A stretch of 64,000 nucleotides of DNA, from positions 42,118-106,117 of the forward strand of contig WTGU01000077.1 in assembly GCA_011523425.1 (NCBI GenBank), written 5' to 3'. This DNA is from Alphaproteobacteria bacterium (GTDB taxonomy: Bacteria > Pseudomonadota > Alphaproteobacteria > UBA828). Below the pieces are notes generated by a model. It worked only from the letters and a program-made list of their open reading frames with translations. It was not told the DNA's origin and searched no databases. A program made the translations under genes and the position numbers. Shown piece by piece: positions 1 to 64,000 of the stretch (within the stretch, counting starts at the first letter, position 1; the number at the start of each line of letters is the position of its first letter).

Positions 1-317
1 TCGACGAAGCCGAGGGCGATGAACACGGCGATGATCAAGATCGCGCCGACGATGGCGGTGACGCGCACCACGCGGCGCACCGGATTCTGGGTGTTGGCGA
101 ACGGGATGAGGTTGAAGAGCAGCCCCCCGGCCACGACCATGATGCAGCCGGCCGAGAAGAGTGGCCGGTAAACGGGCTGGAAGATGAAGACGAGGGCGAG
201 CAGGCAGAGCGCGATGATCGCGAGCACGATCAGCCGCGCCGTGCGCCGCGACATGTTGGGCCGCGCAGGCTTCTCCGGCGCCGGCGCTTCCTGGGGCTCC
301 ACCTGTGCGTCACTCAT
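1..317 (-). CDS. small membrane protein of ABC importer operon (C-terminus beyond window)
   Basis: This reading frame begins at an ATG that overlaps the stop of the upstream ATPase gene (ATGA) and is still open at the window edge, so at least 105 residues are encoded. A proline- and charge-rich start of about 20 residues (MSDAQVEPQEAPAPEKPARP) is followed by an RR-flanked hydrophobic segment at about 28-47. Two more follow, at about 52-70 and 87-105. The likely product is therefore a small multi-spanning inner-membrane protein. Importers with two ATPases, such as the rhizobial glycerol type, often carry an extra small membrane protein gene, but I do not recognise this family and see no DUF2160-like motif. 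Its position as last gene of the operon suggests an accessory role in the importer. Confidence 0.75.
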   Translation of the reverse strand, partial: MSDAQVEPQEAPAPEKPARPNMSRRTARLIVLAIIALCLLALVFIFQPVYRPLFSAGCIMVVAGGLLFNLIPFANTQNPVRRVVRVTAIVGAILIIAVFIALGFV

Positions 318-1414
318 GACGCGATCCTCACGCCGTCATGGTCGAAGAGGTGCACCTGGCCCGGGATTGGCGCCGCGTGCAGCGTGTCGCCCACCCGGAC
401 CGGGTGGCCGCGACTCGTCACCACGCGCAGGTCGTTCTCGCCGATTCGGAGGTGGGTCAGCGTCTCGGCGCCCATGGGCTCGATCAGGTCGACCCGGCCG
501 GAGATCGTAGCCGGGCCCGCCTCGGGCACGGGCGCGAGGCCGCGCGGGCGCACGCCAACGGTGAGCGGGGCGTTGCGCCGTGCGACGACGCCCTGCAGGG
601 AGACCTCCGCGTGCAGCGGCAGCACCACCTCCTGCCCCAGCATGTCCACGGTTGCCGTGTCCTCGTCGGCGTCGATGACGTTCGCCTCGATCAGGTTCAT
701 CTGCGGTGTGCCGATGAAGCCCGCGACGAAGACGTTGGCGGGCTTCGCGAAGATGTCGTGCGGGCTGGCCACCTGCTCGATGATGCCGTCGCGCATGACC
801 GCGATGCGATCGGCGATGGTGAGCGCCTCGATCTGGTCGTGGGTCACGATCACGGTGGCCTTGTGCAGCCCGTTCAGGAGCTGCTTGATCTGCCCCCGCA
901 TCTCCTGGCGCACCGCGATGTCGAGGCGGCTGAGCGGCTCGTCGAAGAGGAAGCACTGCGGGTCGCGGATGATCGCGCGGCCCACGGCGACCCGCTGCTT
1001 CTCGCCTTCGGCCAGCCTGCCGGGAACCCGCCCCAGGGCGTGGGAGAGGTCGAGGAGGCCGGCGATCTCGCGCACCCGGCGGTCGATCTCGTCCTTGGTG
1101 ATGCGCTCGGCATGGAGTGGGAAGGCCAGGTTATCGGCCACCGTCAGGCTCGGATAGAGCGCGTAGAACTGGAACACCATGGCGATGTCGCGCTCGGCGG
1201 GCGCGAGGTCGTTGACCCGCGTGCCGGCGATGTGGATGTCGCCCGCCGTCACGTCCTCGAGGCCCGCGATCATACGCAGCGTCGTGGTCTTGCCGCAGCC
1301 GGACGGGCCCAGCAGGCACACCACCTCGCCGCCCTCCACGTCGAGATCGATGTCGTCGACCGCAGCCAGCGAGCCGAAGCGCTTGGTCAGGTTGCGGAGC
1401 TCGATATCGGCCAT
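314..1414 (-). CDS. ABC importer ATPase 2 (MalK/UgpC-like) with degenerate signature motif
   Basis: A 366-residue sugar-type importer ATPase with an N-terminal nucleotide-binding domain (about 1-235) and a C-terminal TOBE regulatory region. Walker A is GPSGCGKT (36-43), Walker B ends FLFDEP (155-160), and the H-loop is intact (VTHDQ, His192). The ABC signature is unusual: LAEGE at 134-138 in place of LSGGQ. The operon's other ATPase (4828-5922) has the opposite pattern. The two presumably form a heterodimer on the two permeases encoded just upstream; the permease gene ends 7 bases before this one starts. The stop overlaps the start of the small membrane protein gene. The substrate cannot be read from the sequence; a polyol or carbohydrate is likely from the family. 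Confidence 0.92.
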   Translation of the reverse strand: MADIELRNLTKRFGSLAAVDDIDLDVEGGEVVCLLGPSGCGKTTTLRMIAGLEDVTAGDIHIAGTRVNDLAPAERDIAMVFQFYALYPSLTVADNLAFPLHAERITKDEIDRRVREIAGLLDLSHALGRVPGRLAEGEKQRVAVGRAIIRDPQCFLFDEPLSRLDIAVRQEMRGQIKQLLNGLHKATVIVTHDQIEALTIADRIAVMRDGIIEQVASPHDIFAKPANVFVAGFIGTPQMNLIEANVIDADEDTATVDMLGQEVVLPLHAEVSLQGVVARRNAPLTVGVRPRGLAPVPEAGPATISGRVDLIEPMGAETLTHLRIGENDLRVVTSRGHPVRVGDTLHAAPIPGQVHLFDHDGVRIAS

Positions 1415-1421
1415 GGGTCCG

Positions 1422-2291
1422 CTACCGCCTGATCGTGCCGAAGGTGACGCCGCGCAGAAGCTGGTTCTGCAGCAGGAAGGTCACGATCACCACGGGGATC
1501 AGGAAGAGCGTCTCGATCGCCGCCAGCAGCCCCCAGCGCACGCCGATGTCGCCGCCGATGGTCTGCGCCATGGCGACCGGCACCGTGCGCGTGTCGCGGC
1601 CCGTGAGCAGCAGGGCGAAGAGGAACTCGTTCCAGGTGAGGATGAGGCCGAAGACGGCGGTCGCCGCGATGCCCGCCTTCACCTGCGGCAGGCAGATGCG
1701 GAAGAAGATCTTCATCTCCGAGCTGCCGTCCATGCGGGCGGCGTCCTCCACCTCGCGCGGTATCTCGTCGAAGAAGCTCTTCATCATCCAGATGGTGAAG
1801 GGCAGGTTGAAGGCGGCATAGAGCAGGATGATGCCGATATAGCTGCCGCTGAGCCCGCTCAGGCGGAACATGATGAAGATCGGGATGATGACGATGATCG
1901 GCGGCAGCATCCGGGTCGTGAGGATGATGAAGAGGTAGGTCTCGTTGCCCTTGAGCGGCCAGCGCGAGAAGCCGTAGGCCGCGATCGTGCCGATGATGAG
2001 CGCGACCCCGACCGAAGCGCCGGCGATGAAGATGCTGTTGAAGAAGAAGAGGTCGAAGTGGGTGTCCACCGCCGCGCCGCCGCGCTCGTAGGCGCGGGCG
2101 AAGACGTTGGCGAAGTTCTCCAGCGTCGGCGTGAAGATGAACTTGGGCGGGGTGGACAGCGCGTCGGTGTGGGACTTGAACGCGGTCAGGATGATCCACA
2201 GCACCGGGAAGAAGTAGATGAAGCTGATGACGGTCGAGAACGCGGTCCGCCGCCAGCCTGCCTTGCCGATCTCGCGCCGTTTGCGGGCCAT
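1422..2291 (-). CDS. ABC sugar/polyol importer permease (MalG-like)
   Basis: A 289-residue inner-membrane permease with about six membrane segments. The first is at 17-37 (TVISFIYFFPVLWIILTAF). A long periplasmic loop separates it from the core segments. The cytoplasmic EAA loop is seen as EVEDAARMDGSSEMKIFFRI at about 180-199, where the ATPase docks. The features match the MalG/UgpE type of carbohydrate uptake permease. It starts 3 bases after the partner permease stop, and the two probably form the heterodimeric channel. Confidence 0.93.
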   Translation of the reverse strand: MARKRREIGKAGWRRTAFSTVISFIYFFPVLWIILTAFKSHTDALSTPPKFIFTPTLENFANVFARAYERGGAAVDTHFDLFFFNSIFIAGASVGVALIIGTIAAYGFSRWPLKGNETYLFIILTTRMLPPIIVIIPIFIMFRLSGLSGSYIGIILLYAAFNLPFTIWMMKSFFDEIPREVEDAARMDGSSEMKIFFRICLPQVKAGIAATAVFGLILTWNEFLFALLLTGRDTRTVPVAMAQTIGGDIGVRWGLLAAIETLFLIPVVIVTFLLQNQLLRGVTFGTIRR

Positions 2292-2294
2292 GGC

Positions 2295-3212
2295 CTACTG
2301 CTCCTCCACGTCCCGTCGCCTGACGAAGAAGAGATAGAGGTTGGTCAGCACGATCACCACGAAGAGCAGGATATAGCCGAGAGCCGCCGACTGGCTGGTC
2401 TTGAAGTACTGGAAGGCCACCCGATAGACATAGACGGCGATCGTCTCCGTCGAGGTTCCCGGCCCGCCCTCGGTGATCAGGAACACGATGTCGAACAGCT
2501 TGAACGCCTCGATGGTACGGAAGAGGATCGCCAGCAACAACAGGCCCCGGATGTAGGGGAAGGTGATCGTCCAGAAGCGCCGCCACCAGGAGGCGCGGTC
2601 GATCTCGGCGGCCTCGTAGAGGTGCTTCGGCACGCTGACGAGGCCCGCGAGCACCAGCAGCATCACGAAGGGCGACCACATCCAGACGTCGGCGAAGATG
2701 ATGCCGGCGAGCGCGCCCACCTCGGAGCCCAGCAGGATGAAGGGCTCGCCGGTGACCGCCTTCACCGCCTGGCTGAGGAGGCCGAAGGTCGGCTCGTAGT
2801 AGTAGCGGAAGAAGGCGCCGACCGCGACGAAGCTCAGCATCATCGGCGTCAGCACCAGCATCAGCAGCACGCGGCGGCCGGGGAACGTCTTCTCGAAGAG
2901 GAGTGCCAGCAGGAAGCCCACCACGAGCTGCAGCAGCACGTCGACCGTCACCACGATGGCCGTGGTCTGGAAGCGCTCCCAGACCACCGGGTCCGTGAGC
3001 ACCTTCTCGTAGTTCTTGAACCAGACGAACTCCGGTTCCTTCACGCGGTTCGCCCGGTAGCGATAGAAGCTCAGGCCGAACGACCAGAGCAGAGGAAAGA
3101 TGTTCATGATGACGAGCACGGCGAGCGCGGGCGAGACCAGGAGCGGCCCGCGGTTGCGCTCGAAAAAGCGCTCCAGCAGCGTGCCGTGCTCAGCGTGATA
3201 GGTGGCGGCCAT
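2295..3212 (-). CDS. ABC sugar/polyol importer permease (MalF-like)
   Basis: A 305-residue permease with six predicted membrane segments. The first is at about 24-45 (PLLVSPALAVLVIMNIFPLL). The EAA loop reads YEAAEIDRASWWRRFWTITF at about 199-218. Size and layout match MalF/UgpA-type permeases without the extra periplasmic domain of enteric MalF. It follows the binding-protein gene after a 95-base gap that holds a strong stem-loop, and it is almost fused to the second permease gene (3-base gap). Confidence 0.93.
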   Translation of the reverse strand: MAATYHAEHGTLLERFFERNRGPLLVSPALAVLVIMNIFPLLWSFGLSFYRYRANRVKEPEFVWFKNYEKVLTDPVVWERFQTTAIVVTVDVLLQLVVGFLLALLFEKTFPGRRVLLMLVLTPMMLSFVAVGAFFRYYYEPTFGLLSQAVKAVTGEPFILLGSEVGALAGIIFADVWMWSPFVMLLVLAGLVSVPKHLYEAAEIDRASWWRRFWTITFPYIRGLLLLAILFRTIEAFKLFDIVFLITEGGPGTSTETIAVYVYRVAFQYFKTSQSAALGYILLFVVIVLTNLYLFFVRRRDVEEQ

Positions 3213-3262
3213 GCTTCAGGGGCCGGTCAAGCTCTGTGTCCGGGGAACCGGCGGGACGGAAA

Positions 3263-3291
3263 GGGGGCGGCGCCGGCGCGGCGCCGCCCCC
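3263..3291 (-). terminator. strong intercistronic stem-loop between binding-protein and permease genes
   Basis: A perfect 12-base-pair inverted repeat (3263-3274 with 3280-3291, G+C only) closes a 5-base loop. On the minus strand it lies just after the binding-protein stop at 3308 and before the permease start at 3212, and it is followed by three T residues. Stem-loops here usually stabilise the upstream binding-protein message or partly terminate transcription, giving more binding protein than permease. The pairing is seen directly; the role is inferred. Confidence 0.7.
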
Positions 3292-3307
3292 GATACCGCC
3301 TCGATCG

Positions 3308-4738
3308 CTACTCGATGCGTCCTACGTCGCGCAGGAGCTCATCCTGGAAGACGGCGATGCTGTCGAGCGCCTCCTTGGCGGAGATCTGCCCGGTAATCGC
3401 CTTGTCGAACTCCTCCTGCTGCTGCACCAGCAGCTCGAAGAACTCGGGGATGTGCCAGACGTCCCTCTGCCAGTCGAGGCTCGGGCCGAAGGCGTGGTTC
3501 CACGGCCGGTACTCCATGTACTCGGGCGTCGAATAAACGCTCTTCAGGCCGCTCTGGCCGCCGCGCGAGGCGAACTCGTGCTGCACCGGAGTCGACAGCC
3601 ACCACTTGCAGAAGTCCAGCGCCTCCTGGACGACCGTGTCGCTGTTCCAGGTGGTCAGCACGAAGGGCTGCCCGCCGATGTTGGACCAGCGCACGATCTC
3701 GTCACCCACCAGCAGGCCCGGCATCTTCGCGAAGTTGACCTTGTCATGGACCTTCGAGAATTCCGGCGAGATCGCCGATTCGCCGAAGCCGATCCACTGG
3801 ATGATCCAGGCGACCTTGCCCTCGCGGAACAGCTCGTCGACCTTGAAGATGTCCATGGTGCCGGTCTGGACCACCGGCGGCATGTGCTCGGTCAGCGAGA
3901 GATAGTGCTCGAACGCCTCGACGGCGACGTCGGAGTTCACGACGCCAAGCGCCTGGCCCTCGGGCTCCATGGTCTCGTCCCAGATGCTGCCGCCGTGCTG
4001 CCAGATGAAGCCGTTGATCTGCATGCTGGAGAAGTCGTAGCCCTTGCCGGCCTGGTAGGCGATTCCGTAGAAGTCGTCGTTCAGGGTCTCGCCGCCCAGC
4101 GAGTCGCCGGAACTGCGGCGGAAGAACTCGCCGAAGTCGGCCACCTGGCCCCAATGGACTTCGTTCTGCGCCTCGGGCGAGCACGGCAGGTCGTAGCCGT
4201 ACTTCTCCTTGAACGCCGCCATCTCGCCTTCGTGGCAGAACAGATCCTCGCGGTAGTAGACCACCAGCACGTCCGGCATCTGCGGGAAGCCGTAGTAGTT
4301 CTCCGTGCGATGCGGATAGGTGGAATAGGACGCGACGAGGTTGGGATGCAGGTCCTCGAAGACCGCCTGCAGGCCCGGGTCGGCATCGATGAAGTCGTTG
4401 ATCTTCATGTAGTAGCCGCCCTCGATGTTGGCGCCCAGCCACTGGCTGTCGCTGACCGCCATCTGGTACTTCTCCTCGCCCGAGGTCAGCGAGGCCGCGA
4501 GCCGCGTGTAGTAGTCCGGCCACGGGATGAAGTCGATCACGAGCTTCACGTTGTTGCCGCTCGGCGCCTTGTAGCTCGCGTTCGCCATGTCCTGCATGAT
4601 GCGCGTCGGCGGCCAGTCGGGCGCTGCCATGTTGATGGTGATGTCCTCGGCCTGGGCGGGGCCGCCCCACATGGCCGAGCCGACCAGCGCCATCGCACCG
4701 GCAAGCAGGGCCGCCTTGCCCTTCGTCATGAGTCTCAT
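3308..4738 (-). CDS. periplasmic solute-binding protein of ABC importer (family 1)
   Basis: A 476-residue binding protein with a typical signal peptide: MRLMTK, a hydrophobic core, then an AQA cleavage site near residue 30, with the mature form starting EDITINMA. The rest fits family 1 (sugar/polyol) binding proteins, including the central segment GYDFSSMQINGFIWQHGGSI and the late GGQPFVLTTWN, where the ligand-recognising aromatic residues usually lie. A Shine-Dalgarno-like GGGAGA lies 5 bases before the ATG. It lies between ATPase 1 and the two permeases, so it is the receptor of this system. The ligand is unknown. Confidence 0.92.
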   Translation of the reverse strand: MRLMTKGKAALLAGAMALVGSAMWGGPAQAEDITINMAAPDWPPTRIMQDMANASYKAPSGNNVKLVIDFIPWPDYYTRLAASLTSGEEKYQMAVSDSQWLGANIEGGYYMKINDFIDADPGLQAVFEDLHPNLVASYSTYPHRTENYYGFPQMPDVLVVYYREDLFCHEGEMAAFKEKYGYDLPCSPEAQNEVHWGQVADFGEFFRRSSGDSLGGETLNDDFYGIAYQAGKGYDFSSMQINGFIWQHGGSIWDETMEPEGQALGVVNSDVAVEAFEHYLSLTEHMPPVVQTGTMDIFKVDELFREGKVAWIIQWIGFGESAISPEFSKVHDKVNFAKMPGLLVGDEIVRWSNIGGQPFVLTTWNSDTVVQEALDFCKWWLSTPVQHEFASRGGQSGLKSVYSTPEYMEYRPWNHAFGPSLDWQRDVWHIPEFFELLVQQQEEFDKAITGQISAKEALDSIAVFQDELLRDVGRIE

Positions 4739-4827
4739 GCTCGTCTCCCTTTTCGGTCTCCTCGCGAACCGCGGCGTTGCCTGCCGTCGATCAATCCGGC
4801 CGGCTGCTCCGGCGGGCGCGCCGCATC

Positions 4828-5922
4828 CTACGCCACCATGGTGCCGGAGTCGCTCAAGAATAGTCGTGTGTCGGCGCCGGCGAGCGAGATGTGCACGCTG
4901 TCGCCGGCCGTGTAGCGGGCGCCGGTCGCCTCCGCCACTACCATGCGGAGCGGCACGCCGGCCGCCTTCAGGTCGAGAATCGTGATGTCGCCCTGTGGCT
5001 CTGTGATCTCGATCGTCGCGGGCACGCCCCCTGCGCCGTCGTCGACGAGCGCGAGGTCGTGCGGCCTGATGCCGACCAGCAGCTCGGTCCCGCTTTCGAG
5101 CGCCTGCAGTCCCTCGCGCCAGCGGTCGCCGTCAAGCTCCATGAACGGCAGCTCGATGGCGGGCGCGCCGGCGGAAGACGGCTTCAGCGTGCCTCTGACC
5201 AGATTGATGGGCGGATCGCCGATCAGCGACGCGACGTGCCGGTCCACCGGCCGGGCATAGAGCCGGTCCGGCGTGTCGACCTGGGTGATGCGCCCGTGCT
5301 GGATTACCGCGACGCGCTCGCCGATGCTGAGCGCCTCGAGCTGGTCGGGCGTCGCGTAGAGCGTGGTCGTGCCGATCTCGCGATGGAGGCGCTTGAACTC
5401 CGCCCGCATGTCGTGGCGGAGCTTCGCGTCGAGGTTCGTCAGCGGTTCGTCGAAGAGGAAGAGCCGCGGGCGGCGGATGATGGCGCGCCCGATGGCGAGC
5501 CGCTGCTGCTCGCCGCCGCTGAGCGAGGCCGGGCGGCGGTCCAGCGTATGGGTGATGCGCAGGAGCTCGGCGGTCTCGCGCACGCGGCTGTCGATTTCGG
5601 CGCGGCGCAGCTTCATCTCGCGCAGCGGGTAGGCGAGGTTCTGAAAGGTGGTGAGGTGGGGGTAGAGCGCGAAGCTCTGGAAGACCATCGCCATGTCGCG
5701 GCGCTTGACCGGGACGCCCGAGAGATCGTGCCCGTCCACCGTGAGCGTGCCGCCGTCCGGCTTCTCGAGGCCGGCGATGACGCGGAGCGTCGTCGTCTTT
5801 CCGGCCGCGCTCGGCCCGAACAGCACGAAGAATTCGCCGTCCTCCACCTCGAGGTCGATGCCGCGAAGCGCGTGCACCGACCCGTAGCTCTTCGTCAATC
5901 CGGAGAGGCGAAGCTGCGCCAT
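4828..5922 (-). CDS. ABC importer ATPase 1 (MalK/UgpC-like) with H-loop His replaced by Pro
   Basis: A 364-residue importer ATPase and first gene of the operon. Walker A is GPSAAGKT (36-43), the signature is canonical (LSGGE, 134-138) and Walker B ends LFLFDEP. The H-loop reads YATPDQ, so the catalytic switch histidine is Pro192. A C-terminal TOBE region follows the nucleotide-binding domain. The partner ATPase at 314-1414 keeps the histidine but has a degraded signature. Walker A and the H-loop of one subunit face the signature of the other, so a heterodimer would have one complete and one crippled ATP site. The gene is divergent from infA across 278 bases; no regulator gene is adjacent. Confidence 0.92.
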   Translation of the reverse strand: MAQLRLSGLTKSYGSVHALRGIDLEVEDGEFFVLFGPSAAGKTTTLRVIAGLEKPDGGTLTVDGHDLSGVPVKRRDMAMVFQSFALYPHLTTFQNLAYPLREMKLRRAEIDSRVRETAELLRITHTLDRRPASLSGGEQQRLAIGRAIIRRPRLFLFDEPLTNLDAKLRHDMRAEFKRLHREIGTTTLYATPDQLEALSIGERVAVIQHGRITQVDTPDRLYARPVDRHVASLIGDPPINLVRGTLKPSSAGAPAIELPFMELDGDRWREGLQALESGTELLVGIRPHDLALVDDGAGGVPATIEITEPQGDITILDLKAAGVPLRMVVAEATGARYTAGDSVHISLAGADTRLFLSDSGTMVA

Positions 5923-6200
5923 TCAACTCGTCCGTTGCGGCCGTCGGGCGGCTGGTCCCGAACGCGATCTCGTCCGGCCGGGCCGCCCTTCTCCCGTCGC
6001 CAACATAGCATCCCGGCCGCGCCCGCCAAACGCCGGCGCACGGGCCGGCCTGCCGATCGCGCCCCTATGCCGCGCCCGATACGCACTTCACAATCGGGCC
6101 GCGCTGTGCGAAAACCCGGCCCCGGCGGCCGCTTGCGCTCTTCGCGCATCCGGTAATTCCCTTTGTCGCCTTCTGGAGAAACGACGCAGCACCTTCGCCC
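5923..6200. other. divergent intergenic region, ABC importer operon / infA
   Basis: This 278-base stretch between oppositely oriented genes must hold the promoters of both the importer operon and infA. I see no convincing -35/-10 pair and no good Shine-Dalgarno close to the infA ATG; a GGAGAA lies about 20 bases upstream. I see no coding potential. Confidence 0.5.
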
Positions 6201-6419
6201 ATGGCCAAAGAAGACCTGCTCGAGTTTTCCGGCACGGTTCGCGAAAAGCTGCCGGACACGATGTTCCGCGTGGCGCTCGACAACGGCCACGAGATCATCG
6301 CGCGCCCGGCGGGCAAGATGCGGAAGTTCCGCATCCGCGTGCTGGTGGGCGATCGGGTCGATGTCGAGATGACTCCCTACGACCTTTCGAAGGGTCGGAT
6401 CATCTTCCGTCACAAGTAG
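6201..6419 (+). CDS. infA: translation initiation factor IF-1
   Basis: A 72-residue protein with the complete IF-1 OB fold: [13 protein letters not shown] at the start, [16 protein letters not shown] in the middle, and a C-terminus [14 protein letters not shown]-1 binds the ribosomal A site during initiation. Length and sequence are typical. It is a single gene here, followed after 101 bases by an unrelated dehalogenase gene. Confidence 0.98.
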
Positions 6420-6520
6420 GCCGCAAGCGGAGGGCACGGGCGCGGGCGAGGACGGCGCTGCCGGGCCCGCCGCCGTCTCGCTGTTGCGGCGAGACCGAAC
6501 CGCCTTGGGGGAGAGCACGG

Positions 6521-7210
6521 ATGGCCCATCCGCGATTCGGCGATATCGGAGCGTGCGTGTTCGACGCCTACGGCACGCTGTTCGACTACAACTCGGCCGC
6601 CGCTCGCCATGCCGCTACGCTCGGCGACAAGGCCCCGGCGCTGGCCGAGCTCTGGCGGCTCAAGCAGCTTCAGTACACCTGGCTCAGGAGCCTGATGGGC
6701 CGCTATGCGGGGTTCTGGCAGGTCACCGGAGAGGCGCTCGACTACTCGATGGCGGCGCTCGACGTCGAGGACCCGGCGCTTCGTGACGGCCTGATGGATG
6801 CCTACCGCACCCTGGATGCGTATCCGGAAGTGCCGGAGATGCTGGCGACTCTTCGGGCGCACGGGCTCAAGTGCGCGATCCTCTCGAACGGCGAGCCCGG
6901 GATGCTCGAGTCCGCGGTCGAGGCGGCGGGGATCGCCGGCAGCCTCGATGCCGTTCTCTCGGTCGACGAGGTCGGCATCTTCAAGCCGCACCCGTCGGTC
7001 TACCAGCTGGCGGTCGATCGGCTCGGCGCGCCGGCGGCGCGGGTGAGCTTCCAGTCGTCGAACGCCTGGGACGCGAACGGCGCCGCCGCCTTCGGCTTCC
7101 GCGTCGCCTGGTGCAACCGCTTCGGCCAGGGGCCGGAGCGCGTGCCCGAGGCGCCCGACGCCGAGATCACCACGCTCGCCGAGCTTCCGGCGCTGCTGGG
7201 CATCGGCTGA
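6521..7210 (+). CDS. L-2-haloacid dehalogenase (HAD type II)
   Basis: A 229-residue cytosolic hydrolase that converts L-2-haloalkanoic acids to D-2-hydroxy acids. All catalytic positions known from the Pseudomonas enzyme are present: nucleophile Asp15 in VFDAYGTLFD, Arg46 in LWRLKQLQYTWLR, Ser in ILSNG, Lys in FKPHPSVYQL, and the Asn/Asp of SSNAWDANG. Length is normal. This full set separates it from generic HAD phosphatases. A purine-rich GGGGGAG precedes the ATG. A 7-base-pair hairpin at 6475-6495 lies between infA and this gene but has no T-run. Confidence 0.92.
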   Translation: MAHPRFGDIGACVFDAYGTLFDYNSAAARHAATLGDKAPALAELWRLKQLQYTWLRSLMGRYAGFWQVTGEALDYSMAALDVEDPALRDGLMDAYRTLDAYPEVPEMLATLRAHGLKCAILSNGEPGMLESAVEAAGIAGSLDAVLSVDEVGIFKPHPSVYQLAVDRLGAPAARVSFQSSNAWDANGAAAFGFRVAWCNRFGQGPERVPEAPDAEITTLAELPALLGIG

Positions 7211-7219
7211 GGCGGCCCT

Positions 7220-7843
7220 GTGCGCGCGCTGCGGGCGCTCGGCCTGATCGCGGCACTCGCCGTCGGCGGCGCTCTGGCGGGCGCCGCGCCGGGCGCCGCC
7301 CAGGCAGCCTCGCTCGGCGGCATGGTGCTGGTCGCGAACGAGGGCATGCCCGACCCGCGCTTCCAGGAGACGGTGATCTACATGATCGATCACGACGAGG
7401 GCGGCGCCTTCGGCCTCGTCGTCAACAAGCCCATCAGCACCGGCCCCATCGCCGCGCTCCTGGACCGGCTGCAGATCGATCCGGGCGAGGAGGGCGGCGA
7501 CGAGGTGCAGGGCTCCATCACCGTGCACTACGGCGGCCCCGTCGAGCCCGAGCGCGGGCTCATCCTCCACTCGGACGACTATGCGATCGAGGGGACCCAG
7601 CCCGTCTCGGCCGGGATCGCGCTGACCGGCCGCACCGACGTGCTGCGCGACATCGCCCACGGCCGGGGTCCGGGCCGCAGCCTGCTCCTCTTCGGCTATT
7701 GCGGCTGGGGGCCGGCGCAGCTTGAGGGCGAGATCGCGCGCGGCGACTGGACCATCGTCGATGCCGACCCCGACCTCGTGCTGGGCACCGACCATGAGGA
7801 CAAGTGGCGCCGCCTGCAGCGCGGCGACGGCATCTTCATCTGA
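7220..7843 (+). CDS. YqgE/AlgH (UPF0301) family protein with signal peptide
   Basis: A 207-residue protein read from a GTG. The UPF0301 domain starts near residue 31 (GGMVLVANEGMPDPRF) and keeps the family motifs VIYMIDHDEGGAFGLVVNKP, YGGPVEP and FGYCGWGPAQLEGEI. In place of the usual cytosolic N-terminus there is a clear Sec signal peptide: MRALRAL, an Ala/Leu/Gly-rich core, then AAQA before residue 30. This variant is therefore predicted to be exported or periplasmic, unlike typical YqgE. The function of the family is not settled. It starts 9 bases after the dehalogenase stop and is probably co-transcribed with it. Confidence 0.9.
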   Translation: MRALRALGLIAALAVGGALAGAAPGAAQAASLGGMVLVANEGMPDPRFQETVIYMIDHDEGGAFGLVVNKPISTGPIAALLDRLQIDPGEEGGDEVQGSITVHYGGPVEPERGLILHSDDYAIEGTQPVSAGIALTGRTDVLRDIAHGRGPGRSLLLFGYCGWGPAQLEGEIARGDWTIVDADPDLVLGTDHEDKWRRLQRGDGIFI

Positions 7844-7988
7844 GGCGGTGCGGTCCGCGGCCTCCGGGCACGCGTTCGCCAAGGCGGCCCGGCCACGGAA
7901 AGGGGTGGCGAGAGAGGAAGATTCTTCTTTCGTGACAGTCAGCTACGCCGAATTGGGTTCGTCTTGCAAAAACGCTATTCGACGGCCG

Positions 7989-8456
7989 TCAGCGCGCGCA
8001 CAGCGCGAACCGCCCCCCGCCCGTGGTCGGCACCACCTGGCAGGAAAATCCATCGCTCCGGCACTCGTTCAACGCGTCCACCTCCGCTGCCGATAGCGAG
8101 TTTCCTGTGCCTCCTACGAACAAGCATTGCCCCGCCGAATTCGTACCGTATGCGAGCGCTCCGCAGTCTACTGCGCCCGCATACGCCGAACCGAAAGTCA
8201 GGGTCGTCGAGCAGCCTCGGCCTCCGGCACGCCTGCACTCGTTTATTGCGGCCGATGTGGCGGACGCCTCGCTCGAATGATTGGCGACTATGTTGGCGTA
8301 ACGATCCCCGCACGTAGTACCAGTAGTACCTCCGTGGCTGGTCGCGATCGCGCCGTACTGCCCCGTTTCGAACAGGTCCAGGATACCGTTTCCGCCGCAC
8401 CCCGCGACGAGGGCCACGAGTGCGCCGGCAAGGGCGAGCTTCAGTGCGCGTTTCAT
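7989..8456 (-). CDS. DUF4189-like lipoprotein
   Basis: A 155-residue protein with a lipoprotein signal (MKRALKLALAGALVALVAGC, lipobox Cys20). The mature part looks like two Cys-containing repeats of the DUF4189 type: YGAIATSHGG...AAINECRRAGGRGCSTTLTF, then GALAYG...DALNECRSDGFSCQVV ending in FALCAR. The paired cysteines suggest disulphides in the periplasm. The ATG lies 5 bases after the stop of the upstream barrel gene, so the two form a small operon. The function of the domain is unknown. ATG 8456 is chosen for the lipobox and spacing. Confidence 0.82.
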   Translation of the reverse strand: MKRALKLALAGALVALVAGCGGNGILDLFETGQYGAIATSHGGTTGTTCGDRYANIVANHSSEASATSAAINECRRAGGRGCSTTLTFGSAYAGAVDCGALAYGTNSAGQCLFVGGTGNSLSAAEVDALNECRSDGFSCQVVPTTGGGRFALCAR

Positions 8457-8461
8457 CGTCT

Positions 8462-9625
8462 TCACTCGCTGTTTTCCGTTGAACGGTAAACGAACGATTT
8501 GGCGATCGGCTGCGCGGAAGAGGCCTCCCCGTCCGCTTCGTCGTCCTCGGCTCCGGGGGTCTTGCGCTCGATGACCTCGATCTGTCCGACATGGTCGACG
8601 GACTGCCAGATGGTGCCGGCATCGGCCTCGCGGGACGCCGGGTCGCGGCGGCCGAGGCCCTCCCAGCGCAGGTCCGAGCGGTCGAGGACGCCCAGCGGGA
8701 TCGAGACAGATGCGTGCAGCGCAACCGAATCGTCGCCCGCCCCCACGTCGTCCCAGCCGCCCTGCACCTCGAACCACGGATGCGGCTGCCAGCCGAGGCC
8801 GAGACGCGCCCGCTCCGCCCATGCGCCGGAGCCGTCCTGGCTCTCCCAGCGGCCGGCAGCGGCGCGCAGGTGGACGGTCGTGGTCAGGTCCGCGCTGTAG
8901 GCAAGCTCCGCCCCCGCGATCGCCCGCTCCTCGTAGCCATAGTGCCCGGGCCGCCAGTCGGTCGTCGGCATGTAGTAGGTGAGCGAGCCCTGGCCCCAGC
9001 GATCCAGGTACTCAAGCCCGGTCACCAGCCGCGCATGCCCCCGCTCGACGTTCTCCTGCACGAACATCGAGGCGCCGATGACCCCGTCGCCCGGCTCCTC
9101 GAAGAGCGCATGGCGGTGCACCGCGCCGAGGCGGATGTCGCTGCGCTGGAAGCCGCGCGCATCGCGCCACCGCGTCACCCCGTTCTGGACGAAGAAGGAG
9201 CGCGTCACCGCATCGCCCTCGACCGAGGAGAGCGCACTCAGGGGCAGGATCACGTCCAGGTCCGCGCTCAGCGTGCCGGTCGACGCGGTGAGGCCGAGCC
9301 GGCGGTCGATATGGAAGTGCTCGCCGAACTGCGCCTTGCCGTGGCGCTCGACGAGCTGCAGCGCGCTGTCGGCGAGCCTGGAGAACACCTGCTCGATGGC
9401 GCAGTCGGTGGCCGGGGTGACGTCGTCCTGCACGTACTGGAGGGTGCCGACGCAGTTCTCGACCCCGAACATGCCGATACCCCAGTCCCTGGGCACGGCG
9501 GCGTGCTCGTCGGCCTGGGCCGGCAGCGACCCGAGCGCGAGCGCCAGCGCCAGTGCGACAGCCAGGATGGGCAGGGGGCGGGGGAGCCGGTCTCGCAAGC
9601 GGCGGTTAGGGATCCGATCGCGCAT
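8462..9625 (-). CDS. inverse-autotransporter-type outer-membrane beta-barrel protein
   Basis: A 387-residue protein with a signal peptide (cleavage near LPAQA, residue 38). Its middle resembles the barrel of intimin/invasin-type inverse autotransporters: FFVQNGVTRW (the LF.Q.G strand), IGASMFVQENVERGHARLVT, LTYYMPTTDWRPG, and YGYEERAIAGAELAY (compare the YEERPA.G.D motif). A further strand-rich region continues to about residue 300. The tail of about 85 residues is acidic with no Ig-like passenger, so it may be a barrel without an exported arm. The downstream lipoprotein gene may encode its partner. Assignment is by motif recognition and is less certain than for the housekeeping genes. Confidence 0.68.
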   Translation of the reverse strand: MRDRIPNRRLRDRLPRPLPILAVALALALALGSLPAQADEHAAVPRDWGIGMFGVENCVGTLQYVQDDVTPATDCAIEQVFSRLADSALQLVERHGKAQFGEHFHIDRRLGLTASTGTLSADLDVILPLSALSSVEGDAVTRSFFVQNGVTRWRDARGFQRSDIRLGAVHRHALFEEPGDGVIGASMFVQENVERGHARLVTGLEYLDRWGQGSLTYYMPTTDWRPGHYGYEERAIAGAELAYSADLTTTVHLRAAAGRWESQDGSGAWAERARLGLGWQPHPWFEVQGGWDDVGAGDDSVALHASVSIPLGVLDRSDLRWEGLGRRDPASREADAGTIWQSVDHVGQIEVIERKTPGAEDDEADGEASSAQPIAKSFVYRSTENSE

Positions 9626-9817
9626 TGCACATCACCCGTGATCAACGGTATGCACTTTCGGCGAGCAGATCAATAAGCTTGTCGAATACCGCTCCTGCCT
9701 TACCCCCCTGATTTGGCTGAATTATCCGACTCTTCGATCGGCGGTATCTTGAGAATCGACGCGCAGATCGTCGAATTCGGCGTGGATTACGGCGCGGAGC
9801 GCGCCGCGTGATCGGGC
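9626..9817. other. intergenic region between secA end and barrel-protein gene
   Basis: This 192-base stretch is noticeably more A+T-rich than its surroundings. It probably holds the promoter of the barrel/lipoprotein operon on the minus strand. A 7-base-pair G+C hairpin (9790-9796 with 9800-9806) close to the secA stop could aid termination but lacks a T-run. No ORF is evident. Confidence 0.4.
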
Positions 9818-12682
<2,865 letters not shown>

Positions 12683-12838
12683 GGCGAGATCCCGACAGCC
12701 ACCGTCTGCCGCCGCCTGCTGCGACGCCAATGACCGAGAGATAGGGATGTGCCCCAGCCCTGTCAACGCGGCTTGCGGCCTTCTTCCCGGTCCGGGTGAG
12801 CGGTTATGGTGGGCGCCGTCTGCCATCAGGAGAGGTCG
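12683..12838. other. divergent promoter region secA / argJ
   Basis: This 156-base gap separates two divergent genes and must contain both promoters. The argJ ribosome-binding site AGGAGAGG lies at 12829-12836, just before its ATG. No operator palindrome is obvious. Confidence 0.5.
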
Positions 12839-14071
12839 ATGACCGCCCTATCGCCGCTTGCGCCCGCTCGCTTTCCCGACCTGCCGCCGGTCCCCGGCGT
12901 ACGCCTCGCCGCCGCCGAGGCGCAGCTCCGCTACCGGGGGCGCCCCGACCTGCTGCTGGCGTCGCTCACCCCGGAGACGGCCGCGGCGGGCGTGCTCACC
13001 CGATCCCGCACCGCAGCGCCCCCGGTCGCGTGGTGCCGGGCGTTGCTGGGCGAGGGACGCGGCGCCCGGGCGCTGGTGGTCAATGCCGGCAACGCCAATG
13101 CCGCGACCGGGGAGCCGGGCCACGCCGCCGTGCGCCGGACGGCGGAGGCGGCCGCCGCGCTCGCCGGCTGCGAGGCGCGGGAGGTCTACGTCTGCTCGAC
13201 CGGGGTGATCGGCGAGCAGCTCCCGGCCGAGAAGCTCGCCGCGGCGCTGCCGGCGCTCCACGCCCGCCTCGCGGACGGCGTCTGGGCGGAGGCAGCGGCC
13301 GCGATCATGACCACCGACACCTTCCCCAAGGGCGCGAGCGCCCGAGCCGAGATCGACGGCGTGCCGGTCACCATCGCCGGCATCGCCAAGGGCTCCGGCA
13401 TGATCGCGCCCGACATGGCCACCATGCTGGCCTTCGTCTTCACTGACGCGAACCTGCCGGCGGCCGCGCTCGGGCCCGCGCTCCGGCGCGGCGTCGGCCG
13501 CTCCTTCAACGCCATCACGGTGGACGGCGACACCTCCACCAACGACAGCTGCCTCCTCTTCGCTACCGGCGCTGCCCGCCACCGGCGCATCGCGCGGGCG
13601 AGCGATGCGCGCTTGCGCGGGTTCCGCGAGGCGCTGGAGGCGGTGCTGACCGATCTCGCGCTGCAGATCGCGCGGGACGGGGAAGGTGCCCAAAAGCTCG
13701 TCTCGATCGCCGTGCGTGGTGCGGAGACGGAAGCGGCGGCGCGCCGCCTCGGGCTCACCATCGCCAACTCGCCGCTGGTCAAGACGGCGATCGCCGGCGA
13801 GGACCCCAATTGGGGCCGCATCGTCGCGGCGGTTGGCAGGGCCGGGGTCTCCTTCGACCAGGGGAAGCTCGCGATCTGGATCGGCGGCGCGCGCGCGGCG
13901 CTGAGCGGCGCGGCCGACCCCGCCTTCGACGAGCCGGCGGCGGCGCGTCACATGAAGGGGCAGGAGGTGGAGATCGCCGTCGAGATCGGCTCAGGGCCCG
14001 GCAGCGCCACGGTCTGGACCTGCGACCTCACCCACGCCTATATCGACATCAATGCCGATTACCGCTCCTGA
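12839..14071 (+). CDS. argJ: bifunctional glutamate N-acetyltransferase / amino-acid acetyltransferase ArgJ
   Basis: A 410-residue enzyme that transfers acetyl groups from N-acetylornithine to glutamate in arginine synthesis. The self-cleavage site that makes the alpha and beta chains is clear: [16 protein letters not shown], with the nucleophilic Thr in [16 protein letters not shown] near residue 85 and EDPNWGRI near the C-terminal part are family signatures. ATG 12839 follows AGGAGAGG closely; an upstream in-frame ATG at 12806 has no such site. The mutT gene overlaps its 3' end, a pairing common in alphaproteobacteria. Confidence 0.97.
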
Positions 14072-14513
14072 GGGGCATCCGGAGGGGGCGTCCGCCGGCG
14101 ACCCCGAGGGGAAGACGCCGCTCGTCCTCGTGGCCGCGGCGGCGCTGGTCGATGCGGACGGCCGGGTGCTGCTGGCGCGCCGGCCCGCGGGCAAGACCAT
14201 GGCCGGGCTCTGGGAGTTCCCCGGCGGCAAGGTCGCGGTGGACGAGACGCCGGAGCGCGCGCTCATCCGCGAGCTCCGCGAGGAGCTCGGCATCGACGTC
14301 GAGCAGAGCTGCCTCGCGCCCTTGGCCTTCGCCTCTCACGGCTACGACGACTTCCACCTCCTCATGCCGCTTTACGTCTGCCGGATCTGGCACGGCACAG
14401 TCACGCCGAGGGAGGGGCAGGAGCTTCGCTGGGTGCGCCCGGCTCGGCTCGGCGACTATCCCATGCCGCCGGCGGATGCGCCGCTGATCCCGGTGCTGCG
14501 GGACCTGCTCTAA
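14052..14513 (+). CDS. mutT: 8-oxo-dGTP diphosphatase MutT (Nudix)
   Basis: A 153-residue Nudix hydrolase likely to remove oxidised guanine nucleotides from the pool. The Nudix box is complete: GGKVAVDETPERALIRELRE followed by ELGI. The LLARRPAGKTMAGLWEFPGG lead-in is characteristic of MutT. The first 20 or so residues are a variable extension. It overlaps the end of argJ by 20 bases in another frame. The product ends 3 bases before the next gene, so the three are probably co-transcribed. Confidence 0.92.
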   Translation: MPITAPEGHPEGASAGDPEGKTPLVLVAAAALVDADGRVLLARRPAGKTMAGLWEFPGGKVAVDETPERALIRELREELGIDVEQSCLAPLAFASHGYDDFHLLMPLYVCRIWHGTVTPREGQELRWVRPARLGDYPMPPADAPLIPVLRDLL

Positions 14514-14516
14514 TCC

Positions 14517-15626
14517 ATGAAGATCGCCGCCATCGACATCACCCGCCACCGCATCGCGCTCGACCCGCCCGTGCCGGTCTCGTGGGACAGCCGGCCGCGC
14601 GCGAGCTTCTCCGTCAGCATCGTTCGCGTCCGCACCGACGAGGGGCTGGAGGGCGTGGCCGCCGGCGACACCATGGGGGGCTTCGAAGAGCATGCGGACT
14701 TGTTCATCGGTCGGGACCCGCGCGAGATCGAGCGTCACCACGCCGTGCTCGACAATCTCTGCTTCCACCACGGGCGCTGGTGGCCGCTCGACATCGCGCT
14801 CTGGGACTTGCGCGGCAAGATCGAGGGCCGGCCGGTGTTCCGCCTGCTCGGCGGCAGCGACAACCGGGTGCGGGCCTACGCCTCGACCGCGCTCAGGCGT
14901 GACGAGGCCGCGAGCCGCGCGCTCGCGCAGGCGCTCGTTGCGCGCGGCTTCCGCGCCATCAAGCTGCGGCTCTCCACCGACGACTGGCGCCGGGACCTGG
15001 CCCGCGTCGCCGCGGTGCGCGACGCCGTCGGGTCCGACATCGAGCTGATGGTGGACTGCAACCAGGGCTGGCGCATGCCCTGGGACACCGCGCCCTCCTG
15101 GGAGCTCGCGACCGCGCGCGAGGTGGCGCTCGGGCTCGCCGAGCTCGACGTCTACTGGATGGAGGAGCCGCTGCATCGCGGCGACTACGCCGGCATGGCG
15201 GCGCTGCGCTGGGAGGCGGATATCAGGATCGCCGGCGGCGAGGTGACCCGCGAGGCCCACGAGTTCCGCACCCTGATCGAGCGCCGCTGCCTCGACGTGC
15301 TGCAGCCGGACTGCGTCTTCGTCGGCGGCATCACCGGGCTCGCGCGCATTGCTGAGGCGGCGCACCGGGCGGGTCTCATGTTCACGCCGCACACCTGGGG
15401 CAGCGGCTTGATCCTGCTGGCCAACGCGCATCTGACGGTGGGCGTCGGCGGCGGGCCCTGGCTTGAGTTCCCGTTCGACCCGCCCGACTGGGTGCCGGCG
15501 CGGCGCGACTTCTACTTGGCAGAGCCCATCGAGACCGACGGGGAGGGCTGGCTGGTGCTGCCGGATCGGCCCGGCCTCGGCGCGGTGCTCGACGAGGACG
15601 TCCTGCGCGAGACCCTGGTGCGCTGA
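14517..15626 (+). CDS. enolase-superfamily enzyme, mandelate racemase / muconate-lactonizing type
   Basis: A 369-residue TIM-barrel enzyme that abstracts the alpha-proton of a carboxylate. Visible catalytic elements are the second-strand KxR (Lys149-Leu-Arg151 in GFRAIKLRLS) and metal ligands Asp180 (MVDCNQGW), Glu217 (MEEPL) and Glu242 (IAGGE). The mandelate-racemase-type Asp265/His292 pair is also present (LQPDCVF, FTPHTWGSG). The pattern fits acid-sugar dehydratases or racemases of the MR subgroup; the substrate cannot be stated. The ATG is 3 bases after mutT, without its own clear ribosome-binding site. Confidence 0.88.
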   Translation: MKIAAIDITRHRIALDPPVPVSWDSRPRASFSVSIVRVRTDEGLEGVAAGDTMGGFEEHADLFIGRDPREIERHHAVLDNLCFHHGRWWPLDIALWDLRGKIEGRPVFRLLGGSDNRVRAYASTALRRDEAASRALAQALVARGFRAIKLRLSTDDWRRDLARVAAVRDAVGSDIELMVDCNQGWRMPWDTAPSWELATAREVALGLAELDVYWMEEPLHRGDYAGMAALRWEADIRIAGGEVTREAHEFRTLIERRCLDVLQPDCVFVGGITGLARIAEAAHRAGLMFTPHTWGSGLILLANAHLTVGVGGGPWLEFPFDPPDWVPARRDFYLAEPIETDGEGWLVLPDRPGLGAVLDEDVLRETLVR

Positions 15627-15728
15627 GCCGGTTGGTCCCCGCCGCCGCCGTCGTGCGCGGCGGGATGACAGACGGGCGCGCGCCGGCCATGATCCGCCAC
15701 CCCGTACACGACCGCCGAGGAGCCGACG

Positions 15729-17132
15729 GTGACCGATGATCTCTGCTTCACGCCCGCTACCGAACTGGCGCCGCTGATCCGCAGCAAGGCGCTCTCCCCG
15801 GTGGAGCTGATGGATGCCGTGCTCGCCCGTGTCGAGGCCTGCGAGCCCCGCGTCAACGCCTTCGCCACGCTCACCGCCGAGCGGGCGCGGGAGGCCGCCG
15901 GCCGCGCGGAGGACGCGCTCATGCGGGGCTGCGCCGAAGGCGCTCTCTTCGGCCTGCCGGTCACCATCAAGGACCTGACCGAGACCGCAGGGATTCCCAC
16001 CGAGCGCGGCTCGCACTCGCTGAAGGGCCATGTGCCGGAGGTGGACGCGCCCGTCATCGGCCGGTTGGAAGGAGCCGGCGCCATCGTCCTCGGCAAGACC
16101 ACCACGTCGGAGTTCGGCTGGTCGGGGGTGAGCCACAGCCCGCTCACCGGCATCACGTCGAACCCGTGGAAGGAGGGTTACAGCACGGGCGCCTCCTCGG
16201 CCGGCGCCGGCGCGGCCGCCGCAGCCGGCTACGGGCCGCTGCACCAGGGCTCGGACGGTGCCGGCTCGATCCGCATGCCGTCGCACTTCAGCGGCATCTT
16301 CGGCCTCAAGCCGACCTACGGGCGGGTGCCGAACTGGCCGGTGCCGAACAACGACCAGGTCTCCCATGTCGGGCCGATGACCCGCACGGTGGGCGATTCC
16401 GCGCTGATGCTGCAGGCGATGGCGGGCCCGCATGCATGGGATCACACCAGCCTGGAGGCGCCGCCGGCCGACTATCCGGCGCGGCTGGACGAGGGCATCG
16501 CCGGCCTCAGGGTCGCCTACAGCCCCGACCTCGGCCACGCCAGGGTCGACGACGAGGTCGCGGCGCTGGTCAAGGACGCCGCCGAGGCGTTCGAGGGCCT
16601 GGGGTGTGCGGTGGAGAGCCCCGCGCTCCCCTTCGGCCCCGAGGGGCCGGAGATCATCCGCCTGCTCTGGCCGATCCACCTCCACGCCTACCGCCCGCTG
16701 CTCGCGGAGTTCGAGGACCGCATGGATCCGGGCCTCGTCGCCTGCATCCGTGCGGCCGACGGAATCAGCGGCGCGACGTACCTGGAGACGCGCGCGCGCA
16801 AGCTGGCCTACGTGGAGGCGGTGCACCGCTTCTTCGAGGACTGGGACCTGCTGCTCACGCCCGCCGTCTCGGTGCCCGCGTTCCCGGCCGAGCGGCTCCA
16901 GCCCGCGCACTGGCCCGCCCATCCCTGGGACTGGATCATGTGGGCCGAGTTCTCCTATCCCTTCAACTTCAGCCAGAATCCCGCCGCTTCCGTGCCCTGC
17001 GGCTTCACCGACGCGGGCCTCCCGGTGGGGCTGCAGATCGTCGGCAGGCGCTTCGCCGATCTCACCGTGCTGCAGGCGGCGCGTGCCTTCGAGCAGGCGC
17101 GGCCCTGGGCGGACCGTCGCCCGACGCTCTGA
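15729..17132 (+). CDS. amidase (amidase-signature family)
   Basis: A 467-residue Ser-cisSer-Lys hydrolase. Lys81 lies in VTIKDLTETAG, the cis-Ser in YSTGASSAGAGAAA (156/157), and the nucleophile Ser180 in GSDGAGSIRMP. The following HFSGIFGLKPTYGRVP is the usual extension of the signature. Family members hydrolyse carboxamides, including aryl and heterocyclic acetamides, carbamoyl compounds and Glu-tRNA amides; the diverged C-terminus argues against GatA. The start is a GTG; the 102-base gap after the previous gene leaves room for a promoter. It lies upstream of the hydantoinase-type genes and might work with them, but nothing proves this. Confidence 0.9.
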   Translation: MTDDLCFTPATELAPLIRSKALSPVELMDAVLARVEACEPRVNAFATLTAERAREAAGRAEDALMRGCAEGALFGLPVTIKDLTETAGIPTERGSHSLKGHVPEVDAPVIGRLEGAGAIVLGKTTTSEFGWSGVSHSPLTGITSNPWKEGYSTGASSAGAGAAAAAGYGPLHQGSDGAGSIRMPSHFSGIFGLKPTYGRVPNWPVPNNDQVSHVGPMTRTVGDSALMLQAMAGPHAWDHTSLEAPPADYPARLDEGIAGLRVAYSPDLGHARVDDEVAALVKDAAEAFEGLGCAVESPALPFGPEGPEIIRLLWPIHLHAYRPLLAEFEDRMDPGLVACIRAADGISGATYLETRARKLAYVEAVHRFFEDWDLLLTPAVSVPAFPAERLQPAHWPAHPWDWIMWAEFSYPFNFSQNPAASVPCGFTDAGLPVGLQIVGRRFADLTVLQAARAFEQARPWADRRPTL

Positions 17133-17353
17133 TCCGGGGAGACGGCGCCGGGGCGCCTATCGGACCTGCGATGCCGCTGCGCCGGCGGCGCGACGATTTC
17201 CTGTTGACAGCCGGCGCTGCGTCGGCCACGTTTATCGACTAACAAAAAGAGATTGCGTAAATCGCAAGTCTGATGCCGCGTGCGGCACGCGAGGGGGATG
17301 GCTGCGAAGGCCGGCGGGCGGCAGCCTGACACCCGGCATCCGGAGGCAGCGTC
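17133..17353 (+). other. leader region of the hyuA operon
   Basis: This 221-base region precedes the long catabolic gene run and should hold its promoter. It contains a TTGACA (17204-17209) without a well-spaced -10, an A-rich patch at 17241-17252, and two adjacent inverted repeats listed separately. No ORF is convincing. Confidence 0.45.
17253..17287. promoter_or_regulatory. two adjacent inverted repeats in hyuA leader (candidate operator)
   Basis: The first repeat is TTGCG-5-CGCAA (17253-17267), with a TAAAT centre. Seven bases later comes a perfect 14-base palindrome TGCCGCGTGCGGCA (17274-17287). They lie 67-100 bases before the hyuA start, where a repressor or activator site would be expected. 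The IclR-family regulator encoded at 25541 is the only regulator in this cluster and is the obvious candidate ligand. The symmetry is seen; the function is inferred. Confidence 0.45.
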
Positions 17354-19369
17354 ATGCCGAAGGGATGGCAGGTCGGGATTGATGTCGGCGGCACGTTCAC
17401 CGACGTGATCGCCGTGAGCCGAGCGCATGGCGAGGTCCGCGTCGCCAAGGTCCCCTCCCGCAGCGATGACCGCATCGCCGGCCTGATGGCAGCGCTCGCT
17501 GCCGTCGATCTCGACTGGTCGGAGGTGGACGATCTGATCCACGGCACGACCATCGTCACCAATGCCATCGTCCAGGGCCAGCACGCCAGGGTCGCGCTGA
17601 TCGCCACCAAGGGGTTCTCGGACACGCTGGCGATCGGGCGCCAGAACCGGCGCCACCTCTACCGGCTCGACCTGCCGCCCAAGCTCCCGCCCCAGGTCCC
17701 CGCCGAGCGCCGCTTCGAGGTGACCGAGCGGCTTGACCATGAGGGCCGGGTGCTGGTCGCGCTGAACCCGGACTCGGTAGACGACGCCGTCGACAGCATC
17801 GCGGCGTGCGGCGCCGAGGCCGTCGCCGTCTCGCTCCTCCATGCTTACGCGAACCCCGCGCACGAGGAAGCGCTGGGTGCGCGGCTGCGGGCGCGGGTTC
17901 CTTACGTGGCGCTCTCGCACCGGGTGAACCCCGAGGCGCGGGAGTACGAGCGCACGGCGACGACGGCGCTCAGCGCCGGCGTTATGCCGCTGGCCGCGTC
18001 CTATCTCGACAAGCTGGAGGAGGCGAAGCCGGCGGGCTCCGGTCTGCATCTCTTCCATTCCGCCGGCGGCATGGCATCGCCCGCAGCGCTCCGCGACCTG
18101 CCCTTGGGCCTCGCTGCCTCCGGCCCCGCGGCAGGCGTCGCCGCCGCAGGCCGCATGGCGCGCGCGCTCGGGCTGGAACGCGCCATCAGCTTCGACATGG
18201 GTGGAACCACCACCGATGTCTGCCTGATTCTCGACGGCGAGGCGCAGATCGCGAGCGACCGCTCCCTCGGCGGACGGCCCCTGCGCCAGCCCATGGTGGC
18301 GGTGGAGTCCATCGGCGCGGGCGGCGGCTCCATCGCCCGGCTCGATCACGGCTCTCTCGCGGTCGGGCCGGAGAGCGCCGGCGCGGATCCGGGGCCGGCC
18401 TGCTACGCCAGGGGCGGCGACCGCCCCACGGTGACCGACGCCAATCTGGTGCTCGGCTACATGGACAAGGAGCGCGTTCTCGGCGGCGGCCTCAGCCTCG
18501 ATGCCGGCGCCGCCCACGACGCGCTGGCGCCGCTTGCCGCGGGCATGGAGATGGCCGTGGAGGGCGCCGCTCTGGGCGTCGTCAGGGTGGCCAACGCGGC
18601 CATGCTGCGCGCGCTGCGCCGGGTTACGGTGGAGCGCGGCGTGGACGGCCGCGGCTGCACGCTGCTCGCCTTCGGCGGCGCAGGCCCGATGCATGCGGTG
18701 GCGCTGGCGCGCGCCTTCTCCATCGCCGACGTGGTGGTTCCCGCCCACTCCAGCATCTTCTCCGCGCTCGGTTGCGTCGGCGCAGAGATGAGCTACGCGC
18801 AGCAGCGCACGCTGCGGATGGCGTCGGACGCCTGGGACGGAACGCGCGTCGACCGGGTGCGGCGGGAGCTGCGCACCGATCTCGCCGCGCCGCTCGCAGC
18901 CGCCGGCCATGACGAGGGTCAGCTTTCGGTGGAGGAGGTGGCATCGGTCCGCTACCGCGGCCAGAGCTACGCCATCGAGGTGGCGGATGCGTCCTTCGAC
19001 GACCCGGCCCGCCTGGGCCGCGCCTTCAGGGAGCGGCATCGGGCGCTCTACGGCTTCGCGACCGAGGAGCCGTGGGAGCTGGAATCGATCCGCATGCGCC
19101 TCGCTGCGCCCCGCAACGGCCTCGCCCATCCGCCCGCCGCCGCGGCCAACGAGGCGCCCGAGCCGGTCGAGACGCTGCCGTGCACGTTCGGGCCCGGCGC
19201 GCCGCTGCTGACGCCCCGCTACGACCGCGCCGGCCTCGGTCCCGACGTGCCGCTGGCGGGGCCCGTCATCGTCGACGACGCGTGGTCGACCGTCGTGGTG
19301 CCGCCGGGCGCCACGCTCACCGCCGATGCCGCCGGCCATCTCCACATCGCCACGGGAGCGGGCCAGTGA
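17354..19369 (+). CDS. hyuA: hydantoinase/oxoprolinase subunit A (HyuA)
   Basis: A 671-residue member of the ATP-dependent hydantoinase/5-oxoprolinase family. The N-terminal ASKHA phosphate motifs are clear: VGIDVGGTFTDVIAV (near residue 7), HGTTIVTNAIV (near 63) and SFDMGGTTTDVCLI (near 278). Enzymes of this type phosphorylate a cyclic amide or ketone and hydrolyse or carboxylate it together with subunit B (N-methylhydantoinase, 5-oxoprolinase, acetone or acetophenone carboxylase). Subunit B is encoded directly behind with a 4-base overlap. The substrate is not determined; a cyclic ureide fits the neighbourhood. Confidence 0.93.
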   Translation: MPKGWQVGIDVGGTFTDVIAVSRAHGEVRVAKVPSRSDDRIAGLMAALAAVDLDWSEVDDLIHGTTIVTNAIVQGQHARVALIATKGFSDTLAIGRQNRRHLYRLDLPPKLPPQVPAERRFEVTERLDHEGRVLVALNPDSVDDAVDSIAACGAEAVAVSLLHAYANPAHEEALGARLRARVPYVALSHRVNPEAREYERTATTALSAGVMPLAASYLDKLEEAKPAGSGLHLFHSAGGMASPAALRDLPLGLAASGPAAGVAAAGRMARALGLERAISFDMGGTTTDVCLILDGEAQIASDRSLGGRPLRQPMVAVESIGAGGGSIARLDHGSLAVGPESAGADPGPACYARGGDRPTVTDANLVLGYMDKERVLGGGLSLDAGAAHDALAPLAAGMEMAVEGAALGVVRVANAAMLRALRRVTVERGVDGRGCTLLAFGGAGPMHAVALARAFSIADVVVPAHSSIFSALGCVGAEMSYAQQRTLRMASDAWDGTRVDRVRRELRTDLAAPLAAAGHDEGQLSVEEVASVRYRGQSYAIEVADASFDDPARLGRAFRERHRALYGFATEEPWELESIRMRLAAPRNGLAHPPAAAANEAPEPVETLPCTFGPGAPLLTPRYDRAGLGPDVPLAGPVIVDDAWSTVVVPPGATLTADAAGHLHIATGAGQ

Positions 19370-20961
19370 GCGGAGCCATCGATCCCGTGACCCTCGAGGT
19401 GATCCGCCACGCGCTGACGGCGACGGCGGAGGAGATGTCGCTCGTGGTCATGCGCTCGGCGCGCTCGCCGCTGCTGCGCGAGGCCGGCGATCTCTCGTCC
19501 GCGCTGACCGATGCCGACGGCCACCTCATCGCCCAGGGCCGCGACATTCCCATGCACATGGGGGTGATGAGCTTCACCGTCCGTGAGTTCCTGAAGCGGG
19601 TGCCGCGCGAGCGGCTGGAGCCCGGCGACGTCTGGTTCCTCAACCTGCCGGAGGTCGGCGGCAACCACCTGCCGGACGTGAAGGCGATCCGGCCGATCTT
19701 CGTGGACGGGGTCATCGTGGCCTTCGCGGCGAGCCTCGCCCACTGGGCGGATATCGGCGGCGCCGTGCCCGGCAGCTACGTCGCCGGCGCCACCGACGCC
19801 TGGCAGGAGGGCCTGCGCATCCCGCCCTTCCGTCTCTTCACCGCCGCCGGGCCCGACCGCGAGAAGCTCGACATGATCTGCGCCAACGTGCGCGGCGCGG
19901 ACGAGCGCGAAGGCGACATCCTGGCGCAGGTCGCGGCCAGCCGGGCGGCCGAGGAGCGCGTGCACCAGATCTGCGCCGAGCACGGCACCGGAACGGTGAC
20001 CGCCGCCATCGCCGCCATTCACGACCGGGCCGAGGCGCAGATGCGCACAGCGCTCGCGGCGATCCCCGACGGCGACTACGCGGGCGAGGACTGGCTCGAC
20101 GACGATGCCGGCGGCGGCGGCCCCGTCGCCGTCCGCGTGCGTGCGACTATCGCGGGCGACAGCGCGCGCTTCGACTTCTCGGAGACCGACGACGCGGCAC
20201 GGGGGCCGGTGAACACCACGCCCTTCATCGCCGCGGCCTCGGTCTTCTACGTGGTGAAGGCGCTGTTCGGCCCCGACATCCAGCCGAGCGGCGGCTGCTA
20301 CCGGCCGCTGGAGATCGTGACCCGGCCCGGCTCGCTGCTCGATCCTGGCCCGGAAAGCCCCGTGGTGGGCGGCAATCACGAGACCTCGCAGCGGATCGCC
20401 GATGCCGTGTTCCGCGCGCTTGAGCCCACCGGGCCGGAGCGGCTCACGGCCGGCGGGCCGACCACGTCGGGCCTGGTGCTCTTCGGCGGCAGGCGGAGCG
20501 ACGGCGCCTGGACCACGCTCTACGAGGTCCACGGCGGCGGCGAGGGCGCGCGGCACGACCGCGACGGGGCGCCGGTGATCCGGGTCCACATGTCCAACGT
20601 GATGAACACGCCGGCCGAGGTGGTCGAGGCCGAGTATCCCATCCGCATCGAGTACCAGCGCCTGCGCCGCGACTCCGGCGGTGCCGGCCGCCATCGGGGC
20701 GGCGAGGGGCTGCATCGCGAATACAGGGTTCTGGGCGACGACATGTCGGTGACCTCGATGTTCGAGCGCCGCGTGGTGCCGCCCTACGGCCTGCAGGGCG
20801 GCGAGGAAGGCGCGCCCTTCCGCGTGACCGTCGTCCACGCGGATGGCCGCAGCTACGACATGCCGGGCAAGGCGAACCTCCGGCTCGGCGAGAACGACCT
20901 CGTCGTGGTCGAGAGCTGCGGCGGCGGCGGATACGGGCAGCCGGAAAGTGAAGGCCGATGA
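19366..20961 (+). CDS. hyuB: hydantoinase/oxoprolinase subunit B (HyuB)
   Basis: A 531-residue partner of HyuA. Family signatures are IDPVTLEVIRHALTATAEEM at the start, the GDLSSALTDADGHLIAQGRD motif, NLPEVGGNHLPDVKAI, and the late GGAGRHRGGEGLHREY. The GTG start overlaps the hyuA stop (GTGA), so the two are translationally coupled. HyuA and HyuB form one enzyme complex in known members. The following SDR gene overlaps its stop by four bases. Confidence 0.93.
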   Translation: MSGAIDPVTLEVIRHALTATAEEMSLVVMRSARSPLLREAGDLSSALTDADGHLIAQGRDIPMHMGVMSFTVREFLKRVPRERLEPGDVWFLNLPEVGGNHLPDVKAIRPIFVDGVIVAFAASLAHWADIGGAVPGSYVAGATDAWQEGLRIPPFRLFTAAGPDREKLDMICANVRGADEREGDILAQVAASRAAEERVHQICAEHGTGTVTAAIAAIHDRAEAQMRTALAAIPDGDYAGEDWLDDDAGGGGPVAVRVRATIAGDSARFDFSETDDAARGPVNTTPFIAAASVFYVVKALFGPDIQPSGGCYRPLEIVTRPGSLLDPGPESPVVGGNHETSQRIADAVFRALEPTGPERLTAGGPTTSGLVLFGGRRSDGAWTTLYEVHGGGEGARHDRDGAPVIRVHMSNVMNTPAEVVEAEYPIRIEYQRLRRDSGGAGRHRGGEGLHREYRVLGDDMSVTSMFERRVVPPYGLQGGEEGAPFRVTVVHADGRSYDMPGKANLRLGENDLVVVESCGGGGYGQPESEGR

Positions 20962-21773
20962 ACGGACGAACGAATCGGGGGAACGGTGCTGTGAAGCTGG
21001 ATGGCAGGAAGACGATCGTCACGGGCGCGGCGAAGGGCATGGGCGCGGCCATCACGACGACGCTCGCGCGCGAGGGCGCCGACGTCGTGCTGACCGCCCG
21101 CGACACCGAGCCGCTCGAACGGGTGGCGGACGATGTCCGGGCGCTGGGGCGCACGGCCCACGTGATCGGCTGCGACGTGACCGAGGATGCCGAGGTCAAG
21201 GCCATGGTCGATGCGGCGCTCGGCGCCTTCGACGGGCGCATCGACATCCTGGTCAACATCGCCGGCGTCACCGGGCCGATCGAGACCCCGGTGCAGGACA
21301 TCGACGTGGCCGACTTCGACTACGTCATCACCGCCAACGAGCGCGGCACCTTCCTGCCCATCAAGTATGTGGTGCCGACCATGATCGCCCAGCGAAGCGG
21401 CAAGATCGTCAATATCGGCGGCACCTCGGGCCTGCGCGGCTACGCCATGCGGACCGCCTACAGCGCGTCCAAGTGGGCGGTACGCGGGATCACGCGCACC
21501 GTCGCGCTCGAGGTCGGCAAGTACAACGTCAACGTCAACGCCGTCTGCCCCGGCATCGTCGAGACCCCGCGCATGCAGAAGCTCTGTGAGGAGAAGGCCC
21601 GCGTGCGCGGCTGGACCATCGAGGAGGTCTACGACGAGTACGTGCAGGAGATGTGCCTGAAGCGCGTCACCACCTGCCAGGACGTGGCCAACGCCGTGCT
21701 CTTCATGGCGAGCGAGGACAGCCGCCAGATCACCGGCCAGGCCATCACGGTCGACGGCGGCTGGGACGTGTGA
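20958..21773 (+). CDS. short-chain dehydrogenase/reductase
   Basis: A 271-residue classical SDR: cofactor motif TGAAKGMG (22-29), NIAG in place of NNAG (100-103), and catalytic Ser157 (GGTSG), Tyr168 and Lys172 (YSASK). It ends ITGQAITVDGGWDV, as is usual. Arg48 after the second strand (LTARD) suggests a preference for NADP(H), though this is weak. It would oxidise an alcohol or reduce a carbonyl in the pathway encoded here. The ATG overlaps the hyuB stop; an in-frame GTG at 20991 is an alternative start. Confidence 0.9.
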   Translation: MNGRTNRGNGAVKLDGRKTIVTGAAKGMGAAITTTLAREGADVVLTARDTEPLERVADDVRALGRTAHVIGCDVTEDAEVKAMVDAALGAFDGRIDILVNIAGVTGPIETPVQDIDVADFDYVITANERGTFLPIKYVVPTMIAQRSGKIVNIGGTSGLRGYAMRTAYSASKWAVRGITRTVALEVGKYNVNVNAVCPGIVETPRMQKLCEEKARVRGWTIEEVYDEYVQEMCLKRVTTCQDVANAVLFMASEDSRQITGQAITVDGGWDV

Positions 21774-21807
21774 GGCGGCAGCGCAGGCGATAGCGGGAGG
21801 CGTCACG

Positions 21808-22674
21808 ATGTACGCGCCGTTCGAACTGGACATTCCGAACGATCTGGCGGGCGCCTTGGCGGCGCTCGCGAACGGGGACGGCGAGGCGGTTCTCCCCCTC
21901 GCCGGCGGCACCAACCTCATCGTCGACATCCGCGCCGGGCGCGAGCGGCCCGACCGGATGGTGGGTCTCGACGGGGTCGACGAGCTCAAGGGCATGGAGT
22001 TCGGGCCGGAGCGCATCGCCATCGGCGGCCGCACCACGGTGAGCGACCTGCTGCGCTCGCCCGAGATCGCCCGGGAGGCGCCCTCGCTGGTCGAAGCCGC
22101 GCGCCTCTTCGGCGGCCTGATGGTGCGCAACACAGGCACCGTCGCCGGCAACATCGCCAGCGGCTCGCCGGCGGCCGACCTGGTGCCGCCGCTGCTCACG
22201 CTCGACGCCGAACTGACGCTTCAGAGCGCCGCGTCCACGCGCACGCTGGCGCTGGACGACTACTACCTCGGCTACAAGCAGGACGCGCGGCGGCCGGACG
22301 AGCTGATCACCCGGATCTCGTGGCCGCGCCTGCCGAGGGATTCCGTCAACACCTTCTACAAGCTCGCCCGGCGCAAGGGCGATGCGATTACGGTGACCGG
22401 CGTGGCGGTGACGCTCGCGGCGGCGGGTGGCACCTGCACCACGGCGCGGATCGCGCTCGCGTCCGTCGCGCCGGTGGTGCGCCGCGTCAAGGAGGCCGAG
22501 GCGCTGCTGGAGGGCCGGGCGCTGACGCCGGCGCTGATCGACGAGGCGGCGGAAGCGGCGGCGGAGGCGTGCACGCCCATCGACGATATCCGGGCCTCCG
22601 CCGATTACCGCCGACACACGGTCCGGGCGCTGACCCGCCGCCTCGTTGCCGGGGCGTGGGACCGGCTGGCCTAG
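21808..22674 (+). CDS. molybdenum hydroxylase set A, FAD subunit (CoxM/XdhB-like)
   Basis: A 288-residue FAD-binding subunit of the xanthine dehydrogenase/CO dehydrogenase family, passing electrons from the iron-sulphur subunit to an acceptor. FAD motifs are LPLAGGTNLIVDIRAG (near 30-45) and VRNTGTVAGNIASGSPAADL (about 108-127). The C-terminal domain ends DYRRHTVRALTRRL. A GGGAGG lies before the ATG. It is the first of three genes (FAD, 2Fe-2S, Mo) that follow the SDR gene after 34 bases. Confidence 0.93.
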   Translation: MYAPFELDIPNDLAGALAALANGDGEAVLPLAGGTNLIVDIRAGRERPDRMVGLDGVDELKGMEFGPERIAIGGRTTVSDLLRSPEIAREAPSLVEAARLFGGLMVRNTGTVAGNIASGSPAADLVPPLLTLDAELTLQSAASTRTLALDDYYLGYKQDARRPDELITRISWPRLPRDSVNTFYKLARRKGDAITVTGVAVTLAAAGGTCTTARIALASVAPVVRRVKEAEALLEGRALTPALIDEAAEAAAEACTPIDDIRASADYRRHTVRALTRRLVAGAWDRLA

Positions 22675-22687
22675 GGGAGTGACGCGC

Positions 22688-23176
22688 ATGTCCGAGACAA
22701 GAAACATCACGCTCCGCATCAACGGCCGCGGGGAGGAGGGGCGTTTCCCCGCCCATCGCACCCTGCTGGAGGCGCTGCGCCAGCTCGGCCACATGGAGGT
22801 GAAGTGCGGCTGCGAGAAGGGCGACTGCGGCGCCTGCGCCGTGCTGCTGGACGGCATGGCCGTGGACAGTTGCCTGACGCTGGCCTGGATGGCGGCCGGC
22901 AAGGAGGTCACCACCGTCTCCGGCCTCGGCGATCTCGATGCGCCCCATCCCTTGCAGGAGGCGTTCGCCGACAGCGGCGCCGCGCAGTGCGGCTACTGCA
23001 TTCCGGGGATCATCATCGCGGCCCAGGCGATCATCGCCGAGAACCCGGAGCCGAGCGAGGACGACATTCGCCTCGGCCTCAGCGGCAATCTCTGCCGCTG
23101 CACCGGCTACACCAAGATCTTCGAGGCCATCGCCGACGCGGCCAGAGAGATGCGCGCCGAGGGAGGTGAGCAATGA
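22688..23176 (+). CDS. molybdenum hydroxylase set A, 2Fe-2S subunit (CoxS-like)
   Basis: A 162-residue electron-transfer subunit with two [2Fe-2S] clusters. The plant-type ferredoxin cluster uses Cys42, 47, 50 and 62 (CEKGDCGACAV). The helical-domain cluster uses Cys101, 104, 136 and 138 (CGYCIPG and LCRCTGY). ATG 22688 is chosen because GGGGAG lies 8 bases before it; an in-frame GTG lies at 22679. The stop overlaps the start of the Mo subunit gene (ATGA). Confidence 0.95.
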   Translation: MSETRNITLRINGRGEEGRFPAHRTLLEALRQLGHMEVKCGCEKGDCGACAVLLDGMAVDSCLTLAWMAAGKEVTTVSGLGDLDAPHPLQEAFADSGAAQCGYCIPGIIIAAQAIIAENPEPSEDDIRLGLSGNLCRCTGYTKIFEAIADAAREMRAEGGEQ

Positions 23177-25515
23177 CCTACACCGACATCGATCCGGGGG
23201 CGCTGGCCAACGTCCAGTTCCGGCAGGTCGGCAAGCCGCTGACCCGCACCGACGCGCCGGGCAAGGTCACCGGGCGGACGCCCTACGCCGGCGATTACGT
23301 GATGCCGAACATGCTGCACATGCGGGTGGCGCGCGCCGACGTCGCGAGCGCCCGCCTCGTCCGCCTCGATGTCTCCCGCGCCAGGGCGCTCAAGGGTGTC
23401 GCCTGCGTGCTGACCGCTGCCGATATGCCCGACCGCACGTCGGCCACCGACATCCCGGGCCAGACCGGCCAGAAGAGGCTGGATACCGACCAGCCGGTCC
23501 TGGTGAAGGATCGGGTCCGCTACTTCGGCGAGCCGCTGGCGCTGATCGCGGCCGAGACGCGCGACATCGCCGACCACGCGGCGGCGCTCGTCGAGTTCGA
23601 GCTGGAGCCGATCCCCGGCGTCTACGACCCGCTGGAGGCGCTGAAGCCCGGCGCGCCGCAGGTCTATGGCGAAGACAACATCGTGGCCACGCGCAGGATC
23701 AGGAAGGGCGATGTCGAGGCGGGATTCGCCCGGGCCGATCTCATCGTCGAGAACACCTACAAGACGCCGTTCCAGGAGCACGCCTTCCTCGAGCCGGAGG
23801 TGGGCCTCGCCTGGGTGGACGAGAACGACGTGGTCAACATCCGCGTCTCGACCCAGGTGATCGAGCACTTCCGGCCGATCGCCGACGCCATCGGCGTGCC
23901 GCACAACAAGGTCCGCGTGCGGGGCGCGCTGGTGGGCGGCGGCTTCGGCGGCAAGGAGGACATGACCGTCGAGGTCTATCTCGCGCTGCTCGCCAAGCAC
24001 ACGGGCAGGCCGGTGCGGCTGGAATACTCGCGCGAGGATTCCTTCGTGGGCCACGGCAAGCGCCACCCCTTCATCCTCACCTACCGCACCGGCGTGACGA
24101 AGGAGGGCAAGATCACGGCCCTCGACGTGACGATGATCGCGGACGCCGGCGCCTACGTCTTCCTCAGCCCCTACGTCATCCTCTATGCGCTGGTCGCCGC
24201 CCCCGGCCCCTACCGGGTCGACAACATCAATGTCTTCGCGCAAGCCGTCGCCACCAACAACATGTACACGAGCGCCTTCCGCGGCTTCGGCGCGCTGCAG
24301 GCCTGCGCGGCCTACGAGCAGCAGATGGACGAGATCGCGGACGCGCTCGGCATCGACCGCCTGGAACTCCGCCGGCGCAACTTCCTCAAGACCGGCGAGC
24401 CCATGTCCACCGGCTTCGTGCCGCCGAGCGCCATCTGGACCGAGCAGTGCGCGGAGAAGGCCTGGGCCGGGCTGGGCGAACCCACGCCGGCGCAAGGCCC
24501 GATACGGACCGGGCGCGGCCTCGCCTGCTACCAGCAGAGCTACGGCCGCCTGACCTTCCTGCACGACACGTCGGAGGCCTGGGTCGGGGTCGAGATGGAC
24601 GGCACCGTCGTGGTGCGCTCCGGCGTCACCGACATCGGCGCCGGCCAGATTTCGGCGATCGGCCAGATCGCGGTGGAGGTGCTGGGCGTCACGCTGGACA
24701 ACGTCGTCATCTACAACAGCGATTCCGCCGTGACCCCGCTCGCCGGCACCACGACCGCGACGCGCGCGCTCTACATGACCGGCAACGCCGCCAAGCAGGC
24801 GGCCGAAGGGCTTCGCGCCCGGCTGGTCGAACGCGCGGCGCAGGAGTTCGGCGTGGCGCCCGACGAGATCGACATGGGCTTCAACGAGGTCTTCGTCATC
24901 GACAGACCGGAGAAGACCATGCCGCTGGTCGACCTGGTGCGGATCTGCGCGGCCGAGGGCATTCACCGCTCGGAACTGGCCATCTTCCGCGCCCCGTTCG
25001 GCGATTTCCTCGATCCCGAGACCGGCCAGGGGCAGGCCCATCCCGACTATGCCTACGGCGCTCACGCGGTGGAGGTCTCCGTCGACGTGGAGACCGGCGA
25101 GGTCGAGGTGCTGAAGAGCGTGGCCGCGCACGATGTCGGCCAGTGCATCAACCCGGCGGCGGTCGAGGGCCAGATCCAGGGAGGCGCGCAGAACGGGCAG
25201 GGCTACGCGCTCAGCGAGGAGATGCTCTACGAGGAGGGCCGCCTGGTCACGCCGTCCTTCAGCGAATACCTGATGCCGACGGCCATGGACATGCCGAAGG
25301 TCGAGTGCATCATCCTCGAATCCCGCAGCGGCGTGGGGCCCTTTGGCGCCAAGGGCATCGGCGAGCCGGCCATGACCGCCGTGGCGCCCGCCATCGCCAA
25401 CGCCGTCGCCGACGCCATCGGCGTGCGCGTCTTCGAGATGCCGATCACGCCGGAGCGCGTGGTCCGGGCGTTGCACGGGAAGGGCGCGGCGGAACAGGGC
25501 CGGGATCCGGCGTGA
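23173..25515 (+). CDS. molybdenum hydroxylase set A, molybdopterin (catalytic) subunit
   Basis: A 780-residue Mo-cofactor subunit of the xanthine dehydrogenase family. The key features are GGGFGGKED (near residue 256), the active-site loop AFRGFGALQ (about 368) and the catalytic Glu in GAKGIGEPAMT (about 728). The loop lacks the AYRCSF Cys of form I CO dehydrogenase, so it is not a CO dehydrogenase. It more likely hydroxylates an N-heterocycle or oxidises an aldehyde. The substrate is unknown; the neighbouring histamine and hydantoinase genes make an imidazole compound an attractive guess. No maturation factor (XdhC/CoxF type) is encoded nearby. Confidence 0.93.
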   Translation: MTYTDIDPGALANVQFRQVGKPLTRTDAPGKVTGRTPYAGDYVMPNMLHMRVARADVASARLVRLDVSRARALKGVACVLTAADMPDRTSATDIPGQTGQKRLDTDQPVLVKDRVRYFGEPLALIAAETRDIADHAAALVEFELEPIPGVYDPLEALKPGAPQVYGEDNIVATRRIRKGDVEAGFARADLIVENTYKTPFQEHAFLEPEVGLAWVDENDVVNIRVSTQVIEHFRPIADAIGVPHNKVRVRGALVGGGFGGKEDMTVEVYLALLAKHTGRPVRLEYSREDSFVGHGKRHPFILTYRTGVTKEGKITALDVTMIADAGAYVFLSPYVILYALVAAPGPYRVDNINVFAQAVATNNMYTSAFRGFGALQACAAYEQQMDEIADALGIDRLELRRRNFLKTGEPMSTGFVPPSAIWTEQCAEKAWAGLGEPTPAQGPIRTGRGLACYQQSYGRLTFLHDTSEAWVGVEMDGTVVVRSGVTDIGAGQISAIGQIAVEVLGVTLDNVVIYNSDSAVTPLAGTTTATRALYMTGNAAKQAAEGLRARLVERAAQEFGVAPDEIDMGFNEVFVIDRPEKTMPLVDLVRICAAEGIHRSELAIFRAPFGDFLDPETGQGQAHPDYAYGAHAVEVSVDVETGEVEVLKSVAAHDVGQCINPAAVEGQIQGGAQNGQGYALSEEMLYEEGRLVTPSFSEYLMPTAMDMPKVECIILESRSGVGPFGAKGIGEPAMTAVAPAIANAVADAIGVRVFEMPITPERVVRALHGKGAAEQGRDPA

Positions 25516-25540
25516 GCGCCGGCCCGCGGCGAGCCGAGGC

Positions 25541-26302
25541 ATGTCCGAGACCAACGACAAGCCGCTGAGCCGGTACATCCGGGTGCTGGAGACGGTCGCC
25601 CACGCCAGGACGGGCGTGACGCTCACGGACATCGCCAGGGAGCTGGAGCTGCATCCGGGGACGGCGCATCGCCTGATCCGCGGTCTCGTCGCTCTCGACC
25701 TGCTGCACAGTCCGGCCGGGACCAAGAGCTACGTGGCCGGTGCCAGGCTTCAGTCTCTGCTCCACGCGACCATGGACCGCGCGGGCTATGCGGCGTTCGC
25801 GAAGTCCGTCCTCGACGGGCTCGTGGCGGAGTTCGGCGAGACCGCCCATCTGGCGCGGCTGAGCGGCGACTTCGCCGAGTCCGTGCTGATGGAGCAGCCG
25901 TCGGGCTCCGACCGCGCCTTCGTGCAGCCGGGGCGCCAGCTTCCGTTGCACGCGGCGGCGTCGGGCAAGGCGATCCTCGCCTTTCAGGACGAGGACTTCG
26001 TGGCGCGCTATCTCACGCGGCCGCGCGAGCAGTTCACGGAAAGGACCAAGGTCGGCGAGACCGCCATCCGCAACGAGATCGACCGCATTCGCGCCGACGG
26101 GATGGCGGTCTGCGACAACGAGCTCGACAGCGGCGTGCTCAGCTACGGGCACCCGGTGCGGATCGGCGGCGGTCAGGTCCTCTATTCGGTCGGCATCACC
26201 GGGCTCGCCGACCGCTTTCGCCCCATCGATCGCTCCAGGATCAAGCTGAGGCTCTCGGAGGCGGCGGCCGATCTCGGCAGGAGGCTCGGCTTCACAGGCT
26301 AA
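25541..26302 (+). CDS. IclR-family transcriptional regulator
   Basis: A 253-residue regulator with an N-terminal winged helix (LTDIARELELHPGTAHRLIR at about 27-46) and a C-terminal IclR ligand-binding domain (GETAHLARLSGD, LPLHAAASGKAILAF, RADGMAVCDNELDSGVLSYG). IclR proteins usually control nearby catabolic operons and bind small aromatic or carboxylic effectors. The gene is on the same strand as its neighbours, 25 bases after the molybdenum hydroxylase and directly before the histidine decarboxylase. Its stop codon lies inside the ribosome-binding site of that gene, suggesting coupled expression. Confidence 0.92.
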   Translation: MSETNDKPLSRYIRVLETVAHARTGVTLTDIARELELHPGTAHRLIRGLVALDLLHSPAGTKSYVAGARLQSLLHATMDRAGYAAFAKSVLDGLVAEFGETAHLARLSGDFAESVLMEQPSGSDRAFVQPGRQLPLHAAASGKAILAFQDEDFVARYLTRPREQFTERTKVGETAIRNEIDRIRADGMAVCDNELDSGVLSYGHPVRIGGGQVLYSVGITGLADRFRPIDRSRIKLRLSEAAADLGRRLGFTG

Positions 26303-26314
26303 GGGAATGTGTCG

Positions 26315-27256
26315 ATGGTCGACTCACGCTTGGCGGACATCGTTCGAAACTGCCGGAACACGACGGCCAGCAGCTGCGGCGGCTATCTGGAGCCGACGGC
26401 CACGGGCCAACCGGGCGCCTACGTCTCGACGATCCTGCTTTCCACCGGCAGCGTCAATCTCGAGCAGTTTCCGGGCTACCCGTTCGAGGAGGACCTGGAC
26501 CAGGGCATGGCCGAGATCGTGTCCTACGACCGCGCCGAGTGTAACGATTCCTATATCGGCCAGGTCAACATGCTGCAGGCGTCGTCGTTCAGCGGCGTCA
26601 ACGGCGCCATCTGGGGCTACGACCTGGCGATCGAACCCCGCATCGGCAAGACCTATCCCGTCGGCCGCATCGAGAACATTCCCATCTACTCGCTCATTCC
26701 CCTGCGCGACGCCACCCGGCAGCTCTTCGGCGTTGCGGACTGCCGGCACTTCCCGCCGCAGGAGGGGGCGATGGTCGTCTGCGCCGAGAAGTACCGGACG
26801 AGCACGGTCTCCGACGGCAATCTGTGGATCTGGTGCGCGCTCGGCTTCGCGATTGCGGAAGATCGCGAGAACCACGCCTGCCTGTTCATGGAGGACACGG
26901 GCTCGCTGGCGCTGGGGCCGGACGGGGGACAGGCGGTGCGGGAGAGGCTCGACGACAGGCTCAACAGGATCGCCTATGCGGCGTATCTCTGCGGCGTGAA
27001 CCAGGGCGCAACCTACGAGAAGATCTATATCGGCTGGAAGGCGTCCCACATTCCCGAGAACCACGTCGGCTGCGCGCTCGCCTGCGCGCCGTACGTGACG
27101 CTGCCGACGGGCGCGTTCAGGAACATCACGCCCGAGACGGGCATCCTGGAGCTTTCGACGGACGAGTGGCTGTCCCGGGTCGGCCACTCCAGGGTGGAGG
27201 AGCCTGACTACGAGCTCGAGACCCTGACCGGGCCGAACATCCCGGCCGTGCAGTAG
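26315..27256 (+). CDS. hdcA: pyruvoyl-dependent histidine decarboxylase (HdcA family)
   Basis: A 313-residue proenzyme that closely follows the Lactobacillus-type pyruvoyl histidine decarboxylase over its whole length. The region IVSYDRAECNDSYIGQVNML is followed by the self-cleavage site QASSFSG. The chain should be cut between Ser90 and Ser91, turning Ser91 into the pyruvoyl group of the alpha chain. Counterparts of known active-site residues are present: Tyr71, Asp72 and Glu75 (SYDRAE), Lys159 (VVCAEK) and Glu193 (FMEDTG). The expected product is histamine. ATG 26315 has AAGGGA 8 bases upstream; an in-frame GTG lies at 26309. No histidine/histamine antiporter gene is adjacent, unlike the Lactobacillus operon. 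A related amino acid substrate is possible. Confidence 0.88.
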   Translation: MVDSRLADIVRNCRNTTASSCGGYLEPTATGQPGAYVSTILLSTGSVNLEQFPGYPFEEDLDQGMAEIVSYDRAECNDSYIGQVNMLQASSFSGVNGAIWGYDLAIEPRIGKTYPVGRIENIPIYSLIPLRDATRQLFGVADCRHFPPQEGAMVVCAEKYRTSTVSDGNLWIWCALGFAIAEDRENHACLFMEDTGSLALGPDGGQAVRERLDDRLNRIAYAAYLCGVNQGATYEKIYIGWKASHIPENHVGCALACAPYVTLPTGAFRNITPETGILELSTDEWLSRVGHSRVEEPDYELETLTGPNIPAVQ

Positions 27257-27302
27257 GCAACCGCTGCCACCCCCGACGGGCCGCTGACCGGAGCCTCGTG
27301 CG

Positions 27303-28388
27303 TTGACCGAGACGAGCATAGCGATCGACGTGCGCAATGCGGTGAAGCGCTTCGGCGCGGTCACGGCGCTCGCCGGCGCGTCGCTGACCATCCGGGACAA
27401 CGAGTTCTTCACGCTGCTCGGCCCGTCGGGCTGCGGCAAGACCACCCTGCTCCGCCTCATCGCCGGCTTCGAGGAGATTACCGAGGGCGAGATCCTCCTC
27501 TACGGCGAGGACCTCGGGGCGCTGCCGCCCAACCGGCGCCCGATCAACACCGTCTTCCAGCACTACGCGCTTTTCCCGCACATGACGGTGGCCGAGAACG
27601 TTGCCTTCGGCATGCGCAGGCTCGGCTGGACCAAGGCCGACATCGAGGCCCGGACGCTGCGCATCCTCGATCTGGTGAAGCTCGGCGACCTCGCGGCGCG
27701 TAGGCCCGCCCAGCTTTCCGGCGGGCAGCAGCAGCGGGTGGCACTCGCCCGCGCCATGGCGCCCCGGCCGAAGGTGCTCCTGCTCGACGAGCCGCTGTCC
27801 GCGCTCGACCTGAAGCTGCGTCAGGCCATGCGGATCGAGCTGAAGCAGATCCAGAAGGATACCGGCATCACCTTCGTCTTCGTCACCCACGACCAGGAAG
27901 AGGCGCTGACCATGTCGGACCGCATCGCCGTGATGTCGGCGGGCGAGATCCGGCAGGTGGGCACGCCGCGCGAGATCTACGAGGCGCCCCTCGACCGCTT
28001 CGTGGCCGACTTCATCGGCGAGACCAACGTGCTGGACGCGACCGTGCGGCGGGGGTCGGACGATGCGCTCACCTGCCACCTTACCAACGGGGCCGCGTTC
28101 CCGTGCCACGCGAGCGTGCCGCCCGAAGACGGGGCCTTCGCGCACGTGCTGATTCGGCCGGAGCGCCTCTCCCTCGTGCCCGAGGCGGCGTGCGACACCG
28201 GCCTCACGGGCGTGGTCGACCAGGCCGTCTACCTCGGCACCGACATCCAGTACGGCGTCCGGCTGGACGACGGGCCGGACGTCCTGGTCCGCGCGCAGAA
28301 CGTCGGCGCCGACGCGGTGACCCATCGCACCGGCGACCGCGTGGGCCTCGCCATCGCCCCCGGCGCGGCACGGCTCCTGGTGGACTGA
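27303..28388 (+). CDS. Pot-type ABC importer ATPase (PotA-like)
   Basis: A 361-residue spermidine/putrescine-type ATPase. Walker A is GPSGCGKTT (40-48), the signature is LSGGQQQR (about 138) and Walker B/D-loop is LLLDEPLSALD. The H-loop is FVTHDQEEAL, followed by a TOBE domain. All catalytic motifs are intact. The start appears to be TTG, with GGAGC upstream, because the only nearby GTG runs into a stop. It lies 46 bases after hdcA, and its stop overlaps the next start by one base. With the following genes it should import a cationic amine or amino acid. Confidence 0.93.
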   Translation: MTETSIAIDVRNAVKRFGAVTALAGASLTIRDNEFFTLLGPSGCGKTTLLRLIAGFEEITEGEILLYGEDLGALPPNRRPINTVFQHYALFPHMTVAENVAFGMRRLGWTKADIEARTLRILDLVKLGDLAARRPAQLSGGQQQRVALARAMAPRPKVLLLDEPLSALDLKLRQAMRIELKQIQKDTGITFVFVTHDQEEALTMSDRIAVMSAGEIRQVGTPREIYEAPLDRFVADFIGETNVLDATVRRGSDDALTCHLTNGAAFPCHASVPPEDGAFAHVLIRPERLSLVPEAACDTGLTGVVDQAVYLGTDIQYGVRLDDGPDVLVRAQNVGADAVTHRTGDRVGLAIAPGAARLLVD

Positions 28389-29314
28389 TGGCCGGCGAGC
28401 TCGCCAGCACGCGCGCGGTCTCCCGCACCTTCGCGCCGGTGCGCACCCACTTGCTGATCCCGACCTGGGTGATCATCGGCTTCTTCCTCGTGGCGCCGGT
28501 GCTGATGATGCTCGTCTACTCCTTTCTGACGAAGGAGTTCCGGGGCGGCGTGATCTGGGACTTCTCGCTCGCGGCCTACGACCAGTTCATCTTCGATCGT
28601 GGCCTTTTCGGCGACGATCCGCCGCAGATCGAGTGGACCTACATCGTCATCTTCGCGCGCTCGATCGTGCAGGCCGCCGTCGCCACCGTGCTCTGCCTCA
28701 TCATCGGCTTCCCGACCGCCTACTTCATCGCGACCCGCTCGCCCGCGACGCGCTCGATGTGGCTCTTCCTGGTGACGGTTCCCTACTGGGTGAACCTGCT
28801 CATCCGCACGGTCTCGATGAAGTTCCTCATCCGCGACAACGGGCCGCTCAACGAGGCGCTGCTCGGTCTCGGGGTCATCAACGAGCCGATCGCGCTCATC
28901 AACACCGATTTCGCCGTGCAGCTCGGCCTCTTCTACTCGTACCTGCCCTTCATGGTGCTGCCGATCTACGCCTCGGTGGAGCGCTACGACTTCGCCCTTT
29001 CCGAGGCGGCGGCCGACCTCTACGCCAACCGCTGGACGATCCTGCGCAGGGTGATCCTGCCGATCGTGCGGCCAGGCATCGTGGCGGGCTGCATCCTGGT
29101 CTTCGTGCCGAGCCTCGGCGCCTTCCTCGCGCCCGACCTTCTCGGCGGCGCGAAGAACTTCCTGATCGGCTCGCTGATCGAGGAGCAGTTCAAGGGCAAC
29201 GCCGGCAACTGGCCCTTCGGCGCTGCCGCCTCGATGATCCTGCTCTCCCTCGTGCTGATCGCGCTCTTCATCTACGCGCGCCGGCAGGCGCTGCGCAGCG
29301 CGAAGGCCGCCTGA
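28388..29314 (+). CDS. Pot-type ABC importer permease (PotB-like)
   Basis: A 308-residue inner-membrane permease. The first membrane segment is at about 22-44 ([20 protein letters not shown]), and about five more follow. The long loop carrying [20 protein letters not shown] is typical of PotB. The EAA loop is [20 protein letters not shown], and its end [11 protein letters not shown] is characteristic. It forms the channel with the PotC-like protein. The start overlaps the potA-like stop (TGATG). Confidence 0.93.
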
Positions 29315-29315
29315 G

Positions 29316-30137
29316 ATGCGGCGCAGGCTCGACATCCGCCGCTATCCCGGCTTCCTGCCGGTGACGATCCTCTGCCTCGTGGTGCTCTACGCGCCGCTGC
29401 TGGTGGTGATGGTCTACAGCTTCAACGACTCGCTCTCGATCACCCGCTGGGGCGGGTTCAGCTTCCGCTGGTACATGGACATCTTCACCGGGCCGGAATC
29501 GGCCAAGTTCAAGGATGCGGCGTGGAACTCGCTCACCATCGCGCTCTGCGCGGCGACGGCCAGCACGACCATCGCCACCGCCGCGGCGGTCGCGATGGTG
29601 CGGGGCGGGGCCTTCCGCGGCAAGGCGCTGAACCTCGCGCTCATCAGCATGCCGATCATGGTGCCGGAGATCGTCACCGCGGTGGCGACGCTGATCTTCT
29701 TCAGCGCCATCGGTTTCACGCTCGGCTATCTCTCCATTCTCGTCGCCCACATCGTCTTCTGCATTCCGTTCGCGTACCTGCCGATCGCGGCACGCCTGCA
29801 GGGGATCGACGGCAGCTACGAGGAGGCCGCGCAGGATCTTTACGCGAGCCGCTTCCAGGCGTTCCTGCGCGTTCTCATGCCGTTGATGGCGCCCGGCATT
29901 CTCGCGGGCTTTCTGCTGGCATTCATCATCTCGCTGGACGATTTCATCATCACCAACTTCATCAAGGGCGCCGGTATCGAGACCCTGCCCACGGCGATAT
30001 TCGGGGCCGTGAAGCAGGGCATCAAACCCAACATCATGGCGCTCAGCACCATCATGCTCTCCGTCTCGATCCTGATCGTCACGCTGTCCTATTTCATCAG
30101 TCGGTACGGTCGCCAGGGAACGAAGGCGGGGGCGTGA
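29316..30137 (+). CDS. Pot-type ABC importer permease (PotC-like)
   Basis: A 273-residue permease with about six membrane segments. Near the start, [20 protein letters not shown] is followed by VYSFNDS, a PotC hallmark. The EAA loop is [20 protein letters not shown], followed by [20 protein letters not shown], which is strongly conserved in PotC/YdcV. It starts one base after the PotB-like stop. Confidence 0.94.
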
Positions 30138-30175
30138 GTCTTTTGCGGCAATCAAACCCAACCAAGGAGGCCACA

Positions 30176-31213
30176 ATGCGCTACTTGCTCAAAGCCGGAA
30201 TGGCTGCGTTGGCCCTGACCTTTGTCGCAGGCGCGGCACAGGCTCAGGAGAAGCTCTCGATCTACCACTGGTTCGAGTACATCCCGCAAGAGCTTCTCGA
30301 CAAGTTCTCGGCGGAGACGGGAATCGAGGTGACCATGGACACCTTCGATTCCAACGAGGCCATGCTGGCATCTCTCAAGGCCGGCAAGCTCGGCTCCTAC
30401 GACGTGGCGGTGCCGGGCGACTACATGGTCGAGATCATGATCGGCGAAGGCATGCTCGACACCGTCGCGGACGGCGAGCTCGCCAACTTCGCGAATATCG
30501 AGCAGCAGTGGCTGGACGTGCCCTTCGATATGGGCCGCAAGCACTCGATCCCCTACCAGTGGGGCTCGACCAGCTTCTCGGTGAACCGGGACGTCTATCA
30601 GGGCGACATCAACGACACCGCCATCGTCTACGACCCGCCGGACGAGCTGAAGGGCAGGATCAACGTGCTCGACTCCCAGGGCGAGGTCATGCTTCTGGCT
30701 GCCCTCCATCTCGGGATTCCGCAGTGCTCGACCGACCGTGAGCAGCTCAAGCAGCTCGATGCGCTGCTGCAGGCGGCCAAGCCGCACTGGGCCTCCTTCA
30801 ACTCCGACGGCGCCAAGGACGTGCTGGTCTCCGGCGACGCCGCCGTGGGGATGATCTGGAACGGCTTCGGCGCCAAGGCGCGCGCCGAGGGCGCCAACAT
30901 CGAGTACGCCTATCCGCGTCAGGGCTACGTGGTCTGGATGGACAACGTGGTGCTGCTGAAGGACGCCCCCAACCGGGCCAGCGCGATCAAGTTCATGGAC
31001 TTCCTGCTGGAGCCGGAGAACATCGCCGCGGTCACCAACTACGCGCGCTATGCCGCCGGCGTGACGGGCGTGACTCCGCACCTCGATCCGGAGCTCGCCA
31101 GCCAGCCCGAATCGGTGCCGCCTGCCGATGCGCCTGCCGGCACCTTCGTCGCGGTGTGCGATCAGGCGACCCAGGAGGTCTACGACACCATGTGGACCCG
31201 CCTGAAGAAATAG
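30176..31213 (+). CDS. Pot-type periplasmic binding protein (PotD-like)
   Basis: A 345-residue binding protein with a signal peptide cleaved near AQA (residues 21-23). The mature start EKLSIYHWFEYIPQELLDKF is typical of the PotD/PotF group (YNW.DYI in polyamine receptors). It continues with YDVAVPGDYMVEIMI and the aromatic IPYQWGSTSF. The ligand-recognition loop DSQGEVMLLAALHLG keeps an acidic residue where polyamine receptors read amines. An ideal AAGGAGG precedes the ATG by 5 bases, suggesting high expression. Ligands consistent with the context are histamine, histidine or another imidazole amine; polyamines cannot be excluded. Confidence 0.92.
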   Translation: MRYLLKAGMAALALTFVAGAAQAQEKLSIYHWFEYIPQELLDKFSAETGIEVTMDTFDSNEAMLASLKAGKLGSYDVAVPGDYMVEIMIGEGMLDTVADGELANFANIEQQWLDVPFDMGRKHSIPYQWGSTSFSVNRDVYQGDINDTAIVYDPPDELKGRINVLDSQGEVMLLAALHLGIPQCSTDREQLKQLDALLQAAKPHWASFNSDGAKDVLVSGDAAVGMIWNGFGAKARAEGANIEYAYPRQGYVVWMDNVVLLKDAPNRASAIKFMDFLLEPENIAAVTNYARYAAGVTGVTPHLDPELASQPESVPPADAPAGTFVAVCDQATQEVYDTMWTRLKK

Positions 31214-31297
31214 ACATCCGTTACCCGTTGCCGGGCGGCGCGCTCCAGCGGGGCGCGTCGCGCCGGCCACCCCCGTCGCGGCCGATCGGGTGATCCC

Positions 31298-33370
31298 ATG
31301 AACGTTGATTCGCGTTTCGACATTCTGCTTCAGCCCATCGAGATCGGGCCCGTCACCGCCCGCAACCGCTTCTACCAGGTGCCTCATTGCACCGGCATGG
31401 GCTACCGCGACCCGACGGCGCTCGCCCACATGCGTGGCGTCAAGGCCGAAGGGGGCTGGGCCGTGGTCTGCACCGAGCAGGTCGAGTTCCACTGGACCTC
31501 GGAGATCACGCCCTTCATCGAGCTCCGGCTCTGGGACGACCGCGACATTCCGATGCTCGCCAGGATGGCGGATCACGTCCACGCGCACGGCGCGCTCGCC
31601 GGGCTGGAGCTCTGCTACAACGGTGCGCACGCGCCCAACTTCTATTCGCGCGAAGTGCCGCTGGCGCCGACGGGCCTGCCGGTCGCGAGCTTCAGTTACG
31701 AGCCCGTCCAGGCGCGCAGCATGGACAAGCAGGACATCCGCAACGTCCGCCGCTGGCACAGGGCGGCGGCGCTTCGCGCCAGGCAGGCGGGCTACGACCT
31801 CATCTACGTCTACGCCGGTCACGGGCTGAGCTTCCTCCATCACTTCCTCTCCAGGGAGTTCAATCACCGCACGGACGAGTACGGCGGCTCGCTGGAGAAC
31901 CGCGTCCGGCTCCTCAAGGAGCTCCTGATCGACACCAGGGAGGCGGTGGGCGACACCTGCGCCGTGCCCTGTCGCCTCTCGATGGACGAGCTACGCGGGG
32001 GCGTCGGGCTGGAGAAGGCCGAGACCGAGGACATGATCGGACTCGTGGCCGAGATTCCGGACCTCTGGGACGTCTGCCTCGCCTCCTGGGAGAACGACAG
32101 CATGCCGTCGCGCTTCGGCGAGGAGGGCGGGCAGGAGCCCTACATCGACGGCGTGAAGAAGCTCACCACCAAGCCCGTGGTGGGCGTCGGCCGCTACACC
32201 TCGCCCGACCGCATGGCGTCCGTCATCCGCAAGGGCATCGTCGACCTGATCGGCTGCGCGCGGCCCTCCATCGCCGATCCCTTCCTGCCGCGAAAGGTGG
32301 AGGAGGGGCGCGTCGAGGACATCCGCGAGTGCATCGGCTGCAACATCTGCGTCTCCGGCGACTTCACCATGTCGCCCATCCGCTGCACCCAGAACCCGAC
32401 CATGGGGGAGGAGTGGCGCCGGGGCTGGCATCCGGAGCGCATCCGGCCGAAGGAGAGCGACAAGCCCGTCCTCGTGGTCGGCGCCGGCCCCGCCGGGCTC
32501 GAGGCGGCACAGGCGCTCGGCAAGCGGGGCTACGAGGTGACTCTGGCGGAGCAGGCCACGGAGCTCGGCGGCCGCGTGGCAAAGGAGTGCCGCCTGCCGG
32601 GGCTCGCCGCTTGGGGCCGGGTACGGGACTGGAGGGTCGAGCAGCTTCACAAGCTGCCGAACGTGAGCGTCTACCTGGATTCACGCCTCGACGCGGAGGC
32701 CGTCCTCGAATTCGGCTGCCCCCGCGTCGTCGTCGCCACCGGGTCGCGCTGGCGCGGCGACGGGGTGGGCCGCCACTGGACGACGCCGGTGCCGACCGGG
32801 GACGGCGCGCAGGTGCTGACGCCCGACGACATCATGGAGGATCGTCTGCCGCAGGGCCGGCGCGTCGTCGTCTGGGACGACGATCACTACTACATGGCCA
32901 GCGTGATGGCCGAGCTCCTGGCGGAGAAGGGCTTCGACACCACCTACATCACGCCTGCCTCGGAGGCCTCGACCTGGTCGCGCAACACCATGGAGCAGCA
33001 CTTCGCCCAGGCGCGCATGCTCGAGAAGGGAATTCGCATCCAGGCGTTCCGGACGCTGAGCCGCATTGCGCCGGGCGCAGTCGCACTCTCGTGCGTTCAC
33101 ACGGGCCGGGAGGAGGAGCTGGAGGCCGATGCCGTGCTCCTCGCCACCTCCCGCACGCCGTCGGACGAGCTCGCGACCGCGCTCGCGCGCCTGCGCGAGA
33201 GGTGGTCGGACGCGGGCCTCGAAGCGGTCGACGCCATCGGCGACGCGCTCGCGCCGGCGACCATCGCCCATGCCGTCTACGCCGGCCGGCGCTACGCGGA
33301 GGAGCTCGACGGCCCGGAGGTGATTGGCGACGCGGTGCCCTTCAAGCGCGAGCTGGCGGAATTGATATAG
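31298..33370 (+). CDS. histamine dehydrogenase-like flavoprotein (trimethylamine dehydrogenase family)
   Basis: A 690-residue iron-sulphur flavoenzyme homologous to trimethylamine dehydrogenase over its length. It has an N-terminal TIM barrel, a [4Fe-4S] site and C-terminal nucleotide-binding domains (VLVVGAGPAGLEAAQALGKR). Cys31 in NRFYQVPHCTG should hold 6-S-cysteinyl-FMN. Cys345, 348, 351 and 363 bind the cluster. Catalytic Tyr172, His175 and Asp267 are kept. The three aromatic positions that hold trimethylamine (Tyr60, Trp264, Trp355 in that enzyme) are Gln61, Trp264 and Asp355 here, the combination I recall for histamine dehydrogenase. The predicted reaction is histamine to imidazole-4-acetaldehyde plus ammonia. 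Electrons would probably go to a soluble carrier or electron-transfer flavoprotein not encoded in this window. Confidence 0.88.
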   Translation: MNVDSRFDILLQPIEIGPVTARNRFYQVPHCTGMGYRDPTALAHMRGVKAEGGWAVVCTEQVEFHWTSEITPFIELRLWDDRDIPMLARMADHVHAHGALAGLELCYNGAHAPNFYSREVPLAPTGLPVASFSYEPVQARSMDKQDIRNVRRWHRAAALRARQAGYDLIYVYAGHGLSFLHHFLSREFNHRTDEYGGSLENRVRLLKELLIDTREAVGDTCAVPCRLSMDELRGGVGLEKAETEDMIGLVAEIPDLWDVCLASWENDSMPSRFGEEGGQEPYIDGVKKLTTKPVVGVGRYTSPDRMASVIRKGIVDLIGCARPSIADPFLPRKVEEGRVEDIRECIGCNICVSGDFTMSPIRCTQNPTMGEEWRRGWHPERIRPKESDKPVLVVGAGPAGLEAAQALGKRGYEVTLAEQATELGGRVAKECRLPGLAAWGRVRDWRVEQLHKLPNVSVYLDSRLDAEAVLEFGCPRVVVATGSRWRGDGVGRHWTTPVPTGDGAQVLTPDDIMEDRLPQGRRVVVWDDDHYYMASVMAELLAEKGFDTTYITPASEASTWSRNTMEQHFAQARMLEKGIRIQAFRTLSRIAPGAVALSCVHTGREEELEADAVLLATSRTPSDELATALARLRERWSDAGLEAVDAIGDALAPATIAHAVYAGRRYAEELDGPEVIGDAVPFKRELAELI

Positions 33371-33389
33371 GGAAGCTCGCGGGTTCCCC

Positions 33390-34910
33390 TCACCGCAGGA
33401 ACAGGCGGTACGCGGGATTGTCGCTCTCGTCGCGATAGTCGTAGCCCACCTCGTCGAGAAACGACTGGAAGTCCGCGCGGTCTTCCTGCGGCACCTGCAG
33501 GCCGATCAGCACCCGGCCGAAATCGGAGCCGTGGTTGCGATAGTGGAACATGCTGATGTTCCAGGGCTTGCTCCCCATGCGCGTGAGGAAGTGCATCAGC
33601 GCCCCCGGGCGCTCGGGAAAGTCGAAGCGATAGAGCACTTCGTCGAGCGCACCGGGCGCCCGCCCGCCGACCATGTAGCGCACGTGGAGCTTGGCCATCT
33701 CGTTGTCGGTCAGGTCGAGCACCGGGTAGCCGTCGCGCTCCAGCGCATCGATGAGCGAACGCCTGTCGGCGCCGGCACCGCTGATCTCCACGCCCACGAA
33801 GATGTGCGCGTCCGCGTCGTCGGCGAAGCGGTAGTTGAACTCGGTGATCGAGCGGTTGCCGATGAGCTCGCAGAACCGGAGCAGGCTGCCGGGGCGCTCC
33901 GGGATGGTCACCGCGAGCAGGATCTCCCGCTGCTCGCCGAGCTGAGCCCGCTGAGCGATGTGGCGGAGGCGGTCGAAGTTGACATTGGCCCCGCTCACCA
34001 CCGCCGCGAAGCGCCCGCCGTCCTCCGCGCCCTCCCGCTCGACGTAGCGCTTGAGGCCTGCGACCGCGAGCGCGCCCGCCGGCTCGGCGATCGAGCGCGT
34101 GTCCTCGAAGATGTCCTTGATGGCGGCGCAGATCTCGTCGGTGGAGACCAGCACCACCTCGTCGACGCAGTGCTGCGCGATGCGGAAGGGCTCGGCGCCG
34201 ATCTGCTTCACCGCCACGCCGTCGGCAAAGGTGCCGACCTGCTCCAGCACCACCCGCTCGCCTGCCGCGAGCGCCGCATGCAGCGTCGGCGTGTCGCGGG
34301 GCTCGACGCCGACGATCCGCGTCTCGGGCCACAATGCCTTGATGTAGGCCGCGATTCCGGCGATGAGTCCGCCGCCGCCGACGCTCACGAAGATCGCGTC
34401 GAAGGGCTCGCCTTGCTGGCGCACGATCTCCATCCCCACGGTGCCCTGCCCGGCGATGATCTGCTCGTCGTCATAGGGCGGAATGAGGACCATCCCGCGC
34501 TCGGCGGCCAGCGCTTCCGCCCGCTCCTTCGCGCCGTCGTAGGAATCGCCCGCGAGCAGCACCTCGGCGCCGAGCCGCTCGACCGCGTCCACCTTGATGC
34601 GCGGCGCCGTCTCCGGCATGACGATGAGCGCACGGGCGCCGAGCGTGCGCGCCGCCAGCGCCACGCCCTGCGCGTGATTGCCGGCGGACGATGCGACGAC
34701 CCCCCGCACCCGCTCCTCGGTGCTGAGCGACGAGAGCTTGTTGTAGGCGCCGCGCAGCTTGAACGAGAAGACCGGCTGCAGGTCCTCGCGCTTGAGCCAT
34801 ATCCCGGTTCCGAGCCGGGAAGAGAGCTTCGGCGCGTGCTCGAGCGGGGTTTCGCGCGCCACGTCGTAGACGCGCGCCTTCAGGATCTTCGCGACATAGT
34901 CTCGGGACAT
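33390..34910 (-). CDS. ilvA: threonine ammonia-lyase, biosynthetic (IlvA)
   Basis: A 506-residue PLP enzyme that deaminates threonine to 2-oxobutanoate, the first step of isoleucine synthesis. The PLP lysine lies in FSFKLRGAYN near residue 55, and the Gly-rich phosphate loop is SVGGGGLIAG. Two C-terminal ACT-like domains (from about 330) indicate the feedback-controlled anabolic form rather than the short catabolic one. ATG 34910 gives the conserved start MSRDYVAKILKARVYDVARE; no strong ribosome-binding site is seen. It converges on the flavoprotein gene, 19 bases apart. Confidence 0.96.
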   Translation of the reverse strand: MSRDYVAKILKARVYDVARETPLEHAPKLSSRLGTGIWLKREDLQPVFSFKLRGAYNKLSSLSTEERVRGVVASSAGNHAQGVALAARTLGARALIVMPETAPRIKVDAVERLGAEVLLAGDSYDGAKERAEALAAERGMVLIPPYDDEQIIAGQGTVGMEIVRQQGEPFDAIFVSVGGGGLIAGIAAYIKALWPETRIVGVEPRDTPTLHAALAAGERVVLEQVGTFADGVAVKQIGAEPFRIAQHCVDEVVLVSTDEICAAIKDIFEDTRSIAEPAGALAVAGLKRYVEREGAEDGGRFAAVVSGANVNFDRLRHIAQRAQLGEQREILLAVTIPERPGSLLRFCELIGNRSITEFNYRFADDADAHIFVGVEISGAGADRRSLIDALERDGYPVLDLTDNEMAKLHVRYMVGGRAPGALDEVLYRFDFPERPGALMHFLTRMGSKPWNISMFHYRNHGSDFGRVLIGLQVPQEDRADFQSFLDEVGYDYRDESDNPAYRLFLR

Positions 34911-35113
34911 GGGGCGGGGCTCGTTCGTAGGGCGGCGCGCGGGCGCCGGCGCGTCCGCGTCGTGGAGCATGCACATGGGGGTGCGGCGCGGGCGAGTCAA
35001 CACGCCGGGGCGGCTGGGCAGTGGCGCGGCCTCGCTTGCCGGCTGCCTCTGCCTGGCGCTATAAGGAGCGCGCGCTCAGGCGGGGCTCCTCCCGCCCGGA
35101 CGCACCCTTCGGC

Positions 35114-35190
35114 CGGAGTGTAGCTCAGCCTGGTAGAGCACCGTCTTCGGGAGGCGGGGGTCGGTGGTTCAAATCCACTCACTCCGACCA
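35114..35190 (+). tRNA. tRNA-Pro (anticodon CGG)
   Basis: A 77-base cloverleaf with a perfect 7-base-pair acceptor stem (CGGAGTG with CACTCCG) followed by an encoded ACCA end. The D arm is GCTC...GAGC. The anticodon arm is CCGTC-TTCGGGA-GGCGG, giving CGG at positions 34-36 for the CCG codon. The T arm contains TTCAAAT. The overall sequence is typical of bacterial tRNA-Pro. Confidence 0.96.
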
Positions 35191-35332
35191 GATTTCGGGA
35201 CAGTTGACCCGCACTGCGGGCGGTCCGCGCCGTACGGCTGCGACGGACACGGGCAATCGACAGTCATGATCCTTGCAGGGAGGCATCGCGCGGGAGCCTG
35301 CCTCCGGCCTTCTCCACGACCGGGGCGGTAAC

Positions 35333-36526
35333 GTGAACGTGAGCGGGACGGCGGATCACGCCGGGGAGCGCGACGCGGTCCTGCAACGGGCCGAGGCCCT
35401 GCTGCCGGGCCTGCGCGAGCGGGCCGCAGCGACGGAAGCGCTGCGGCGCCTGCCGGCCGAGACCGAGGCCGCGTTCCACGAGAACGGGCTCTTCCGCGTG
35501 CTGCAGCCGGCCCGCGTCGGCGGCGCCGAGCTGGATTACGGAATCATGATCGATCTCGGCGCCATCGTCGCCCGCGCCTGCCCGTCCAGCTCCTGGAACC
35601 TGACCAATCTGCTCGCCCATCACTGGATGCTCGCGCTCTTCGAGCCGGAGGTGCAGGACGAGGTCTGGGGGCCGGACCCGGACGTGCTGCTCGCGGCCTC
35701 GATGATCTTCCCGGCAGGCAAGGCGCGCGCGGTCGACGGCGGCTACGTGATCTCCGGTCGCTGGCCTTTCGCCAGCGGCATCGATCCCAGCGCCTGGTGC
35801 ATGCTGGGCGCGATCGTGGCCGATACCGATCCGGCCGAGCATCGCATGTTCGTCCTGCCGCGGGCCGATTACGAGATCATCGACACCTGGCACGCGACGG
35901 CCCTGCGTGGCACCGGCAGCAACGACGTGGCGGCTACCGACGTCTTCGTGCCCGCGCACCGCACGCTCGCGGTCGACGAGACCAAGGGGTGCCGGGGGCC
36001 CGGGCTGGCGGTCAACGACGGGCCGCTCTACCGGATCCCCGTCTTCGCGATGTTCCCTTACGTGCTGGCCGGCTGCGCTCTCGGCACGGCGGAAGGCGCG
36101 CTCGAGGGCTATGTCGCCGCGACCCGGAAGCGCGTCGGCTCGTACAGCGGCGTGCGCGTCGCCGAGCACGCGCCGGTCCAGATCAAGATCGCCGAGGCGG
36201 CGGTCAGGATCGAGGCGGCAGGCTCGCTCATGCGCGCGGCCTGCGACGAGGCGATGGGTTACGCGAGGGCAGGCACGGTCCCCGACTTCACCGCCAAGAC
36301 GCGCTACCGCCGCAACGGCGCCTACGCCGCCAACGAGTGTCGGCGGGCAGTCGACATCCTGTTCGAATCCGCCGGCGGTGCCGCTCTCTACGAGCGCAAC
36401 CCTTTGCAGCGCTACTTCCGGGACGTCCACGCGATCAACGCGCACATCTCGTTCAACTTCGACATCGCGGGCGCGCAATACGGCCGCGCCGTCCTCGGCT
36501 TGGAAGAGGGCGCGGGCTTGCTCTAG
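35333..36526 (+). CDS. class D flavin-dependent monooxygenase / acyl-CoA dehydrogenase-fold protein
   Basis: A protein of about 397 residues with the acyl-CoA dehydrogenase fold, most like the oxygenase component of two-component flavin monooxygenases (HpaB/HsaA/DszC type). Typical stretches are GLFRVLQPARVGGAEL near 45-60, SSSWNLTNLLAHHWMLALF, the substrate/flavin loop GRWPFASGID, and LRGTGSNDVAATDVFVP. Such enzymes use reduced flavin from a separate reductase, which is not encoded nearby. Start chosen: GTG 35333. Alternative in-frame starts exist (TTG 35273, GTG 35339), so the N-terminus is uncertain. It precedes the three molybdenum hydroxylase sets by 66 bases and likely acts on the same aromatic or heterocyclic substrate. 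Confidence 0.82.
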   Translation: MNVSGTADHAGERDAVLQRAEALLPGLRERAAATEALRRLPAETEAAFHENGLFRVLQPARVGGAELDYGIMIDLGAIVARACPSSSWNLTNLLAHHWMLALFEPEVQDEVWGPDPDVLLAASMIFPAGKARAVDGGYVISGRWPFASGIDPSAWCMLGAIVADTDPAEHRMFVLPRADYEIIDTWHATALRGTGSNDVAATDVFVPAHRTLAVDETKGCRGPGLAVNDGPLYRIPVFAMFPYVLAGCALGTAEGALEGYVAATRKRVGSYSGVRVAEHAPVQIKIAEAAVRIEAAGSLMRAACDEAMGYARAGTVPDFTAKTRYRRNGAYAANECRRAVDILFESAGGAALYERNPLQRYFRDVHAINAHISFNFDIAGAQYGRAVLGLEEGAGLL

Positions 36527-36592
36527 ACTGGCCTGCACAGGAACTCGGGCGGCCCGCCATCCGGCGGCGGGGCGGAACAGGGGAGAGACCGG

Positions 36593-37456
36593 ATGAAACC
36601 GCCACCGTTCGACTATCACTGTCCGGAGACGCTGGACGAGGCGCTCGCGCTGCTCGCGGAGCACGGCGAGGCGGCCAAGGTGCTCGCCGGCGGCCAGAGC
36701 CTGGTGCCGATGCTCAACCTGCGGGCGGTGCACCCGGAAGTGCTGATCGACATCAACCGCCTGCCGGGCCTCGACCACGTGCGGATCGAGGACGGCGAGC
36801 TCAGGATCGGCGCACTGGCGCGGCACCGGGCGGTGCTGGAGTCGCCTGCGGTGCGCGAGGCATCGCCCCTGATGGCCGCCGCCTATCCCTACGTCTCCCA
36901 CGGGCCGATCCGCAATCGCGGCACGCTGTGCGGCAATCTCTGTCACAACGACCCGGCCTCGGAGATGCCGGCGGTGGCGCTGGCGAGTGACGCGGAGATG
37001 ATGCTGCAGAGCGCGTCGGGCGCGCGCACCGTCGGCGCGGAAGAATTCTTCACCGGCACGCTTTCCACCGCCGCCGGGGCGGACGAGCTCCTGGTCGAGG
37101 TCCGCGTGCCGCAGGCGCCGGCGGGGCAGGGCGCGGCCTTTCACGAGGTGAGCCCGCGCAAGGGCGACTTCGCCTACGTGGCGGTGGGCGCCGTGGTCTC
37201 GCTCTCGGGCGGCGCCTGCAGCGGCGCGCGGATCGTCTGCGCCGGCGTGGGTGACGGGCCGCACCGGGCGCGCGCCGCCGAGGACGCACTCGAGGGCGCG
37301 GCGCCGGGCGAGGGCGCCTTCCGGCAGGCGGCCGCGGCTGCGGCCGACAGCATCGACCCCGGCGAGGACTTTCACGCGGACGCGGACTATCGGCGCGATC
37401 TGGTGCGCAGCCTGACCCGGCGCGCGCTCGCCGATGCCGCCTCCCGCTGTCACTGA
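36593..37456 (+). CDS. molybdenum hydroxylase set B, FAD subunit
   Basis: A 287-residue CoxM-like FAD subunit. FAD motifs are KVLAGGQSLVPMLNLR (28-43) and GPIRNRGTLCGNLCHNDPAS (about 103-122). The C-terminus ends DYRRDLVRSLTRRAL. It is close to the set D FAD subunit (44174) in sequence and position. A GGGGAGAG precedes the ATG. It is first in the order FAD, 2Fe-2S, Mo. Confidence 0.93.
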   Translation: MKPPPFDYHCPETLDEALALLAEHGEAAKVLAGGQSLVPMLNLRAVHPEVLIDINRLPGLDHVRIEDGELRIGALARHRAVLESPAVREASPLMAAAYPYVSHGPIRNRGTLCGNLCHNDPASEMPAVALASDAEMMLQSASGARTVGAEEFFTGTLSTAAGADELLVEVRVPQAPAGQGAAFHEVSPRKGDFAYVAVGAVVSLSGGACSGARIVCAGVGDGPHRARAAEDALEGAAPGEGAFRQAAAAAADSIDPGEDFHADADYRRDLVRSLTRRALADAASRCH

Positions 37457-37468
37457 AGGGAGGTGGAG

Positions 37469-37954
37469 ATGACGACACCACGCACCGTCGAGCTTGTCGT
37501 CAACGGCGAGCGTCGCGCCGCCGACGCCGAGCCGCGCACCCTGCTGAGCGACTTCCTGCGCGAAGGGCTCGGGCTCACCGGCACCCATGTCGGCTGCGAG
37601 CACGGGGTCTGCGGCGCCTGCACCGTGCTGGTCGACGGCCAGAGCGTACGCTCCTGCCTGATGCTCGCGGTCCAGGCCGAGGGCTCGGAAGTCCGCACCA
37701 TCGAGGGGCTGGGCGGCGCCGACGACATGCACCCGCTGCAGGAGGCGTTCTGGGAGAAGCACGGCCTGCAATGCGGCTTCTGTACGCCCGGCATGCTGAT
37801 GACGGCGGTCGAGCTGCTGGAGAGCACACCCGGTGCCGGCATGGATGAGATCCGCGAGGCGATCTCGAGCAACCTCTGCCGCTGCACCGGCTACCAGACC
37901 ATCGTCGAGGCAGTACAGGCCGCGGCCGAACGGATGCAGGGAGAGGGGCAATGA
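37469..37954 (+). CDS. molybdenum hydroxylase set B, 2Fe-2S subunit
   Basis: A 161-residue subunit with two [2Fe-2S] clusters: Cys43, 48, 51 and 63 (CEHGVCGACTV) and Cys102, 105, 137 and 139 ([17 protein letters not shown]). Long stretches are identical to the set D counterpart, for example [23 protein letters not shown] 37469 is chosen over GTG 37463 because GGGAGG sits at the right distance. The stop overlaps the Mo subunit start. Confidence 0.95.
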   Translation: MTTPRTVELVVNGERRAADAEPRTLLSDFLREGLGLTGTHVGCEHGVCGACTVLVDGQSVRSCLMLAVQAEGSEVRTIEGLGGADDMHPLQEAFWEKHGLQCGFCTPGMLMTAVELLESTPGAGMDEIREAISSNLCRCTGYQTIVEAVQAAAERMQGEGQ

Positions 37955-40425
37955 CCCGCGAGCGCCATTACATCCCCGAATCGCGGCAACGCGAGAAGCC
38001 CAAGTCCAAGTACTTCGCCATCGGGCACAGCATGAAGCGGGTGGAGGACACCCGCCTGCTCACCGGCTCCGGCACCTATGCGGACGACGTGTCGCTGCCC
38101 AACATGGCGCACGCCGCCGTGCTGCGCAGCCCGCACGCGCATGCCCGCATCGTGAGCATCGACAAGTCGAAGGCGGAGGCGCTGCCCGGCGTGATCTGCG
38201 TGATGACCGGCGCCGAGGCGGCGGAGGTCACGGGGCCGTGCGCGGACTTCTCCAGCCCGCCGACGACGCAGCACTGCATCGCCGTCGACAAGGTGCGCCA
38301 TGTGGGCGAGGCGGTGGCTGCCGTGGTGGCGGAGAGCCGCTACATCGCCGAGGACGCCTGCGAGCTGATCGAGGTCGAGTACGACCCGCTGCCGGTCGTG
38401 GTCGATCTGGAGGAGGCGGTGACGTCCACGGGCGATGCGGTGCTGCATCCCGAGCGCGGCGATACCAACGTGGCGCTTCAGCGCACCATCACCTTCGGCG
38501 CGGTGGACGAGGACTTCGCCGCCGCCGATCTGGTGATCGAGCGCAGGCTGCGCTGGCCGCGCTCCGGCGGCACGCCGATCGAGACCGTCGGCGCCACCGC
38601 GCACTACGACCGCGGCACCGGCAAGTTCACGATCCACGCCAACACGTCGATGTACAACTATGTCGGCTGGCTGATCGCGGTCTCCCTCAAGGTCGACCCG
38701 CACCGGCTCAACATCGTGCCCACGGACGCCGGCGGCAGCTTCGGCAGCAAGCTCTTCTGCCACAAGGTCTGCACGCTCGCCGGCACGCTCGCGCGCGCCG
38801 CGGGCCGGCCGGTCAAGTATCTGGAAGACCGCATCGACAACATGACGAGTGGTGACGCCCACGGCTCCGACCGCCTCTACGACGCCCAGCTCGCGCTGAA
38901 GCGCGACGGCACGATGCTGAGCATGCGGCTCAAGGTGATCGACGATTACGGCGCCTACTTCCAGTACGGCGTCGGCCAGCACGGCAACGCCATGGCGCAG
39001 GTGACCGGCCCCTACGGCATCACCAGCGTCGAGGTCGATCTCACCGCCGTGCTCACCAACAAGTGCCAGCAGGGGGCCTATCGCGGCTTCGGCTCCGAGG
39101 TCGGCAACTTCGTGATCGAGCGCCTGGTCGACGCCGCCTGCGAAGAGCTCGGCCTCGATCCGGTGGAGATGCGCCGGAAGAACCTCATTCCCAAGGACGC
39201 ATTTCCCTACATCATGCCCACCGGCAACATGTACGACAGCGGCGACTACCACGCCGTGCTCGACGAGGCGCTCGGCATGATCGACCTGGAGGGCTGGCGC
39301 AAGAAGCAGGCCGAGGCCCGCAAGGAGGGCCGCTATATCGGCATCGGCATCTCCACCTGCCAGGAGCGGAGCGTCTTCAGCGCCACCGAGTTCTGGATGT
39401 GGAATCCGAACGAGACCCCCGGCTTCACGCTCTCCAGCTCGCCGGAGAGCGTCTCCGTCAACATCGACCCCACCGGCAAGGCGTTCATCACGCTGAACGC
39501 GCCCTTCTGGGGCAACAGCCCGGAGACGATGGCCGTCCAGGTGCTGGCCGAGAAGCTGGAGATGGACCCGGCGGACATCTCCGTCGGCTACGCCGATTCC
39601 GACAAGGGGTTCAACTCGTCAGGCCCGGGCGGGAGCCGCTTTACGGTGATGATCGCGGGCGCGGTCAGCGGCGCCGCCGACGTGATCCGGGAGAAGATGC
39701 TGCGGGTCGCCAGCCACATGCTGGAGGCGGACCCGAGCGATCTCGAGTTCCGCGCCGGATCCATCGGAGTCCAGGGCGTACCCGGCAAGGAGAAGACACT
39801 CGCCGAGGTGGCGCTTCACGCCCACTACTTCCGGCTGGACCTGCCGGAGGACCACGACCTCACCAGCGGCATCGACGCGGCCTACGTCTACGACCATCCG
39901 GTTACGACCATGCCGTCGGAGGACCGCTCCGACCTCGGCATCTTCTACCCGATCGTGGGCCACATGTGTCACATCCCGGTGGTCGAGGTCGATGTCGAGA
40001 CCGGCAAGGTCGATTTCCTCGACTACGTGGCGGTGCACGACTGCGGCACCATGGTCAACCCGATGACACTGGCCGGCCACGTGCGGGGCGGCACCGTGAA
40101 CGGCATCGGCAGCGCGCTCTACGAGCACTTCCACTATGACGAGAGCGGCCAGCTGCAGAACGCGCTGCTGAGCGACTACCTGCACCCGACCCTGATGGAG
40201 ACGCCGGTGGATATCCGCGTCGGCCACGTCGAGACGCCGTCGCCCTTCACCGAGTACGGCATCAAGGGCGGCGGCGAGGGCGGGCGCATGGGCGCGCCGC
40301 CGGCGATCGCCGCGGCGATCGAGGACGCGCTGAAGCCGCTCGGCGTCAAGGTGGATTCGCTTCCGCTCACGCCCAAGGTGCTGCGCGGCATGATCCGCGA
40401 GGCGGAGGCGAACGGCGGGGGCTGA
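37951..40425 (+). CDS. molybdenum hydroxylase set B, molybdopterin subunit
   Basis: An 824-residue catalytic subunit. The active-site loop is QQGAYRGFGSE (about 375), the glycine-rich Mo-cofactor stretch is DAGGSFGSK (about 263), and the catalytic Glu lies in KGGGEGGRMG (about 773). It lacks the Cys loop of CO dehydrogenase. The unusual N-terminus HYIPESRQREKPKSK is shared with set D, as is CQERSVFSATEFWMWN. The two are clearly recent paralogues. Likely activity is hydroxylation of an N-heteroaromatic or similar compound; substrate unknown. Confidence 0.93.
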   Translation: MTRERHYIPESRQREKPKSKYFAIGHSMKRVEDTRLLTGSGTYADDVSLPNMAHAAVLRSPHAHARIVSIDKSKAEALPGVICVMTGAEAAEVTGPCADFSSPPTTQHCIAVDKVRHVGEAVAAVVAESRYIAEDACELIEVEYDPLPVVVDLEEAVTSTGDAVLHPERGDTNVALQRTITFGAVDEDFAAADLVIERRLRWPRSGGTPIETVGATAHYDRGTGKFTIHANTSMYNYVGWLIAVSLKVDPHRLNIVPTDAGGSFGSKLFCHKVCTLAGTLARAAGRPVKYLEDRIDNMTSGDAHGSDRLYDAQLALKRDGTMLSMRLKVIDDYGAYFQYGVGQHGNAMAQVTGPYGITSVEVDLTAVLTNKCQQGAYRGFGSEVGNFVIERLVDAACEELGLDPVEMRRKNLIPKDAFPYIMPTGNMYDSGDYHAVLDEALGMIDLEGWRKKQAEARKEGRYIGIGISTCQERSVFSATEFWMWNPNETPGFTLSSSPESVSVNIDPTGKAFITLNAPFWGNSPETMAVQVLAEKLEMDPADISVGYADSDKGFNSSGPGGSRFTVMIAGAVSGAADVIREKMLRVASHMLEADPSDLEFRAGSIGVQGVPGKEKTLAEVALHAHYFRLDLPEDHDLTSGIDAAYVYDHPVTTMPSEDRSDLGIFYPIVGHMCHIPVVEVDVETGKVDFLDYVAVHDCGTMVNPMTLAGHVRGGTVNGIGSALYEHFHYDESGQLQNALLSDYLHPTLMETPVDIRVGHVETPSPFTEYGIKGGGEGGRMGAPPAIAAAIEDALKPLGVKVDSLPLTPKVLRGMIREAEANGGG

Positions 40426-40483
40426 GAGACGCCCGGCCGCCGGGAAGAGCGGCGCGCACGCGGACAGAGCAGGGAGGGGTCCC

Positions 40484-42853
40484 ATGTATGTCGGTCAGGC
40501 GATCCTGCGCCGAGAGGACGAGCGCTTCCTCCGGGGCCGCGGGCACTATGTCGAGGACATCACCCTCGATGAGCCCATCGCGCATGCCGCCTTCGTCCGC
40601 AGCCCCCATGCCCATGCCGCGGTAACGCGCGTCGATACCGCCAGGGCCGTTGGCATGCCGGGCGTGCTGGCGGTGCTCACCGGCGCGGACTGGACCGCCG
40701 CCGGCTACGGCGAGGCCGAGGGCGTCTGGCCGGTCAAGGACATGAGCGGCGCCGACGCCCGCACCGTCAACCGGCCCTTCATCTGCACCGACGGCGTCGT
40801 GCGTTGCGTCGGCGAGATCGTCGCCATGGTCGTCGCCGAGGACCGCCACCAGGCGCAGGACGCCGCCGAGGCCATCGCGGTCGATTACGAGGAGAAGCCG
40901 GCCAACACGATCACCGCCCGGGCGCTCGACCCCGACACGCCGCTGGTGCATCCCGCGCACGGCACCAACGAGGTGCTGGTCACCGAGCACGGCCTCAAGG
41001 AGGAGACCGAGGCGGCGCTGGCCAGGGCGCATCACGTTACCGAGGTCGTGGTCCCCACCAACCGCGTCACCGCCGCCTCCATCGAGCCGCGCTGCTACAT
41101 GGGTCACCACGACACGGTCAACGACCGCTACACGGTGTGGACCACCAACCAGGCGCCGCACATCGTGCGCCGCTACTTCACCAAGTCGCTGGGGATCCCC
41201 GAGCACAAGCTCCGGGTGATCGCGCCCGACGTCGGTGGCGGCTTCGGCATGAAGCTCTACCACTATCCCGAGGAGCCGCTGGTGCTGTGGGGCGCCATCG
41301 TCTCGCGCCGGCCGGTGCGCTGGGTGGGCACGCGCTCGGAGTGCCTGCTGGGCGACACGCACGCGAGAGACCACCACACAGTGGGCCGCATGGCCTTCGA
41401 CGAGGAGGGCAGGATCCTCGGCGTGAAGTTCGAGACCCTCGGCGCCTTCGGCGCCTACGAGAGCCAGTGGAACGCGAGCATCACCAACGCCTACCACTTC
41501 ACCATGCTTTCGCTCGCCTACGACATCCCGGCGATCCACACCACCGTGCGCGGCGTCTATACCAACGCGACGCCGGTCGACGCCTATCGCGGCGCAGGCC
41601 GGCCCGAGACCATCTATCAGGTCGAGCGCCTGATCGAGAACGGAGCCCACGAGATGGGCATCGATCCGCTGGAGTTGCGCGCCCGCAACCTGATCCCGGC
41701 GGAGAAGTTCCCCTACCAGACCGCCATCGGCATCATCTACGATTCCGGCGACCCGCCGGCGCTCATGGAGAAGGCCAGGGCGCTCTGCGACTACGACGCG
41801 CTCCGCGCCGAGCAGGCCGCGCTCCGGGCGGAGGGCCGGTGGATGGGCATCGGCATGGTGGCCTTCTTCGACATGGCCGGCGCCGGCCCGGTCAAGATGA
41901 TGAACGACCTCGGCGCCAAGATCGGCTGCTACGACGTGGCCAGCGTCCGCGTGCACCCCGACGGGCGGATCACCGTCTTCGCCGGCAGCCACAGCCACGG
42001 CCAGGGCCACGAGACCACCTGGAGCCAGATCGCCGCCGATCGCCTCGGCTGCGACATCGACCACATCGATCTGGTCGAGGGCGATACCGACCGGGTGCCC
42101 ATGGGCATCGGCACCTGGGGCTCGCGCTCGCTGTCGACCGCCGGCATGGCGGTCTACACCGCCGCCGACCGGGTGGTGGCCAAGGCCAAGCGGATGGCGG
42201 CACACATGCTGGAATGCGCGGCCGAGGACCTCGACCTGGCGGACGGCGAGTTCACCGTCAAGGGCACGGACCGGAAGCTCTCGTTCGCGGAGGTGGCGAA
42301 CGCCTCCTACCACTCCGGCGACCGCCCGGCCGATCTCGAGATCGGCCTGGAGGAGACCTCGTTCTTCGATCCGGCGGACTGCACCTATCCGTCGGCCGTG
42401 CATGTCTGCGTCGTGCTGGTCGATCCCGAGACCTGCGCCGTGACCCTCCGCGACTACTGGGCGGTGGACGACGTCGGCACCGTCATCAACCCGATGGTGC
42501 TGCACGGGCAGGTTCACGGCGGGCTGGTCCAGGGCATCGGCCAGGCGCTGATGGAGGAATGCGCCTACGACCCGGAGTCGGGCCAGTACCTCGCCGGCAC
42601 CTTCATGGACTACGCCATACCCCATGCCGAGGACGTGCCGTCCTTCGGCCTCGATTCGCATTTCACCAGGGCGCTGGGCAACCCGCTGGGCGCCAAGGGA
42701 GCGGGCGAGAGCGGCACCATCGGCGCGCCCGGCTGCGTCGCCAACGGGGTGATCGATGCGCTCTGGCATCTGGGCGTGCGCCAGATCACGCAGCCGATGA
42801 CTCCGAAGAAGATCTGGCGCGCCATCGAAGACGCAGGACGGGCGCAGCAGTAG
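40484..42853 (+). CDS. molybdenum hydroxylase set C, molybdopterin subunit (form II CoxL-like)
   Basis: A 789-residue catalytic subunit of a different branch from sets B and D. The active-site loop is AYRGAGRPE (about 367), the motif associated with form II 'CoxL' proteins, which are not proven CO oxidisers. Other motifs are DVGGGFGMK (about 249) and the catalytic Glu in [15 protein letters not shown] (about 742). Here the Mo gene comes first, followed by 2Fe-2S and FAD, the reverse of sets B and D. It starts 58 bases after the set B stop, with GGGAGG upstream. Confidence 0.93.
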
Positions 42854-42890
42854 CGCCGGCGGCAACCGGAACGATCGCGGGAGAATGGCG

Positions 42891-43364
<474 letters not shown>

Positions 43365-43376
43365 GGGGAGGGGCCG

Positions 43377-44177
43377 ATGTATCCGTTCACCTATCACCGC
43401 CCGGCCTCGCTCGACGATGCCAGGGCGCGCCTCGCCGCGAGCGAGGACGGCCGGCCGCTCGCCGGCGGCATGAGCCTGATCCCGACGATGCGCTTCCGCC
43501 TTTCCTCGTGCTCGGACCTCGTCGACCTCAACGCAATCGACGGGCTCGCCGGGATCGAGCGGCACGAGGGCGGCATCCGCATCGGCGCGATGACGCGGCA
43601 CGCCGCCGTCGAGGCTTCGGCGGAGGTGCGGGAGGCGATCCCCGCGCTTGCGGCGCTCGCCGGCTCCATCGGCGACGTGCAGGTGCGCAACCGCGGCACC
43701 ATCGGCGGCTCGATCTGCTTCGCCGACCCGGCGGCGGACTACCCGGCGGGCATCCTCGGCCTGGGCGCTTCGGTCAACACCGACCGGCGCTCGATCGCCG
43801 CCGACGACTTCTTCACCGGGCTCTACGAGACCGCGCTGGAGGACGGCGAGCTCGTGGTCTCGGTCGATTTCCCGGTGCCCGAGCGGGCAGGCTGGGCCAA
43901 GTTCGGCAACCAGGCCTCGCGCTTCGCCGTGGTCGCGGTGATGGTCTCGCTGGCCGGCGGCGCGGTGCGCCTCGCCGTCACCGGCGCGAAGTCCCACGTC
44001 TTCCGCGTGCCGGAGATGGAGGCCGCGCTCGCCGCCGACTTCTCGGCCGAGGCGCTGGAGGGCATCGCGGTGGCGAGCGAGGGGCTCAACGAGGACCTTC
44101 ACGCCGACGCGGCCTATCGCGCGCACCTCGTCGGCGTGATGGCGAAGCGCGCGGTCCGCGCCGCCCTCGCACCATGA
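43377..44177 (+). CDS. molybdenum hydroxylase set C, FAD subunit
   Basis: A 266-residue CoxM-like subunit with FAD motifs PLAGGMSLIPTMRFRL (27-42) and VQVRNRGTIGGSICFADPAA. It is somewhat shorter than the set B and D FAD subunits. The C-terminus is diverged from them, supporting a separate origin for set C. Its last codons overlap the first codon of the set D FAD gene (ATGA), so two FAD subunits are encoded back to back. Confidence 0.93.
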   Translation: MYPFTYHRPASLDDARARLAASEDGRPLAGGMSLIPTMRFRLSSCSDLVDLNAIDGLAGIERHEGGIRIGAMTRHAAVEASAEVREAIPALAALAGSIGDVQVRNRGTIGGSICFADPAADYPAGILGLGASVNTDRRSIAADDFFTGLYETALEDGELVVSVDFPVPERAGWAKFGNQASRFAVVAVMVSLAGGAVRLAVTGAKSHVFRVPEMEAALAADFSAEALEGIAVASEGLNEDLHADAAYRAHLVGVMAKRAVRAALAP

Positions 44178-45031
44178 AGCCGCCGCGCTTCCGCTACCTG
44201 CGCGCGGAGAGTGTCGACGGCGCGCTCCGGGCGCTCGCCGACAACCCCGATTCCCGCCCGCTCGCGGGCGGCCAGAGCCTGATCGCCATGATGAACCTCA
44301 GGCTGGTCAGGCCGGCCTGCCTCGTCGACATCAACCGGGTCGCGGGCCTCGGCTATATCAGGGAGGATGGCGACGGCGTCGCCATCGGCGCGCTGACGAG
44401 GCACAACGACGTCAAGCATTCGGACCTCGTCCGCGCGCGCTGCCCGCTGCTGACCGAGGCCTACGAGTCCATCGCGCACCACACCGTGCGGAACCGCGGC
44501 ACCCTCGGCGGCAATCTCTGCCACGCCGATCCCTCGTCGGAGACGCCGGCGGTGATGGTCGCGGTCGGCGCCACGCTGGTGCTCCAGAGCGTGGGCGGGC
44601 GGCGCGAGGTCGCGGCGGAAGACTTCTTCCAAGGCCCCTACGAGACCGCGGCCCGGCAGGACGAGCTGCTGGTCGAGATACGCCTTCCCGGCCGCGGCGC
44701 CGAAGGCTGGGCCTTCGCCGAGGTCAGCAACCGCCACGGCGACTTCGCCATCGCCGTCATTGCGACCACGCTGCGGCTCGCGGACGGGCGGTGCGAGGCG
44801 GCGCGCGTGGTGGCGAGCGCGGTGGGCGAGCACGCGGCCCGGCTCAGGCCGGCGGAGGACGCGCTGACGGGCGGCGCGATCGACGACGCAGCCATCGAGC
44901 GCGCGGCGGAAGCGGCGGCGGGCGCGGTCGATCCTCACAGCGACAGCCACGCGGATGCCGTCTACCGGCGGGACGCAGTCGCCGCGCTCACCCGGCGCAC
45001 GCTGCGCCGGGCGGCCGAGCGCTGCGGCTGA
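44174..45031 (+). CDS. molybdenum hydroxylase set D, FAD subunit
   Basis: A 285-residue FAD subunit: PLAGGQSLIAMMNLRL (29-44) and HTVRNRGTLGGNLCHADPSS, ending YRRDAVAALTRRTLRRAAER. It is very similar to the set B FAD subunit (36593). Its ATG overlaps the stop of the preceding set C FAD gene by four bases, showing that the two sets are read from one message. Confidence 0.93.
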   Translation: MKPPRFRYLRAESVDGALRALADNPDSRPLAGGQSLIAMMNLRLVRPACLVDINRVAGLGYIREDGDGVAIGALTRHNDVKHSDLVRARCPLLTEAYESIAHHTVRNRGTLGGNLCHADPSSETPAVMVAVGATLVLQSVGGRREVAAEDFFQGPYETAARQDELLVEIRLPGRGAEGWAFAEVSNRHGDFAIAVIATTLRLADGRCEAARVVASAVGEHAARLRPAEDALTGGAIDDAAIERAAEAAAGAVDPHSDSHADAVYRRDAVAALTRRTLRRAAERCG

Positions 45032-45043
45032 GGGAGGGGGGCG

Positions 45044-45526
45044 ATGGAGCGTGAGACGATCAGCGTGACCGTCAACGGCAGGGCCTACGAGCGCCAGGTT
45101 GAGCCGCGCCGGCTGCTCAGCGACTTCCTGCGCGACGATCTGCGCCTCACCGGCACCCATGTCGGCTGCGAGCACGGGGTCTGCGGCGCCTGCACCGTGA
45201 TGATGGACGGCGTCACCGCCCGCTCCTGTCTCACCTTCGCGGTGATGGCGGACGGCGCCGAGATCGAGACCATCGAGGGCCTCGGCTCGGTCGACGCCAT
45301 GCATCCGGTGCAGCGGGCCTTCTGGGAGAAGCACGGGCTCCAGTGCGGCTTCTGCACGCCGGGGATGCTGATGACCGCCGTCGAGCTTCTGGAACGGAAC
45401 TCGGACCCTTCCGTGGACGACATCCGCGACGCCATATCCGGAAACCTCTGCCGCTGCACCGGCTATCAGACCATCGTCGACTCAATCCGGTACGCGGCGC
45501 ACCTGATGCGGGAGGACGGCGCATGA
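45044..45526 (+). CDS. molybdenum hydroxylase set D, 2Fe-2S subunit
   Basis: A 160-residue subunit with Cys42, 47, 50 and 62 (CEHGVCGACTV) and Cys101, 104, 136 and 138 (CGFCTPG, LCRCTGY). It is near-identical to the set B subunit across the cluster regions, but the N-terminal 30 residues and the C-terminus differ. GGGAGGGGG precedes the ATG. The stop overlaps the Mo subunit start. Confidence 0.95.
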   Translation: MERETISVTVNGRAYERQVEPRRLLSDFLRDDLRLTGTHVGCEHGVCGACTVMMDGVTARSCLTFAVMADGAEIETIEGLGSVDAMHPVQRAFWEKHGLQCGFCTPGMLMTAVELLERNSDPSVDDIRDAISGNLCRCTGYQTIVDSIRYAAHLMREDGA

Positions 45527-47985
45527 GCGAGCGCGGCCACATCCCCGAGAGCCGGCAGCGCGAGAAGCCGCGCGCCGATCTGAAGTGGATCGGCAAGAGC
45601 ATGAAGCGGGTGGAGGATCCCCGGCTCCTCGTCGGCAAGGGCGTCTATACCGACGACGTGAACCTGCCGGAGATGGCCCATGCGGCGGTGCTGCGCAGCC
45701 CCCACGCGCATGCCAGGATCGTCTCCATCGACGTGAGCAAGGCGGCGGCGCTGCCCGGCGTGCTCTGCGTGATGACCGGCGCCGATGCGGCGGCGGTCTG
45801 CGACCCGCTCCCCACCTGGGCGAGCCCGCCGGTGCTCCAGCCGGCCATCGCCCACGAGCGGGTGCGCCACGTCGGCGAGGCGGTGGCGGCGGTGGCCGCG
45901 GAGGACCGCTACATCGCCGAGGACGCCTGCGAGCTGATCGAGGTCGAGTACGCGCCGCTGCCGCCCGTGGTCGATCCCGAGGAGGCGCTGGCGTCCACGG
46001 GCGATGCCGTCCTGCACCCCGACCGGGGCGACACCAACATAGCCCTCGAGCGCAAACTCACCTTCGGGCCGGTGGAGGAAGACTTCGCCGCCGCCGACCT
46101 GGTCATCGAGCGCCGCTTCCGTTGGCCGCGCTCCGGCGGCCAGCCGCTGGAGACGGTGGGCGCGGTGGCGAGCTACGACGAGGGCTCGGGCCGCTTCACC
46201 ATCCAGTGCAACACCTCGATGTACAACTATTGCGGCTGGATGATCGCCGACACGCTCCGCGTGGCTCCCCACAAGCTCAACATCGTGCCGACGCTCGCCG
46301 GCGGCAGCTTCGGCAGCAAGATGTTCGTCCACAAGGTTCCGATCATCGCCGCGGCGCTCGCGCGCGCGGCCGGCCAGCCGGTCAAGTTCATGGAGGACCG
46401 GATCGACAACACCACGAGCTGCGACAACCACGCTTCGGACCGCGTCTACTACGCAAAGCTCGCGCTCAAGCGCGACGGCACGCTGCTCAGCCTCAAGACG
46501 CGGATCATCGACGACTACGGCGCATACTTTCAGTTCGGCGTCGGCCAGCACGGCAACGCGCTCTCGCAATGCGTCGGCCCCTATCGCATCAACAGCGTCG
46601 AGGTCGACCTCGCCGCCGTGCTCACCAACAAGTGCCAGCAGGGGGCCTATCGCGGCTTCGGCTCCGAGGTCGCGAACTTCGTGATCGAGCGCCTGGTGGA
46701 TGCCGCCGCCGACGAGCTCGGCATGGACCGGATCGCGCTCCGGCGGCAGAACTTCATCCAGCCGGACCAGTTCCCCTATCTGATCCCGACCGGGAACATG
46801 TACGACAGTGGCAACTACCAGGCGGTTCTCGACGAGACGCTGAAGCTCGCCGACGTCGAGCACTGGCGGGCGAAGCAGGCGGAGGCCCGGGCGGAGGGGC
46901 GCCACATCGGCATCGGGATCGCCACCTGCCAGGAGCGGAGCGTCTTCAGCGCCACCGAGTTCTGGATGTGGAACCTGGAGCCCGGCGTCGAGTGGACCAG
47001 CTCGCCGGACGGGGTCTCGGTCAAGATCGACCCGACCGGCAAGGCCTTCGTCACGCTGCATTCGCCCTTCTGGGGCAACAGCCCGGAGACCGTGGCCGCC
47101 CAGGTGCTGGCCGAGCAGCTCACCATCGACCCGGCGGATATCGAGATCACCTATTCGGACACCGACCAGGGCCTCAACTCCACCGGGCCGGGCGGCAGCC
47201 GCTTCACGGTGATGGTCACCGGCGCCATCGTCGGCGCCGCCGGCAAGATTCGAGAGAAGCTGCTGCGCATCGCCGCCCATCTGATGGAGGCCGACGTGCG
47301 CGACCTCGCGCTCGAGGACGGCGCGGTGCACGTCAAGGGCGTGCCCGACATGAAGATGAGCATCGCCGAGCTCGCCGACAAGGCGCACTACTACCGGCTC
47401 AGCATGCCCGACGACCTCGACCTCACCAGCGGGCTCGACGCGACCTACGTCTACGACCACCCGGTGACGACCCTGCCGGACGCCGACGAGCGGCACATGG
47501 GAATCTTCTATCCGATCATGGGCCACAGCTGCCACATTCCCGTGGTCGAGGTGGATATCGAGACTGGGCAGGTGCACTTCCTCCATTACGCCGCCGTCCA
47601 CGACTGCGGCACCATGGTTAACCCCATGACCCTCGAGGGGCACATCAGGGGCGGTACGGTGAACGGCATCGGCACCGCGCTCTTCGAGGAGTTCCGCTAC
47701 GACGAGGCCGGCCAGCTCACGACCGCGCTCTGGACCGACTACCTGATCCCCACCATCAAGGAATCGCCGGCGGATATCGTCGTCGGCCATGTCGAGACGC
47801 CGTCTCCCTTCACCGAGTACGGCGTCAAGGGCGGCGGCGAGGGCGGACGCATGGGCGGCCCGCCGGCGATCGCGGCTGCCATCGAGGATGCGTTGAAGCC
47901 TCTCGGCGTCACCATCGACAGTCTGCCGCTGCTGCCGAGCCGGCTGCGCGCCCTCATCCGGGAGGCCCAGGCGAAGCAGGCCTGA
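45523..47985 (+). CDS. molybdenum hydroxylase set D, molybdopterin subunit
   Basis: An 820-residue catalytic subunit, paralogous to the set B enzyme along its full length. Shared features are the N-terminus GHIPESRQREKPR, QQGAYRGFGSE (about 375), CQERSVFSATEFWMWN, and catalytic Glu in KGGGEGGRMG (about 771). Differences cluster in segments such as CDPLPTWASPPVL (about 90-102) and the DADERHMG region, which may change substrate choice or may simply be neutral. It is the last gene of the plus-strand run and converges on the Ada-type gene 19 bases downstream. Confidence 0.93.
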   Translation: MSERGHIPESRQREKPRADLKWIGKSMKRVEDPRLLVGKGVYTDDVNLPEMAHAAVLRSPHAHARIVSIDVSKAAALPGVLCVMTGADAAAVCDPLPTWASPPVLQPAIAHERVRHVGEAVAAVAAEDRYIAEDACELIEVEYAPLPPVVDPEEALASTGDAVLHPDRGDTNIALERKLTFGPVEEDFAAADLVIERRFRWPRSGGQPLETVGAVASYDEGSGRFTIQCNTSMYNYCGWMIADTLRVAPHKLNIVPTLAGGSFGSKMFVHKVPIIAAALARAAGQPVKFMEDRIDNTTSCDNHASDRVYYAKLALKRDGTLLSLKTRIIDDYGAYFQFGVGQHGNALSQCVGPYRINSVEVDLAAVLTNKCQQGAYRGFGSEVANFVIERLVDAAADELGMDRIALRRQNFIQPDQFPYLIPTGNMYDSGNYQAVLDETLKLADVEHWRAKQAEARAEGRHIGIGIATCQERSVFSATEFWMWNLEPGVEWTSSPDGVSVKIDPTGKAFVTLHSPFWGNSPETVAAQVLAEQLTIDPADIEITYSDTDQGLNSTGPGGSRFTVMVTGAIVGAAGKIREKLLRIAAHLMEADVRDLALEDGAVHVKGVPDMKMSIAELADKAHYYRLSMPDDLDLTSGLDATYVYDHPVTTLPDADERHMGIFYPIMGHSCHIPVVEVDIETGQVHFLHYAAVHDCGTMVNPMTLEGHIRGGTVNGIGTALFEEFRYDEAGQLTTALWTDYLIPTIKESPADIVVGHVETPSPFTEYGVKGGGEGGRMGGPPAIAAAIEDALKPLGVTIDSLPLLPSRLRALIREAQAKQA

Positions 47986-48004
47986 GCGCGCCCGGCCTTG
48001 GCGG

Positions 48005-48901
48005 CTATGCGGCGTCGCTTGTCGCCTGGCCGAAGTGCGCGGCTTCCCAGCCCAGCATGACGCGCTTGCGGGCTGGGCCCCACTCGTAGTTGGAGATGCG
48101 GCCCGTGCGGCGGATCACCCGGTGGCACGGGATCAGGTAGGAGATCGGGTTGGCGGCGACGGCGCCGCCGATCGCGCGTGCGCCGCGCGGCAGTCCCAGC
48201 GACCCGGCCAGCGCCTGGTAGGAGGTGACGCGCCCCGGCGGAATACGCAGCAGCGCCTCCCACACCTTGAGCTGGAAGTTGGTGCCGCAGGGGGCGAGGC
48301 GGAGGGGCTCGCGGCAGGCCCGCTGCGGATCGAAGATGCGCGCCGCAATGGGGGCGGTGGCGGCACGGTTCTCGCGAAAGCGCGCGGCGGGCCAGCGCTG
48401 CTCGAACTCAGCGCGGACGGTGCCCGCGGCGCCGTCGCCATCGGCGAAGCCGAGCGTGCAGATGCCGCGCTCCGTGAGGCCGACGAAGCAGGGGCCGAAC
48501 GGGCTCGGGTGCATGCCCCAGGCGATCTCCACGCCCTCGCCGCCGCGCTTGAAGGCGCCGGGGCTCATCGCCTCGTAGGTCACGAAGAGATCGTGCAGCC
48601 GGGCCGGGCCGGAGAGGCCCGTATCAAAGGCGACGTCGAGGATCGAGGCCGAGGCCGCGAGTTGTGTCTTGGCGTATTCCAGCGAGAGATACTGGCCGAA
48701 GCGCTTGGGCGAGATACCCGCCCAGCGACGGAACAGGCGTTGGAAATGGTAATGGCTGAGGCCTGCCGCATCCGCCACCTCATCGAGGCTCGGCTGATCG
48801 CGGAAGTGCGCCTCCAGATAGAGGATCGCGGCCTCGATGCGGGCGTAGTCGCGGGCGTTCCGCGCGATGTCCCGGTCGTCCTGCGTGGCTGTCGTCGTCA
48901 T
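48005..48901 (-). CDS. AraC-type HTH / O6-methylguanine-DNA methyltransferase (Ada-like, no N-terminal zinc domain)
   Basis: A 298-residue fusion of an AraC-type DNA-binding domain (about 20-120: LDEVADAAGLSHYHFQRLFR) with a methylated-DNA-protein cysteine methyltransferase domain. The acceptor Cys lies in NPISYLIPCHRVIRRTG. The zinc-binding, phosphotriester-repairing N-domain of E. coli Ada is missing, so its ability to act as a methylation-triggered activator is uncertain. The repair role, removing alkyl groups from guanine O6, is well supported. ATG 48901 gives the compact start MTTTATQDDRD. Confidence 0.92.
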   Translation of the reverse strand: MTTTATQDDRDIARNARDYARIEAAILYLEAHFRDQPSLDEVADAAGLSHYHFQRLFRRWAGISPKRFGQYLSLEYAKTQLAASASILDVAFDTGLSGPARLHDLFVTYEAMSPGAFKRGGEGVEIAWGMHPSPFGPCFVGLTERGICTLGFADGDGAAGTVRAEFEQRWPAARFRENRAATAPIAARIFDPQRACREPLRLAPCGTNFQLKVWEALLRIPPGRVTSYQALAGSLGLPRGARAIGGAVAANPISYLIPCHRVIRRTGRISNYEWGPARKRVMLGWEAAHFGQATSDAA

Positions 48902-48978
48902 GGCGGCCCTCCTGAGCCGCCACCCTAGGCACCGGGCTCCCTTCCGGCCACCCGATAGTTGCGACGGTTCGCCCGCGG

Positions 48979-49779
48979 CTAACCGATCGGCTTCACCGTC
49001 ACGCCGTGGTTGACTGGCCCGTGGCCTGCGCCATAGCCCGGCGCGGCCTCGATCGCCCGCCGCAGGTAGGTCCGCGCCCGCGCCACCGCAGAGACGAGGT
49101 CCATTCCTTGCGCGATTCCGGTCGCGATGGCGGATGCGAGCGTGCAGCCGGTGCCGTGGGTGTGGCGGCTCTCGATCCGGGGCGCCTCGAAGCGCTCGAG
49201 TCCGCCGGGGTGGCTCAGGAGGTCGGTGACCAGGTCCGATTCCAGATGGCCGCCCTTCACCAGCACGGCCTCGGGCCCGAGCCGGTGAATTCGCTCGGCC
49301 GCGCGGGCCATGTCGTCGACCGTGGCGATGGCGAGCCCGGTCAGCCGCTCCGCCTCCGGAATGTTGGGAGTCACCAGGTCGGCCCGGCCGACGAGGCTCG
49401 CGGCGAGCGCGCGCATGGCAGACGGCTCCAGCAGCGCAGCGCCGCCCTTGGCTACCAGTACGGGATCGACCACGAGCGGCACGCCGGCGCCGTGGTCTGC
49501 GGCGGTGTCCGCGATGGCCTCGATGATGGGCTCGCTGTGGATCATCCCGGTCTTGATGCAGTCGGCGCCGATGTCCGCCAGGACCACGCGCATCTGCCGG
49601 GCGACGAACGCCGCCGGTACCGGGTGGACGTCGTGCACGGTGCGGGTATCCTGCGCGGTCAGCGCGGTGACGGCACATGCGGCATAGCCGCCGAGCGCGG
49701 TCACGGTCTTGATGTCGGCCTGAATCCCGGCGCCGCCACCGGAATCGGAGCCGGCGGCGATGAGCACCCGACCCTTCAT
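48979..49779 (-). CDS. thiD: hydroxymethylpyrimidine/phosphomethylpyrimidine kinase
   Basis: A 266-residue ribokinase-fold kinase of thiamine synthesis, phosphorylating HMP and HMP-P. Signatures are [18 protein letters not shown] at the start, [23 protein letters not shown], and the anion-hole motif [16 protein letters not shown]. The start overlaps the glmM stop (ATGA). No thiamine riboswitch is visible, as expected for a gene inside an operon. Confidence 0.96.
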
Positions 49780-51185
49780 TGCGCGGCGGCGCCGGTGCGC
49801 TCCCCCGCCTGCTCGGCCGCCTCGATCACGGCGGCGGCGACATCGTCGATCACCGCCGAGACCAGCGCCTCGTCGTCGCCTTCGGCCATCAGGCGGATTA
49901 CCGGCTCGGTGCCGGACGGGCGGACGACGAGGCGGCCGCGTGCGCCGAGCCGTGCCTCGGCCGCTGCGATCGCCGCCTGCGCGCGCGCGCTCCGGAGCGG
50001 ATCCCCGCCCGTGACCCGGACGTTGCGGAGGAGCTGGGGCAGGGCGTCGAAGAGGCGCGTCGCATCGCTCGCCCGGCGCCCGGTTGCCGCCAGGGCCGCC
50101 AAGGTCTGAAGCGCCGCCATCAGGCCGTCCCCGGTGGTCGAGTGGTCGCCGAGCACGATGTGGCCCGACTGCTCGCCGCCCAGGTTGAACCCGTGTCGTC
50201 TCATGTGCTCGACGACGTAGCGGTCGCCGACGCGGGTACGCGCGAGAGCGAGGCCGCTATCCGCCAGGTAGCGTTCGAGCCCCAGATTGGACATGACCGT
50301 CGCGACCACGCCGCCGCCCTTGAGCCGTCCCTCGTCGGCCCAGTGCGAGGCGATCAACGCCATGATGTGGTCGCCGTCGATCTCTTCCCCGTTCTCGTCG
50401 CACATCACCACCCGGTCGGCGTCGCCGTCCAGCGCGATTCCTATGTCGGCGCCGCGCTCGAGCACGGTGCGCGCGAGCAGCGCCGTGTCGGTGGAGCCGC
50501 AGCCCGCGTTGATGTTCAGCCCGTCCGGCTCGGCGCCGATGGTGACGACCTCGGCGCCCAGCTCCCACAGCACCGTAGGCGCCACCTTGTAGGCGGCGCC
50601 GTGGGCGCAGTCGATCACGATGCGGCTGCCCTCCAGTCCGAGCGGCCGCGGAAAGCTGTTCTTGACGAACTCCATGTAGCGGCCCTCGGCATCGTCGAGG
50701 CGCCGCGCGCGGCCGAGCGCTTCCGGCGCCGCCAGCCCCGGCGCGCCGGCGGCGACGCCCGCCTCGATCCGCGCCTCCATCTCGTCGGAGAGCTTGTAGC
50801 CGTCCGGCCCGAAGAGCTTGATTCCGTTGTCGGCGAACGGGTTGTGCGAGGCGGAGATCATCACGCCGAGATCGGCCCTGAGCGCGCGGGTGAGTATTGC
50901 CACGGCAGGCGTCGGCATCGGCCCGACCAGGACGACGTCCATGCCCACCGAGATGAAGCCGGCCGTCAGCGCGGATTCGAACAGGTAGCCCGAGAGCCGC
51001 GTGTCCTTGCCGATGACGATGCGGTGCCGGTGGTCGCCGCGCAGGAAGAGGCCGCCGGCCGCCGCGCCCACCTTCATCACGGTCTCGGCGGTCATCGGCT
51101 CCCGATTCGCGACGCCGCGGATGCCGTCGGTGCCGAAGAGGGGGCGCGGGGTCCCGCGCGCGCCGTCGTCGCTGGCGCGGCTCAT
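49776..51185 (-). CDS. glmM: phosphoglucosamine mutase
   Basis: A 469-residue enzyme that converts glucosamine-6-phosphate to glucosamine-1-phosphate for peptidoglycan and lipopolysaccharide. Visible motifs are [20 protein letters not shown], the phosphoserine loop [17 protein letters not shown], the metal loop [11 protein letters not shown] and the C-terminal phosphate site [15 protein letters not shown] 51185 overlaps the folP stop (ATGA). The N-terminal 13 residues are a minor extension. Confidence 0.97.
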
Positions 51186-52294
51186 CGGGGCGTACTCGCC
51201 GCAGCCGAGGCGGGATCGCGAATGCCGCGCCACAGCGCGAGCGCCTGCCGCGTCTCCGCCACGTCGTGGACGCGCAGGATGTGCGCGCCTTCGCCCAGCG
51301 CATGCAGCCCGGCGGCGAGCGAGCCCGGCAGCCGCTCCTTGGGCGCTTCGCCCGCGCTGAGGCGGCCGATGAAGCTCTTGCGCGAGACGCCGGTCAGCAG
51401 CGGGCAGCCGAGGCCGTGGAAGAGCGCGCAATCGCGCAGGATCTCCAGGTTGTGGCGCGCGGTCTTGCCGAAGCCGATGCCGGGATCGACGATGAGCCTC
51501 TCGCGCGGGATCCCGGCCGCCTCGGCCGCGCGAACGTGCGCTGCGAGCGCGTCGAAGACGTCGAGGCTCGCGTCGACGTAGCGCGGCTCCCGCTGCATCG
51601 TCTCCGGCGTCCCCCGCATGTGGACGAGCACGGCCCACGCACGATGCCGGGCGACGACCGCGCGGGCCCGACCGTCGTGGCCGAGCGCGCTGACGTCGTT
51701 CACGATGCGGGCGCCGGCCGAGAGCGCGGCGTCCATCACCGCGGCGCGGCGGGTGTCGACGGAAACGAGAATCCCGGCCCCGGCGAGCGCGCGCACCACC
51801 GGCAGCACCCGGCGCATCTCCTCTTCCTCGCTTGGCGGCCGCGAACCGGGGCGGGTCGATTCGCCGCCCACGTCGACGATGTCCGCGCCGGCCTCGGCCA
51901 TGGCTCGGCCGTGCGCGATCGCATCCCGCTCGGCGGCATGGTCGCCGCCGTCGGAGAAGCTGTCGGGCGTCACGTTGAGGACGCCCATCAGCCGCGGCCG
52001 GTCGAGCGCAAGCCCGCCGACCGGGCCGCGCGGCGCGGCGAGGCGGGCGTCGAGCGCGGCGATGTCGTCTGCGACGCCCGGGGCGTTCTTCTCGGCCCAG
52101 CGGGCGAGCACGGCATGCTGCAGCCGCACACGCCTGCGCTCGGGCCGGCCGCGGAACAGCACGTCCACCAGGTCGAAGGCGAGCGTGGCGCCGGCGGTCG
52201 GGTTGCAGGGCCTGAGGTAGACGGAGCCTTCGCGCGGCTCCGGCTGGGCGCCTTCCTCGGACGCCGACGGCTCTCTTAGGGGAACTGCCGGCAT
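51182..52294 (-). CDS. folP: dihydropteroate synthase
   Basis: A 370-residue folate-pathway enzyme that joins hydroxymethyl-dihydropterin pyrophosphate with p-aminobenzoate. The catalytic domain begins near residue 100 with [17 protein letters not shown]. It continues with [48 protein letters not shown] and VSRKSFIG. An N-terminal extension of about 100 residues ([20 protein letters not shown]) is unusual against short enterobacterial FolP but seems normal for this lineage. ATG 52294 starts just after the ftsH stop; a longer in-frame start inside ftsH is less likely. Confidence 0.95.
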
Positions 52295-52310
52295 GACAGC
52301 CGGGCCGGGA

Positions 52311-54239
<1,929 letters not shown>

Positions 54240-54322
54240 CGCTCGGCCTCCGGTCGTTCGTGCGCCCGCCGCCTGCAGGCGCTTCAACTATTGCCGCGGT
54301 CAAGTACTGGCCGCCCGTGCGC

Positions 54323-54349
54323 CCAGTGTACGCCGCGCATCCAGTGTAC
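54323..54349. repeat. direct repeat CCAGTGTAC upstream of ftsH
   Basis: Two exact copies of a 9-base word lie at 54323-54331 and 54341-54349, 18 bases apart start to start, in the 122-base tilS-ftsH gap. On the transcribed (minus) strand each reads GTACACTGG. Spacing close to two helical turns suggests tandem protein binding near the ftsH promoter. This is inference; the repeat itself is seen. Confidence 0.5.
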
Positions 54350-54361
54350 ACGACAATGACT

Positions 54362-55825
54362 TCACGGGCGATCAATAGTCTCGTCACTGCTTTCTTCCTG
54401 TTCCGGCAGAACGCGGAGCGTCGCCGGAAGACCGGATGCCAGGGGATGCGCGGGCCGGAACGACGCCGTGAAGGCTGCGGCGCCGCCGCTCTCGTCCTGC
54501 TCCACTCTCCTCGTGAACTGCAGGTGGGGTGCGGAGAGCGGGCCGTCAAGGTCGAACAGCGCCGGCAATGCCGGCCGCGCCGGCGCCGGAATGTGATCGG
54601 TCCGCAGCGACATGCCGGCATCGCGTGCCAGCGCGCGCGCGCGGGCGAGCCCGTCGAGCCCGAGTCGACGCACGACGAACGGTCCCGGCCCGGCGGCGCG
54701 GCCGAGGGCGGCGACGAAGCGGCGGTCCCAGAGAACACTCTCGCCCGGCGCGAGCGGACGCACCTCTGCCGCCGCCGCCGGCTCGCGACAGACGATGAGC
54801 CTGCCGTCCCGGGGGACGACGCGGCAGCCGCCGAGCGTGGCGGCGCTGCCGCGCTCGCCGAGCACGCGGTCCGCAAGCCGTTCCAGCCGCTTCAGCCGCG
54901 GCGGATGGGGGGCGCCGGAGACCGTGGTGACGGCGCAGCCGAGCGCGCGAAGCGCCAGCCCCGGCGGCGCCCGGCGCAAGGCGTCCGGATCGAGGGTCAC
55001 GAAGCCCGCCGGCGAGGGGTGCGCGCAGACGGCCAGCAGGTCGCCGGCGAGTCGGTCGAGCGCGGCCCGGTCGCGCGCGGCCCGGCCTGCGCTCCGCGCC
55101 AGCCGCGCGGCGCTCAGCCCTTCCGCCCCGAGATGCGCCAGCGCGCGAGCAAGACGCGGTCGCGCATGGTGCACGTCGCGGTTGGACCGGTCGTCGATCC
55201 AGGGCTGGTTCCGGCGGGCCAGTGTCGCCCTGACCGCCTCGCGCGGCACGGGAAGGAGGGGGCGAAGCAGGCGGACGCCGCCGCCCGCCGGCTCCAGCGC
55301 CAGGCGAACGGGTGCCATGGCCGCGAGCCCGTCGATGCCGCTCCCCCGGACGAGCCGCTGCAGCGCCGTCTCCGCCTGATCCTCCCGCTGGTGGCCGAGC
55401 AGAAGGTGGAGCACGCGCGCACGCCGGCACCAGCCGGTGAGCAGCGCAAGGCGCGCGACCCGTGCTTCCTCCTGAATCCGGCTGCGGCGCCGGGTGCCGC
55501 GCCAGCGCAGCGTGCTGTGGGCGATGCCGCGGGCGGCGAGCCAGCGCCCCACCTGGCGTGCCTCGGCCCCAGACTCCGGGCGCAGGCGATGATCGACCGT
55601 CAGCGCGTGGACCGTGCCGTCGCGCGCCCGCGCCCAGCGATCGGCGAGCAGACAGAGGGCCAGGCTGTCGCAGCCGCCGGACACGGCGACGGCAATCCGG
55701 GGCCTTGGCTCGAACGGGCCGAGCGGCGCCATGAGTGCCTCGAATGCGGCCGAATCGACCGGTGTGGCAGTAAGAGACGCGCTCTCCGGCGGGACGATGC
55801 GGGGCACGGTCACGCGCGGAGACAC
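54362..55825 (-). CDS. tilS: tRNA(Ile)-lysidine synthase
   Basis: A protein of about 487 residues that modifies C34 of the AUA-reading tRNA-Ile to lysidine. The PP-loop AVAVSGGCDSLALCLLADRW (near 40-60) and DHRLRPESGAEA are clear, as is HLLLGHQREDQAETALQRLV. The C-terminal half is poorly conserved, as is usual. The start is probably GTG 55825, just after the cpoB stop; GTG 55813 and 55807 are alternatives. The position before ftsH is typical. Confidence 0.93.
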   Translation of the reverse strand: MSPRVTVPRIVPPESASLTATPVDSAAFEALMAPLGPFEPRPRIAVAVSGGCDSLALCLLADRWARARDGTVHALTVDHRLRPESGAEARQVGRWLAARGIAHSTLRWRGTRRRSRIQEEARVARLALLTGWCRRARVLHLLLGHQREDQAETALQRLVRGSGIDGLAAMAPVRLALEPAGGGVRLLRPLLPVPREAVRATLARRNQPWIDDRSNRDVHHARPRLARALAHLGAEGLSAARLARSAGRAARDRAALDRLAGDLLAVCAHPSPAGFVTLDPDALRRAPPGLALRALGCAVTTVSGAPHPPRLKRLERLADRVLGERGSAATLGGCRVVPRDGRLIVCREPAAAAEVRPLAPGESVLWDRRFVAALGRAAGPGPFVVRRLGLDGLARARALARDAGMSLRTDHIPAPARPALPALFDLDGPLSAPHLQFTRRVEQDESGGAAAFTASFRPAHPLASGLPATLRVLPEQEESSDETIDRP

Positions 55826-55836
55826 CCCGGCCGCGC

Positions 55837-56877
55837 TCAGGGGCAGTTCGCCTGCCGCTGCCCCTGCTGCGCCGCCCGGCGGATATTGAGCGGCGGGTCG
55901 GGAAAGGTCTGCTCGAGCTGCGCGAAGGTCCGGCAGGCCTCGTCGCTGCGTTCCAGCCTGATCAGTGTCATGCCGAGCTTGACCATGTTGTCGGGTGCCT
56001 TGCGGCCCCCCGGGAAGTCTCGCAGGTTGAGGGCGTAGCAGCGCGCCGCCTCGCCGAACATCTTCCGGGCGTAGAGCGTCTCGCAGCGCCAGTAGCTCGC
56101 GTTGGGCGCCAGCTCGTGCGCGGGATGGATCTCGAGGAAGCGCGTGAGCGCGTCGTACGCCTCCTGGAAGCCGCCGGCTTCGAGGATCGCGAACGCCTCC
56201 TTGTACCGCTCGTCGGGCGTCAGCGCCCGTTCCGGCTCGCCGCCCGCCGGCTCGTCGGCCGGAATGAGGCCGAGGGTCTCGACGGAGCTCGACGGCCCGT
56301 CGCCGGCCGGCCCGTCGGGCTCGATGCCGGCAACGACCTGGCCGGTCGCGGGCTCTGCCGTGGGCCCGTCGCCGGTGGCGGCGGCGGATGCCGTGCCGGA
56401 TACCTGCCCCGGTCCCCGCTCGAGAGCGGACAGCCTGAAGTCCACATCGGCGACGAGCCGTTCGATGCGGCCCTCGATTCGCCGCAGCTTGTTGTCGAGC
56501 TCTTCGAAGCGGCCGGTGACCACCCGCCGCCACTCCCTGGTCTCGTCGATGGCGGTCTCGAGCTCGGCCAGTCTCCGGCTGTTCCGCTCCCCCATCGCGT
56601 CGTTCGGCACGGCCTGGGGCGCGACGGCCTTCGGCTCGGCGCGGGTGTGAACCACCCTCTCCAGATCGGCGAGCTGCGCGCGCAGGCTGACGACCTGGTT
56701 CTTCAGTTCATTGATCTGGCTGTTGAGATGGGCAGGGGACTGGGCATCCGCCGTGGTCGCGCCCAGCGTTGCCGCCAGCACCGCGATCACGACCAGCGCC
56801 GTCGCTGGCCACGCCCTCGTGCGCCGCCGCCCGGGTCTCGCCGCCCCGTCCGACGAGGCGGCCGCGTTACCGCGCAT
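55837..56877 (-). CDS. cpoB: Tol-Pal system coordinator CpoB (YbgF)
   Basis: A 346-residue periplasmic protein. An N-terminal signal/anchor (ARPGRRRTRAWPATALVVIA, cleavage near ADAQ) is followed by a coiled coil (HLNSQINELKNQVVSLRAQL) and a long low-complexity linker. A second heptad region (RRIEGRIERLVADVDFRL) and a C-terminal TPR domain (LTPDERYKEAFAILEAGGFQ onward) follow. It links the Tol-Pal machine to cell-wall synthesis at division. It starts 22 bases after pal. Confidence 0.94.
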   Translation of the reverse strand: MRGNAAASSDGAARPGRRRTRAWPATALVVIAVLAATLGATTADAQSPAHLNSQINELKNQVVSLRAQLADLERVVHTRAEPKAVAPQAVPNDAMGERNSRRLAELETAIDETREWRRVVTGRFEELDNKLRRIEGRIERLVADVDFRLSALERGPGQVSGTASAAATGDGPTAEPATGQVVAGIEPDGPAGDGPSSSVETLGLIPADEPAGGEPERALTPDERYKEAFAILEAGGFQEAYDALTRFLEIHPAHELAPNASYWRCETLYARKMFGEAARCYALNLRDFPGGRKAPDNMVKLGMTLIRLERSDEACRTFAQLEQTFPDPPLNIRRAAQQGQRQANCP

Positions 56878-56899
56878 CGCCCGTCCGACTCCCGTCCGG

Positions 56900-57463
56900 C
56901 TAGTTCAGCTCCTTGACCGAGACGGCGCGCCGGTTGAGAGCCCACGCCTCCTCGTTGTGATCGAGGGCATAGGGCCGTTCCTTGCCGTACGAGATCGTCG
57001 TCAGGCGCGACGGCGCGATGCCCTGGGTGATCAGATACTCACGCACGGCGTTGGCGCGGCGCTCGCCGAGCGCGAGGTTGTATTCCCGCGTTCCCCGCTC
57101 GTCGCAATGGCCCTCGATGATCAGGGAGTTCTCCGGGAACAGCCTGAGCCATTCGGCCTGTCGCTCCAGCGTCCGGCGTGCATCCGCGTCGAGGACGGCG
57201 CTGTCGAGCGCGAAGAAGACGCGGTCGCCGACCCTCTGAACCAGATCCTGGTGCGATCCCGGCTCCGGCAGGGCCGGATCGGGGGGTTCTGCCAGCGGTT
57301 CCTCGGGCTCCACGACGACGACCTCCGGCTCAGGGGCCGCCGGCTCAAGTTCCTGTTGGAGCTCGACACCTTCGCTCACGGCGGAGCTGTCTTCCTCGGG
57401 CGTGCTCTCGCATGCAGCCAGGGCGAACACCGCCACAAGCGGCACGATCAGTCTCAGTCGCAT
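56900..57463 (-). CDS. pal: peptidoglycan-associated lipoprotein Pal
   Basis: A 187-residue outer-membrane lipoprotein. The lipobox is FALAAC (Cys18), followed by an acidic Pro/Glu-rich linker (about 19-70) and an OmpA-like peptidoglycan-binding domain. Domain motifs are RVFFALDSAVLD, IEGHCDERGTREYNLALGER and RANAVREYLI. Together with TolQRAB it keeps the outer membrane attached during constriction. Confidence 0.97.
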   Translation of the reverse strand: MRLRLIVPLVAVFALAACESTPEEDSSAVSEGVELQQELEPAAPEPEVVVVEPEEPLAEPPDPALPEPGSHQDLVQRVGDRVFFALDSAVLDADARRTLERQAEWLRLFPENSLIIEGHCDERGTREYNLALGERRANAVREYLITQGIAPSRLTTISYGKERPYALDHNEEAWALNRRAVSVKELN

Positions 57464-57671
57464 TCAGACGCTCTCCTTCATCAATGAGCGGGGAGCGGGA
57501 CCCTCGAGGTCCCGTCCAAGTCCGGCCGGCTTCCCACCGATCATCAGGCGACAGAGCGCGGCACAAAGCATTTCGGAACGCCGCGGAACGGGGCCGCTGC
57601 CATGGCGGCGGCCACAATGGAAATCGAGGCGACTATAGCTTTGCGTCATGACCCTATCAACGGCAGCCATG
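57464..57671 (-). other. tolB-pal intergenic region
   Basis: This 208-base gap between tolB and pal is long for the cluster and may contain a separate pal promoter. The pal leader holds a GGAGAG near the ATG. I see no small ORF or strong hairpin. Confidence 0.4.
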
Positions 57672-59024
57672 CTAATTCAGCGGTGACCAGGCGGGATCCG
57701 ATGCCGCCGTGCTGGTAAACAGGATGCGCTCGTTCCGCCCCGTCAGGTCGATGGTCACCAGCTCGGCGCTGTCGGGATCCCGCGAGCTGGAGCGGAAGAA
57801 CATGAGCACGCGGCCGTTGGGCGCCCAGGTCGGGCCCTCGACCAGATAGTCCCGCGACAGGATTCGCTCGCCTGTGCCGTCGGGGCCGATGACGCCGATC
57901 GAGAATTGGCCGCGGTGGCTCTTGGTGAACGCGATCAGGTCGCCGCGTGGCGACCACACCGGAGTCCCGTAGCGCCCTTCGCCGAAGGTGATGCGGCGCA
58001 CGTCGCTGCCGTCGCGCCGCATGACGTAGATCTGCTGGCTCCCGCCCCGGTCCGACTCGAAGGCGACGAATTCCCCGTCGGGCGAATAGCAGGGCGCGGT
58101 CTCGATGGCCGGGTTGTCGGTGAGCTGCGTGACCCCGCGCGAGCGCAGGTCCATCTCGTAGATGTCGGAATTGCCGTTGCGCGCGAAGGTCATGATGACT
58201 TTGTTGCCGTCGGGCGAGAAGCGCGGCGCGAAGGTCATGCCCGGAAAATCGCCGAGCACCTCCACCTGGCCCGTGTCGATCTGGCGCAGATACACCTTGG
58301 GCACCCCGCGCTCGTAGGAGAGATAGGTGATCTCCGGAGCGGTCGGCGAGAAGCGGGGAGTCAACACCAGATGCTCGCCGTCCGAGAGGTAATGCAGGTT
58401 GTGGCCGTCCTGATCCATGATCGCCAAGCGTTTGATTCGCCGGTCCGGCGGTCCGGTCTCGGCGATGTAGACGATGCGGGTGTTGAAGTAGCCGCTCTCG
58501 CCGGTCAGCCGCTCGTAGATCTTGTCGGACATGGTGTGGGCGATGGGTCGCCAGGCATCGGCCCCGCCGCTCAGCTTCAGCCCCACCAGCTGCTGCTCCG
58601 CGAACACGTCCCAGAGGCGGAACTCGACGGTGAGCCGCCCGGCGCCGCTCGGTACGACGCGGCCCGTCACCAGCGCCTGCGCGTTGATGATCCGCCAGTC
58701 CTGGAAGCGCGGCCGCACCGCCATTCCCTCCGGCTGGCCGATGAAGGCCGCCGGGTCGAGCGGGCGGAAGAGGCCGGAGCGCTCCAGGTTGCGGGTGATG
58801 ATCTCGGTGATCCTGCGGCCGACCTTCGCATCCGCCTCGCTCTCGCCGGCGAGGTCGACGAGCGCGATGGGCAGAGGGTCCGCGTGGCCGCGCGTGATGT
58901 CCACCCTGAGCTCGTCGCTCTCGTCGCTGGCGGTGGCGGCGGCCGCGAGGATCGTCAGCGCGAGGACGAGGGCGGCAGGCAGGGCCAGGGCGCGGTGCAC
59001 CGTGCGCGCAATCGGTCCGCTCAT
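57672..59024 (-). CDS. tolB: Tol-Pal system protein TolB
   Basis: A 450-residue periplasmic beta-propeller. A signal peptide ending near ATAS is followed by the N-terminal domain ([40 protein letters not shown]). WD40-like/PD40 repeats then recur as [17 protein letters not shown] and [23 protein letters not shown] 59024 is favoured by CGAGAG 6 bases upstream; the in-frame ATG 59042 has no such site. Confidence 0.96.
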
Positions 59025-59095
59025 TGTCAGCTCTCGTCTCATCGTCGCACCGTTGCTTCCTGTCCTTCGATTGGGCCCAAATTATGGCAGACGCC

Positions 59096-60073
59096 TCATA
59101 CCGGCGGTGTAAAGGTCATCGTGATGTTCCGCCAACCTTCGTAGGTGTCCACATGCTCCGTCAAGAACCGGAAGGGACTGGCCTGCAATACGGCCCGACG
59201 GGCGCTTTCCGCCATGGTGCGGTAATTGGCTCCCTCGCCCGCGTCGACGATCTCCACGTGGCGGACGGAGCCGTCCTGCGCCAACCGGATCCGTAGCGTC
59301 ACGATCAGTTCGTCGGCATCGAGGGCCCCGGCCGGGACGTTCCACTTCGTCTCGACCTCCTGCCTGATCCTGTCGGCGATGGTCTGCCGCCAGAGTCCGC
59401 TCAACAGCGCCGGCGTTTCGGCTTCGGCGGGCGCGGTGTCCTCCGGGCCTGCGAGTTCCTCCAGCAGGTCATCGAAGGGTTTCTCCTCCTCTTTCGTCGC
59501 CTTCGGCGGTGCAGGCGGCGGCGAAGGCTCCTCGTCGGTGAGGTCGCGCAGCAGCGTCTCGAAGCTCGGCTTCTTCACGGGCGGCTTGACGAGCGGCAGG
59601 GGCGGGGGGTCTTCCGCCGCAACGGGCTCGGGTGCAGGGGCAGGCTCCGGCGCGGGTTCGGGCACCGGTTCGACGACAGGCTCCGGTTCGGGCTCCGGCT
59701 CTGGCTCGACGACCGGCTCGGGTTCCACCACCGGCTCGGGTATCGGTTCCGGCTCCGGTTCGATGACCGGTTCCGGGTCCAGCGCGGCGACCACCGCCGG
59801 CTCGGGTTCGGGCTCCGGCTGCGGCTCGACGACCGGCTCAGGCACCGGCTCGACCACCGGCTCCGGTTCCACGACGGGCTCCGGTTCGGGCTCGGGCGGC
59901 GGGGCCGGCTCGGGCGCGCTCGCCTCGTCGGCGATCTCGACCAGGCTGACGACGATCGGACGATCCTCGGGCACAAGCGCATCGCTCTCGAACACCTGCG
60001 GCAGACCCAGCACCGCGGCCACGATCACGCCGACATGCAGAAGGCCGGAGAAGAGCCAGCCACGCTTACTCAT
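59096..60073 (-). CDS. tolA: Tol-Pal system protein TolA, Pro/Glu-rich form
   Basis: A 325-residue energy-transducing protein. The N-terminal membrane anchor is [20 protein letters not shown] (6-25). The usual Lys/Ala-rich helical middle domain is replaced by about 100 residues of Pro/Glu/Val repeats (54-150). After a second linker comes the TolA/TonB-type C-terminal domain ([20 protein letters not shown] to the end). The start overlaps tolR by eight bases. Confidence 0.92.
59624..59914 (-). repeat. tandem Pro-Glu-Val repeat region inside tolA
   Basis: Irregular tandem units such as [18 protein letters not shown] and EPEPEP run over residues 54-150 and are mirrored by repeated gg.tc.gg.tc words in the DNA. 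Such PEP-rich stretches form stiff extended rods, in keeping with a periplasm-spanning role. Slippage could change its length between strains. Confidence 0.85.
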
Positions 60074-60530
60074 CGGCCTCGTCGTCGTCCGCTTGGCGCC
60101 GATCCGTCACCAGCGCGACATTGTTGAAGCCCGCGCCGTTGAGCGCGCCCATGACCTCCATCACCCGCCCGTAGGCGATGTCGCGGTCGCCCCGGATGAA
60201 GATGCGCACGTCGGGTCGGCGCTCGGTGATCGCCCGGAGCTTGGGGATCAGATCCCCGACCTCCACCTCGGTCTCCTGAAGATAGGTGGTGCCGTCGCGG
60301 GTGATCGTGATCGACAGCGGCTCGTCGTCGCCGGAAATGGGCGGCGAGTCGGTCTCCGGCAGGTCGACCTCGACGCCGACCGTGAGCAGGGGCGCTGTGA
60401 TCATGAAGATGACCAGGAGCACGAGCATCACGTCGACGAACGGGGTCACGTTGATCTCGCTCATCGGCGCCCGCCGCCGGCGTCCGCTGCGCATGCGTCC
60501 GGCGAATGCCCGCTGCCGCGCGGTCGCCAT
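60066..60530 (-). CDS. tolR: Tol-Pal system protein TolR (ExbD family)
   Basis: A 154-residue inner-membrane protein: a basic N-terminus, [20 protein letters not shown] with the conserved proton-path Asp in VDVMLVLL, one membrane segment, then the periplasmic domain ([20 protein letters not shown]). It stays with TolQ to form the ion-driven motor for TolA. The ATG overlaps the tolQ stop by one base. Confidence 0.96.
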
Positions 60531-61264
60531 CAGCCGGCGTGCTCCTCCAGCTGGCGGCCGAGAAGGGCGCGGAACTCGGTGCCGAACGCCTCAAGCCGGC
60601 CGGCATAGCGATCGAGGTCGCTGCTGAGCTTGTTGTAGGCCACGACCGCCGGTATCGCGGCGACCAGGCCGAGCGCGGTCGCGAACAATGCCTCGGCGAT
60701 GCCGGGCGCGACCACGGCGAGCGAGGTGTCCTTGCTTGCCGCGATCGACTGGAAGCTGTTCATGATCCCCCAGACGGTGCCGAAGAGGCCGACGAACGGT
60801 GCCGTCGCGCCCACCGTGGCGAGGAAGCCGAGATAGCGCTCGAGCTGGTCGAGCTCCCGGTTGAGCGCCGCGTCCATGGCATAGGAGATGCGGCGCTGGA
60901 GGCCCTCCAGCCGGTCGGCGGAGAGATGGGTGCCGCGGCTCGCGAACCGACGCCACTCATCCATCGCCGAGATGAACAGCACCGTCATCGGGTGGCTGCG
61001 CTGCCCGTCGATGTCCTCGTAGAGCTGATCGAGCGAGCCCCCCGACCAGAAGGCGGTCTCGAACTCCACGGCCAGCTTGCGCGCACGGGCATAGCGGAGC
61101 GACTTGTCGAAGATGATCGCCCAGCTCCACAGCGATGCGATCAGGAGGACGACGATCACCGCCTTGACGATGATGTCGGCCTGTAGGAACAGGCCCCAGA
61201 GCGAGAAGTCCTCGGCCACCGCGTTGGCGCCGATCTCGACGGCGTGCAAAAGGTCGGATTCCAT
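60530..61264 (-). CDS. tolQ: Tol-Pal system protein TolQ (ExbB family)
   Basis: A 244-residue inner-membrane protein with three membrane segments (about 28-50, 140-160 and 175-195). The signatures are GATAPFVGLFGTVWGIMNSF and ALFATALGLVAAIPAVVAYN. It surrounds TolR and uses the proton gradient. It follows ybgC after 10 bases. Confidence 0.97.
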   Translation of the reverse strand: MESDLLHAVEIGANAVAEDFSLWGLFLQADIIVKAVIVVLLIASLWSWAIIFDKSLRYARARKLAVEFETAFWSGGSLDQLYEDIDGQRSHPMTVLFISAMDEWRRFASRGTHLSADRLEGLQRRISYAMDAALNRELDQLERYLGFLATVGATAPFVGLFGTVWGIMNSFQSIAASKDTSLAVVAPGIAEALFATALGLVAAIPAVVAYNKLSSDLDRYAGRLEAFGTEFRALLGRQLEEHAG

Positions 61265-61274
61265 GCTGTCTCCG

Positions 61275-61769
61275 TTACCGCTGGCCCGCTGGTGCCAATG
61301 GGGAAAGCGCCTGGCGCAACGGCGCTGGCAGCCGCACGGCGCGGCCGTCCCGCCCGACGCAGCCGAGCCTGAGCCCGATGGAGGCCAGCAGCTCGCCCGC
61401 GCGCTCGACGCGCTGCACGGCCTCGATATGCGCGCCGGCGACGGTGCCGATCGTCGTCCGCACTTCGATCACGTCGTCGAGCAGCGCCGGCCGCCGGTAG
61501 TCGACGACGCAGCGGCTCACGACGAACGCCGCATCGTGGCCGTCGAGCAGCGCGCCGTGGGAGATTCCCGCGCCCCGCATCATCTCGGTCCGCGCACGCT
61601 CGGCGAACTTGAGGTAGTTGGCGTAGTAGACGATGCCGCCGGCGTCCGTGTCCTCGTGGTAGACGCGGAGCGGATAGACGTGCTCGGTCCCCTCGAAGCG
61701 GCCGCCAGGGGCAGGACCGGGCGCGCCGACGCCGGTGCCGCTGTCCGTGTCCGCGTCAGTCGCTGCCAT
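61275..61769 (-). CDS. ybgC: acyl-CoA thioesterase YbgC (Tol-Pal associated)
   Basis: A 164-residue hot-dog thioesterase. The active-site motif is [20 protein letters not shown] followed by ERARTE, with the catalytic Asp in EDTD; the usual His of VYHANY is Tyr here. An acidic, glycine-rich N-terminal tail of about 25 residues is extra. It belongs with the tol cluster by position; the exact acyl substrate in this organism is unknown. The start overlaps the ruvB stop by 14 bases. Confidence 0.92.
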
Positions 61770-62805
61770 GTCCGTCGTCGAGCAGGGCGAGCTGGCGCGA
61801 TGCCTCGTCTGCCGGCGGCGCCAGCCCCAGATGGTCGAAGCCGTGCGGGGTCAGGCGCCGGCCGCGCGGCGTCCGCTGGACGAAGCCGAGCTGGATGAGG
61901 AAGGGCTCGATCACCTCTTCCAGGGCGTCGCGCTGTTCCGACAGCGCCGCCGAGACGGTCTCGATTCCCACCGGGCCGCCGCCGTAGTTCTCGGCGATGC
62001 AGGCGAGATAGCGCCGATCCATGGAATCGAGGCCGCGCTGGTCGACCTCGAGCCGGTTGAGCGCCCGGTCGGCGATGGCGGCGTCGATCGTCTCGACCTC
62101 GGCGACGGCGGCGAAGTCGCGCACCCGGCGCAGCAGCCGGCCGGCGATGCGCGGCGTGCCGCGGGAGCGGGTGGCGATCTCCGCCGCCCCGTCGGCGCTC
62201 AGCCTCACGTCGAGGAGGGTCGCGTTGCGGCTCACGATCTCGACCAGCTCGTCCACCTCGTAGAAGTCGAGGCGGAGCGGGATGCCGAAGCGCTCGCGCA
62301 GCGGGTTCGTGATGAGCCCGGTCCGCGTCGTGGCGCCGACCAGGGTGAAGGGCGGCAGGTCGATCCGCACCGAGCGCGCGCCCGGCCCCTCGCCGATGAT
62401 CAGGTCGAGCTGCGCGTCCTCCATCGCCGGGTAGAGGATCTCCTCCACCGCCGGGTTGAGCCGGTGGATCTCGTCGATGAACAGCACGTCGCGCTCGTTG
62501 AGGTTGGTCAGGATCGCCGCCAGGTCGCCGGCGCGGGCGATGACGGGGCCCGAGGTCGCGCGGATGCCGACGCCGAGCTCGCGGGCGACGATCTGCGCCA
62601 GCGTCGTCTTGCCGAGGCCCGGGGGTCCGTAGAACAGCACGTGGTCGAGGGCCTCGCCGCGATCGGCCGCCGCGGCGATGAAGATGCGCAGGTTCTCGCG
62701 CGTCGCGCGCTGGCCCACGAAGTCGTCGAGCTTGCGCGGCCTGAGCCCGCTGTCGAGCCGGTCTTCGGGCTCCGCCGCCCCGGCGACGACGCGGGCCTCG
62801 CTCAC
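61756..62805 (-). CDS. ruvB: Holliday junction branch migration helicase RuvB
   Basis: A 349-residue AAA+ motor: [12 protein letters not shown] near the start, Walker [15 protein letters not shown], Walker [13 protein letters not shown], and sensor region [20 protein letters not shown]. The C-terminal winged helix ends [17 protein letters not shown]. It drives branch migration with RuvA. The start overlaps ruvA by four bases. Confidence 0.98.
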
Positions 62806-63395
62806 TGTGCGAGCTCCTTCAGGCCGGCCCGGATCAGCGCCTCGACGGGGGCGTCAGCGCCGAGCGAACGCGCCGCGCCCGTGACCGCGCCGTGGGCCTC
62901 CGTCGGGCGGTAGCCGAGGTTGACGAGCGCTGCGACGGCATCGGCGTTGGCCGCGCCGCCGGCGGCAACGGGTGCTTGGATCGCCCCCGGCAGCGCCGGC
63001 ACCTTGTCCTCCAGCTCGCTCAGGATCCGCGCTGCGAGCTTGGGCCCCACGCCCGGCGCCCGGGTGAGCCCGCTCCTGTCCTGGGCGGCGATGCAGGCGG
63101 CGAGCTCCGGCGCCGGCAGGGCGCCGAGAATGGCGAGCGCGAGCCGGGCGCCGACGCTCTGGACGGTCTGCAGCAGGCGGAACCACTCGCGCTCCTGCTC
63201 GCCGGCGAAGCCGTAGAGATGGATGTGGTCCTCGCGCACCACCGTCTCGACGGTGAGAGTCACCTCCTGCCCGCGTGCCGGCAGCGCGGCCAGGGTGCTC
63301 GCGGAGCAATAGGCGAGGTAGCCGACGCCGCCGACATCGACGACCGCCCAGCCGTCGCCCAGGCTGTCGAGAGTCCCGCGCAGCTTGGCGATCAT
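62802..63395 (-). CDS. ruvA: Holliday junction DNA-binding subunit RuvA
   Basis: A 197-residue protein: N-terminal OB fold ([20 protein letters not shown]), two helix-hairpin-helix motifs ([28 protein letters not shown]), an Ala/Gly-rich linker and a C-terminal RuvB-binding domain ([13 protein letters not shown]). It overlaps ruvC and ruvB by four bases each. Confidence 0.97.
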
Positions 63396-63913
63396 CGGGC
63401 CGGCTTCGCCGCCGCGTCCGCTGCCGGCTGCCAGCGGGCGTGGGTTCCGGCGGCGTGGGCGTGGCAGATCGCCGCCGCCAGCGCGTCCGTGGCATCCGCC
63501 GTCGCCTCGCCAACGCCGGGCAGCAGGTGGCGGACCATGAGCGCGACCTGCTCCTTGTCGGCATGGCCCGCGCCGACCAGCGCCTTCTTGATCCGGTTCG
63601 CGGCATACTCGTGGACGGGAAGGCCGGCGAGCGCCGGCGCGAGCAGGGCGACGCCCCGCGCCAGCCCGAGCTTGAGGGTCGAGTCCGGGTTCCGGTTGAC
63701 GAAGCTCTCCTCGACCGCGGCCTCGTCCGGCGCGAAGCGCGCGACGACCTGCGCCAGCCCGTCGTGCAGGGCGCGGAGGCGTTCCGGCACGCTCGCGCGC
63801 GCATCGGTGTCGACCACGCCGTGGCCGACATGGCGCAGCCGGTTGCCGGCGATCTCGATCACGCCCCAGCCGGTCCGGCGGAGGCCGGGGTCGATACCGA
63901 GCACGCGGGACAC
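63392..63913 (-). CDS. ruvC: Holliday junction resolvase RuvC
   Basis: A 173-residue RNase H-fold endonuclease. Acidic catalytic residues are visible in [17 protein letters not shown] (first Asp), [19 protein letters not shown] (Glu) and the late [18 protein letters not shown] (Asp pair). It cuts four-way junctions after branch migration. The C-terminus is a short Ala/Arg-rich tail. Confidence 0.97.
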
Positions 63914-63928
63914 GCCGTCCGCCCCCGC

Positions 63929-64000
63929 TCAGGCCGACAGCGCCTGCAGGACATCGTCGCTCACGTCGTAGTTCGCCGATACCTGCTGCACGTCGTCGCT
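63929..64000 (-). CDS. yebC: YebC/PmpR-family protein (C-terminal end only)
   Basis: Only the last 23 residues are inside the window, reading in part DDVQQVSANYDVSDDVLQAL and ending SA. This ending is characteristic of YebC/PmpR proteins, and yebC directly before ruvC is a standard arrangement. The stop is 15 bases before the ruvC start. YebC family members act as transcription regulators or in translation of proline-rich stretches. Confidence 0.85.
   Translation of the reverse strand, partial: SDDVQQVSANYDVSDDVLQALSA

Follow-up and report, generated by a model that had tools for sequence, protein, structure and literature searches.

A conserved alphaproteobacterial gene run predicted to use histidine by way of histamine

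Results

Thirteen genes on one strand

The window, the whole stretch of 64,000 nucleotides that was analyzed, comes from an uncultured alphaproteobacterium and holds thirteen tightly packed genes on the plus strand between positions 17354 and 33370:

17354..19369, plus strand, HyuA, subunit A of an ATP-dependent hydantoinase/oxoprolinase, predicted to open a ring (PF01968, 270.9 bits; PF05378, 175.2; nearest solved structures, N-methylhydantoinase 7hk5 and 5-oxoprolinase 6yra)
19366..20961, plus strand, HyuB, hydantoinase subunit B (CapB, caprolactamase subunit beta, 259.4 bits, below the cut-off of 1000; conserved beside HyuA)
20958..21773, plus strand, SDR oxidoreductase (PF13561, 198.3 bits; 91-92% identical in relatives)
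21808..22674, plus strand, FAD subunit of a molybdenum hydroxylase (PF00941, PF03450; conserved)
22688..23176, plus strand, 2Fe-2S subunit of the molybdenum hydroxylase (PF01799, PF00111; conserved)
23173..25515, plus strand, molybdopterin subunit of the molybdenum hydroxylase, XdhMo (PF02738, PF20256, PF01315)
25541..26302, plus strand, IclR-family regulator (PF01614, IclR_C, 93.2 bits; PF09339)
26315..27256, plus strand, pyruvoyl-type histidine decarboxylase, HDC (PF02329; PDB match 1hq6/1pya; active-site residues; fold match to 1pya)
27303..28388, plus strand, PotA, ATPase of a polyamine-type ABC importer (TIGR01187, 389.6 bits, over the cut-off of 355.6)
28385..29314, plus strand, PotB permease (best NCBIfam NF007044, 240.0 bits, below the cut-off of 348)
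29316..30137, plus strand, PotC permease (best NCBIfam NF007047, 222.3 bits, below the cut-off of 326)
30155..31213, plus strand, PotD, putative solute-binding protein (best NCBIfam NF007048, 211.1 bits, below the cut-off of 582; PDB match to E. coli PotD)
31298..33370, plus strand, histamine dehydrogenase, HADH (PDB matches, cofactor and catalytic residues, tree and pocket survey)

The initial annotation had described a shorter unit, from 25541 to 33370, of closely spaced genes on one strand. That much is correct: the genes for IclR, the HDC homologue, PotABCD and the HADH-family enzyme are all present as open frames on the plus strand, with intergenic gaps from IclR to HADH of 12, 46, -4, 1, 17 and 84 bp. 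Its left boundary was drawn too narrowly. HyuA, at 17354, is the first gene of the run that is conserved in relatives, and HyuA-HyuB-SDR-XdhFAD-XdhFeS-XdhMo forms part of the same conserved run as IclR-HDC-Pot-HADH; only 25 bp lie between the end of the molybdenum hydroxylase large subunit and the start of IclR. On the other side, 221 bp separate HyuA from the preceding gene, which is not conserved there in relatives. We did not retain the amidase at 15729 and the genes upstream as members of the unit, since none of them was found ahead of HyuA in those relatives that we looked at.

The decarboxylase keeps ten active-site residues of histidine decarboxylase

The assignment of the gene at 26315 as a pyruvoyl histidine decarboxylase is backed by sequence and by linkage, and we regard the enzyme as a probable one of that kind. 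We place its start at ATG 26315; the open reading frame list starts it at GTG 26309. The product scores 147.7 bits against PF02329 (cut-off, 25) and 147.5 bits against the equivalog TIGR00541, under the latter's cut-off of 346.65. In an alignment, all ten active-site residues checked are those of the L. vaginalis enzyme (Ile59, Tyr62, Asp63, Glu66, Ser81, Ser82, Phe83, Phe195, Glu197 and Asp198 in Lactobacillus numbering). We take these positions to be catalytic and substrate residues that include the Ser-Ser cleavage site. Conservation counts across HDC loci would be biased, as rows were chosen by motif, with 57 of 80 loci passing and 23 dropped; we therefore rely on the pair of window and L. 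vaginalis sequences alone. Self-cleavage is predicted between Ser90 and Ser91 of the 313-residue product. A structure model (mean pLDDT, 83.7) finds its best PDB fold match in 1pya_B (E = 1.9e-13) and its next in the arginine decarboxylase 1n2m (E = 8.6e-07); it is poor before the cleavage site, where pLDDT is 57-66 around residues 61-90. Compared with the counterpart at locus L011, dN is 0.08 and dS 0.46, values that indicate purifying selection.

This enzyme had been described as mainly Gram-positive, a view that has to be given up. Homologues are common outside the Gram-positives: the 80 loci kept span several phyla and include Alphaproteobacteria, Bacteroidetes, Nitrospirota, Acidobacteria, cyanobacteria and others, though their neighbors are not those of the window HDC.

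The dehydrogenase matches characterized histamine dehydrogenases at six pocket residues

Was the last gene of the run correctly named a histamine dehydrogenase? PDB matches, tree and pocket all argue that it probably was. The protein scores 219.1 bits against Oxidored_FMN, and among PDB chains it comes nearest to the two histamine dehydrogenases, 6de6 (E = 9.6e-269) and 3k30 (E = 6.5e-267). By alignment it has the 6-S-cysteinyl FMN cysteine (Cys31), the triad Tyr172-His175-Asp267 and a 4Fe-4S motif from Cys345. A lost catalytic residue at Asn266, in the column of Rhizobium Asp265, was considered and rejected: the neighboring Asp267 aligns with Asp270 of Nocardioides simplex, and the triad is kept. 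In the tree, HADH falls into one clade of 11 rows with both characterized enzymes (support, 100/99), a clade that also includes two copies from the same genus whose pocket differs. Against the counterpart at L011, dN is 0.08 and dS 0.36, again purifying selection.

Six pocket residues (Gln61, Ile70, Phe73, Glu75, Trp264 and Asp355) are identical to those of both characterized histamine dehydrogenases. We rejected a trimethylamine-dehydrogenase reading because the pocket is Gln-Ile-Phe-Glu-Trp-Asp and not the Tyr...Trp type of paralogues such as L187. Among the 76 family matches listed (E up to 1e-150, at most 12 candidates scored per genome), three of which are unreadable at at least one of the six positions, all four copies linked to HDC have the six-residue pocket, as does 1 of the 69 unlinked members that could be read; three other family matches listed from the window's own genome lack it. 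The four HDC-linked dehydrogenases form one clade, so their shared pocket counts as one event and not four. Six of the eight histamine contacts proposed for N. simplex are kept, with His111 and Leu177 differing. According to the accessible part of a study of the Rhizobium enzyme, saturation mutagenesis gave no active substitution at the position equivalent to Leu177, and the enzyme was also screened on agmatine (PMC10180351), so that its specificity would not be absolute.

A predicted route from histidine through histamine

Coupling of decarboxylation to oxidation, as had been suggested, is supported by sequence and linkage: the pocket survey and the same-genus linkage both point to a decarboxylase and a dehydrogenase that would act in series. 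The suggestion that such a route would avoid the Hut pathway is supported too. In the window's genome the urocanase profile has no matches, and neither HutI (best, 43.7 bits against a cut-off of 298) nor HutH (best, 71.7 bits against 539) has a match over cut-off; HDC and HADH are linked there.

We think it likely that the products of the thirteen-gene run make histidine usable to the cell, aerobically, with histamine as the intermediate. The Pot importer would take up histidine, histamine or a related amine, and HDC would convert histidine to histamine inside the cell. HADH would then oxidize the histamine, handing the electrons to a flavoprotein and yielding imidazole acetaldehyde and ammonia. 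Imidazole acetate would come from a further dehydrogenase, whether encoded in the run or elsewhere; the molybdenum hydroxylase would add oxygen to the imidazole ring, which HyuAB would open at the expense of ATP, all under presumed control by IclR. The proposal builds on the observed genes, their conserved linkage, their active-site residues and the undetected Hut enzymes. Every substrate, the order of the steps and co-transcription of the run are what we infer from them; the importer substrate and all steps after imidazole acetaldehyde are its weakest parts. Against the proposal weigh the HDC score under the TIGR00541 cut-off, the two HADH contacts that differ, the relatives in which HDC-Pot lacks a neighboring HADH, and those in which HDC adjoins Hut-type genes. 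An operon joining HDC to HADH had been thought undescribed, and we likewise found no report of one in the open-access literature.

Linkage in relatives and the two halves of the run

All relatives are draft genomes. The gene set is beyond chance, given two gene orders in same-genus genomes, HDC-Pot-HADH and Pot-HADH-HDC (one relative has HDC behind HADH), and purifying selection on HDC and HADH. The hdcA-pot-dehydrogenase arrangement, proposed as something to look for in other genomes, was recovered in part: of the six same-genus genomes that could be read, four have HADH next to HDC, while in the other two, G002 and G006, HDC-Pot has no adjoining HADH and a HADH homologue with a different pocket lies elsewhere. 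In G002 and G003, HDC stands beside a Hut-type urocanase and HutI.

Perhaps the run is two neighboring systems joined by history only: Hyu-SDR-Xdh, acting on a compound that resembles a purine or a hydantoin, and IclR-HDC-Pot-HADH. IclR does sit between the halves, and a pathway joining them was not found in the open-access literature. The molybdopterin subunit keeps xanthine-dehydrogenase-like Glu262 and Arg370, and among five structures aligned it has both of the motifs GGGFGGKE and FRGFG in common only with xanthine dehydrogenase 1jro. Against this separation, the same 7 of 95 genomes carry HDC and XdhMo orthologues, and in these 7 HDC-bearing genomes the halves occur together: 5 of them have both directly on a single contig, and a contig break interrupts the run in G001 and, in its right part, in G003. 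They stay joined in G005 despite a different neighborhood. We consider two separate systems rather unlikely, and the molybdenum hydroxylase is predicted to hydroxylate an imidazole ring.

The importer and its possible substrates

The Pot-type importer was correctly described as complete: genes for PotA, PotB, PotC and PotD are all present, PotA alone scoring over its NCBIfam cut-off. Its family, together with an HDC under its equivalog cut-off and with Leu177 and His111 as pocket residues of HADH, would also fit service to another amine (agmatine, putrescine or a methylated amine), with HDC incidental or acting on another amino acid. Of the ten residues that we take to bind ligand in E. coli PotD, eight are kept on the alignment, which also favors this reading; the two presumed ligand residues that have been replaced (Ser83 by Gly and Asp168 by Ser) speak against it, as do the ten HDC active-site residues identical to those of L. 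vaginalis and an HADH pocket of histamine type rather than that of L187. We judge this reading improbable.

Signaling and acid resistance

Histamine from HDC might instead act on a host or on neighbors, with HADH clearing the excess, in a device for signaling or tolerance rather than a food route. Sponge symbionts have been proposed to make histamine, with a PLP-type enzyme, in the part of that report available (PMC10570526), and G002 and G006 have HDC without adjoining HADH. However, the importer, molybdenum hydroxylase and hydantoinase travel with HDC, and one query permease detected no histidine/histamine antiporter-like gene at E = 1e-3 in the window or at 12 loci from the same genus, so an exporter of that kind is not seen. 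We find such a device quite improbable. It is very improbable indeed that, as in lactic acid bacteria, the decarboxylation serves acid resistance or proton motive force: the enzyme family is the same, and beyond the genus 19 of 74 HDC loci have an antiporter-like gene (two weak, one the query's own locus), but none was found near HDC in the window or those 12 loci, and an oxidizing enzyme would consume the product.

Discussion

Histamine is usually described as a bacterial end product, made for acid defense, in food spoilage or for signaling, or as food from outside. If our reading of the run as a route through histamine is true, histamine would be made and burnt in one cell, a further way to use histidine in which a signal or waste molecule becomes a food intermediate, and histidine use by a genome with no detectable Hut enzymes would be explained. 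The run also offers a matched HDC-HADH pair and a candidate molybdenum hydroxylase for imidazole compounds, and the six-residue pocket may serve as a signature to predict histamine dehydrogenases. A bolder claim, that pyruvoyl HDC, flavoprotein, molybdenum enzyme and ATP-driven hydantoinase form a complete second aerobic histidine pathway replacing Hut in one alphaproteobacterial lineage, is one we consider less likely than not.

The window HDC has family, fold, Ser-Ser site and the ten residues in common with HdcA of Lactobacillus 30a (1pya) and L. vaginalis. Unlike HdcA of lactobacilli, it is about 31% identical to the lactobacillar copies, falls below the TIGR00541 cut-off and has no adjoining antiporter, whereas the lactic-acid-bacterial hdc cluster carries one near hdcA. 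With the histamine dehydrogenases of N. simplex (3k30) and Rhizobium sp. (6de6), HADH has in common the clade, FMN cysteine, triad, 4Fe-4S motif and six of eight contacts; it differs in His111, Leu177 and linkage to HDC. The Hut pathway would likewise degrade histidine, but it begins with deamination to urocanate, and no Hut enzyme scored over cut-off in the window's genome.

Two other systems invite comparison. The nicotine pathway of Agrobacterium S33 employs Pno, an HADH-family member 46-48% identical to the histamine dehydrogenases; its substrate is 6-hydroxypseudooxynicotine, and the available portion of the source describes no HDC (PMC5500553). The hin pathway of Pseudomonas putida U, as far as the consulted sections of two papers go, runs from histamine through imidazole acetaldehyde and imidazole acetate to ring opening, as predicted for the window run (PMC8231116, PMC6467879). 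It starts from histamine and employs an aminotransferase-type HinC, an FAD-monooxygenase HinF and amidases, whereas the window run would use a flavoprotein dehydrogenase, a molybdenum hydroxylase and HyuAB, with HDC feeding histidine in.

Extent and conservation of the gene run

The initial annotation had placed an operon at 25541..33370. All of the genes that it named are present in the window: IclR (a regulator), HDC (a pyruvoyl histidine decarboxylase homologue), PotA, PotB, PotC, PotD (a Pot-type ABC importer) and HADH (a histamine-dehydrogenase-family enzyme) are consecutive, with intergenic gaps of -4 to 84 bp. The gene run is real and unusual, and its core had been read sensibly, but its extent had been drawn too small. 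Searching relatives, we found that the run conserved in same-genus genomes is HyuA-HyuB-SDR-XdhFAD-XdhFeS-XdhMo-IclR-HDC-PotABCD, with or without HADH; HyuA and HyuB are hydantoinase subunits, SDR an oxidoreductase and the Xdh subunits a Mo-hydroxylase. The window copy begins at 17354, 221 bp past an amidase gene; among the relatives examined, no such gene was found ahead of HyuA. Between HyuA and IclR, neighbouring genes are -4 to 34 bp apart. Features at and beyond the core are as follows.

26315: ATG, most likely start of HDC
33390-35003, minus strand: ilvA, convergent, 19 bp past the HADH end
35273: Acyl-CoA_dh_2-type gene (Pfam match)
36593, 37463, 37951: first Mo-hydroxylase-like gene set (Pfam basis for 37951)
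40484, 42885, 43377: second Mo-hydroxylase-like gene set

The last three entries, an Acyl-CoA_dh_2-type gene followed by two further Mo-hydroxylase-like sets, occupy 35273-44177.

HDC occurred in 7 of 95 relatives, every one inside a single genus of eight genomes; the eighth genome (G004), without a match, is 62% complete. Counts were 7 of 22 for the order and 2 of 385 for the class sample, one of the two being the window's own genome. The Mo-hydroxylase large subunit (E up to 1e-200) marked the identical set of 7 of 95 genomes.

Is HADH a constant partner of HDC? Six of the seven HDC genomes could be read past PotD or around HDC-HADH; the G001 contig ends ahead of the HADH position. G000 and G007 have the order HDC-Pot-HADH, as does G003 over two contigs, where contiguity is inferred because one contig ends in PotA and the other starts in PotB. 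In G005 the order is IclR-Pot-HADH-HDC: HDC follows HADH after about 26 bp, and the cluster adjoins lipA-type genes, not ilvA. G002 and G006 keep HDC-Pot, but by eye an opposite-strand thiamine-diphosphate-type enzyme and another ORF take the HADH position, and a 74-75% identical HADH homologue is located elsewhere beside other genes. Hence HADH lies inside the run in four of six readable genomes, and some relatives do not have it next to HDC. The G002 and G006 homologues (L136, 10265-12361, and L137) have a Glu/Val pocket and by eye follow a long proline dehydrogenase PutA-like ORF; they are also preceded by ABC transporter genes and a further HyuAB pair.

The decarboxylase

In profile searches HDC scored far above the PF02329 cut-off and did not attain that of TIGR00541. 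Its PDB match was Lactobacillus 30a HDC, and 10 of 10 checked active-site residues are identical in the L. vaginalis enzyme. Across two alignments of 17 and 38 protein-database homologues, the Ser-Ser-Phe site, Tyr-Asp and the subsequent Glu are invariant, and the three specified residues of the Phe-x-Glu-Asp motif show at least 90% conservation. The HDC model (mean pLDDT 83.7), weak ahead of the cleavage site, matched 1pya_B first and a pyruvoyl arginine decarboxylase second. One database protein, P0105, is annotated with both PF01862 (pyruvoyl arginine decarboxylase domain) and PF02329.

A genome scan kept 74 HDC loci outside the genus, 40 of them with at least 5 kb on both sides; none had an HADH relative near HDC at E 1e-5. 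An antiporter-like gene was found at 19 of the 74 (two of the 19 weak, one the query's own locus). Six mostly alphaproteobacterial loci (L015, L018, L021, L026, L036, L040) show by eye a distinct, undescribed HDC context: a very long opposite-strand ORF (1132-1350 aa) and, in several, an ORF of ~415-510 aa directly ahead of HDC. Roseibium/Labrenzia loci L059, L062 and L066 carry PotA- and PotB-like genes a few kb downstream on the opposite strand, L062 a PotC-like gene too.

The dehydrogenase

The top two PDB matches of HADH were histamine dehydrogenases, one from Rhizobium and one from N. simplex. Using residues taken from PMC10180351, we observed that HADH retains FMN Cys31, the triad Tyr172/His175/Asp267 and pocket residues Gln61, Ile70, Phe73, Glu75, Trp264 and Asp355. 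It differs at two pocket positions, with His111 for Asn and Leu177 for Phe/Tyr. The same paper reports no active substitution in Rhizobium mutagenesis at the position equivalent to Leu177, and this counts against simple transfer of function.

We then read the six retained positions in each of the 76 matches listed (22 of 95 genomes, E up to 1e-150, no more than 12 candidates scored in any genome), three of which were unreadable at one or more positions. Five had the Q-I-F-E-W-D pocket: all four copies linked to HDC, plus L138, which is closely related to the Rhizobium enzyme. Among matches listed, this is 4/4 linked versus 1/69 readable unlinked members; the linked copies form a single clade and so represent one evolutionary event. 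Three further matches listed from the window's own genome all lack this pocket. In a tree of 34 rows, the linked HADHs and both characterised histamine dehydrogenases share one clade (support 100/99), which also includes L138, L144 and the G002/G006 copies. Pocket and clade together tie HADH to histamine as a predicted function, in agreement with its initial assignment to the histamine type. The trimethylamine/histamine dehydrogenase family itself has at least 76 members in 22 of 95 genomes, up to at least eight per genome, with many different pockets.

Import and predicted downstream steps

PotD is nearest to E. coli PotD and, counted on their alignment, keeps 8 of ten ligand residues of that protein, with Ser83 replaced by Gly and Asp168 by Ser. 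The Mo-hydroxylase has GGGFGGKE and FRGFG, a pair common to xanthine dehydrogenase 1jro and missing in the other four structures aligned; the Glu and Arg of these motifs mark N-heterocycle substrates. The nearest structures to HyuA are N-methylhydantoinase and 5-oxoprolinase. No aldehyde dehydrogenase lies within the conserved run. After imidazole acetate, the hydroxylase would put oxygen on the imidazole ring and an ATP-driven opener would then split it, predicted roles that would make sense chemically.

Hut enzymes

Could histidine instead pass through urocanate? Fourteen well-known genomes served as controls, and each of the three Hut searches placed 4 of them above cut-off. In the window's own genome (99.25% complete) no Hut enzyme was detected above cut-off: urocanase (HutU) was without a match, the matches to HutI were weak (43.7 bits at best, versus a cut-off of 298) and HutH reached at most 71.7 bits versus 539. 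This accords with the route avoiding Hut that had been proposed. The genome does hold a HutH-like ORF, though without urocanase. HutH exceeded its cut-off in none of the eight genus genomes, and HutU was found, and HutI above cut-off, in two, G002 and G003. Because a below-cut-off HutH-like ORF in G003 shares a contig with HutU and HutI, it is possible that the genus has a divergent HutH.

Comparison with known systems

The initial annotation knew of no described operon joining HDC and HADH, and likewise none turned up in our searches of open-access papers. Sponge symbionts with a PLP-type HDC have been proposed as histamine makers, according to PMC10570526. Brevibacterium strains carrying homologues of hin, the Pseudomonas putida U histamine pathway, are described in PMC6467879 as without histidine decarboxylase homologues. 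In the hin pathway itself, as PMC8231116 and PMC6467879 present it, the entry compound is histamine.
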